Assembly: GCF_032854445.1 (NCBI RefSeq)
Contig: NC_088301.1
Coordinates: 57,672,512-57,736,511 of the forward strand
Length of the DNA stretch: 64,000 nucleotides
Origin: Liolophura sinensis
Lineage: Eukaryota; Mollusca; Polyplacophora; Chitonida; Chitonidae
Direction of reading: 5' to 3'
The notes under the pieces: model-generated
Told to the model about the DNA's origin: nothing
Database searches by the model: none
What the model saw: only the letters and a program-made list of their open reading frames with translations
Position numbers and translations under genes: made by a program
Shown here: positions 1-64,000 of the stretch, one piece after another
Position numbering within the stretch: the stretch's first letter is position 1
Layout: the number at the start of each line of letters is the position of its first letter

Positions 1-1614
1 TGTCGTAATTCATATAAAAATTGCCCGATTAGGACTTCTTGTCTCTAGTACAAGTTAATAGTTACTTTGGTTTAAACAATTAATGTTTGTGTATTAAGGT
101 AGGCACAGATGTCTTGACTGTGTGATGTACCGGTATTCTGGGCTGGATACACCGTATATCTCCTGGAGTGTTCCTGTGTCAACAGGGGTAATGAAGTTTA
201 TCACGATTTGTCGGATAATTTTTATCATATCGTTTGCAACAATATTGCTATACTTTTATACGTTCGGCTTTATAGTTTGTGTTGAGAAAATATAATGGTG
301 CGTACATTTTGCCTTGCGTTTACTGTGTACAACTGTATATACGAGACTGTGTATAAGCCTACTAGCAACTGTATATACGATAATAACTAATAACCAGCGC
401 TAGGAGTTAGAGATACTTAAATATGCATTATTTTCTAATCTATACGAACTGTTTATTGCATATGTTTGAAATGAACATATTCGTATAACATTACTTATGT
501 CATATTCTGTGTTTATGTTCATAGGGTTATTCACGGGGCCAGTGAATAAAATTATACACATGAAGACCTTGCCACCACAAATCGTGTGTATCGTTCATTT
601 CCCACGTCACAAGCAGTTATATATACGGCAGATCAACATCACTACAGTTGTGAAGGCAGTGAATCCTATGTAGTAACAGTATAAAGATCACAGAATTCAG
701 AAGAAAAGAATACCGCCATCAACATTAGAGCACATATGGCGTTGGGCACTTTCTAACTGAAATACATTTACATTCGGCTTAGGAAATTAAAGAGAGACAT
801 GACCACAATGTAAAAATTAAATTTCGAAATACTTCGGTGATAAAGCATTTACAAGGCCTTGAATCTCGCGCTATCTAGGCGCCGGTTATTGCGAAGCACG
901 TGCAGCAAGTGTTTGACACGATCACTGATGTTGTATACAACATACACATATCTGGCAGCGTGATGACTTGGCAGAATATCCTGCCTAAATAATGATCTTA
1001 CTGGGCAGTTGTAAGACTTCCGAAGTCTCTTATCATATCGGAAAATTTCACCGAGACGCTCACAACAAATGCGTTTTCCTTGACCTTGGATGCAGAGCTG
1101 TGTAAGTACAAAGTACGAGTTCACTTGAATCTTCGGCCCAGATCTCGAACACGTACTTCATACGGGCTGAAATCGCTACACAAATTAGGGTTGCGCCATG
1201 TACATGTAGCAAGATTCATCTCATGGCAAATCTCCAAGAAAACTGTATTACCTTAACTTTTCTGACTCGTCAACCTTTATCGTTCACAGTACATCTTTTT
1301 CAACACACCACCAAAAAACAATCCAGTAAAAGATACAGGTACATCCAGATTTATGCTGATCTATTTTCAACCAGTGTAAATGGTTGCCCTTTGTACAGAA
1401 CAACGTGTCCAGTATTGTATAAAGTTCCGTTTTAAATTGAAAATAAAATGTGGGACCTTAAAGGATCATGATACGCTTTGTTTTTTTCTTGATATGCAGA
1501 TTATAATGTGTGATGTGTAATAATGTGTAATAATATATATGTTATATATAACAGTACAAACAAATTTTCGTTTCACTTTGGTGGGGAAAAATGGCTTCAA
1601 AGTACAGTTTTCTT

Positions 1615-1870
1615 AAGGCCCCCGCGGTCAGTCCGAAAATTAAGTAGCTTGTAGCGGTGACGTCAACGATGATCCCTGTTTAAAAAGAACTCCGTGTGGG
1701 AAAGACCGAATGGGTCTGGCCGAATGGGGGCGGAGGTGTGGCGAACAGACCGAATGTAGGGACGTGGAGGGGGCACTAAGCTGACCCGAAGTCGCCATGC
1801 AGTTGCCCACACTGTAGGGACACGGTTCACCCGGATTCGGGGCACATCAGGGGTCTTCAACGAGTTGACG
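1615..1870. other. GC-rich patch in intergenic DNA, no recognisable gene
   Basis: About 250 bases are markedly richer in G and C than their surroundings and contain CpG-rich strings. A 65-codon open frame on the minus strand (1860-1663) is rich in Arg and Pro and matches nothing I recognise. The rest of 1-2000 is AT-rich DNA in which I see no gene, RNA or repeat. Confidence 0.4.
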
Positions 1871-2033
1871 GGAAATATGCATATTATATAGGGTAATTAA
1901 CAGGTATAAAAATACCTCCAAAATGAATTTTTTTTCAACAAAAATTCCGGGGGTCATAATTTTAGTCATTTGGCATAGAAAAATAATCTTTGTCTCATAG
2001 TCCCCTTTGCATGTATCCTTTATGTCGGCACAT

Positions 2034-2655
2034 TTTCATTCTCAATACCACCATGTTCTACACGGACACTGTCATTCTCAACACGGCACTGTCATTCTCA
2101 ACACGGGCACTGTCATTCCTCAACACGAACTAATCAATCTCAACACGGACACTGTCATTCTCAACACGGGCACTGTCATTCTCAACACGAACTATCAATC
2201 TCAACACGGACACTGTCATTCTCACATGGGCACTATCATTCTCAACACGGGCACTATCATCTCAACACGGGCACTATCATTCTCAACACGAACTATCAAT
2301 CTCAACACGGACACTGTCATTCTCAACACGGGCACTATCATTCTCACACGAACTATCAATCTCAACACGGACACTGTCATTCTCAACATGGACACTATCA
2401 TTCTCAACATGGACACTGACATTCTCAACATGGACACTATCTTTTTCAACGCGGACACTATCATTCTCAACACAGACACTATTATTCTCAAACACGGACA
2501 CTGTCTATCATTCTCAATACGGACAATATTTATCATTCTCAACACGGGCACTATTATTCTCGACATGGACACTGTCTATCATTCTCAATACGGACAATAT
2601 TATCATTCTCAACAGGGGCACTATCATTCTCGACACGGACACTATCGTTCTGAGC
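2034..2655. repeat. Minisatellite, about 20-22 bp unit
   Basis: Roughly 28-30 copies of a unit like ATTCTCAACACGGACACTGTC, with CGGGCACT/CGGACACT/ATGGACACT variants and small indels. Open frames on both strands through this block (for example 2007-2678 plus and 2572-2222 minus) are by-products of the repeat, not genes. Confidence 0.95.
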
Positions 2656-2679
2656 TGTCATTTTCACCTCAGGAATGAT

Positions 2680-3545
2680 TAATTTATTTAGGCGGCACAA
2701 GCAAGTATTCAGATTCATGTGATAGAAATTGTAATTTGTGTTATGCAGGCTTATTGTAACTTTGAAATAGATATGCCAAGTAGACATGTTCCATACAAGA
2801 AATCCCTCCCACTGCATTCCAAAATGTACGTGTTCCCAGCAGCGGAAAAGACTGCAACTTGAATTCATACCATGTGAACAGGACTTAGTTATGGAAATAC
2901 GGACTTATTTAATTTATTTATTATATTCGATCGGTTTCTTTACGCTCCTCTAAGAAATATTTCACTTAAGCAAAGGCAAACCGATTACTTATTGTCGCTA
3001 GATAGGCCTACCTAACAAACTTCGTGATGTAAAACCGCATCAGGATCGATGGGAACTGGATTTGTACACCCTATCCTTCTGGTGCAAGGCTGTACCTATC
3101 GCCTTTCATAATTCCACATCATATGTCACATGCATGAGTTCAACTCTTCACTCCGCCAAAATGAGTAAATTATTTATTTGTGCCCTGTTCCAATGTGCGA
3201 TAGCGTGGCTGACTGAGACACAAAGCCTTTGACACTTAGTGCACGGCGAGGAGTTTCAAGAGTAGTCTCCCTTTCTCCAAAAGCTCACACAAGTTTGACA
3301 GTGGGGCTTTATCATTTTATTATGAGTTTCATTCAAGCACCCCTAAACCAACATAAAAGTACATTTGTATGCAAAATATCAAACAGCCATTAAATATTTT
3401 ATCAACTGAATATAAACATAGCAAAAAGATAGTGCAAATGACAATATTTATAGGGAATATAAAAGCTTGGGTCACAAGTTCAATAAAGAAATCCGAACTT
3501 AGGGCTACAATGCTATTTGGCAAACGGTTTCTCCTTACTTCGCAC
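2680..3545. other. Intergenic stretch downstream of the receptor gene
   Basis: AT-rich DNA between the minisatellite and the last helix of the broken receptor. It presumably holds the receptor's 3' untranslated region near its right end. I see no coding frame, RNA gene or repeat here. Confidence 0.4.
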
Positions 3546-3548
3546 GCT

Positions 3549-4391
3549 ACCTGGCAAAGAATAAGGCCATCAAATGCAAAATCATTTTGAGATTTCTGCG
3601 CTGCGCATTTATAGATTCGGTTTGCTGTAGACTGTACTGCTTTGGTCTCGCAAGACGCCGAAGCTTTGGTACGAACATTATGACAAGGATAAGGGTAGCG
3701 CAGGGAAACTTATACCGACACAGATGCTTGGTTCCACGAACTTTCGCTCCTTAACAAACAGAACCACTATCCAGGCTACCCAGACAGCCAGACAAAGCAC
3801 ACTGCAGGTCAGCAGCAGCTTGGTCTCGCCCAAATTCCGGGGTTCGCTCCTAAGGCCGAATGAGTAAAGCGCACAGAGAAACATAAGGAACATTACATAT
3901 GACATATACATGACAAAAGTGCGTTTTTCGAAGTTGCAGGCATAGAATACCTGCCGCTATCGGTGATTTCCGTCAGTAGCGTGGTGCCATTATCATGTGT
4001 TGATCCAAAACTGGGCACTGATGGCCACCTGGACGCCAAGCATGAACAGTAAAATGACGAAAGTGTTCAAGCGCGACACCTCTCCTCCCAAACCTACAGA
4101 GCTGTACTCATATATATTCATGCTTTCGTCAAGCAAATCGCAAAGCAAAGCGTATACGACATGCTTGTTAACAGGTAACGCAAGCCCACAGCTTACGTGC
4201 GACGCGTAAAACACAAATGTAGTACAGACAGAAAGAGTAGGATATCGGCAAGTAGAAGTATCAGTCCCAGGTCACGTTCTTCACCTTCAGAGACCTGGCA
4301 CACAGCCTACTGATGATGTACAGTATCAGGACCAACGCGCAGGTCACACCCAAGCCGGATATGACAACGACGACAATGGCCCAAGCAGACC
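3549..4391 (-). pseudogene. Frame-broken seven-transmembrane region of the triple-flytrap receptor
   Basis: This is the direct continuation of the last receptor exon. All seven helices of a class C GPCR core can be picked out, but not in one frame. TM1 (EFVGSAWAIVVVVISG) is read only if one copy of a 17-bp tandem duplication at about 4405-4440 is ignored. TM2 (LILLLADILLFLSV) starts near 4264 in another frame. TM3 to TM4 (DESMNIYEY ... FVILLFMLGVQVAISAQFW) occupy 4214-3996 in a third. TM5-TM6 (MYMSYVMFLMFLCALYSF; NLGETKLLLTCSVLCLAVWV) run 3955-3681, and TM7 (ATLILVIMFVPKLRRL) at about 3705-3655 is shifted again. The tail ends at a stop near 3549. I see no small introns that would repair the frame. 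Either the region is decaying or this stretch is misassembled. Helix identities are confident; which indels are real is not. Confidence 0.75.
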
Positions 4392-7300
4392 CTACAAATT
4401 CGCCGGTGGTCTCATAATAGCGGTGGTCTCATAATAGATCATATCGCCGTAAAGTCCTGCCTGGCTGAGCCCCATGATAATCTGTTCAGAGGACAAAGGA
4501 TTGATGCAATCGCAGTTTACGCCACATTCGGAGGATATCGGGTACCTACGCACGTATCCAAACGCGTCATAAAATTCAAGCTGAACCCCAGGCTCCATGC
4601 GTAGCTTCCCATCCCACATCGCTACCTGTGAATCAATAAATTAAAAGGAGTTTAGCACTTAGTCTTTACATGGAAGAATATGGTTATGTTCTTGTATCCA
4701 ATCACTTAGCGCATTAATGCCATATAATAAACATTTAATTTTATACTTTGTCGACACACATGTAGAGCGTGTAATCAAGCATGTAATCCAGAGCGGTTGT
4801 TAAAAGTGAGTGATATTTTATATAAAGTGGCCGGTTTACATCGTTAAATTGAATTACAATCCAAGCGTAAAGGTGAATGAATTGTGATTTTCGCGCTTTA
4901 ATGTCATGAAAACTTCGGTACATAATTTAGTTTGTAACCTAATTCTTAATTCACATATTTAGAATCGCTTCATGAAACATTCGTAGGCCACGTATACGTA
5001 GGCAGAAGAAAAATAATCGGAGTGGAATTAAATGTCCTCTGAAATCAGACAGGAGCTGGTGGTGGCCAAGTGGATAGGACGCTTTTCTTTCAGTCGGTAA
5101 GGCACAAGAACCACGGATTAAATAACGGCCTTAGACCCGGAATTTGTGGATTCCCCGGCGCAAACTGCTCGTCGACTCTCCTGTGACCATCCGTGTCGCT
5201 TAGAAACATTTGATGAAAACCACTTGTCTTCCACCTCAATGCGGTGTGCATATCTATATGTCATATAAGGGAGGAAGTTGCCAAGCCCACTTGCCCAAAC
5301 GTTTCCACGCATAAATTTTCTCCGCTATAGATAATTAAATAAATCATGACAGTACTGTAGGTGGTACATACTGCAAGTGTCTGACTTCAAGACTTACCTT
5401 AGTGTACCCCATGGACCCATTCCTCATCCGGCGAAAGTTCTTCACATCATATATCCCCGAGGGCAGAAAACAGTTGAGCTTTTCTAAAGCCGTCACCTTC
5501 CCGGCGTCGCTTAGGAACCTTGTCTTCCTGGTAGCGGATAGAATCCCCTCCGTAAAGGTTGCGGAGTCTAGCTTTGCCATATCAGCACACAGACCAGCAC
5601 CTGATGTACAGGTCTTCAGGTAAAAGTCATTAAACCCATGCATCAGTGAATCAACAGTGGATATAACCTTGGCTACACGGTCCTTTGCCTCGGCGTCTCT
5701 GGTGGGTTTGTCGCCAGTAATGAAGTCGTCAAACCACGGAAGAATACTAACATTTGAAGGTTGCAGAGTCGAGAGGTATCTCTCAAAAGATTTGTGAGAT
5801 AACTTTGGTCGCTCCACAAAAAGCGACCCTAACGCCACGGCCGAGTTGTTGTCAACCCAACCGAACTTTCGGCCTGCATTTACCCAAACTCGTCTTAGTT
5901 TCTTTTCATTCACCATGTGGAAAAAAGACGTGCTGTTCTGGAGGTTGAGCAAAGTAACAACGACGTTGTCTGCTCGATTTCGGTACAATGAGTTGTAGGC
6001 TAAATCTAGACTATCCTTGTGAGAAGTTATTCTATAAATCCCCGCTATACAGATGTCCCTTTCAGAGGCAAGTAGTTTCAATTTATCTAGTTGATGGAGA
6101 TACTCAGGTTCTGTGGAAGTGACTATCGATATGTATGTCCAGTTGTTCTTCGTAAGAATATCCGCCACAGCCTCTACTATACCCACGTTGGATTCAGCTG
6201 TTCCTAACGCCGTCGGATATTCCGACAGTGTTCTCATCGGCGTCATCACCGCGCGCTTGTACCGTCCTAGGACTTCCGCCATTTTCCAGAATACTGGCGC
6301 ATCATCGTAACCCACGTATCCTATCACCATTCTGGGGTTGAGGTCAGCTGTTTTCCCCAGTGTACTGCTGTAAGTTTCAGTACAGGTCTCAAAATTTATA
6401 ATCATTTGCAGTACTCGGTCTGGGCTCTGGCAAGAGTCAATAATCAGAGAACCTATCGTGACATTCGGCAATATCTCTGGATAACGCGTGTGGATGTTTT
6501 GAACAGCAAAATGAAATCCTTCAGCGTCGAGATAGCCATCAGGATTGAACCTCCCGCAACTTAGCTGTGTGTCAGAGGAATGGTGAATAGGAAACACACC
6601 GATCACAACGACATCACCTGGAGTATACAGGTACTTATCTCCGGAAGTGAAGGCACCTGAGCAGTGTTCGCAAGAAGGACACCATCCCGAGCATTCGGAT
6701 ACGGCCGATATCATTTCACCTTGAAAGTTGTAAGACATAACTTCAGAAGGCTCCAAGATGACTTCACCAGTGCTGTGAAACTTCCCCACCTATAAGATGA
6801 TAAGAGTAGTATTACGGTACAGCAGTACAGTGAAATTATCAAGTTTCTGTTATTATTTGCCGCCAACCACATACATCTTCAAAGAACGTATTATAAGGAT
6901 ACCGTTTCATGTTATTTAGTATTTTGAACAAATCAAATCCTTAAATTTCTAATCTTCTCGACGACAGGCTAAGTCAGCTGTATGCTTTAAAAGAGAGTTC
7001 CGTCTCATTACTTATAAACCCTAAAATGTAGTTTCATCACATTTATCTCTCTCCTTTCTCATAACAAGGTTAAAACTCTCTTTCAATCCAGTTATTATTA
7101 TTATTACTATTATTTTCCATACAGAATACAAGTTACCAGGTGCATAAAACGATTTCATACAGATAGTTTATTTTTCGCAGACAGTTTTTCATGCCCACAC
7201 AACCAACAAATTTATGATCTTAGTGTTGAAAGAATAGAAAAAAGGAATACTTCAACAGCTAAAGAGTTCATTTGCAAAATGTTACCTTTGTGAAGATCGT

Positions 7301-10300
7301 GTCTTCTTCTGCATCTAGCTGCACATTTACAATGTCAAGGGGAAGAGTGATGTCACCCTCTCTGATTGTCGATCGCAATATACGGGCTATGTCACAATTA
7401 TCCAAGTGATTTTGACACTTCTCGTCAAAAATAGTGCTAATCATCGTAAGGAGGCTATCGGTGACATCTATCACATAAGACGATAGATCAGCTGATTCCT
7501 CAATCCAACTCTCCCAGCATTCACTCACATCAGCAGGTGACGCACATTTTCCTGGGCAAACGTCCTTTTTCAGTTTTTCCAGCCAGGTATATCTATTAGA
7601 CCCCAGTGCTGGCATTTTCTTCAGGAAATTTTGGAAGTCTGCGTTTTTCGTCGTTTGGAGCTCAAGAATAACAGATCCTAAGCCAACCTTGGCTGGTATT
7701 TGGAGCAGAGCGTCTGCGTTCCAGGGAAAGAGGACAAAATGAAGAGCTGATCCATTGATGGCGTCGTGGACAAAAGTCTTGAGAAAGTCGATGGTAGAGT
7801 GTAAATCCGTCATGAGAATAACGGCACTAGACCGATCAGAATTACCCACAAGTGCCTGAGACACGAAAAACGGTTGCTCCTCATCCTCCTTCATCAGCAT
7901 GTGATTGGCGGCTAAGCATATTCCATTTTCTCTAAGTCCATTTTCAAAAGTGTGTTTAAATGACTTGTCGGCGACCTTTTCGGACCATATTATAGTAGGA
8001 TATGTCCACTGAAGGCTTTTCAGTAGGTTGGCGACTCGGGATGGCAAAATTTTTCCTGATAAAAGACCATTTTGACGAATCCCAACTTTAGTCAGGCTGA
8101 GCACAGTTTTGTCGGTTTTCGTCGTATGCTGCAGAGTGAAATCATCCTCAGGGAGTAATTTCACGTAGGCTATGACATCATGACTGCTAATTTTAAACGA
8201 CTTAGAGTCTGTCGCAGGGGTAACTTCACAATTTTCGAATGCATTAACTAATGATTGACTTTCAGGGTCAGTTCCAGGAGAGCCGACAGAAAAGACTCCA
8301 AGATCGATGTGGTCCAAATGACTCGCGTGACGCTGATTGAATGTGTATACAGCCCACATAAAGGCTTCGGAAGCAATTATATTTTCGTAGGACAGGCGTT
8401 TTTGTGAGTTGTGCATAGGGAAGAGTCCGCCAATGTATAGCTCTCCGGCTGACACAGCAGCTGGTTCCTGGCGATGGGTTGGTACACTGCAAACCGGACA
8501 TCCTTGACACTTTCCATCACACTTTGAAGGCGGAACCAAAGCAATTAAGTTTAACGAATCAAAATCGCCCATCCAATTGAAAACGTCATCTTTAAACACT
8601 CCAACCTGAAACAAAAAAGCTTTTCAAATTAACATTGCACGAAAATTTTCAAAAAGAGTGCTTCATGTGAGAATATTTGGTTTCAAACAGATAGTTATGT
8701 GAATACTGGCCAGTTACCACGAAATAGTTCAAACTTACTGGATCCTTGAACACCTAGTTATACCTATGTCACCTAATACCATTTTCAAACAAAGGTCATC
8801 TGGTTGTCGTGTGATGCAGGAAATGAAGAGGACCAAAACAAACAAAAAGTTTTTAGAAGTATACAGGCGACAAGTGAGGTTTTGACATACCGTGCTCATT
8901 GTACCATTCTGGTCGAGCACCTCAAGGCTCAAAGCTGTATTTCCTGAACAAATCTGTCTCTGAACCCAGCTGTTGTTAGCAGAAGACGAAAGGTTCATGT
9001 GACCAAGAGAGAGTCCACACGTCTGGAAGTTAAGATCTCCGCAGTTGTGCTTTTGAAGCACTTGTATCACGTCTAAGGTAATCTGAAAGCCATCCAGTCC
9101 TCGTCGAACACTTGTATGGCGTGCAGTTAGGTTAAAGTAAAATTCTAATTCAGACTGGCAGGAAGATTTGGACGGACATTTAAAAACGGCTTCCAGGAAT
9201 GCAAGACTACTGTCCTTTGCAGACAGTGCAGATTCAAAATCTGCTTGTAGGTCATCTGTAATGTTGACCACTTCCCGTGTGAAAAGGACAGGGACGGATA
9301 GATTTCCGGTGTTGTGTAACTTCTGCCTAGTGAATACGAGGTCCGGGAGGTCCTCCATTCCGGCGAAGATAAACGCAGCATCTTCAGGGTCTCCATCCAA
9401 AGCTATGGAAAGGTTTTCCGAAACAGTGCTGGCAATGACCAACAATCCCTTTGTGGGAAAGCTGCCGGCAAAAGCTTCTTGAACTGATGAAACCACGTGG
9501 GTCGACGATATGCAGATGCCAAAATCAGATGCTACTTTCATAAAATCGTCCGCCTCTTTTTGGGAATTACCGTCGTCTAAGTACACAAGGCTTAGGTGTG
9601 TCCAATCCAGCATCTCCAGTACTTTCCCTAATGCCTAAACATAAAACAGTTCTGAGCAGTAAAACACTGAAATGACAGCTTTTATACATTGTCCTCACGT
9701 GCTGTAACTTTTAATTATTTAATAACTTTGTAAATATTAATCTAGACGGTAATAAATCGTCAACAATCTGAATATTACTGTGTAAACATTATGATTAGAA
9801 ACTTGCAAAAAGTATAAGCATTGACGTACATGTATAGCTAAGAAAACCAATTGTCATTCTAGATACTTAACGTCATTTTAAGGACATACCCGGGCACGTT
9901 GTGCGGAAGGCGAATTAATGAATACGGTGGTCGTCTTGTCAAGTCTAGGTGTTTCTGTGGATGTGCCAGAAAACTGTACATGCAGGTATCCCATCAAGGA
10001 AAGGAACTCGTCTACCTGCTTCCCCACGGCTTCACTTGTGAAACTGAGGACACCTGAGACAAACGACAATTCGTCAGTTGTATTACATTAATTGGGTTGA
10101 TATACTGTCAATGTGATGCTATGAGTAAGTCTTTCTTTTATTAGGTAACATATAATAAGCAAGCCTACATTGTTATAACTAGTGATTTACCCTGTTTTAT
10201 CCCTTATCTTATATGTTCCTTTTGTGTGCCCAAGTGTTTCACTGATGTTGCAAGACGAACTGTTGTTTCATTCTAAGCCAACATGCCGTTTATTAATTTT

Positions 10301-12381
10301 ATTGACCTCTAAGTTGATTTGATAGACACGTTTAGTATTGGCGGCATATTCGTCCTGGTAGACATGGTCATACGGGAACTGACTTACGCTTGACAACATA
10401 GTATAACTTGGTTTTCACCCACTGAAATACCAATCCACTGTATCACGTCAGGTTTTACATGAATAATAGGACATAAATAACTTCAGCAACGTAATAAAGA
10501 ATAAAATATCCAGTGAAATGTAACTGTTATATAAACACCAATGAAATAAATAAATAAATTATGACGACTTAGCGGAAGAACACACACTGTTCTTGAATCA
10601 TGATCCGTGGCTTTTATATTGTGACTTAATCTAATCGTTTATGGATGTATTGTATGGTAAACTTTTAGGGTAAGCGGAGTAACAAGTTATGGTTTATTTA
10701 TATATTTCATTGTACCAGTAGATGTTTAATGTTGTACTCCAGCAATGTTAACTTTCACCACTGAGATCGGCTTCACAGCTCAGGAAACAGCATTGCTCAG
10801 CAATAAGCACCATTGTTCCTTATACGTTTAGTCACAGGATTTGAACCTGTGACTAAGTTGTGATTCGTTTATCTCATGCTTATAAAGGTATCATCAGATT
10901 CACTCAAGACTCAGTGTCAGTCGTAATTCCTGCCATATTTACCCTAACCCATTTCAATATTTGTACACACAATAACTGAGACTGAGCTCTGTGCTAACAA
11001 AGCCAAGCTCTCTAGGTAAAAAATTCAAATGACTATATATCGAGTGACTTTCTGAAGCCATGAGCATTTCAAGATACACGTCTTGATCATGCCTGTGTTC
11101 ACCACTGGACATCGGTCGTGTCAGCTAAGTACAGGAGTGTGATCGTGTTAAGGTCAATATGTGGGGCGTCGTGCTCTGGCAAAAGTCACAAGCGCACTTG
11201 TCGCACAAACCTCCGATATATGTTATTTTGGGGAACTCAACAACACATGCACATTATACAGAAAAGAAGTAAAAAAAACTGGTTCGTTTTTTTTTTAACC
11301 ATAAACGTTCAATGTGTTCACTGGATACACTGGCATATTAAACAGACATGGATGCTAATTAAGTTCCCTTAACAGCTACGTGAAAACATGAATATACGGA
11401 ATGAATAAACCAGTGGCTTTGTTTCGGGCAGACATTTCCATATTAAACAACGTAGGTACACATTAAGGTGGTAGATTGCTTCTATTTACAGATCGACATT
11501 TCCTGTTACATATGACTAATCCAATTAAAACGAATAGGTTGATATGTTTTGTGCTCTCTCACCTGCAAGGCGTTTTGGTGTCCGTGCTGGTAATCCGGTC
11601 CCGGACACAGCACCGGACAATATCTCCATAGCAAGTCTGGCTGACCCACATGTGTCGTATACCTCCAAACCTGCGAGAAACACAGAAGCAAGAAGCAATG
11701 TTGTTATCTATATTTTAATGCCTTATGCAAAGAAATACTTTGTATCTATTTATCTGCTGGAAGAGTATGACGTAATCGTTAATTATCTAGACGTGAATAA
11801 GCGTTTGTCATAGTTGCAGTGCATTGTATATAAATCATTAGTCAGTGTGATGTTTTAATTCGTCAGACCCATTCATTATCTGTGCATGACTTCGTGTAGA
11901 AGTACATGTATATGCGGTGTAGCATTGGAGCATATTCTCCAATGAAATAATTGTCTTCATGTTTTATATACTTATATTGCAATAAGTGCTGCACTGATGT
12001 ATTAATTGGCTTAACTTCAGTAAAATTAAAGTAAACATAGAAGTTAACATACATCATTCTGTCAAGCAGTCCAGAAGGAAATTAGGAAAGTTATCCTACA
12101 GCCTGAACAGTTGTATACTCACTGATGGCGCCAAGGTCGCGGTACTGGTCGCGGGACTTGAGAGAGTCGTAAGCCCAAACGGTTGCCTGGCCCATCTGTA
12201 CGGCTTCATAGTTTAGATCGTCGCAGGTTCCATTGGAATGTAATACTCGATGGAAGTCAAACAACATGATAACCCGTACATCGCCGGTAAGTTCCAGCAA
12301 TGGGAGCGGTTTTTCTGGCTGGGAATGGGTTCCACAAGCAAAGATAGAGAAGAGGAGACAGGCGGTCAGAAAGCAAGCCAT
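4392..12381 (-). CDS. Class C GPCR-like protein with three tandem Venus-flytrap ligand-binding domains
   Basis: Seven coding exons, read right to left: 12381-12123, 11670-11563, 10053-9890, 9634-8891, 8605-7286, 6789-5398 and 4625-4392. All junctions are GT-AG and phases match, giving 1406 residues to the first stop. The start ATG has a good context and opens a signal peptide (MACFLTACLLFSIFACG). Flytrap domain 1 (about residues 30-425, with YDTCGSA) uses exons 1-4. Domain 2 (about 470-865, IGGLFPMHNS) and domain 3 (about 915-1329, VIGVFPIHHS) each fill one long exon. Each domain is followed by a linker starting VGxF or VAMW and carrying a short Cys cluster. In metabotropic glutamate-type receptors such domains bind small ligands outside the cell and drive a 7TM core. 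Here one domain is usual, so three is odd. Ligand residues of glutamate receptors are not evident, so the ligand is unknown. As assembled, the frame ends just before TM1 (see the next entry), so the product would be secreted. Confidence 0.85.
4405..4440. repeat. 17-bp tandem duplication that breaks the receptor frame
   Basis: The unit CGGTGGTCTCATAATAG occurs twice back to back on the plus strand. On the coding strand this duplicates the codons just before TM1. Because 17 is not a multiple of three, translation runs into a stop within a few codons. Taking one unit away on paper gives a continuous junction from the Cys linker into TM1. Confidence 0.85.
5045..5315 (+). repeat. tRNA-derived SINE copy in a receptor intron
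   Basis: It starts with a tRNA-like A-box stretch (GTGGCCAAGTGGATAGGACG). It shares several blocks in the same order with the copy at 55510-55870, including CTTTCAGTCGG/CTTTCAGCTG, GGTGTGCAT and TTGCC...CAAACGTT. It lies in the intron between the third flytrap exon and the last exon of the receptor gene. The 3' tail is missing or diverged. Confidence 0.6.
10834..10860 (-). other. T-arm-like hairpin (tRNA-related relic)
   Basis: A perfect 8-bp inverted repeat (GTCACAGG / CCTGTGAC) encloses a 7-base loop TTCAAAT on the minus strand. This is the size and sequence of a tRNA T-arm and contains a B-box-like GGTTCAAATCC. No D-arm, anticodon arm or acceptor stem surrounds it, so it is at most a SINE or tRNA fragment. 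It lies in the second intron of the receptor gene. Confidence 0.35.
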
Positions 12382-15300
12382 GGTTACCGCCAGACTGTTG
12401 ACTTACACCAGGCTGTATGACGGAAAGCTCTCTTCAAAAGGATTCTCCTGCTTCTTACGACACCAACACCAACACCGGAGAGATTTCACATTTGGGAAAC
12501 TAGAATGGAGAGAAGATGAAAGATTAATTATTACTAGAGAATTTAAACGTCTCATGCTAAATGACTAGGGTTATTTTCAGTTCAAACTATTACAAGACCA
12601 GACTGACTTTCACAAACCAAACATGCGGAAAATGCATGCGGAGTTTAACTCACAGGAAAATCGTTCAAAGATGACAGTCGTCAGTTTGTATTTCTACTGG
12701 GAGTTCAAAGTGTTTCGAAAATATCTAATAACTATACTATAAACAGTATGCTCGGGATAAACATCTTTGCGTTTTAGAGTATTATCGAAAAGCTTTCGTG
12801 CAAAGGGTTAATAATACCGAAAGCAAAGAAAGCTCTTCGTTTCCTTAACAATACCTGACACGCTGTACAATTTGATCATAGTCTATATGGTTGTTTTAAC
12901 AATGATATTACTCCACAGTACTTATTACTCAGTACCTGGGCTCTTCTCTGTTATGATCAGTGATTGAAGACTCCTTCTGATCTGACCAGCCCCCGAGATC
13001 CTGGCTATGCGGCAGAGCAACCACGCAATACAAGGACAGACTTACCCGCTAAACTCCAACCCATTAGCATATTCATACACCTCGCCTATTAAATCTACAT
13101 AGAGTTATTAACCATACTGCAGACATACGCCACTGTTCGATTTATACTTTCATTATACACCGTCAGACTAAAAACAAAACGTTGCATGAAACTCACGAAT
13201 CACGTGGTTTCCTGCACAGGTAGCTTTATGTCATAACCTGTACCTCGTCCTTCACGCTGTTTGAAATAATCATATGGTCCAATATGCATGCAAATAAATC
13301 CCTGCATATAAAGTATATAAAGCACTAATTGTCCGTCCACAGATATGATAATTCAAACGACAAAAAATAGTAAACATTTGTTGGAAAGAAAATTATTAGT
13401 CCTTTTCCAGAAAATTTCGTTGAATTTTCTGGAGATATCAAATTATCGACTTTGCCGTTTTTCCTTTACATAGGTAAAGCCGTCACGACCCCACCCTTTT
13501 CACCTGTTAGCCTCGCAGGTAATTATCATGTTCGGGGTTAGGTCAGGCAGGTAGCGCATGAAGGCAGTGACACCCATTTTGTGTTAAACTGGTTGCTATC
13601 ATGCACAGCATACGGTGGACACGCGGTTTGAGTTACCGACTTTTTGTCTTAATTGATCATCTGCTACGTATGGCAATAGCAACTGTTTAGCAGTTAGTTC
13701 GTTGAGTAGATGAATAGACCCAGATAGATGTGATGTGCTCTGGTTTTACTCTCTATGCTGTAAGTCTCTTGTTATCGTTATAGATTGGTTAACTTTATAC
13801 ATGTAACGCCGTATACATGTAATAGCCTCAGGGTTACTGACTGCAAATGTATAAAGAAACACAAGAGGCGATATATCTTCGTTCACTTCTGACAGTGAAA
13901 TCACAGACGCATCCAATGTCCATTTCAGAGTGAAGAACTACTTATTTAGTACTTAGTCACAAATAAAGCAAACACCCTTACCCTCCACATTTGACTAGCT
14001 TTATACATAAATAACCGACTTAACATGCCTGATGCATTTCCCCTTTACACATATTATCTACACATATTATCATACATACATTTGACGATTTAACCCTACT
14101 GCACGTCTATGAGATCCAGTTCACAGCTCGTCACTTAGTGCGTGTTGTGCTTCGTGTAAATCTTCCATTCTCCTCTATACATGTATCTCAGCTCGTCCGT
14201 CACCCATAAGGGGGCTATAACCTAGTTCAAGACTTATAATCCGTAGGAATTGAACCACGAAACTACTAGGCGTGGGCAGGCTATAAATCTTCCGAAGACA
14301 ATGAATTTGTATTCAAAGTATAATACCCCAAAACCATATTTTATTAAAAGGCGAATAGCTTTTCACATTCGATTGAACTCAGACATGCCCAAAAGAGCCA
14401 AAATAGCCAGGGTTTGATCATGCCTTGACCAAAATATTCCAAAGTTTCTGATAGATAATAAAGCTTGTAGGCAGTTTCATTTATAGGTAACCCATTCCAT
14501 AAACATCACTTGTAGCAAAGGTCTCTGAAAAGCCAGGTTACAGTTTCAAAGCAGTATGCAAAAAGGGCCATGATAGATGATTACAAAATTACTACAGAAA
14601 CGTTAGTAACTACATAAATATCGAAACACTACACAAGAGCCTAGCGCCTAATTGATTTTACATTGATTTTAAATTGATATAATGGCGTGCTCACAGTGGG
14701 TAATTAATTATCTGCTTTACCTTCTCAGTACACGTGATAATCGACCATGTTCCAGTCGGGCAATCTCTGATATTAGATTAATGCTAATTAATTGGGACAG
14801 GTATAGATGCTGGTTTTTTGCCACAGAATTGATGGACTGTTGGAGATACTGGTGATTAATGTGACATCGAAGATGCATATATTTAAATAACGCCCAATCA
14901 CCACTGATTTCCCGGTGCGATGACTTCAGTACTCCAGGGCCACCATACAATCCCTCTGCCATTTGTATCCTACAGAAGAGCGTAGTTTCATCTATATATG
15001 AACCATATAAAGCAACAAATATTTAGTTACAGATATCAGTGCTTGGCTTCAATGGTGGCTAATAAGTTAACTCATATGCTTCAATTGTCAAACCAGATAA
15101 TTCATCCGTTTCTCAAGCCAGATTATCAAGGTAATTAGGAAAGTCACTGTCAAAGGATAGGTGTGAAACAAACGCATATTTCCTGTTTGAATCATTCATT
15201 CAAAGACAAAAAAGAAAACATAATGTTTAAAAAGAGAGGGAAAGAAAGAACAACTGCCCAAAAATCTGCTGATCTGAGATGAGGTAAATAATCGGATAAA

Positions 15301-17085
15301 GATGGAATAAATATTTTGAATATGATATAGAAATTTTTGTTGCGAGGTGACAATTAACGGAACAATAACGACAGGTTTATATGCGCATTTGCCTAAAATA
15401 AAAGAATATAGCAATAAAAACAATTTACATGAAAGTCCTACCAGAATCCTTATAAATAATTACATCTTGGTAATACCTGTGACGACTTCAGAAATCACGC
15501 GGTTTACCATCAAGATGGGATTCCAAATATCCATACTGTTACACCGGCATATACCATTTGGAAAGCATATCTATGAATCGCTGATGGGTTACACACAGTG
15601 TCCAAATGTTGTAGTTAAAGAACAGATCTTCATATACACACACAGGCTCATACAGCCATCAATGTCCTTGTGATAGGCTTAACGGATGGGACGTTGACGT
15701 GTCTCAGGAGAACGCTATACACAGGCCTGTGTGTGTATGCATGTTACAAATGTTGGGAACACTGAGTGATTCTCGGATGGAATCGTTAGATGGCCCGTGT
15801 ATTGGGACAGCTGCTATTGGAATGGGGGATTGGTTACGACTTCTGAATTTTTCCATCTTATTCATGCTGTTGCTGCAGACATACACACAAACGGGCTTTT
15901 GTTATTTTGTATCAAGAAACAGTGAACAGTTTTAGGCCTCCTCCACAAGTCTGAATGCGCCAACATTCTTCAGTATAGGTTGAATACACTTACCTTTTCA
16001 AATCAAAGGAAACAATACATCCTTTGCTTGATAAGCAGCGAACAATTTGTACAGCAGGGCTGTACCTATACAATATACCTATACAAGTAACACACTCCTA
16101 AACACCACGTTTACTTACCTGACTGTATGATAAAAGACAAAACAATCGGCAAATAAAGTAGCGTAGCTGTTTCTCTGCGGCTATATATGAGCCTCAGATC
16201 GTCCTACACAACCGTTTATGAGTACATCAAGGATATATAGCCTCGCTATTATGGGAATCACAACCAGCAACCCAGTACCGCCCAGTTCACATCACGTGAC
16301 GTTGTACCTTTCGCGGATGTGATGCGGCTTGGATACAAGTTAATTAGTCCTACCTTTTTTCGATTAAATAATTCTGCGATTTTGTACACGGACTTAATCT
16401 CTATTCTTCAGTATACCGAGGTGCAGGTATTTACTTTGCTCTCTGTCCGCTGAGACATTCCTATATAACATATCCAAGGTATTACGTCTTTATGTAGGCC
16501 TGTGCTCTGTATTCATATGGAATCTTTAACAGCTTACGTATTTATATATGCTCTATGAAATGTCGCTGTCCTCACCTTCAGATAGAAAAACTTACTATGA
16601 GTATTATCAAATGCAAAAGATGAATATGACGGGATTTAACTTGGAAGCTGTATTTGTTGAATTTTTTGTACAGGAAGTATTTTTCAATTGCATGTGTGAA
16701 TACATAATACGTAAACCATGACTGATATTCAGATGGTTTTGTATGACAGGCAAAGTCGGTTATTAGCTTTACATGTTGGCTTACACTGAATGGCGTTACC
16801 GCGCGCTGTCCTCGCCATACACACTTGTAACTCTAGCTCGAGATAGGTCTACGTCATAATTATACTCTATACCTCATGTACATATTGTATAATAATCACA
16901 GTACAGACGGATCTAGTTAGCTCACGGGTTACTCGTCGATGTCAGTAGTTTGTGTGGTCCCACCGGTGGTGTACCGGTAAACTAAATATAAGGTGAATCA
17001 ATCCTTGTAAACTCTACTGTCTGCATTGGAACCGGTGGAACTATGTTAACCGAAGAATATGTAAATAAATAAGCTACCGTAATAA
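12382..17085. other. Intergenic region upstream of the receptor gene
   Basis: It holds the promoter side of the minus-strand receptor gene, but I cannot place a promoter or an untranslated first exon. Frames of 60-110 codons occur, none with coding character or splice support. A B-box-like GGTTCAATTCC on the minus strand near 14255 may be a SINE fragment. Otherwise I see nothing. Confidence 0.4.
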
Positions 17086-17089
17086 GTCA

Positions 17090-17990
17090 GTGGATCTATC
17101 GGATTTCAGTAAGCTGGGGTACCTTTGCAGACGCATATGTAAACCTGGGGAACCTCAGCATGCTTCTATAAGCTGTGGAACGGATTTTAATCTCGGTTAG
17201 CCCGTAACCTATTTGAATATATTTAAGGTAGTGAACATTTAAAAATCTTTGCAATCTTAATAAATCTCTGTGGGAAATGTGAATCTCTGTATCAGGTGGG
17301 GAACCTTTGCAAATCTCCATAAGCTTGGAAACTTTCGAAATGTCATTGCGATATAATGGACATTTAAAATAGGTGAAATCTTTGGAACCTTTATAAATCT
17401 TTGTGGGGAATGTGAATATCTAGACTAGGTGGGGAACCTCTGAACTTGTGAACTTTTTAAATCTCTAAATGCTTGGAAATGTGTGACTCTCTATATGAGT
17501 TGAGGAAAATACAAATCTCCCTAGGCCTGGAACCTCTGGAAATATCTGTTAGTTATAGGAAACTTTAAAGATCTCTGTAAACTTGTGAAAGGTTATAAAT
17601 TTCTGGAAAATCGAAATATCGCTCCGTAATGTGCGGAATTTCTCTAAATCTCTAGAATATCTGTTCACTGAGGAACCTTTATATTCTGGTGGTCGTCTAT
17701 GAATTTTTAAGGTGAGAGGACCTCTTTTAATTGAGAAACCTCTGTTAATTTCTATGAACTGGAGAACCCCTATGAATTTCTATAGGTAGGAGAGCATTTG
17801 AGACCCTAGATGAATTTCTCTACGCTGGGGAAAGTCTGCAAACTTCTATAAGCTGAGAAGCCTCTGTGAATTTGGAACGCTCTGTAAATTTTCTATAAGC
17901 TGAAGAACCTATGCCAACTGTGAGCTGCAGTCGACGATTTCATACACGGACCCCTGTAAACTACAGAACTTTCTTCTACATGTACCTCTG
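17090..17990. repeat. Decayed tandem repeat, about 35-40 bp unit
   Basis: Variants of a sentence-like unit recur across about 900 bases: GGGGAACCTCTG, then AAATCTCT, then ATAAGCTG. Copies are diverged and length-variable, as in an old minisatellite. I found no open frame of note. Confidence 0.7.
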
Positions 17991-18943
17991 TAAGCTTGAG
18001 GATCTATATAAACATTATATAAACCGCGAACCCTATCTACCTATACGTTTACAACCGAATGGAACTGTCTTAAGTTTTAAAAGATGGGGGTTATTTGTAA
18101 AAAAATAGGCCAATACATACAATACAATAAATATTCAACCATTCTTAGTTGAATGTTCTTACAGTGATGACTGTGGGAACCTTATCGTGCAGGTAGCCGT
18201 GTCAGTCTATCAGTACAATAAATAAACATATATATATATGTAGTACCTTTAAGACTAACTACTCTTTCTAGAACATAAGCTGTTAGCTTTATGTAACAGC
18301 CTTCGTCAGATGTGCGCTATTTGGTTTAAAGGGCGCGTGTGGGCTGACAAAACAAATAAGCATACAGTACCAGAATATAAATACAAAGACAAGCTAATTT
18401 GTAGCTTAAAGTATAACAATCCGTTTGTTACCATACACAAATAAATGAACGAAAACAGGGAAAAGGCAACTGCCGCAGATTCGACCTTATAGAGATATAG
18501 TTTCTAGCTCTGTAAGAGTAATTTCTATGGAAATTTGGAGCATACATTCTATCTCTACTATAGGAAATGTGAAATCGAAAAAAGGAGGATATGTGCACTG
18601 GTGAAAATCGTGCATATACTGTATCTAATAATATAACGTCTGTGTATTATTAAAGATGGCTGTATACAAGATTAGTCAAGGGGATTATTGTGAAGCCAGA
18701 ACTTATTGCATATTCAAAATAGTTAGGCTGGTCAACGGTTCAAACCGCGTGCATGTACATCAAAGATAATTAACGTTAACTGCAGAACAAATCCACGCCT
18801 CTTTCTGACGTACATGTATATGCCTGCTCTCACTGCGCAAGACAACGTGCTGGTTTTACACGCTTTCCAGTCTCACAAGTTCATTTGGATTCACAAAAAT
18901 TAACAATCATTGCAATATAATGACTTGATTGTAGCCAAATGGT

Positions 18944-18964
18944 ACTATATATATATATATATAG
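18944..18964. repeat. TA dinucleotide microsatellite
   Basis: A short uninterrupted run of alternating T and A. Confidence 0.85.
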
Positions 18965-20540
18965 CTACATATACATCATTATATATACTCAAGTGCATAT
19001 ATAGCTTACTATACACAGAGCATGCCTAAATTCTAGTGCCTTTTACTTCCACCTGCACGGGTATATGCATGAGTACACTTCACAGGTGTGGTTTACGGGC
19101 TGCCTTTACTATACCTGCCGTCATAACACCTGCTGATTACAGAACACTAATATACAAATTATGCGCAATGGACAATTTGACTATTTTATACATTACAAAT
19201 AGTAATCATGTGATACTGTGTTGCAAGTAAATGCAGATCTTGGTATAATCAGAATTACAAATGTCAGCCAGTTAAGGTAAAATTCATTCGCAATATACAT
19301 GCATGCATATAGGTCTATTGTTGTTGTATATGTACCATAGCGAACTTATCCATTTATGTAAGTCCCTAAGTTAACATTTAGGCCTGTAACAAACACACAC
19401 AGCACTTTATACCCGGCGTTCGTCAAAAAGCCTTGCTGGGTTAGATTCAAACCCGGAGAGCTTAGAGACACCACCTTCAAAAGCCTGGGGAGGAATTAGA
19501 TATCGGTGAGACAAATTCATGTTCTGAGTTTTCATGATTGCAGGTTCTGCACTTGTCGTATATTACGGCTCATCAACGGGCGACAGCTTTGATTCTGATG
19601 TCGTAACACATGATAGTACCGACATCTATAGGGTGTTCACACAGGAAGTCAACTGAACACATCCAACGTCTCGATCACAATCCGATTTACGACTTTGTTT
19701 TGGTTATCAAAACAACCAATATCTATTTGTTCGTATCAGGACCATATACCTTTAGCAGGCTTGGCTTACATCGATAGTACTTGAAACAAGTCTGAATGTC
19801 GGACACCTGACTTTTAGACTTCTGACTAATACGTCAAAAAAAAAAATGACTACATTTTAGACAAAGTCAGTCTTAGTGCTCTCTTTAAATATAATTTGCA
19901 AAAATTCATCGCAATTAAACAACTTACCTGGATTGTACAGTTGGTGTTAACACGAAATATGCAGTCCTCTCCTGTAGGTTACTGGTGTTCTTAACATGCA
20001 TATTATGAAAACATTCACTGATCGAGGAGCGTGCATACTTCGCCCAATACGAGGATTGGTCATTGGCCAGCATATACCATTATACGACGGAGAATTGCTG
20101 ACTTGTATATCAGTCGGTGTATACTGTCACAAACACCAAAAGTGTCTCCGACTATAGTGCGACTATACCCTCAGGTTTTGGCGGGTAAGGTAATATGGCT
20201 GTGAACCAAGTGAACAATACATACAGGGCACACTAAGCAACTATTCAGAACCACCCGTCTGACAAAACAGCTATATCATTCAACGTATGTCAGGGCATAC
20301 AACGAGCCATATAATAGGGTGTGAGCTTGCCAGTGACATTTCTTATTACTTACATCCTTTTCTGTATAATTCAGTTAATCTTCACAGCTGTATAGTTCCA
20401 CTGGTGGCCTCAGTATACACATGTACACGCATTTAACCACCGTTACATTTGTAAATTAGAAAGATTCAATGAATATACTTAAATTATCTTTACATGTATG
20501 TATGGCGTCATATGTATATCATTAGGTTGTAATATAGGCT
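18965..20540. other. Intergenic, no gene seen
   Basis: AT-rich. A B-box-like motif (GGTTTGAATCT on the minus strand near 19450) suggests a SINE fragment at about 19420-19520. No coding frame or splice-bounded exon is convincing. Confidence 0.3.
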
Positions 20541-20543
20541 AAA

Positions 20544-21270
20544 TTAATGGCTATAGCTATATGTGGTTTTAATATTAGTATGGAATATATTAGATGAAAG
20601 TTTTGTAATTGCAAAGCAGAGATAATGTATACACATGTCGTGCCCTATAACGGTTGCGTTGATAGAAAAAGTAGCAGCTTGGTTGCAGCTATTCATGGAC
20701 GTACCATACACTGCGGACTTTCGACGGGTCAGGGTGCACCATATAGGTGTACTTGTTGTTTGATATAAACTCGCTTGCCCTGGTATATCTAGAGAGAAAT
20801 GTTCTGTTTCAGGTAGATCGTCCGGCGATTCAGGAGAAACCTGGTAGCCTGGATTAAATTGCACTTGGGTTATACAACAAGGAGGGGGCGTATTTGCCTG
20901 TTGTAATTCCGCTCTTAGCAATCGTCTGCCCGGGAAGGGGTAACATAGCACCTTCAATGTATCTTATACACAGCTGACTTTGGGAGGTGTGTGGGAAAAT
21001 CTTCCAAAATTAACAACTTATTTTTACCTGGAAAAAGTTCAAGTACATAGACAACATATTTTGTTCTTTATTCTGTTCGCCTCGCCCACCCTGTGGGAGG
21101 GGATGGCAGTGTTAACCATGCTGGCCATGATAATATACCCCCCTCTGTACGTCACCACCCGGGGAACTTGTCGGACGGGCTCCGCCCTTACTTGCATTCT
21201 TCTGTTTTCCATGCATGTATCAAGTTGCCAACGCTTTTATGTAATGTACAAAACAACTCATCTATTGTAA
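20544..21270. other. Region with protein-like but broken reading frames
   Basis: A 137-codon minus-strand frame (20957-20544) sits beside protein-like stretches in other minus-strand frames, for example LPLPGQTIAKSG and NKYTYMVHPDPSKV. These could be pieces of one decayed gene. On the plus strand 20980-21270 is open and partly hydrophobic. I recognise no family and cannot join the pieces, so no function is assigned. Confidence 0.25.
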
Positions 21271-21281
21271 TACTTAAGTAA

Positions 21282-23250
21282 ATATAGGCCCTACGTACAA
21301 TAGTTTCACCACACACAGACATGTGTAGCTATACCACATGATATAAATCAGGAAATTGTACGAAAGCAGCATTTCATAAACGTAGTTTTGACCAGTGAAC
21401 AGGTACATCTTTTGAGCTTAAAGAACTTCCTTCTGAAATCCATTAATCACATTGCATAGTTAATCTACCTTACAATTTGACAATTGTAATGACTTGCACT
21501 TTTACTCCATATAAATTCGCGTTTCTCCAGAAACTCTGATTAAATCGCCTCATACAATGTATTTTAGAGCATGAAAACACTGAATGCTCGAAAGCTGATT
21601 TCACAATATAATGTTTTACACGTACTTTTAATATAAAAAAACACATAAACGACATTAATTTTGTCACAACACAGTGACATGCATAGTATTATTATCTGTG
21701 CTCAACCATACAGCCTCAAAATTGCGAAATCTTCTGTAATGATATGCTTATTGGTCAGTCTGAAACACTGTGCACATATGTAGTGCCGGTCGACTATATT
21801 CAGGTATCTACATGTGATAACAATCATACCCGCTGACAAACTTGCCATTCGTTAGTTACACGTAACACAAACATGGATTTGTTGTATGTCTGTATTATTG
21901 CAAGGAAAATGCAGTTAGAATACCTGTTCTAATTCATAACGTTAAACTCCAAAAGCTTGATTTCAACTCCAAAAACTCATTGCCTCGCAAGACGTCATAC
22001 TTATTCAGAAACAAGAGGCTTGCTGGGCAATGGGCGCGGAGAGTAATTTGTTTTACATTAGCTACATGAACTTGCGGTTAGAACAAATTAGCTTGACCCA
22101 GTAGCACAGCTACACTACTGTCTCAGAGAAGACATTTTTTTTTTATAGCAGTCGAGTGCAGTTTGGGTAACGGTGTCGCCCTTCGTCAAAACATATTGAA
22201 CCCGACCTGCCCAATATCCACCATGCCACTGTTTTCTGAACAGTTATGACGTCACCCGAGACAATGGCTTCTTGGTGGCGAAACAAGGTTTATGGAGTTT
22301 AACATTATAAATTACAAAATAGTGTTCTAACTTCATTGTCTTTGCAAGGCCATGGACTTCCAGCACATGTGTAGAGTTTGTGCTGTTACGTGCCACTGAC
22401 TAAAGGCAATTTTGGTAGTAAGTATATGATCGATTTTACAGGCGGCTGAATATGGGTGACTGGCTAAAACAAATAGGCCATAGTATCAGTACTGAACTTA
22501 ATTTCCATAGGAAGTGAAATTTGTGTGGATATATGATAAGCTATACATTTTTAAAAAACTTTTAATAAACTGTGTGCCACAGAAGTCGTTTTAGCTGTAC
22601 CGTGATGTAATTATTTAAACAGGGGAACTATTTTGCTGTTTTGTTTTAAGTCTTACTTAAAAATGGATATTGAAGTCTGGTAAACTGCCGTTTGTACGTT
22701 TAAACATCATATAACATAAGGGCGAAGATGATGCCGGGTCCGTAAAAAAAAACTAGTCAAAGTTTACCATAAATTTCTCGATTCCCGCAGCCACTCTCCA
22801 GACACAGTGAAATTAAACTGCCCTGAGTTATGATGTACTAGTTCAGTCTTAATGATTGGTGCTCTTTTCCCTGAGCCAATAGCTCTCCACAGTTAATGCC
22901 CCCTGTGTAGCTCTTGACGTGCGTGCGTGTCGCCACAGTGGACTAGTGGATAGTCACTCTTATAGGGTAGCATTACTAGATCATACATTGGAACTGACAT
23001 GCTAAGTCATCACAATAATGAAATTGTACCGTTTTATCTATCGCTTCATCTCGTCATTTCAGCAGTTTTACCATCTAGAGATTTCTGATAATTTCATTTG
23101 TTAGATTGTTTTTAGGTCTAACGCAAAAGTGTTTCACTATCATGGGGGGGAGACAAGTTCATGTGTTTTAGCTCCTAAAGGACACCCCGCGCTTTTCTAC
23201 ATGCCGCAAAAACCAGCTGACGTAAACTAGCAAGCCAAGGGGAGCCTCTA
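21282..23250. other. Intergenic, no gene seen
   Basis: AT-rich sequence with short frames only. No splice-bounded exon, RNA gene or clear repeat was found. Confidence 0.35.
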
Positions 23251-23254
23251 TTGT

Positions 23255-23880
23255 GTCAGTGGGTCCCTTCTGCTGCAGGTAAATCCAATTGGGATGGGAA
23301 CTGACCGGGTCTCTCCTACTCCAGGTAAATCGCATTAGTACCAAATTGGATGGGGCCGCACTGGGTCCCTTCTGCTCTACTAAATCAAAGTGGACGCGAC
23401 CTCAGTGGGTCCCTTCTACTCCAGGTAAGTCACATTGAATGTAACCTCAGTGGGTCCCTTCTACTCCAGGTAAATCACATTGAATGTAACCTCAGTGGGT
23501 CACTTCTACTCCAGGTAAGTCACATTGAATGTAACCTGAGTGGGTCCCTTCTACTCCAGGTAAGTCACATTGAATGTAACCTGAGTGGGTCCCTTCTACT
23601 CCAGGTAAGTCACATTGAATGTAACCTGAGTGGGTCCCTTCTACTCCAGGTAAGTCACATTGAATGTAACCTGAGTGGGTCCCTTCTACTCCAGGTAAGT
23701 CACATTGAATGTAACCTGAGTGGGTCCCTTCTACTCCAGGTAAATCACATTGGATGTAACCTGAGTGGGTTCCTTCTACTCCAGGTAAATCACATTGGAT
23801 GTAACCTGAGTGGGTTCCTTCTACTCCAGGTAAATCACATTGACTGTAACCCTTCTACTCCAAGTAAATCAGTTGGATGG
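23255..23880 (+). repeat. 45-bp minisatellite with splice-site-like units
   Basis: Ten units of exactly 45 bp lie in perfect register at 23401-23850. Diverged partial units flank them at 23255-23400 and 23851-23880. Every unit has a pyrimidine tract followed by CCAG and then GTAAGT (six units) or GTAAAT (four units), so each contains a consensus-grade 5' splice site. The length is 15 codons, so a frame stays open on the plus strand (repeating LSGSLLLQVSHIECN). I take that as a by-product of the repeat. Very high unit identity implies recent expansion or homogenisation. Confidence 0.95.
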
Positions 23881-24169
23881 GAACTCATTTCATTTTCAAA
23901 TCCGACTTGTGTGATTATATTGTCCCTAAGAATGACATCTGGTATTTACTGGGAAGATCCAGCCAAGAGTCGGCTAACAAAACGCTTTCTGAATAATAGG
24001 CCCTCGCTTCGACTGATCACGCGGCAGTCCAAGAATTCACCAGATAGTCAGCAGCCACAGAACTTTAAAGCAGACATGGCTTGTTCTAAGAAGTTTATGA
24101 TATATTGTGGTGCATGTAATGTGGATGTTTTCCATGCTGGTCTGGTCTGTAATAATATTACGATAAACT

Positions 24170-24340
24170 CGATAGTGGGAAGGTCTGTCAGCAACCTGCT
24201 GATGGTCGTGGGTTTCTGCCGTGCTCTGCCCGGTTTCCTCTCACCATAATGTTGGCCGCCGTTGTATAAGTGAAATATTCTTGGGTACGGCGTAAAACAC
24301 AAATGAAATAAATAAATAAATAAATAAATAAATAAACAAG
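24170..24340 (+). repeat. SINE 3' part with AAAT tail
   Basis: The core is GGTTTCCTCTCACCATAATG, then GTATAAGTGAAATATTCTTG, then GGTACGGCGTAAAACAC, ending in an (AAAT)n run. The same core, mostly in the opposite direction, recurs at about 28265, 28680, 46735, 50403 and, diverged, 55790. Confidence 0.75.
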
Positions 24341-24344
24341 AACT

Positions 24345-25180
24345 TGCATCAGATGACATCCCGAAAGCCCAATCCCACTGAAACCGAGCGGTCACACTTT
24401 CAGAACTCTTTAAATATGACAAAAGACTTATAGTGAAATCAGAGTAGCGACAATAGTGTGATAACTGGTAAATAGATGGTCACACGTAACCGGTGAAATA
24501 CGGTCTGCTGTCAATTTACCTCAGTTAGGGTTTTATTTTAACTATTCGTGTAAATGTTTACACTGTACCAAATTAGACACATTAGCACCATGACCTAAGC
24601 ACAATGTTAACTGCAAAATATAAGACGTTTGGAGCAAAACGTTGTCTTGTCATCACCTTTTAACACACAAGAACATTAAAAACAATTGATACAGGGCAAT
24701 CCAAAATTTAACACGCATGCACATCTTTAGACAGACACCATAAGATATTCAAAGTTTTTGATGTGACGGGTTGAAAGCTGTATGAAAAGTTGCGCTGACA
24801 AGATCTGATATTTTTAAATTCAGAAAACCTGTCACGTTGAAAGCTGTAAAGGAGTTTATGTACAGGGGTATTTCAGTTCACATTTCATCTCTGAAGCGTG
24901 GAAAATGATTCTTGAAGTTAGCGCGTCATAATAACGCCTTTTCAAGTTTAGCAGAATTCAACAAAAATGTCCACAGAGTGCAATGACAAAATATGCTCTC
25001 AAGCTATATCCCCGCTCATATAAAACAAGGAGATTAAAATGGTCCTAGCTCAACCTCGTATTAAGCCTAAATTTTGACAAACATCTTTAACCCCCACACT
25101 TCAGTTCTGTAACTTGGTTTATACGCGATAAATTAATAAGAACAACATTGTAGCGTGATTTTCAAGGAATCACATCGACA
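24345..25180. other. Intergenic, likely including the 3' untranslated region of the orphan exon
   Basis: No coding sequence seen. The right end would be transcribed if the minus-strand exon at 25181-25345 is a true terminal exon. Confidence 0.3.
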
Positions 25181-25345
25181 CTACGAGTATGACATAACAT
25201 CTGTGTCATTTGTGTATCCGTAAAACTGTCCTTCGTACAGGGCTCTCTCTGTGTCAAAAACCGTATCCACAACCTCCCGCGCCTTCTCCTCAGTCACATT
25301 CCTGACCATCAACACAGACAGCAAGGCCTTGCTCTTGACACATTC
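25181..25345 (-). CDS. Orphan terminal coding exon, unrecognised protein
   Basis: On the minus strand a strong pyrimidine-rich acceptor (CTCTGCTTCTTCTGTGTAG) opens a 54-codon frame ending in TAG. It begins ECVKSKALLSVLMVRNVTEE and ends YTNDTDVMSYS. The charged helix-like middle and the clean acceptor look like the last exon of a real gene. I do not recognise the family. No matching upstream exon is visible between 25.4 and 30 kb on this strand. The rest of the gene may therefore be beyond a very long intron, interleaved with the synthetase locus, or lost. It is not one of the exons of the isoleucyl-tRNA synthetase, whose own stop is at 30180. Confidence 0.5.
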   Translation of the reverse strand, partial: ECVKSKALLSVLMVRNVTEEKAREVVDTVFDTERALYEGQFYGYTNDTDVMSYS

Positions 25346-25682
25346 CTACACAGAAGAAGCAGAGTGAACACTTATAGATATGTCATCTGGGCATGCCCTA
25401 TCAACTAGGGTATGCCCAGACGACCACTGAGGGCTGTCTGTATCGATATTTTCTTGTAACCGAGTACATTAGACCTTGTTGATATTATCTGGGATAACGT
25501 TGCAATCAGCTCATACTACCTGGGACACAGTATAGACTATATCCATTTTATATGCCACATACTACACTTGTGAGAGAAAACCTGAGTTAGAGATATGGGC
25601 AGAATCGGGCTCCGCAGGTTTAAACCTTGCTTGTGCACCAGGAGTAGTTTTCCGTTGTGGATTTAGTAGTCTGCTGGAATGA

Positions 25683-25995
25683 GTGAGTGAGTGCTTGAGG
25701 TTTAACGTCGTACTTAACAATTTTTCAGTCATATGACGACGAAGGAATTCTTGGAGTGCATGTAATGTGCCTCCTTGTTGCAGGACGGATTTCCACTTCT
25801 CTTCTATCTAGTGCTACTTCACTGAGACGCCTCACCGAATGGAAGTAAGCTGCCCCGCCCGAGACATTATACTGATACGGGTAAAACCAGTCATTGCACT
25901 ATCCCGCTCATGCTAAACACCAAGCGAGGAAGTTACAACTCCCGCTTTTTTAAAGTCTTAGGTGTGATTCGATCCAGGATTGACCTCGGATCTAC
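25683..25995 (-). repeat. Second SINE-like family, probably tRNA-headed
   Basis: The left end is a GTGAGTGAGTGC-type tail, followed by TTTAACGTCGTACTTAAC and a Cys-codon-free body. On the minus strand the right end reads as a tRNA-like head with a B-box-like GGATCGAATC. About 310 bp. It is distinct from the family at 5045 and 55510. Confidence 0.55.
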
Positions 25996-26914
25996 CGCCT
26001 CCCGAAGAGGACAGTAGCTTGCTGGAATCAAATGTGCTAAAGTCTCTAACTTCTTACTTGATATTTTTAGAGGAAATATTTGCATGCATGTATATAAATC
26101 GAATCACAGAGATTCACATTTGTATGAGGACAAATAATAAGGCCATGTATGGCTATTTTCAACTGTTTTAGTTTAAAGTAAAGGTGGAATGAACGAATGA
26201 TTAATGAATGACTGCAGGAGTTGACGGAACAATGAAACATCATGAACTGTACACATAACACTAGCATGCTCCGAAACATGTTCTGGGAGGACTCGAATGC
26301 AAGTTCTGCATTTACGTCGCTCGGAGGTAACTTTATTTTCTTACTCTGACCAAATATACAAGTTTAATAGCAAAGTATACCTGTATACAGTGCGTGCACG
26401 TAATTTGACAAACGACAGAAACACGAATTTCCAACATAATTTGCAAGAGGTTGTAAATTGAGTTACTCTGGAGACACTAAATATAGAAGTAACAGGTTGC
26501 TGTGGGTTATCCAGTTGTGGAAGAGAAAGTTGTTACTGGTGATTTCACTAGCAGCTGAACAGGTCTGCTACAGGAAATTAACGCACATCTAAACTACCAC
26601 TGGGAGAGGACTAATTGCACGTTTTGATACTCAGGCCAAGATGTTGAAAGGGACCCCGGATCATCATTTGCCAGTGATCACCAGTAGTCAATACATATAC
26701 CTAATAATGCCAATGATTTTCTTACTCCATCGCTTAGTCTTTTCCGTGGAACGGTCCAAATACGCCTAAAATCAAGAACCAGATTCCGGAAAAGGTTACT
26801 GAAGTCAGTGTAGTATATGTTTGCTTACATATTAATTCAACTATCATGAATTCGACGGGAATTTATCGCCGTAATTAATTCTTCACTTCTTGTTTGATCG
26901 AGATTGTCGTCAAA

Positions 26915-27994
26915 ATGGCATCTTCTCGAATGCCGGCTTCATCTGGCCAAGGTTTATTCAAAGAAACGTCAGTCCACCCCAAGCCTGAACAATGCGGAGT
27001 TTTAATGAACGTGATTTTGGACAATGTACGTAAAATAAATACATGTTCGTATTACGTAACTTTGCTGTATTTTTTCTGTTGCTGAAAACGTTTAAAAATA
27101 GAATTTTCAAATTTTCCTTCGTGTTTTTAGTTTTCACCCTAGGTCTTTAAATTTTAAAAGACTCAGATTTTGTTTTGTTTAGGCATTAAACTCTTGTAGC
27201 ACTTTCATTACACTATTGTGCAAGTAGAGTTTGGTAGGCGCTACCTTCGACACAAATGAAAAAAACGGCACGGAAATCACACTTAAAAATTGAAATGCTG
27301 TCAGATCTGTTCGTCCGATCAACTTATCAAGACGTTGTGTCCAAATTAAGTCACCATGCCCAGTAATAGAACTATTCAAATTTTAGACATCTCTTTCAGC
27401 AACAAGACGCATTAAATATTGCTGTGTTTTCATTTGTTTTAGTGTTTATTGCATTTATTTACAACACTATGGCATATAAAATGAAAACCAAGCGGTAATG
27501 TTAACTTATATGGCCTAATATTTGGAGTTTCTACCACAGCAGAATCACTATCAGGAAGTGTATGGCTGGTGGGGGTTGGTTACGTTTGATGTTGATAGAG
27601 TATGTGGATTTGGCAGGTTGTGCTTAAGTGCATATTTAAAGGAAGAGAGTGAAAATGTGCCATTCAGGTCCCTTTGGAGTAGTTGATTTTCATGCGAGTG
27701 GTGAAGCAAAATTTGTACACATTAGATCCGAGTTTAAATGCTGATTTAACACTTTAGCCCTCTCTGTTATTTGTTTTCATTTGCAGAGCCGATTACTTAT
27801 GCCTCGAAAATCCAGAATTACGAAGCCAATTGGCCGTGTTCAATCAAACAACTCGTGCCCTGACCAAGTCGAATTCAACCCACGTGCCATCCTGTGTGTG
27901 GCATCAACGGAGTGGCTTCGTGTTAAATGATATGTCGAGGCCATTCTCTAATTTAGTGAAACGACCAAACTCTTCTGACATCTCAACGGAATGA
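26915..27994 (+). CDS. Tentative small two-exon gene, unrecognised
   Basis: Exon 1 (26915-27025) opens with an ATG in good context (GTCAAAATGGC). It encodes 37 residues starting MASSRMPASSGQGLFKETSV and ends at a GTACGT donor. A candidate second exon follows a TTTCATTTGCAG acceptor at 27787. It contains a 68-codon open frame (DYLCLENPEL ... SSDISTE) ending at 27994. The phases of donor and acceptor do not match for that frame. The in-phase reading stops earlier, near 27929. So either an exon is missing, the splice sites differ, or the two blocks are unrelated. No family recognised. Confidence 0.3.
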
Positions 27995-28264
27995 GGCGCC
28001 CATTGACTGACATGGACTTTTTAATGTGCTATCTTATTTCTACATGATCAGAACCGGTTAATCTGACGCTCACATTTAAAAATTGTGAGAAGAATCGTAA
28101 TAAGTAAAACATTCTTAAATATATACCGGTCAAGGAATATGCAGATGCTTGCAGCAAGGTTTTTAGAATTATGAACACAAATCAAGACAGAAAAAATGCA
28201 ATGAATGGTAGCAAATAAGTAATGCCAAAGGCCATCGACCAGTACAAGATTTGTAAACAATTTA

Positions 28265-28375
28265 AAAATTTTATTTGATTGGTGTTTTACGCTGTACTCA
28301 AGAATATTGGAGTCATATGACAGCAGCCAGCATTCCGGTGAGAGAAAACAGGGTTTAAAATTTGCTTGACAGGAT
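28265..28375 (-). repeat. SINE 3' fragment
   Basis: Reverse copy of the 24170-24340 core: ATTTGATTGGTGTTTTACGC, then TACTCAAGAATATTGG, then CAGCCAGCATTCCGG. It is truncated at its 5' end. Confidence 0.65.
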
Positions 28376-28679
28376 ATAGTCTTTGTCCGATATGGAGTCC
28401 GTGAGATATAAAATAAGAATGGCGTGTATACTCTAAATCTTCAACCTTTCTACCCCAAAAGCACTGTTTCCAGAGAAATCTATGCATAGAATTATTATGA
28501 AAATAATGCTAAAAATGATTTGTTTGTGTCACTAGAGATGCAAGTTTTCAATAGTTCTCTCAGAAAGTTTCAAAATATTTTGAAGTCAAAACAGTTACGG
28601 GGTCGGGAAACTGGGTTAACAATTGGAGATCATATAGCAATTAAGGGTCACACTGGAAGGACTTTTACACCTGTTACTT

Positions 28680-28775
28680 TTTACTTACTTGATTGGTGTT
28701 TTGCGCCGTACTCAAGAATATTTCACTTACAAGACGGCGGCCAGCATTATGGTGGGACGAAACCGGGATATATTT
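28680..28775 (-). repeat. SINE 3' fragment
   Basis: Reverse copy of the same core: TTGATTGGTGTTTTGCGCCG, then TACTCAAGAATATTTC, then GGCGGCCAGCATTATGG. Only the 3' third of the element is present. Confidence 0.7.
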
Positions 28776-28779
28776 GCGT

Positions 28780-30175
28780 TTTATAAGTCACAACCTTGAG
28801 AATGTCTTTCTCAGGTTTGGCTTTTATAAACAAAAGCACCAGCGTCAAGGTCAAAAGAAAACAAAACAAGAAAGCCGCATATAAAGTTTTGTGAGTGTCT
28901 TTGCTTGACCTTTATAAGCATGCACACGAAAATTATGCTTTCCATGGAATCCATGGTATAAATTACACTCCAGGGTATCGGACGTACACACAGCTTGTTA
29001 ATGACGGGACACAACACCCTATTTTTTTCTACTCCTTCAGTGATCAGTAAGCCTCAGGTTGTACAAAAAATATTACGCGAGTTCAGCAAAAACACCTTGA
29101 CTATCTGGAAAGCTGAAAATAACACAAATCCAACGAATACATCGATTTAAATATAGGGATTTTCCTATATAACAATTTGCGGGACGAATTTCTTCACCCA
29201 CATTGTTTGTAACCAGGGATATCACATAGCGACAAATATATAGCACTTAGGTAAATGTGACTTGTAGTACAATTGTACGTTTGATCTATAATTAAAGTTA
29301 GTCACATGTAATCGTGTGCTATCGAGCGCGCTTTTCTTATTATATTTAGCATTTTGTGGAAACACTTGTCAGTTAATTCATACATGAAAATAATGTTTTC
29401 CTGCAGTTAACAGGCGGAAATGCAGCTCTTTGAGTTTGTTATAGTCATTCAAGCGTAATCGAGCAGCTTAAATGTATGGTAGCCCGTTCGGAACAGATAT
29501 CTAGAGTTCTAGGTTGATTTTTTCACGAACTCAAATAAATTCGCTGAAAAATTCAAGTGAACGGTTATCAATTGATATGATAAGTGAATTCATGGAATAA
29601 CTTTGTAACTACGAAAGACTAGCAGTAACATAAAACCCAACAAAAATCTGGATTAAGAGACGCCTATCTCAATCCCTGGTGTAACAGTACGGCGTTTGTT
29701 AATGTAACGGCAATTCCCCTATGTAAAACAGTTAAGCGATCATGTAGGATTCGAGCCGAAATGTACACTATGGAAGATCGACAGTGCCATACTGTTAAGA
29801 CATAAAGCACACCATCATAGTTATGGAAGATCAACATATCAACACGTATTGTTACTACATTAGGTCAAGTTGTTAATTATGGAAGCGTAACTGTAGCACC
29901 AGGTCTACACCCACCGTCCGGCCGACGTACTGTACGGTATGCTTCACCTAGGGTTTTGTTTAACGTAATAAATTCCTACTTGCAGGCATTTGCTGTATGT
30001 CCTGGAGATTTGAGTCGGCGTTGATCATTTACTTCCACTGAAGAGTTCCACTAGATTCATCACCCGGGTTACAAATACATGAATTCAAAGTCACTTAATT
30101 TTTGTTTTATTGCAAAACTTTTGTGAACATAACCAGCACTATTCTTTGCTTGACTGCCACACGTTACAAACATTG
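28780..30175. other. Intergenic, 3' flank of the isoleucyl-tRNA synthetase gene
   Basis: No coding frame, RNA gene or clear repeat seen. The right end probably contains the synthetase 3' untranslated region. Confidence 0.35.
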
Positions 30176-30179
30176 GGAT

Positions 30180-33100
30180 TTACAGAACATAAACTGTTGT
30201 AGAGTGTAAACTAAGTAGATCATCCTTTGGCGACAACGCGTCTTTCTTGTCTTTCGATCGACTTAGATTTATCTTCTTTCCATTTAATCCAAAGACAGTT
30301 CTGACCTACAAAAAACAAAACAGAGGTTGTTAAAACAGGCATGGGGTTTTGGAGAAAGGTATTATACTTTACAATAGTCTGNNNNNNNNNNNNNNNNNNN
30401 NNNNNNNNNNNNNNNNNNNNNNNNNNNNNNNNNNNNNNNNNNNNNNNNNNNNNNNNNNNNNNNNNNNNNNNNNNNNNNNNNNNNNNNNNNNNNNNNNNNN
30501 NNNNNNNNNNNNNNNNNNNNNNNNNNNNNNNNNNNNNNNNNNNNNNNNNNNNNNNNNNNNNNNNNNNNNNNNNNNNNNNNNACCGGAGAGATGAAGCCCC
30601 CACAAAAGACACACATACCTGAGACAGAAGCTGGCAATACGAGACACTATCTCCACGAGGACTATCTAGTAAAAGACAGCCCTTTCTACTTCTGGCCCCT
30701 TGCTGAGGTGTTCCAGACACAAGTTCCACATTTACAAAATGGCAGACAGGCGACTTCAGGTTACTAGTAGAAGCTGAACCTTCCTTGGAGTCAGACGTGA
30801 GATACAAAGTCCTAGAGTGGAGAGACAACAGGTCCTCAGAAACTATTTCTGAGTTCAATGCGCAGTCTGTGAACAAACGCAGGCGTTTCCCTCTCAGACC
30901 AAACAGCGAGGCAGCCTGAAATGAAACCAAGTGTATTTTTTTGGTACGTGTTTAGGCTGCAATGCTGGTATTAAAGTACTTTAAAGTTCATAAATTCTAA
31001 ATACAGTCATATGATACAAGTAAGAACATTAAGCATTTTGTATATTTTTGAAATTTTGTATGTATTTTTAGGAAGTGAGCTTGCACGAAGGGCTTGGACA
31101 AAAATGAGAGCTGAAATGATAGGTGTAAATTTGGATTGCATATGTTATTCGCAAGATACAAGCGGTAAGCACACCATTTATGGGGACAGTCCTAAAGTTT
31201 TAGTGGCTTTGTTGAGCAACTTTCTCACTTCAACAAATGTATAATTTTATAAATAAAGACAGAAATATGTTTCCCAAAACATGTCAAGTAAGAGTGTGGA
31301 AACAGACGAGAATACTGAAGGCTTCTGAATCCCTAAGAGCTGGACAATGTAGACTTTCTTTAGCCAAACAGATGGTAAAGGGTATCTCGCATAAACAAAG
31401 CAAATTTAGATCATGGCGAATTCAGACTACAAATACACTTTCTACTTCTGGAGCATACGTGAATTTCACCGCTCAAAGAAATGACAAAAAAGTCTCGCAC
31501 TATGAGACCTGTAAAAGAGTGTTAATCTTACCTGGATTATCACCAAATCAGAGGTGAGCAGAAAATCTCCCTGAGGGTTTTCTAAGAGTAATGTTCCTTG
31601 GGTGCCTGTGGCGCCCTCTCCTGGGTTCAAGCCAACCAGCTCGATGTTGACAAATTTACAGTTTGGTATCACCCCACTGACAACGGGTGCTGGAGCTAGC
31701 CGAGCAGCCGGCCTAGATGCTGATGCTGATGCTGACGGCTTATTCTCTCCTGCATGCCCCTTCACAATAGTCATGTCCAACAGATCATTCTTCACCTGGG
31801 GCAAAGAAACAGGAACAAGACTCCATAAGTCTACCTAAATGCAAAGCGGCTGACCTAAAGGCCTAACCCAACAATAACCAATACACAGACAACTGAAAGA
31901 GCTTGTGGAAAACTTAATCTACTACACTGTATATTACAAACATCTCAAACCAACATGCAAAAGGCACAATAAGGGACTAGCCTAAGGGAAATTTATGAGC
32001 AATAGAGTTTATTTCTCATACAACCTGCTCTAGAATATCTCGCATATACAACTGTAGTCCTTTTCATGGGCAGAGGAAACAGTCAAACCCGCGAAAACAA
32101 GCTTTTGGAAAGTAACTCAGAAACTTTATTGCCATATAATATAATGTTGTATAGGTGGAAGACAAAGTGATCTGCAGCCACATGAAGCTTTAAGTAAGAC
32201 CACCTAAATGTTTCCACAAAGTGCTCTGTATTACTTTCTGCCACCACAGGCCGAGAACCGTGTGGCTCCTGCTCTTTTGATATTAGGGGTATATGTAAAT
32301 CTATTGGGTTACTCAATCTGGTAGTGGGATAAGATTACCTCAGGAAACCATGTTTTTGTGTCTTTCTGCCTCTTACCAAAGAGTTAACAAAAGGAGGCCA
32401 AACATTACAATGAGCATTACAATTAGTTTAATGTAATACACGAGTAGAGTAACTCAGGAAAACCCATTTTGTGTCAAAATGAGCCTTTAATTACACTACC
32501 TGTGTTTACACTGAAGTGATTCTTTGACGAACTGGCTCATTAATAATAGAGTAGATACCTTGATCTCAGCTTCCTGGACGATGGTCTGTGAGTCACTGGG
32601 AACAGGGTAAGGTTCAAGAGGTTGTTTGATGGTTGAAAAGATGAAGTCACCATGGTCACGGATAATCTTTGCTAAATTCTCAGACGTCTTGTAATACACA
32701 GTGATATCATCTGCTGGCATCAGCTGAGCCTGTTTGGACAAGAAGAAGTGAGAAATGCAATGACGTTATCTTGCAGTTGGTTGATTATTGGTTGTAATTT
32801 GCCAAGAAGAGTCTTAAAAAGCAAACTATGCAAGCATTTGTACACATCTGCATTTTCATATCCCAAACACTCAGAATTTCTGATAAGCCAGCTGGTGGAA
32901 TGACGTTGTTCAAAATTAATGCTCTTAAACACAGTGTGTGGAAAACAAAGGGTTTTCTGTGCATGGCAATTACAGTAGTGTTTGTAGCATCTGACAAACA
33001 GCTAAACAGCCAAGAAGTAGTTTCGTTCCTCTGACTTTACACCAAGGCTGCAGCATGGCGTTTACCTTTTTCCTCAGTTTCTGGATGCGGTTGATGACTT

Positions 33101-36100
33101 CCCGGGCAATTCCCTCATCCAGCATGGACTGGTCTGGGGTGACATCAAGCAGGATGATCAGCTGACAAAACAAAACAAATATGGCAACAATTTCGGCCGG
33201 ACTTATAATTTTGTAAAGGAATTATCAGCCACTGTTGCTACATATCCTACATTAAGGTCAGTTTAAGCTGGAGTTGAACGGAACCTTGGCATGACAAGTA
33301 ACAAACAGTGCCCATGTTACATGCTCAGGATGGCAGACAACATTTTCCAAGTTCCTTGTGATATACAGGCATTATTACACAATTGTACAAGTACACACTT
33401 ACATCCCCCTCTCCATGAGCCTCAAACTGTGCAGTGGCATCCCCGCCTGAAGTGTCAAATGTATACACCAGCTTGAGGTCACCCTCCACAAGCACATGAC
33501 CTCCAACTGTTATTTCCCCAGTCTGCTGGAAGTTCAGCAGCTCCTCATTGGTCAGATTTGAGATGACTTTGGACTCCATGATCTTCTTGAAATCTGCCTT
33601 GAGTTTAGTCCCAAGTATTTTGTAGTCAGGCTCAGCTTTAAGGCGGATGTTGTGTTTGACCTTGTCAGTTGTGACTGTCACCTTCCTCACATTTAGTTCC
33701 TGTAAATGGTCCGAAGTGGAATAAAGTATAACAAATACAGTTTGCAACAAACAAACCAATATGTTTCAGTTCAGTCCACACTAGTACTTCATCAAAATAA
33801 TTCTATAGCAGACTAAAACTATAAGATGATTCATTATGCCTATTATATCTTCCTGTCTTTTCATGAAGAAGTCTGAAAAGCTTGTCCCTGTAGCTTTAAG
33901 CTCTTATATGTATGCATACGGCCATATCATAAAGTTCATAATATGGAGAATAGAAGTGACCACTGCAATTAATCAATCTTTTCGCATGTTTGCAAGGTGT
34001 TTATTTAAGCATGTTCTGAAAGCATTATCCTGTGTTGACTAATAAAATTACACTTTTTGTGACATCCTCAAATGGACCAATCCAGTTTTGTCTTCAAAAT
34101 CAAATAAAAAAAACTGCAAAAATTGCACTGAAAGTTACTCTTCCATATGCGAAAATGTTGCGGAATCAGGGTATACCCTGCTAAAAGATTACCTCTAGTA
34201 TGTATGAAGAGAGTGATTTAATGTTGTTGACAGCCTGTTCATCTTGATGGATAACAACAATCTCCTTCAAGGGATACTGTAACCAAACACAAGTACCAAT
34301 ACATTTAACCATTTCACTGCTCCAAAGCAATGAAGATAAAGACAAGCAGTTTTTGTACAGTTTCTGATTTCTACTCAACAACATGGAACAGTGACAAGTC
34401 TTTATTATCCTTGTTGTTCAGTTAGGCAAATATATGGTTTATAAATCAAAAAATTGCTGAAAAGAATCATTTGTCTTGTAGGTTCCAAAATAGATGTATT
34501 CAAGAAGTAAACTAAGTTTTAGTTAATATATACGGTCTCTAATCTCTTGAATGGAGCATTACTGCTCAGCCCTCAATCTCAATATACTGGCCTTTTTCAA
34601 GTAACAGCTTACAGAGAAATACATAAAGGTACATGACATACCTTGACAGGCAATGTTTTCCTGTCACGCACAACTCTTCCAAGCTCAATAACTGTTTGCA
34701 TCAAAGCCACCGCACTTTCAGTTTCTGTGTTGATAAGGGTCTCCCTATAATAAAGGCAGGACTGGTATGAACGCAATCACAGGTTAGATATTATACAAAT
34801 ATTGCATCCTCAAATTTTTAAAGACTGTTATAAAAACCCCAGCAGCACACAAATCTTAGCCTTCAATGTCCATAATTTAGAACTGTACGCTGTGACCAAT
34901 CTGAATTTTGGAAGTTTTTGTGTCTTACTTGGCCTCTGGGAGCAGCAGGAAGTGGATGCTTCTGTAGTCCTGTCCTTTGGTGGCCTCACTGTCCACCAGG
35001 TGCCTTAAGTTCTGATACATGTGCTCTGTGAGGAACGGGATGAAAGGGGCCTGAAAACACAGCACAGACACATGATACTGAACAGAGTTCAATTAGTTTT
35101 GTATTACTGTTTTATGATGAAATATAGCAATCACAGAAGGCTGGTTAAGTATACAGGTGACTGGTTAGGTGTACAGGTGTCTGGTTAGGTATACAGGTGA
35201 CTGGTTAGGTATACAGGCGACTGGTTAGGTATACACATGACTGGTTAGGTATACACATGACTGGTTAGGAATACAGTGATTGGTTAGGTATACAGGTGAC
35301 TGGTTAGGTATACACTGACTGGTTAGGTATACAGGCAACTGGTTAGGTATGCAGGTGACTGGTTAGGTATACACATGACTGGTTAGGTATACACGTGACT
35401 GGTTAGGTATACAGTGACTGGTTAGGTATACAGGTGACTGGTTAGGTATACAGGCGACTGTAGGAATTCACAGCACTTCACACTCTACATGTACTTGTGC
35501 ACATAATGATACATCTATGTCATATTGCATCATTGTTGAATAAAATTCAGTACAAAACTATTTGTAAGTAAAGCAAACTCTAAACGAACTGATGCTTTAT
35601 AAACACTAAAAGGCATTTTACAAACTGTAAGATCACACAAACTTCTTCTTATACAATGTATTTAACACAACATTTATTAATGTACAAATTACATTGAATG
35701 AAAATCTAATAAATGAAAGGAATAGTAATGTATGAAAAGTGTTTACACTGTGGTTTATCCTACTGATTATGCTATTTAATACTTAATTTCTTTGAAGTAT
35801 GATTCCTAGGCAGTTTGAACAATTTAAAACAACCAAGAAATCCACTAAGAGAGGGTTGCTGACTTACCATCACTCTGATCATGGTGAAGAGGACCGAGAA
35901 GAGTGTCTCCAGAGCTGCCTGACAATCCTCAGCACCACCATCACCCTGACAACAGACACAGCAAGGAACTTGAGCATACAAGTACACAACATTACCAGGT
36001 AGGACCGACATCTACCAGTCATCCTCACAATCTTATAATCAAATATCACTTTTACACATGTAGAAATGGCAGGTGAAGGGTTTCCTTTTTTGTCATAATG

Positions 36101-39100
36101 AGACTCTTCCGTCACTCTAAACACTTTCTTGTACCTGTGATCTCTATTCATAGCAGATATATACAGAGCAGACACAGGGACAGGCCACATCTTACCTTCA
36201 GTCTCTTCCTGTTCATTCTGACATACCAGTTGGTAAGCTGGTCCACAAATCTTACCAGTCTTGGCACAACTGTGTACAGACGATAAGCTGAAGAAAAAAA
36301 AAAGATACAAATAATTATATTTTTAAATCAAAGTTTGTATTTGTTGAAGAATAGTGCGACTATAATATTAATTTCATATATCATTTTATTTTTTGCTACG
36401 AAGATATCTCACCTGCCATTTCCTGCTTAACAAACTTGACGAGGGATTGTGTGAAGGACAGAATCCACCTGTCCATGTAGTTCCTGGAGACAGTCAACTT
36501 TGCCTCATTATATCTCAGTTGGATGTCATCCTCCTAACAAAGAAAAAAAAAGAGATAACTTTTTCAGAAGTAATATATACCACTGTACATATACTCACGA
36601 AAATTTATTTCTAAGTTTGAAAAAAGTCAACAAGTAAACCATATTTCCATGCCCCCAGTCATCTGGAAGAACAAGTTACATCAGCCTGTAATTTGTCACA
36701 TCAAGAATAGTATACTATTCATTTACATTTCTTTCATTCTCACTTAAATGGGTGTTCACTTATAATGCTGACATTTCTTTCATTCTCACTTAAATGGGTG
36801 TTTATTTATAATGCTGACATTTCTTTCATTCTCATTTAAATGGGTGTTAATTTAAAATGCCGGCATTTCTTTCATTTAAATGGGTGTTCATTTATAAAGC
36901 CAAGGAAGTCACTGATCTTAACAGGTATCATGGGTATTTTGATACTATTGTTGACCCAAGATCAGTATGTTATGAATTCATCCGAGGTTTGGTTGTATAT
37001 GTCCAGTTTACCCGCTCTAACCGCTCCACATTTTGCATCAGGAATCTGTAGGCGTTGTACCAGGGCAGGAAGACATCCTTCAGCACATCACGAACACCAT
37101 CCCTCTTAAACTTCAGGCTCTCTGCTCTGACCACAGGCGAGTTGATCAGGTAAAGCCTGTCATAAAAAATATCAATGTACAGCTGTCATGGAGGAATAAA
37201 CTTAGTTCTATATAAATAGTTTAATGCACTTAAATCTTAAGGCTCTGTCGGCTGGCAGACCTTCCCACATGTGTCCCGAGAAGAAACCAGCATGAGCTGG
37301 ATTTCAACTCACAGTGACTGCATTGGTGAGAGGCTCCTGGGTCAGCCCACATGATTAAGATGTATCACTAGTATTGCCAGTACAACAAGTCTTTTCAGTT
37401 TTCAAAATGATACTTAAAACCAGAAAGTCATTCATTTTGACAGGTTTCTGGTAATTCCATAAGTTTAAAATTCTTTAGCTTTGTGGATTCGATGCCAACT
37501 TATTTTATTTTGTTAACCTGTTGTGGTAACACACTATACCATGTACCTGGTGTAATTGGTTTTTGTCCACAATGCAGGTCAAGCATTGAAAAGGTAAACT
37601 CTTGAGGAAAATTCAGCACATAGTACATATTATTGCTGAATTGATTACCTTAGAGCATCAGCTCCAAAATCATCCACCACACTCATAGGGTCTGGGTAGT
37701 TCTTCTTCCGTTTGCTCATCTTTGTACCGTCTCTGGAAGAATAACCCACATCCAGTCTACTCTGACAGTAATGTATGATTATGCATAAGGCAATAGTGGT
37801 GCCAACTTCTTACTCTGAAGAGACATGTTTGTAGCCTTGGTACAATCAATGTATATAGTAACTGTATACATTTTTCTCTATGGCTCTTGATACACGAAAA
37901 TTGCAAAATAAAAATACTGAATCTTTAGTTGCAGCAGGTTCTAAAAGAATAATAGCTACAAGTAGTAATCTGCTAAAAACTGTTACCATTGATCACTGCT
38001 TCCTGTTGAAACTTACGCTGCTAGCACAAGCCCGTTCACAATGAGGTTCTTGAAAGGGGGTTTACCAAACAGCAGAGTTGAGACAACCAGAAGGGTGTAG
38101 AACCTATAAACATCAACAATTTCATAATGAAGTGGCATTAGAAAATACATTCATTTCTTGTGTCACCATTGCCTAAACATAATGTTTATCTCAAACCCAA
38201 AAATGTAAATCCACTTGCTCAGGCCCAGTCAGACCAAATAGCATAATTCAAAAGCAATGTTTGAATCTGAACTTAGTACATCCCCAGAACTTATGCCTGC
38301 CAACAATGATACACACTAGCTTCTCTGAACTCTGAACACAAAGAAATGGTGTTAACCATTTAGGAACTGAGTGACGAAAATAAATATTTGCTACACATGT
38401 TCTAAAGCAATTAAGCCAATTTTTTTCATGTGGTAGCTTGAACTGAGAATCTTGTTCTCAAAGCCAATACAAAGGTATATAAATTACAGACTGTTAACAC
38501 AGATAAATTTGTTTTAAGAACATTTTTCACTTCTCTGACTACACTCAGGCTTTTAAACGGAGGAAATGGAAGTTCACTGCCCAGAAAAAACCCACCTCCC
38601 TTCACCAGGTACAGGTGAAATGGGACAACTGACAGTAGTGAGGACACTACCATATCCCATCCATGGTCTCATAACTTGTTAATCATATCCATACAAGTAA
38701 CCTAACAGTTCAATACAGTTCCTACCATCCTCTGGTTTGATCAACGCCCTCAGCGATGAAATCTGCAGGGAAGCTGTCCTCGAACTCCTTCTTGTTCTCG
38801 AATGGGTAGTGGGCCTGAGCATAGGGCATGCTGCCGCTCTCAAACCAGCAGTCAAACACCTCTGTCACCCTCTTTAGCTCACCTTTACCCATCCTTGATG
38901 GAATAGTCAGCCCATCCACACTATGTGACAAAACACACCAACAGTTACACATCTTTCTAAGTATTTTGGAAGCATCAGGAAAGAATGTCTGTATATTGCT
39001 CTTGCCTTACCTGAATACATTCACCTGTCTTGAACAATTAAGGCAGTAAAACACACAATATATGAAGTCGGAGTCCAGACATGTAAGTTTGAATACTGTC

Positions 39101-42100
39101 TGTTTCATCATCATGGACATCTTGTATTACATGTACGACATGTAAGCGTAATGCAAATAAGTGGAAATGTGTGTGAAAACACCAAAATAGGACAAACTGA
39201 TTACTAATCCCTCCAAAGGCCAATGGCATATTGGATACCTTTCTCTGTGCAGATCCTTAATGTCTGCCTTTCCTGTCAGCTTCTGAAGTTCCTCTATAGA
39301 ACCAACACAGACCACCTGAGAGAACATACATGCAAGAGACACAAAGCTATCAGACTGTGGGAAAAAATATATTTTAACGCAACTGAAATATGCATTTTAA
39401 TATTAGGATCTTCAATCAACAGATTCAATTAGTCCTGTAGCAAACAAAGCTTAAATGGGTATTCTGTACTACACATCTCATACAAATATTACAGGATGAC
39501 TTGCAGGCTAGGTGTACATGTATGAAACCCACTACACACAGACTATCAAAATTATTGCAAAAACTGTACACTTGTAACTTAAGATTAATTTAAGAACACA
39601 GTCAAGTTATCTGGATTCACAGAGACAGACACAGAGACAGACTTCGGGAATATCAGATTACACTTCAGGCCCTGATGTCATGAAACCCGAGTTCAGTGAA
39701 TTGCTTGTTTTTTGGTTTTATTTTGACACTGTTTAACATGGAGTGTTTCTTGAAGAAACTTAAGTTGCTCAGCTAAGGAAAACACTTTTGCTTAAGCAAA
39801 AGAATGTTTAGAAGTTTTCTAACACCATGCTCTGCAGTTCAATCACTGCAGGTCGGTTGGCATTTGATACCCTGCTTACCTCTTCCCCGTCATCACTGAT
39901 CCACAACGGGATCGGGGTGCCCCAGTATCTGTTACGAGACACGGCCCAGTCACGCGCATCCCGCAGCCAGTTAGCAAAGCGCTTGTCTTTCACCACTTCT
40001 GGAACCCTAATAATTACAAAGTTAATTTAGTTATATCTCTCATTAGTTTATCAAACTGATTACTGCTTTACCTCCCGACAAAGTCAACTTTGAGGACGGC
40101 GGATTATTAACACCCCAATTTCACAGTTCTTACGTTGTAAAGCCATGATTACGGAGTGGCATCACACTGTATCTCTTTTCGGCGTGTCATCTTCACTTCA
40201 TTACTCAGTTATATCTCTTTTAGTGAACTCCAGTAACACAGCTGATTTTCTTTAAATTTATGTAAAAATAACCATAACCATATGTCATATGTACATGTAC
40301 GTCAGCCTATGTTATAGTGCACAGAATAGTAAGTTTAACTGACAACTTACATTACTTCACAAGATATAGCACTAACAGTGTGGTCTAATACAGGGATACA
40401 GAAATGTTGCTGACTGGATGCCTAGTCTCTGCTGAATTTTAGGCATGGAATATTTGTTCAAGTTTCACAACGGCTACCGATACAGGATTTAACCCAGGAA
40501 ATCCAATGTGCAATATCAGCCTTTATGAGTATCTTCACTTCTGCTGAAATGGGCTGTAAGTATATTTACCAGTAAGTTTTCTGGTTGTTCTCCAGTAACA
40601 GGCTCGTGGCTTGCTCCACTCTGACAAACCAGCTGGGAACAGCCTTGTAGATTAGCGGGGTGTCAGATCTGCAAATGTCAAATACACAGAGGATATGTAA
40701 TGAATGCCTTATTGTAAATTTATAGGGGAAAAAACCATTATGATTTAAACTTTTTGGAAACTGCGCCAACGTCTAACAGTGTAGTGATATCACATATATA
40801 GATCAAGTGAAGTGTCATCAGTACGTGACCAGCACATGGTGAAATATAATATAGTACAGACAAAATTTATTTACATAACAACTTTTTTATACCATAGTTT
40901 GCTTTATACAATACTTCATTTAATACGTTAATATTTATAACAAGAATATTACATTTTACTACAGAAAGAATTGCTGTCTAAAGAGGGACAAATTTCATGT
41001 GCGCTGAGTACACCCTGTGCAACTTAAAAAAAAACAAATTACAATTGAACTTGACAAAGGTTGAACAAATGAAACAGTCAACATAGCTGTAATGAACATG
41101 CATGTGAAAGAGACCACCCGATATGGGACCGATATAGACATCACATGCGATGTCTGTCTAGAATTTATTTTTAAGTTGTAAAAGAAAAGTATGCATGGTG
41201 CTTGCCATGGAGACCACTTGCCTTCCATAAAAATGTTACATAAGAGGTTTAAATTAGTAACTTCGTAAGATAAGTCATGACAAATCTTCATACATGCAGG
41301 TACTAAGTAAATCAATACAATCAGAGAGTAATACAATGGGCAGGCACATTTACAGCTCTGCATTTCCCTCCCTTCATGAGAGACTCGCTCAGACTTACAC
41401 CTTACCTCCAGCAGAATGGGTAACTATGTTTGGTGGTGCCCTGGTGCACCAGCCTGCCTCTCTCTTTCAATTTCTTTGTGATGTGCTTGTCAGCATCCTG
41501 TGGAATCATCATATTTATTGATATCGTGATTCTATTTTAATAAAATTATTTCCAACAACTTTGTAGTGAAAGATTTAGTGTAGCTGTGTTCTTAAGACGC
41601 ACAGGTACAGTTTCCACTGGGATAACATTACATTACAAGCTAAATTGTGATTTAAATGCATTTACAATCAATCTATATAGTACGTGCAAAATTTACCATA
41701 ACTTTAATTTTGAAATGCACTAGAATCAGCAGTTCTGAATCAATCTCACAAATTTTCTGCTCTATGAAGCTTAAATATTAAGTAAAGAGAATGTAACCAA
41801 AAATTTCAACTGCAGAAAATCAGATATTTATGAATATACACCACTATTTATGTAAAAGAAACTGTGAAATCTGACAAACTGATTGCCCCAGACAAAATTG
41901 CTGTTCCTGACAATCAAACTGATTGCCCCAGACAAAATTGCTGTTCCTGACAATAAAAACAATTGCACCAGACAAAATTGCTGTTCCTGACAATAAAAAC
42001 AATTGCACCAGACAAAATGATGGTAATATGATTGTCCCAGACAAAATTGCTGTTCCTGACAATAAAAATAATTGCACCAGACAAAATGATGGTAATATGA

Positions 42101-45100
42101 TTGTCCCAGACAAAATTGCTGTTCCTGACAATAAAAACAATTGCACCAGACAAAATGATGGTAATATGATTGTCCCTGACAAACTGATTATTCACCTTGA
42201 CATGTAAACCCCTGAAATCTGTGACCTCGTCCGTGAACTTCCCACTGGCATCCACAGGGCAGATCATGGCCATGTCTTTGGTGATGATTCCATGGTTCAG
42301 GCAAACACGGTTGTCATCCTTCAAACGACAGAACAACCTTGTAAAAGTTCCATACCACCTAGTCTATTACAACAATTAATGCCATCCCTATTTCAATGGT
42401 AAATCAATAATAACAAGTCGTCTTACATATCTGACAACTTTCTCAATTCGGGTAATTGACATTACCTATTGGTACTTGTACCAATAATGTCACGTTTGTG
42501 GGTCAAGGGAAATAAGCAATTGGTCAAGCCAGCACAACCTGGTCCAGTGGGAAGATCTCATTAATAAAGGCATTGTCATCAACAGGGACGAAATACGTCT
42601 ACACATGCTTGTACATTCATTAGACAGCCAGGTAAAGAACTGTAACCAGATATACCTCTCCAAAGTATGGTGCCTGGTGGACCACACCTGTACCACTCTC
42701 TGCGGTGACATAGCCATCTGTTAGCACCTGGAACGCTCCACGAGACTTCATCTGAAAAAATGACAGGTGTTGATGTAAGAGAATCCAAGCAGACTGCTTT
42801 CCAACCAGGTTAATGCATGAAGGACACTACGATAATTTCTGTAAGCTTGAATTCTGAAATACTAAGTCCATGTATTGGTTTGCTTAAGGTTATATTTGCC
42901 TGACGTAATAGGCTGGGTCACAATAACGATATACTACAGATCTCTTCCACTGGGTAAATCTGCATGTGATTTATCACCATGCCTGGAGACAAATAAGGAA
43001 GTTTCATGATTGTCAGTTCTTAGAGCATGACATCATTTGGGACTGAGCCCCTACCCCCTGCCGGAGAAAGCTTTAATTATAAACACCACTGGGAATTAAC
43101 TTACCCAGGTAAAGTACTCAAACAGCGGTTTGTACCTCTTCCCTTTAAGTGTGATACCCTTAAACCTGTAAAAAAAACATAACTAGTTAATTTAAATCTG
43201 AATACACACAAATATGACAATCACAGATCGCTGGATATACTTGTATCTTTTGACAAATTGTGCCCCAACCTGTCCAAACAAATACCTGCTGTATAAATAG
43301 AGAAAAAATCATACAAGCATGGACAAACTAACAACAACAAAAAACACTGTGAAAACTCATGTATAGGTATGACACAGGCTGCAGTTTTGAAAAATGGGTC
43401 GTAACACAAAGTTTAACATGACATGCATCACACACCAAAAAGACGCTGGATGCAACAAATTTGGTGAGTGGATGAAGTAATTCTGCCTACATTTAGTCAG
43501 TACCCAACCTTTATTTTACATTACTCTTACTTTTCAAGCATGGTGTATTCTTCAGGTGTTTTGAACAAAGCCTCCAATCTTGCTTCCATCATGATGTAAA
43601 CATTATTTGTTTCATTATCTGAAGACCAATAAAAAAAAGAAAAAAATCAGAAAGCACTTCATTCCATATGCAAGTAATTTGGAAAAAGATTGCAAACAGT
43701 AAATGACAAGACTTCTCTTCACATAATATTTAAATAATCTTAATTAAAATTATACAGTATCTTTGTATGTTAATAGAATTCCAGTGCTTTCAAAATGTTT
43801 CCAAAATTTGCCAATTCAAAACTGCAGTAGTTTACCTTTGACCTTGACATACTCTAGATCAGGATGTACACAAAGGGCAAGGTTACTTGGCAGAGTCCAA
43901 GGGGTCGTAGTCCATGCGATGACTGACACACCTGGATCCTCCTCCAAAGGAAAGTTCACAATAACTGCAGAAGAAAGACAAAACTAAAAGCTTTGTCATT
44001 CAACATAAAATTATCAATTGCAGGTTTAACCTAAACGTTTATGGATTTATACCAATTTAAAATGATATTCAGCTTCAAGTAAAAACTGTATAGATTATTT
44101 CAACACATATCAACATCAATGCAGAGCATGTTCAGTAACTCTAAAGACATTCAAATGACATATACATATACAATAATTTACCAGCTGGGTCCACCACATC
44201 TTTGTAGTTTTGACCAGACTCAAAATTGGAAAGTGGAGTGTTACAGGCAGTGGAGAAAGGCATCACCTGATTAGATAAAAATATGTGCAATTAGTATTTT
44301 TAAATCTACCATTAAAAAACAAATTACAAGCACTGTTGCCACCTTTCTTCATCCTCTCCATAGTGTCAGGTGTTTAAACTTCCTTTCAGAAAAATTTGCT
44401 ATTTCCAAATGAATCAATCTGTTTATAAACATACTGAATAAGATAATACTATCAGTTAAGTTGTTAAATATGTTTACAGTCATTTTATTGATTACATTGT
44501 CAATTTACTCAGATACCTGACAATTCAACTGAAAGGAAAAGAAAATTTAAAAAAAAAATAACACTACAGGCTGAAAAGAGCACATTTTTTTTTCTATCTG
44601 GGGGTGCCTGCTGCATAATTTTGCAATTTTTCCTAGCCATACATGTAAAGCCTGAAAACGGCAAAGCTGGCATAAATCCCTCAGTCCATCACGTCCTCCA
44701 TCTTTAACACCTTGTAATTTATTCGGGGGGTGTGATGCCCCTCAGCCAATGAGAGTCGATAAAACTGCCGGCTTGTTCGTGTAAACTTGGAACCTACGTC
44801 CAACATTCCAGTTTCCCGATCGTCAAGTGGAAAACGAACTGTACGGTACACTAGCTTCTGCGAAGAAGAGTTCTACCCGAAATGTACGAACTGCACTTCA
44901 GCGCTTTCTGACAGCAGCATCTTAGGTAAAATGGAGTCGCACACAGTGGATTTTGGCGCTGACTTTATTCATAATTTATCAACTTGAGGTACATAGTAGA
45001 ATTTTTTTTTTTATGGCATGCACCTGCGAGAATTTTTTTATGGCATGTACTTGTGAGGAAATGCATACTCTTTCAATGGTATTTGATATTTAAATTTTCT

Positions 45101-47377
45101 TCTCCTTTAAGTAAGCCAGAGCTGAAACACAGTCTCATTGGTACAAAGCTTGGTATCTACAGCTTCACCAGTGTTCTGGTCAACTCTGCCATGCAGGGCT
45201 CCTCAATAAATTTATTTAACATCCAAGCTATTATGTATTCCAAGAATTTACTTCATTACATATTGTTGCTTCACCTTAAAACCTCGATAAACAAGGCCCT
45301 TTTCATACATCTGTTTGAAAATCCACCAGATGGTCTCCATAAACCATGGGTACATGGTTTTGTAATCATGCTTGAAGTCAATCCATCGTCCTAGTCTGGT
45401 CACTATTTTCTGGAAACAATCAACAGAACCAATATTCAGTATGCAAAAGAGGTCATAAAAAAGTCAAAACCTTTTTTTTATTTTGATTAATTTGATGCTG
45501 AAAATATGTGATTTAATTCTGCTTACACCTGAATCAATCATCTTGTTACGCCCCATTTTATTACATCCTTTGTTATCGCATCCCATTGTTAGCCTAATAT
45601 TAGTCCATTTAAAAATGTCTTGATTTTTGTCTAAGGATTTCAAAAGGGCACCCCAATTAAGAAGCTATATTTGACCCTGGATATACATGCACATGTACAT
45701 GTATTAGCTGGGCCAACAGGTCTGGATCCTATGTTGGCATAGCAACGGCCCTGGAATTATGTACATGTAGTAGCATACTCCTTACAGCGCATACATCGAT
45801 CTCCACCTTTTGTTTCATGTCATTGGCACCAGTAGACAAGACTGACCTTTACAGCATGTGAGATGTACGTAGGCTTGTTTAGGCTTAGCCTCATCACTTG
45901 TCTTCTCCTGTGGAACTATTTAATCAGCATTCGTTAATAAAATTGTATCAGATTTTGGTAAGAATCATGGTGTACATACTCTAGATAAAAAAATCCTCGT
46001 GTATAAAGTATGATTAAAGACAAAGATTGAGACAGATTGTTTTGTGGCATCACTTCCTGCCTCATCGTGAGCCCGATGGCATCGGCGTTGTTCAAGATTT
46101 CTGTACAAAATTTGCTATTGGTGGCAGTGATGTAAAGCGTAGAGGGCAACGCATGCGTTGTAAGGAGTATGATGTAGTAGGCCTACATGGTTTAAATTAC
46201 CTCCCAGTCAGAGGAATATCTCATGACAATTTTCCGACACTCAGCATTGTACTTGTCCACGCCCATCTTGGCCACGTCAGCTGGTCCCGTTATACCCAAT
46301 TTCTTGTCTATCTCGTACTCCTGAAATGTATGACCTTACCGACCTGGGTAAAAGACTCCAAGGCTTTTCACATCTATCACTCCTATATGATGACAAAGAA
46401 ATAACTCCCAAGTAAACCAGAAATATTGTTTTTTCTCTTCAGTTTTTGTTCATTAACTAATCTGTCCCAATTAAATATATGAGCTTTCCCTGACTTCCTT
46501 GAACTGATTCTAACAGGAATAAAGCTCCCACCTACATGTGCAAGTGCAACTTAGCACATTAGCTATTATGTAATCACAATAATGGGAATGTCATGAAGAA
46601 TTACAGACATAAATATTATCACTGATTACAGGTTATGACAAAATGTAGCCCAATTAGTAATGAATTAAAACAAAGCTTACATATATCAGTCATCCCATTG
46701 ACTCTGACAGTATTATGTTTATTTATTTATCTATTTAATTGAAGTTTTATGCCATAGTCAAGAATATTTCATTATTATCATGGTGGTCAGTATTGTAATG
46801 GGAGAAAAGCGTGCAGAGCCCGTGGGACCCCCCAAAATCATCTATGACACATGTAAACACATGTATGAGTCTTACCACAGGCAGGCCATGACAATCCCAG
46901 CCAAACCTCCGCTCCACGTAATAGCCACTCTGGTGAGCCCATCGGGTCACTATGTCCTTTATGGTTCCGGCTAAAATGTGACCATAATGGGGAAGGCCAG
47001 TGGCAAATGGCGGGCCATCATAAAATGTGTATCTTAAAAATAATAGATTAGCATTCAAAATGATGAAAAATATGCAAATGTACAGAATGATAAGAATTTC
47101 TAAAAATGCTTTTTTGTATGCTTTAAGGAACTGACCTTTATGTAAAGAACTAATACATGATTATTTATATTTATAACCTCAACAACAGTCCTTCTGTACT
47201 TGCATATGTATTATTTCATTGATTAGAATCCCTTTCTGACATAATACTTTCTCCTCACCTTGGTTTTCCTTTCGATAATTTAAAAGAGGTCTGGAATGCA
47301 TCTAAAGACTCCCACAGTTCACCAATCTTTTCCTCCTCTGCAGGAAAGTTAATATGCTCAGGGACAGGTTGTGCCAT
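30180..47377 (-). CDS. IARS1: Cytosolic isoleucyl-tRNA synthetase, complete, 30 coding exons
   Basis: Charges tRNA-Ile with isoleucine in the cytosol. Exons: 47377-47259, 47032-46876, 46320-46201, 45409-45275, 44266-44182, 43964-43836, 43618-43531, 43165-43105, 42751-42656, 42318-42196, 41497-41406, 40668-40570, 40006-39880, 39315-39239, 38920-38726, 38103-38017, 37732-37649, 37156-37012, 36533-36413, 36287-36196, 35945-35868, 35050-34929, 34744-34642, 34276-34193, 33699-33403, 33161-33066, 32729-32559, 31795-31532, 30915-30619, 30305-30180. All phases agree, giving 1289 residues (human about 1262). Class I signatures are present: HYGH at 55-58 and KMSKR at 601-605. The editing domain carries [11 protein letters not shown]. 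The C-terminus has two UNE-I-type repeats (VNIELVG...[16 protein letters not shown]...LLLDSPRGD), each leading to an FGL block, as in vertebrate IARS1. A leader splice acceptor sits just upstream of the ATG (near 47387), so a non-coding first exon lies further right. Confidence 0.97.
30382..30581. other. Assembly gap (200 N)
   Basis: A run of N inside the last intron of the synthetase gene (30306-30618). Both flanking exons are whole and in phase, so no coding sequence need be missing. The round length suggests a placeholder of unknown true size. Confidence 0.98.
31532..31795 (-). other. IARS1: Synthetase exon 28: Ala/Ser-rich linker plus first UNE-I repeat
   Basis: Residues 1062-1149 of the synthetase. 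A low-complexity [18 protein letters not shown] stretch links the aminoacylation body to the first C-terminal UNE-I-type repeat. This appended region helps vertebrate IARS1 sit in the multisynthetase complex; the same role here is inference. Confidence 0.7.
35141..35460. repeat. 20-bp minisatellite in a synthetase intron
   Basis: About 16 copies of GACTGGTTAGGTATACAGGT and close variants, with occasional one-base gaps. It lies in the intron between synthetase exons 21 and 22, away from the splice sites. Confidence 0.95.
36725..36902. repeat. 46-bp repeat, three full units and one shortened
   Basis: Units start ACATTTCTTTCATTCTCACT and continue TAAATGGGTGTTCA. The fourth lacks about six bases. 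It lies in the intron between synthetase exons 18 and 19. Confidence 0.9.
41868..42190. repeat. Compound minisatellite next to a synthetase splice donor
   Basis: Built from a roughly 30-bp piece (CCAGACAAAATTGCTGTTCC, then TGACAATAAAAAC) alternating with a GATGGTAATATGATTGT piece, giving a higher-order unit of about 65 bp. The array reaches to within a few bases of the donor of exon 10 (exon end 42196). Long open frames on both strands here are repeat artefacts. Confidence 0.93.
44690..45230 (+). other. Possible nested transcript start in a synthetase intron
   Basis: Within the intron between synthetase exons 4 and 5, the plus strand shows a CCAAT motif (AGCCAATGAG). It is followed by a roughly 140-base open stretch (…[20 protein letters not shown]…) ending at a donor-like CTTAG/GTAAAATGG. 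A second open stretch at 45111-45220 follows a pyrimidine tract. No in-frame ATG precedes the first stretch and the phases do not join. It may be a gene fragment or chance. Confidence 0.2.
46735..46840 (-). repeat. SINE 3' fragment beside synthetase exon 2
   Basis: Diverged reverse copy of the dispersed core: TTGAAGTTTTATGCC, then TAGTCAAGAATATTTCA, then CAGTATTGTAATGGG. It ends about 35 bases from the 3' boundary of exon 2. Confidence 0.5.
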
Positions 47378-48654
47378 CTTGTCTGTCTGCAAACACACGG
47401 GTGCTAATTACTGTGTTCAGATCAATCACTAATCTGTGCACTGATGTTTTTATGTAATCTGTTCACATTGTGGATAATTCTGACAAGCTACTGGTGACAC
47501 AAGTCTCACAGGACACATTGGAGTACACAGAAATATAAAACTAATGGAGAAAAATCTGTGAAACTTTGTTTCCCACCTTCGTCCTTCTTACTGTAGTACA
47601 CATAAGGTAGTATTATCAGTCCAGTTAGATTGATACAAGGGCTTGTGCTCTACTATTTTCATGTTATCCCTGAGGTAGCTTATCCAATCCACCTGGTCTA
47701 GCCCCACCTGCATCTGAGGTCAGCTACCCAAGGCGCTACCTGTACCTGACCATGTGATCTTTTCTTTGTTGTTGCATGTTATGTAATACCTTTCAGACAA
47801 GTAAACACTTTCAAACCCATTCCAAAATAGTTTATTTCTCTCAAAAAACATCACTAGTATCATTCAGAATAGAATTATCTTGTGTAACGTGCTACAACAA
47901 CGTCAAACTGATCTGATCTTTCTTACTATTTAATCTCAAACCATTTATTAAATATTAAATTATTAAAACCAAACTATTGGCTTTTAATTTTGACCAGGTT
48001 TTCCGTCACAAATGTACACCCAACTTGAGGATCACTTTGGATTTCATGTCAAAATATTGGTCTAAACGGATGACATATTGACATGACATCCAATACTTTT
48101 CTTACTTATATATTATCATTTTACTATTAACTGAGTAGGCATATATATCATGTTAATGTTTTTACTTTTTCTCAAATTTGGGTGATCAACCTAAAGCCTA
48201 ATGAATTAGATGTTGTACATGAGTAGGCCTACTGCCTTATACATACAAGGTCTATTTCATTTGGTTATCTTGTCTGATGCGTGAACATGGCGCAAGCACC
48301 GGCAAATGAGACTAGCCCGCTGACTTGAGCGGCGACAGACAGATGTATGCCTTCAGCTTCGTTTAGCACGCTTTCTGATCGTTACAGTCATACTTACGAG
48401 TTGTACGCCACACAAGCACTAACGCATGATACATCTACCCATACACTTGAAAAACCCCTAAAAAATCACACGCAACTGTGAGCAACGTGAATCTTCCAAT
48501 GGGCATGCGTCGCATCTACTTCCTGTACACGCATTGACAGAAGAGTTCTACTTCCAGTGTAAACGTTGGAATGTGGCAGTCAGGGATCACTAGCGACTGA
48601 AAAGACTTTGACAGTTTATATTGCAGAGTGTTTCTGACTTACAAGAGTGTCAAG
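47378..48654. promoter_or_regulatory. Divergent intergenic region between IARS1 and TMEM167B
   Basis: The start codons of the two oppositely transcribed genes are 1.28 kb apart. The minus-strand gene has an acceptor just upstream of its ATG, so its first exon and transcription start lie inside this region, probably near 48.3-48.5 kb. No TATA box stands out. Motifs that look like housekeeping promoter sites include ACATGGCGCAAG and ACTTCCTG, both in 48280-48540. A shared bidirectional promoter is likely but inferred. Confidence 0.5.
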
Positions 48655-50956
48655 ATGACCAATGGTGAGATAGAAATTGATTGTGATGTGCTGTGTTATT
48701 GTTGCAGCTCAACTGTATTTCGGTACCCGTAACTTTCTGTCGGTGTCGGGAAGTTTGGCGCTGGCTTAGAAGCTTGTCAGCATCAAAAGAGAAATTAAGC
48801 CAGTCCATGGAAACGAATGTAAATTAATAATTTCTCTGTAAGACGATTTATTTTTATGGTTGAAACATAACATTTTGCGTGGGATTAATGCCCACTACTA
48901 GTGTGGTTTACATCTGGCTTTGACAATATGAACAAAATTAAATCACAGGCCTTTGAACTGAGTTGAAGTTGGATCGAAGCAACAGGCCAGGTCATATTAC
49001 TAATGTCCTGCTGAGTAGTGCATGTGTACAGTATATAAAAAACGACAAGTTCGGAAACAAAGTTAACCGTTTTTAGAAACAAAGCATTTTTCCGTTAGTT
49101 TAACACATAGGTGGCAGAATCATCAGCATGCTGTTTTTTTTTATAAATATATATATATATAATGAGGTACTTGATCTCAGTGTATTGGACAACAGGGAAA
49201 TACTGTCAAGCACAAATTTTGGCTTTATTTCTCAGAGATGAAAGCTGCTGGAGGCACTGTATTTTTACCTTCGACCAGATGAAATGTTCTTTTAATAAAA
49301 CATTTTTAAAAACCTTGATTGGTTATACTCTACGGAAGTTATGCAGCTTCCTCTGATTTTTACTTCATAAATGTACAGCTCTCACTTCAACTTTGCTCCA
49401 TCACTATAACCCGTCAGGGTGATAAAAGCTTCACTCTGGTTCCAAGCAAATCAGTGACCAATCAGAGTGAAGCTTTAATTGCCCTGACGGATTGCACTGA
49501 TTGGGGCAAGTTGAACTGACAGCTGTACATTCAGGAAGCTGCATAACTTCCACTGAGCGTAACCTATCAAGGTATTTAAAGGTGTTTTATTAAAAGAACA
49601 TTTCATTTGGTCGAAGGTAGAAATACAGTGGCTCCATTGGGTTTCATCGCTGAGAAATCAAGCCAAAACTGTCTCTTGACGGTCTTTTCCCTGTTACCCG
49701 ATTTGCCCGACTAAACAAAAAATTACAAAAGTACAGGTTTCAGGCTTCATGTAGCCAAGATAAAGCATGTTTCTTTGCCAATTCATACACCAGTGTAAAG
49801 TTTAAAGTGTTAGCTTTCGAACGAATGTCGTTTGGTTGAGGTTGAACTGTTTTTCCTTGTTTTATGTACAGTTATGCAAAGTTAGGGCTTATGTTCCAGG
49901 CATTGAAGTTATGTACCTTGTTATATGTATCAGGTATAAATAGTGTTCGGATTATTCTGCCACCTGTCATGCCTATGGTTTTACACTTATTCGTACTTCA
50001 TGGTACCCTGTGAGTCTTGTGCCGCCAATTAGCCCGAAATTCCGTTCTATGAATGGCTTATATATACTGAGTCTGAATGACATGCACCTGATGATCACAT
50101 AGTATTTGTATTTTGCTACCTCATTGGCAAAGATCACTGCATACGCGATACTTAGTATTCAAATATACATTAAGTTCAGCAAAACTTAAATACTGTAACC
50201 CTTGGGTTGTTATTATTCGTCATTTCATTTTTTCATTCTTGTGTATTTTCAGCCTATTCCTTTGATGGAATGCTTATATTTGGATTATTGGTCATCTGCA
50301 CCTGTGCGTATATGAGGAGGGTTCCCAGATTGAAGCAGTGGTTTCTCTCAGAGAAAAAGGGCTTTCTGGGTGTCTTTTATAAAGGTATGGTATAACATTT
50401 GTGCATTTACTTGACTGGTGTTTTACACTGTACTCAAGAATATTCCACTTATACTACTTATACTAATAGCCAGCATTATGATGGGAGGAAGCCAGATAGA
50501 GCCCGAAGGATACCCACGACCATCTGCATGTTTGCTGGCAGACCAGGTGTAATAAGCATTAACAAGTATTTATATCTTACAATATAATGATTGCATTCAT
50601 ACAGATATGCATATATGTGAAAATCTATGAGAGTGCTTGTTTTTTATGATGTTTGTATATACATGTTTAATAAAAATCTGAGGGCCTGTATCTGAATCAG
50701 TTATTAAATCTATATGGAGCAAATGTTTTAATGAAGGATATGGTGGGCCCTTTATGTATGTTAAATTATGCAGCATGTAAATATTTGTAAACAGTTACAG
50801 GTCTGGGCTTGTTTTTGTTTAACCATGTATGTGTGTATACTTACTAAATCTTCTGACTGTTTTCTGCTTTCAGCATCTGTTGTGGGAACAAGATTACATA
50901 TTCCAGTGTCATTAATATGTGTATTAATGGGACTCTATGTGTTGTTTATCAAGTGA
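48655..50956 (+). CDS. TMEM167B: Transmembrane protein 167B (Kish-B), complete
   Basis: Small two-helix membrane protein of the secretory pathway; the fly relative Kish is needed for secretion. Three coding exons: 48655-48664 (only ten bases, coding MTN plus one base), 50253-50384 and 50874-50956. Phases match and give 74 residues, the usual family length. Diagnostic strings are [20 protein letters not shown] (N-terminal segment and first helix), [20 protein letters not shown] (cytosolic loop) and [20 protein letters not shown] (second helix), ending in FIK. The PRLK..LSEKKG loop separates it from TMEM167A. The tiny first exon is supported by the ATG context and the AATG/GTGAGA donor. It is head to head with the synthetase gene and convergent with the kinase gene. 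Confidence 0.95.
49186..49705. mobile_element. Foldback (long inverted repeat) element in TMEM167B intron 1
   Basis: Two arms of about 255 bp are reverse complements of each other at roughly 80% identity, with a spacer of about 20 bases near 49450. Matching landmarks include AACAGGGAAA at both outer ends, CTTCGACCA.ATGAAATGTTC, AGTTATGCAGCTTCCT, TGTACAGCT and AAAGCTTCACTCTG at the inner ends. There is no coding capacity, so it resembles a non-autonomous MITE or foldback transposon. Target-site duplications are not obvious. Confidence 0.85.
50403..50560 (-). repeat. SINE copy in TMEM167B intron 2
   Basis: Reverse copy of the dispersed core: TTGACTGGTGTTTTACACTG, then TACTCAAGAATATTCC, then AGCCAGCATTATGATGGG. 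It extends further 5' (CCCACGACCATCTGCATGTT) than the other fragments. The repeated ATACTACTTATACTA is a small local duplication. Confidence 0.7.
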
Positions 50957-53280
50957 TGATTGGACGTGTTATAAAATGCATGGAAAAAACTATGAAGAGC
51001 AAGCATTGTATCATTACACTACAGGACTGGACCAAGATGCTTTAAGAGCCACCTGGAAGAAAAAAAAACTGGCTTAGTTCTGAAATCAAGAGAACCAACA
51101 TGGAGTGAAGGATGTTATTCTTGTTTGTGGTATCAAGCTTACTGAACAACATACTTTGTAAATAGTTGACATATAACTATGGTATTCATCCAGCTGTACA
51201 GTGTGAATGATGAAAACTGTCATTTCATGCTAACAACAACAAAAAAATATCTCTACTGTTACAAAACATTGACAGATTTACATAATACTGTAAAATATTA
51301 TATATATCATTGTCTGGCTCTGCTGATGAGCCACAGGCAAATCCCTGGGCTGAATTCAGCGCTCGCTGGTATGGATGTTCAGTGTCAAGAGATTGGTGAG
51401 GGACTGGAAGACCACAGTACATGGTTTGCTCCCGTTTACTCTGCCCCTAAACTTGACATCTAGAGTATTCATTTCAGTTCACCACTGCTATGTTGAGGAG
51501 TATTTGGATGTGCCACACTCATGACTGCTAAGCCTCTAGTCAGAGACCTGGCCGGAGTGGTGAAAGACAGAGAATGATTACTGCTCAAATACGTACTCCC
51601 CTTTCCTCTAGGTGTTCAAATCCATCTTGTAATATTCCCCTTCCAATCACCACACTCAGTCTTGTAATCCACTTAAGTATCATTTCTTAACATAGAGCAC
51701 TCAAGCCATGTGGTACTTCATGGAAATGGGTTATTTATAGTATTATAATTCTGAACTATCAAAAATAATGTCAACTACCAATTATGGTGTGCAGGAGTTG
51801 GACTGTTGGTCCTGATTCAAGTGTTCACGGCACCTGGTCTGATGACAAAGCAAATAGCGGCAGTGTTGAAATCACCTCTCACCATATAGCCCAGAGGCTA
51901 CCATTTTGTATGTGAGACAGTAATTTATTGGATTACCATTACAAACTTGTGTTTGACAATTGGAAGGCTACACTTGACAACATGGATTTGACCAGCTAGA
52001 GGCAAGAAGAGTGCTTATATGGGCAGCAATCTGTTCTTCACCACTTCGGTGGATGGCAGGGCCTGTGACTAAAGTTTGAGCAGCCCTCAATGTGGCCTAT
52101 CTGAATATTCTTCAATCTGCAGACTTTGCGCTTGGACTAATACAGTAGGTCTATTATATTAAAGTTTAAAATTGTTGAACTTGATGAAACACCAATTAAA
52201 CTTATGTATAAATGTAAACTATTATTTTTGTAATCACAGGTAGATTATTAATAATTTAATAAACAAGATACAACAGTTGACATTGTGTAGGGAATCATTT
52301 GCTGGTGAATATTATATCAAATTTGATGCCATAAAGGATGTCCATTTCTCTAACTGAAGATGTTCTAAGGTGTGCAGATTTGTAATGGATTGCTGCCAAC
52401 ATCATATGTTGTCAAAATAATTTTGTGAATAATCTTGTGGTAGGTTTTATGCTAGAAGCTATTACATATGTACGTGTGTAAGTTTGAATTTGCATCAGGA
52501 AATGATATACATTGTATCTTCGTTTTTTTTCCCTTAAACCGAATGTCACGATTTTCTCTGTATGCAGTCTCTGGTATTGCCAAACAGATTTGTCTACAAT
52601 ACACGATGCTGCTTAGTTAAACTTACATTTATAATCAAATGTTACATTTGTTTTTAACTCACATTTAGTAACAATATCAGATCACTCAAACTAAATAGAG
52701 TACTGACATGTTCACTGATAAGTGATGCAGATAAAATTTCAACAAGGTGATTAAGTCTTTCCATTTCCCCCTTGAAAATACCTGTTCATGCATATGGGGA
52801 AAATTTAAGTTTAATATCGGGATTTAATTTATTTTTAAGCTACGGACTTACCAGTAGGCCTACATGTACATGTATGTTAGACAGCCTGGTTGTGACAGGC
52901 ATTATAGATGATATTTATGGGAATACAGTATACAGAAGCATTAGGCTGCTTCATACAGAGGGAAAGAGCTACATGTTCACTCAGTACATTGACTGTGCAT
53001 TTAAATGTATGTATATTTTTAGTTTGACGCAGTAAACATTGGTATGTTAATTTAGATTTTGTGCTCGTGGCTAATAATCTCTTGTAAGATCTCTTGTATA
53101 AATGACTTAGACTATATTTTGGTTTAGAATGGTGCCTACCAGGTATACAATGAACTTGAACTGTAGAATTTACTGACACATGTATGTGTACATGGCAGTT
53201 AATTTGTAGTGTTACTGTGTAGCATAAAACAGCCAGATTCACAGTTTTGATAGTTGAGGTAAACACAGCTACATGAAACA
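50957..53280. other. TMEM167B 3' region and intergenic DNA
   Basis: No further coding sequence is seen. The 3' untranslated region probably occupies the left part; an AATAAA at about 52256 is one candidate polyadenylation signal. The rest is AT-rich with only short frames. Confidence 0.4.
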
Positions 53281-53283
53281 GTT

Positions 53284-53336
53284 TAACTCAAAGCACATGT
53301 TAACTTTAGAAGCAAATTAACATGTGCTTTGAGTTA
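53284..53336. repeat. Perfect 20-bp inverted repeat (hairpin)
   Basis: TAACTCAAAGCACATGTTAA and its exact reverse complement are separated by 13 bases. The pair could form a stable hairpin. It could be a collapsed terminal inverted repeat. No U-tract or neighbouring gene end gives it an obvious job. Confidence 0.85.
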
Positions 53337-53369
53337 CATTGTGTATTGGTATCAGTACTCTACATTTAT

Positions 53370-53460
53370 TACAGGGGCAGGTTATGTCTGAGTGGTCAAT
53401 ATGGCTGTCCTTCAATCACTGTGGTAGACAAGGGGTTGGTTCAATCTACAGACAAGGAGT
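53370..53460 (+). repeat. tRNA-like sequence, probably a SINE head
   Basis: It carries an A-box-like TGTCTGAGTGGTCAATATGG and, 45 bases later, a B-box-like GGTTCAATCTA. The spacing is typical of pol III promoters of Ser/Leu-type tRNAs. The folded acceptor stem is not evident, so a tRNA-derived repeat is more likely than a working tRNA gene. Confidence 0.5.
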
Positions 53461-54899
53461 CCTCTTGGGAGTTCCACCATCTGCTCAACTCTTGTCAGGG
53501 CTTTGTGTTGTTGCCAAGGGGGCAATATACAGTCAGGAGTGATCATAGGGCTGTATAGGGCTGCATGAAGAAAGCTGGAAATCAGTCCTTTCACCAATAT
53601 GAGTTCACTCTCCAGGTGGGAAAGTTTTTTAGTAATATTTACCAAAGATCAGTGGTTTACTTTTAACACCACAGCATCCTCCACTCAAAAAACCTAAAAA
53701 CAGTAGTTTAACTGAAGAGTTTCTTGATGGCTGTAGATTTTGATTTAGAAATCTTACATTTTGCTTGATTCACCTATCAATATTTTTTTCTTCCAGTGGA
53801 GTATAGAGTGTATTTTATTGAATGCTGCATGACAGTCCTTTGGATTTTGGCTGTGGAGCCTGTAAAGTTGCTTATCTAACTTTTTCGGATAACAAAAGGT
53901 CAGCTGCTACACATTTATTGATGGTCACCTTGTATCTATGCAAATGAATTACATGAATATTTTTAGGAAATTGAGTTAAGATTTGGAATTCAACTTTTCT
54001 CAGACTAGGTGCTTTATGAGAAATTGAAATGCTCTTTCTTGAGTGTCTATGAGAAAAGATACTGGACAGTGAACATACTACTGGACATTTCGCTGAACTA
54101 CTGGTACTGGTTTGCCTTCTATATTGCGCCATAACGATGTCTGAGCAGTTAACTGTCTTGTCTTCACACACTGTACCTGGACAACTGTTGTGGTGAGGGT
54201 TTAATGTTGGAGTCTCACTAACATCAGATGTAATAGCCACTGGTCGGTAGTTTACCACTGGTATGCCTAAACTACTGTAACACCACAAATTTTTGAGTGC
54301 ACTGTTGGTCCATATTTTGTCGAAGTGCGACCCTTTGTGCGTAATTAAAGGACTACTCTCATAGGTGCTTTTGTATGACCTCTCCTCTAAAGAGGGGTTT
54401 TTATACTAATTAGGCATTACTTCAGATGAGGTAATGAGGAATGATAAGTCATTCAGTGTAACGGGCAGCTACAAGACCGGATTATCTTTATATCATATGT
54501 ACCATTCATTTTCTTTCTCTGTCTCTCCTATTTGCATACTCCAAAATAACTTTTTAGCTGTTTGTCACATTCAGCCTATAACCATGGAGAAAAGAATTCA
54601 AAATTTCGATAAAAAAAGAAAAACCCCAAAAAACAAACCTGTGTAGACAATCCTGCTTCTGTTGATGTGACATAATGATCAGAGTTTTTGATAAACGTCT
54701 TCCTTATTTTATTGACAAAAAGCTTGTAATACATAGCTCTATGATCGTGTTTTCTTTCCTTTTAACGTATGTTTACATGTAAAACTTGATAAGAAAACAT
54801 TAGGGTCTGTTTGATTGTTGATTTTAAACTTGCAGCCTAGTGTTCTTTACCATGAACTGAGAATCTGATCATTTGTTTTTTTAGGAAGGAGTTCCTTGT

Positions 54900-55495
54900 T
54901 GGGTTAATCTTTGGTCAGATCATGCGTTAAAGAGCTACTCCAGTGTCAAGACCTGCATGTCTTAAAAGCATGGTTAAACGATCAAGATAGTCTGAATTGC
55001 TTTGTATTAAAACCAGTCCTGAGTTTTGGAAGATAATACAGAAACAAAAGGTTTCTGTTTTTTCTAATTTTGCCTGGTGTGACATATAAGAACACTTGAC
55101 ATCACCCATGGCTAACATATGGCGACAAAGTCATGCTCTCAAACAAATATGAAAACACTCCAGCATAACTGCCTTACTTAACATCATACCTGACGGATTC
55201 ATCACCAGAAGAATTTTGTCACATAGCATGAAAAAAACTTCCAATTGTTCTGTTTTTGTATGTCTTTTTGAACAGGTTGTTAGCTCTGTTCCATAGGCTG
55301 TCCTTATTATCACTTTAATATTTCAGCCTGGTTTCTTTAGCGACTTATGTAGCACTTGAAATTATTTTAGTTTTTTTAAAGAGGGACACTCATGTCAGAA
55401 CCTGTGTAGCTTAACAGCATGGCTAAATATTAATGGAGATAATGCCTTACTGTATACCAGTATCATAAAGAGGTAAACTTATGTCACATCCTGTG
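54900..55495. repeat. Diverged repeated segments
   Basis: Blocks at about 54930-54995 and 55375-55435 share the order AAAGAG, TGTCA, ACCTG, CTTAA.AGCATGG.TAAA. A further partial copy lies near 55465. They look like old copies of one dispersed element. Confidence 0.4.
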
Positions 55496-55509
55496 TCATA
55501 AAATCAATT

Positions 55510-55870
55510 CTGGCCCAGATTGTGGCCCGAGTGGATAAGACCGCTTGTCTTTCAGCTGAAAATGGCAGGGAATTTATGGGTTCCCGTGCTTCTCACCTCT
55601 TGTGTGACGTTGGTCACAAAAAGCAGCAGATGACATCCACATGATTGTTTGCACAGTTAACGTGTTGAAAACCATTTGTAATTCCTCAGTATGGTGTGCA
55701 TGTCTGTGCCTTACTCAAGGGAAAATATGTCCGTGACTTGCCAAACGTTGCTGGGATACGCCAAGCTCTCCAGTTTCCTCCAACCATAAAACTGGCCGTC
55801 ATCACGTAACTGAAAAATTCTTGACTAAGTGTTAATTAAAATCAAGGTGTTAATTAAAATCAAGGTGTTA
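55510..55870 (+). repeat. Near full-length tRNA-derived SINE
   Basis: A tRNA-like head (GTGGCCCGAGTGGATAAGAC) is followed by a body shared with the 5045 copy. The 3' part (CAGTTTCCTCCAACCATAAA, then AACTGAAAAATTCTTGACTA) matches the core at 24170. It thus links the 5' and 3' fragments elsewhere in the window into one family of about 350 bp. The tail carries a duplicated GTGTTAATTAAAATCAAG. Confidence 0.7.
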
Positions 55871-56019
55871 TTTAAAAGAGATAACTAAAATTGCATAGCA
55901 TTAAAGCACACAGGGTGTAAACCATTACTATCGAGTAACGGCAAATGGCGCTGTACCTTTAATAGCTCTGGTTGTCGTTCTCTCGTAACATACAACAGAT
56001 GTTATTCATTTGGCCCGTA

Positions 56020-56181
56020 GTTGCTTAGAGGAATAGTATCAACAAAATGTCATCACTTGGTAACACAAGTCTTACTCAGAGGAATAGTATCAACAAAATG
56101 TCATCACTTGGTAACGCAAGTCTTACTCAGAGGAATAGTATCAACAAAATGTCATCACTTGGTAACACAAGTCTTACTCAG
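56020..56181. repeat. 51-bp tandem repeat, three units
   Basis: Three nearly identical 51-base units (CAGAGGAATAGTATCAACAA and on to CACTTGGTAACACAAG). Because 51 is divisible by three, a repeating plus-strand frame appears; there is no sign it is used. Confidence 0.93.
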
Positions 56182-57007
56182 AAAATATGTAAAAAGTATA
56201 TGTAAAGGGTCCATGTATATCTCTTCCTGTTGGTGCATGTCCATGTAACTAGTACAGCATCAGTGACAAAACCATTGACAACAACAAAAGGTTTCAGAAA
56301 AACTAAAAACATTATTTATTTATTGTTAACACTCACATGGCATTCTAAACAAGGGGTGTTCAGTCTACCATGGCAAAAAGCAATGTACAGGGTGTTATTA
56401 ATGCAAATGTGGACAATACATTGGATTTATATGGACTTCTGGAGGCTTCAAATTATTGGAATATCAGGCACTTATCGACTGTTTAGGATACATACTTCTC
56501 AGTAAGCCTTATAACCTAAGCCCTCGATGTCCATAACATAGATCTAATAGTTGGATTACACATAACCTACTTCCCACAAAACATGCTAAGACATAATGGC
56601 ACTTTAAAAAACGTACACGCAGGCCTATTTGTAAATACCAGGTGTAGTGAATTCGAAAAATAAAAGGACAAATAAACAAATATTGAAATACTGCAGAAAA
56701 AAATTAAATGACAAAAAATGAAGAGAAAATCCCCTGAACACCTAAAATCTAACAAATAACTGTATAGCAGCAGTTAATAAAGTTTTGTGGGACATTCCAA
56801 GAGCACTAATATAGGAATCTTCAGGTGCACTAAGAATCTGTCTTCAAACCTTTGCCAGGTTGTAAGGTGTAGTAACCACATTAACTGAAATAAACAGATA
56901 TGCGGAAACTGTTGTAAAATCATGCAGGAGTTGTAATCATGACTATAATTTCTCATCAGACCTACAGCTATGTATAATCACTGAAATTTAAAGATTAAAA
57001 AAGATTA

Positions 57008-57537
57008 AACTTTAGTTGCTTTAAGAAAACATGTCAAAACAGCCATTAAAGGCAAAAAAAAAAAAAACTAAAATATTTATCAGATGAAAGACCATTAAAC
57101 ACTGTCCAGGAAAATAGTTTTATTTTTTTAGAATTTATCTAACCAATTAAAATGCATTTAAAACACAGGATTCTGTGGTGGTCTGTTGGGACCAAGAGGG
57201 TATCAGTGACGTCTCAGCAATATTTTTGGCTTGAAATAGTTTGCTTCAAGGTCCATTTGTTGAATGCATTCATAGCTCTAAATGAAGATGCACTTTAAAT
57301 GATGCAATACAGAAATCGATGTGTGTCAAGTGGCAAAAAGCTGAAATGACATGATTGGTCCGAATATGGTCAGAAAAGGCCACAGTAGAATTCAAAGTTT
57401 AAAATGCATTTGTTTAAATGCATTAAAAAAATATTCTTAAAAAAAAAATAAATCAAAATATTTTTCTAAAGAATATTTAATGGTCTTTCATCTGACATGC
57501 TAACATTTCATGCTAATGTGTTTTTTGCCTTTCAAGC
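57008..57537. mobile_element. Second foldback/MITE-like element
   Basis: An imperfect inverted repeat of about 0.5 kb. The left arm reads GTTGCTT, GCAAAAAA, CAGATGAAAGACCATTAAA, TTAAAATGCATTTAAA, ATTCTGTGG. The right arm carries the reverse complements in mirror order, ending TTTAATGGTCTTTCATCTG and AAGCAAC. Non-coding. It lies 3' of the kinase gene. Confidence 0.7.
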
Positions 57538-57539
57538 AA

Positions 57540-59110
57540 CACATTTCAGTCAGGAAATACATGGTATGGAACACATTTTTATATGCTGCTCCACAACAGT
57601 ACTGGTGACAGCACCTGTACCTGTTGGGCCATTTCACAGATCATACAGGTAAATAGTGTTGTGTGTCTAGTCTGTATACAAGCAGATACTTGCAAGTACT
57701 TCAATTAGCAGCCAAACACAAAATACACCTGTAAACTACGCAATAGAGGCTCCATGTCACTGTAGTCACGACACAAAATAAGCCACAGAAGCTGGATACA
57801 TGCAGGTGTGGCCAAGAGGATTGAGTCAGCACTATGTATATCTATTTACATGCTCATAATTACAGGTGTACATAATATGTACAGAAATTGTACTTATGAA
57901 GATGCTACAATGAAAACACATATTATAGGAAGAGTAAATGGCAACAACACTTACATTTTAATCAAATTCGTACAATCTCATGCCTGGTACTATTATTCAT
58001 TTGATATGCACTTGCTTGTCATGCCTACTTTCATGTCGTCTCTAAAACCAAACAGAAACCATTTCCTGTGCAGAGGTATTCTGTTCCTTGTTGCGAATTT
58101 ATTTAGTTTTTCTTTAGTAAAATATATAGCATATTCGGTGTGGTGATGTAAACACATGTAGGTGCTAAGAACAAATGCAATTTCCGACCTGAAAACAATC
58201 ATCTCTTGGTTAAAGACAAGAATTACAGCAGTTGACATGACGAGTAAAACCCATACATTCACTTAAATGGAGGTAAATAGTGTGTGCACAAACTTTACAC
58301 CTACACATACATATATAATACGTAGAAACGCTTCATGCAAAGTAAAAATAATCTGCATAAATTGGACTTATTACACATAAAGTCATAACGTGTCATAACA
58401 TGAAGTATTAGTATAATTTTATCTTGCAACATACCAATAACGTATACCCTATATGTTGATCCAGTAATAATACATCACTTGACCGATCTGACAATCAGAT
58501 TTCATGACATTCACGATACAGCCTATTTACAATTAAGCTAATGTACTGCATGAAAGTTGCAATTTTCTGAGAGACCCGTGCAGGTGAAAATGTATCAGGT
58601 ACATGTGAGCTTTATCACTTGCATTCTGTCCTACATCACGTGACACTTGTGGGATGCAAGTATCAAAGCACACTTATGAAATGAGCCTCTCTTCACAATC
58701 CAACACAATGTCCAAGTACATGCACGTGCAAGTGTAGTCAAATGTGAAATGCAAAAGTCCACAGCAACAAATACGTCACAGAGTTAATGATATATGGCAT
58801 ATATTCTTAATTACATACCACACAGATGTGGGAAGTATGCTTTTACAGAAGACTACATACATTTGGCAACTTATAACATTGCCAGTATACTAACACATAC
58901 TGACAATGTGATATGTATCACCAAATGCCACATAAATTTCGAAAATTTAACTTCTCAAACTCTCTGGTCTCATGCAATGGCTACACTTTATTTTCAATAT
59001 AGAAAAAAAATATATGGGGATCTATGCTTATTTATATATTTAAATTGGGTACATATATATATATTGTATGTAACAAAGTCATTTAAAACATTCGTTGCTA
59101 CAGTTTGTCA
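57540..59110. other. 3' flank of the kinase gene
   Basis: AT-rich. Probably includes the 3' untranslated region of the minus-strand kinase. Frames of 90-112 codons on both strands (for example 57808-58146) have no splice support or recognisable motifs. Confidence 0.4.
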
Positions 59111-59113
59111 GCC

Positions 59114-63992
<4,879 letters not shown>

Positions 63993-64000
63993 TTAATTTC

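Follow-up and report, generated by a model that had tools for sequence, protein, structure and literature searches.

The window, a stretch of 64,000 nucleotides of the Liolophura sinensis genome, contains a gene that encodes three Venus-flytrap domains (VFTs) in one open frame, followed by the disrupted remnant of a class C 7TM region. Paralogues of like exon design are present elsewhere in the same genome. We consider it most probable, at roughly 60%, that the window gene is a member of a class C multi-VFT family whose 7TM region has decayed and whose ectodomain has stayed open, with a product that is probably a secreted three-VFT protein. The name multi-VFT family is given in this analysis, for this mollusc genome. 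Class C receptors are described as dimers with one flytrap per chain, and in the metabotropic glutamate receptors (mGluRs) the single VFT of each chain is combined with a nine-cysteine domain.

Exon structure and flytrap domains of the window gene

The window gene lies on the minus strand and consists of seven exons running from position 12381 to 4392. All six introns are canonical GT-AG introns with exon ends of the AG/GT type, and the spliced frame is open over 1406 codons, 1329 of them in exons 1-6 and 77 in exon 7, in agreement with a preliminary description of this DNA which had proposed one signal peptide and three VFTs in a single splice-consistent frame of 1329 codons. Exon 1 (12123..12381, with a GT donor) carries the start codon, a signal peptide, for which the hydrophobic N-terminus was read directly, and the beginning of VFT1. 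This domain continues through exon 2 (11563..11670) and exon 3 (9890..10053) and is completed by exon 4 (8891..9634), which starts in phase 0 at the motif shared with the first VFT of the paralogues. Exons 5 (7286..8605) and 6 (5398..6789) are phase 0-0 cassettes, each comprising a Cys linker and one VFT, VFT2 and VFT3, respectively. Exons 2-6 are all bounded by AG/GT. In the spliced frame, the translated part of exon 7 (4392..4625) encodes the final Cys linker and then a stop. We infer from the sequence that a single transcript would span all seven exons.

A chance open frame was considered and rejected, 1406 stop-free codons having a probability of ~3e-33 given how frequent stops are in the gene region. 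For each of the five scored exons (1, 4, 5, 6 and 7), codon usage prefers the frame read to either alternative frame, and the codon score is negative in every frame for all four introns scored. It should be noted that the exons were chosen because they are open, and their freedom from lesions is partly built into that selection, to the smallest degree in the three long ones.

All three VFTs were matched in Pfam searches. VFT3 matches ANF_receptor over profile positions 5-333 of 353 (E 1.5e-15), VFT1 matches part of the profile (E 5e-9) and VFT2, likewise with a partial profile, falls just below the cut-off (E 1.4e-5, 24.8 bits versus 25.4). Sequence similarity further links VFT2 to VFT3 (E 4e-10) and to a paralogue's second VFT (E 2e-8), and VFT2 keeps both cysteines that are invariant across 17 aligned VFTs, 15 of them from paralogues and two from the window gene. 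In comparisons with solved structures, VFT3 matches mGlu3 (E 7e-19) and VFT2 alone reaches mGlu2 with an E-value of only 0.019; AlphaFold, run on VFT2 from a two-row alignment, returned a mean pLDDT of 30, too low to be informative. At the level of sequence, three VFTs within one gene are confirmed, and the gene has the VFT ectodomain of a class C GPCR, VFT2 being marginal when taken alone. No Pfam match to the nine-cysteine domain (NCD3G) was obtained in the scanned domains of the window, its place being taken by short linkers that contain three to four Cys.

The disrupted 7TM region

The class C helices which the preliminary description had placed after the VFTs are recognisable downstream, but they are broken and are preceded by a stop and a duplication. 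In a 7tm_3 search of the genome, a match was found at window positions 3735-4079 (E 2e-10) with three stops inside. Three 7TM exons of the family were aligned to the window DNA with frameshifts allowed, giving a remnant with a maximal span of 4386 to 3613 on the minus strand that is recognisable from TM1 to TM7 and lies directly downstream of the exon 7 stop. One alignment contains 5 frameshifts and 3 stops, and the other two contain 6 and 7 frameshifts. Against the 7TM exon of one paralogue (G3), the remnant scores 158, compared with 32, 37 and 33 in three shuffled controls. The remnant is preceded by an exact 17-bp tandem duplication (4404..4437, minus strand), after which what is left of TM1 lies in a frame other than that of the linker before it.

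As controls for the aligner, two intact 7TM exons of the family yielded no frameshift, and neither did three of four ectodomain alignments (exon 5 twice, and exon 6 against a paralogue). One frameshift was called in exon 6 against mGlu3, so single calls can be spurious. With five frameshifts and the duplication taken together, six lesions fall within 1,013 nt (4625 to 3613) and exons 1-6 are open over 3,987 nt, a clustering with p ~7e-5 (3e-4 if five lesions are counted) when lesions are assumed to be uniform and independent. Since the exons had been selected as open, the count was also made with the long exons 4-6 only, which gave p 1.4e-4 with six lesions.

When the 13.4 kb downstream were scanned for a further terminal exon encoding a linker and a membrane anchor, exon 7 alone was returned; the scan recovers three of four known anchoring exons of paralogues. 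An intact 7tm_3 domain, as expected of a class C GPCR, is lacking from the window gene and present in three paralogues. With its own 7TM region disrupted, the window gene as read does not encode a working GPCR.

Multi-VFT paralogues in the same genome

The 609 Mb genome carries eight consecutive matches to a molluscan haemocyanin domain, in keeping with its mollusc origin. An ANF_receptor search of this genome listed 103 matches, and eight loci with VFTs in series, G1 to G8, were examined. Three of these, G1, G2 and G3, form a cluster on C10 (24.52-24.62 Mb) and each encode five VFTs in series followed by an open 7TM exon, with 7tm_3 E-values of 2e-27, 2e-22 and 6e-36, respectively; these three 7TM exons gave no Pfam match to NCD3G. 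Two VFTs followed by an exon with a Cys linker and one TM, the latter based on hydropathy, are found in G7, G4 and G6 on C7 (near 41.6, 53.45 and 58.88 Mb) and in G8 on C3 (near 12.43 Mb). G5, on C4, is another two-VFT gene, for which a search for the end exon found none. The four two-VFT genes with a TM showed neither a kinase nor any other above-cut-off Pfam match in eight frames covering terminal exons and downstream DNA, their tails being partly read. Judged by sequence, they look like anchored relatives without a 7TM region. Four more C10 loci with related 7TMs have one VFT match each. A fifth C10 locus (C10:24.548-24.567 Mb) is probably a broken multi-VFT relative; its pieces are too short for telling frameshifts from introns.

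The exon design is shared throughout the family. In the window gene and in all eight paralogues, the first VFT is interrupted at the same site, in phase 0 and ahead of an L.W motif. Among the complete paralogue cassettes, all 17 have a phase-0 donor and 14 have a phase-0 acceptor associated with a VGsY-like strand and the Cys linker; a phase-1 acceptor is found in three cassettes, namely the fourth VFTs of G1-G3. Both features used here to define the family, a VFT series on phase 0-0 cassettes and a split first VFT, are found in the window gene. A signal-peptide exon was located at two of the eight paralogue loci using a heuristic search.

In sequence, both the VFTs and the 7TM region match mGlu proteins: the VFT profile of the family best matches mGlu3 (E 4e-109) and its 7TM profile matches mGlu2 and mGlu3 (E 6e-28 and 7e-28). 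The earlier assignment to class C receptors is right as regards descent. Unlike mGluRs, the window gene has three VFTs (five in the paralogues that carry a 7TM exon), short Cys linkers, no nine-cysteine match and a broken 7TM region.

A tree of 25 VFTs, from which the first VFTs of the paralogues were left out, clusters the VFTs of G1-G3 by position, with support values of 100/100 for the fifth, 100/99 for the third and 91/88 for the fourth VFTs; the second VFTs cluster for G1 and G2 only (94/89). Since position determines the grouping for most VFTs in the five-VFT genes, the array is older than the gene copies. Position-grouped cassettes have kept their order though identity is down to 25-51%. 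No placement was possible for the window VFTs, whose branches are the longest of all, and relaxed constraint also fits these long branches.

Ligand pockets were compared using S151, T174, D194 and Y222 of mGlu3, which we take to be amino-acid pocket contacts. All four residues are kept in 7 of the 17 complete paralogue cassettes (the second and fourth VFTs of G1, the fourth of G2, the second and fifth of G3 and the second VFTs of G5 and G7), and three further cassettes deviate solely by a change of T174 to S. The full set is absent from all four single-VFT relatives and from all three window VFTs, where the aligned columns are unsure at 17-25% identity. The other glutamate contacts examined, R64, R68, D301 and K389, are kept in 0, 1, 3 and 1 of the 17 cassettes, so glutamate itself is probably not the ligand. 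In appearance, the five-VFT genes are receptors whose chain combines one or two sensors of amino acids with several degenerate partners.

Proposed origin, alternatives and related systems

We hypothesize that the ectodomain was multiplied when a phase 0-0 exon, symmetric for the most part and encoding a short Cys linker and one VFT, was duplicated in tandem. In intact members, ligand would be bound by the one or two VFTs that have an amino-acid pocket, degenerate VFTs may serve as intrachain partners, structural or allosteric, and the final linker would transmit movement to the 7TM region. Decay of the 7TM region in the window gene would have left the three-VFT ectodomain open, and the secreted product of 1406 residues, if working, could be a soluble binder, decoy or partner with no signalling of its own. 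Given that the membrane-signalling part is broken, a secreted binding protein is likelier than a working receptor, and the positions of the lesions suggest that the ectodomain is still useful. Secretion, retained function, ligand and signal path are all predictions from sequence. Of the two roles offered in the preliminary description, sensor or trap, the latter suits the window gene better and the former suits the five-VFT paralogues.

The main rival to this reading is a pseudogene, that is, a window gene which is dying as a whole and whose ectodomain is open through short time or luck. Several breaks in the 7TM region, the length of the window VFT branches and the probably broken multi-VFT relative on C10 would all fit, but the lesions are concentrated in the 3' fifth of the gene, exons 1-6 and their splice sites are open and the codon signal backs the frame read in every exon scored, and we consider a pseudogene less likely than the reading above. 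Considerably less probable again is a working three-VFT GPCR with a 7TM region that only seems to be broken, via assembly errors or a bad allele. Assembly errors are conceivable as the source of the frameshifts, and both the persistence of a remnant recognisable across all helices and the open 7TM exons of paralogues lend this idea some support; however, it would have to accommodate at least five frameshifts and a 17-bp duplication within 1 kb, adjoining 4 kb that are open, and no second copy of window positions 3600-4625 was found in the assembly.

That three adjacent single-VFT genes were misread as one is very improbable, even though VFT2 and VFT3 occupy one exon each. A start codon and signal peptide are found at VFT1 only, the introns separating exons 4, 5, 6 and 7 measure just 285, 496 and 772 nt and the paralogues present the same VFT series. 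The acceptors of the VFT2 and VFT3 exons are preceded by 6 and 0 in-frame codons, respectively, neither with an ATG, so these domains do not resemble independent genes, and as separate secreted genes they would need unseen leader exons.

For the family as a whole, our proposal is more tentative and falls slightly short of even odds: a mollusc class C family with two to five VFTs per chain, generated via duplication of one cassette, in which one or two VFTs have an amino-acid pocket and which also includes members without a 7TM region, namely the two-VFT single-pass proteins and a secreted three-VFT binder, encoded by the window gene, that may modulate its intact relatives. Multi-VFT chains would allow flytrap cooperativity to be studied within one polypeptide and would illustrate how a single symmetric exon can multiply an ectodomain. 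A natural experiment in the conversion of a receptor to a soluble or anchored binder would be provided by members that lack a working 7TM region.

The arrangement had been put forward as new. No animal receptor with several VFTs per chain is described among the full-text matches listed, a body of literature with subscription papers and preprints mostly outside, but the window gene is not alone, as shown by the five-VFT and two-VFT genes in the same genome. SmGBP of Schistosoma mansoni is a truncated mGluR that binds glutamate and, like the product of the window gene, combines a class C VFT origin with the lack of a heptahelical region (PMC3206071). It differs in that a glutamate site is predicted in its Venus Flytrap module, whereas none of the three window VFTs has the four pocket residues. 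Venus kinase receptors (PMC3703292, PMC4026697) resemble the two-VFT paralogues in placing a VFT on a single-pass invertebrate protein, but are defined by a tyrosine kinase, for which the two-VFT genes gave no match, their tails being partly read. A Venus kinase receptor was also rejected for the window gene, the product of which ends before any TM.

The bacterial sensor kinases BvgS and EvgS also carry tandem VFTs in a single receptor chain, but they are histidine kinases and the likeness is one of layout only. The receptor adenylate cyclases of Trypanosoma brucei, with two VFTs per chain and a single TM, have the layout of the two-VFT paralogues; belonging to a protist and possessing a cyclase domain and no 7TM region, they too are alike in layout only (PMC6027212). 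With two VFTs in these trypanosome cyclases, tandem VFTs are not restricted to bacteria.

Relatives elsewhere in the genome

Contig C10 of the Liolophura sinensis assembly carries a relative at 24548001-24567000, where several Venus-flytrap (VFT) pieces and 7TM pieces are distributed across different frames and two of the matched pieces contain internal stops. This locus is probably a broken multi-VFT receptor. Four class C loci on the same contig, near 4.01, 4.70, 4.72 and 24.64 Mb, possess 7TM exons related to those of the five-VFT genes, but no more than a single VFT match was detected in the vicinity of any of them. On contig C2, the genome profile search returned 10 ANF_receptor exon matches inside 0.75 Mb (10.75-11.50 Mb) and no 7tm_3 among the matches listed for this interval; the run is a further expanded VFT family.

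Repetitive open stretches

Two repetitive stretches of the window, 1979-2679 and 23329-24246, contain long open frames on both strands. Repetitive sequence with several open frames also separates the VFT4 exon from the VFT5 exon in the third five-VFT gene (positions 7023-7690 of sequence L006).

Neighboring gene

Exons of a cytoplasmic isoleucyl-tRNA synthetase are located upstream of the three-VFT gene on the minus strand (window 31469-47160), identified by Pfam matches to tRNA-synt_1 and the IARS1 ubiquitin-like domain above cut-offs and to DUF5915 slightly below.
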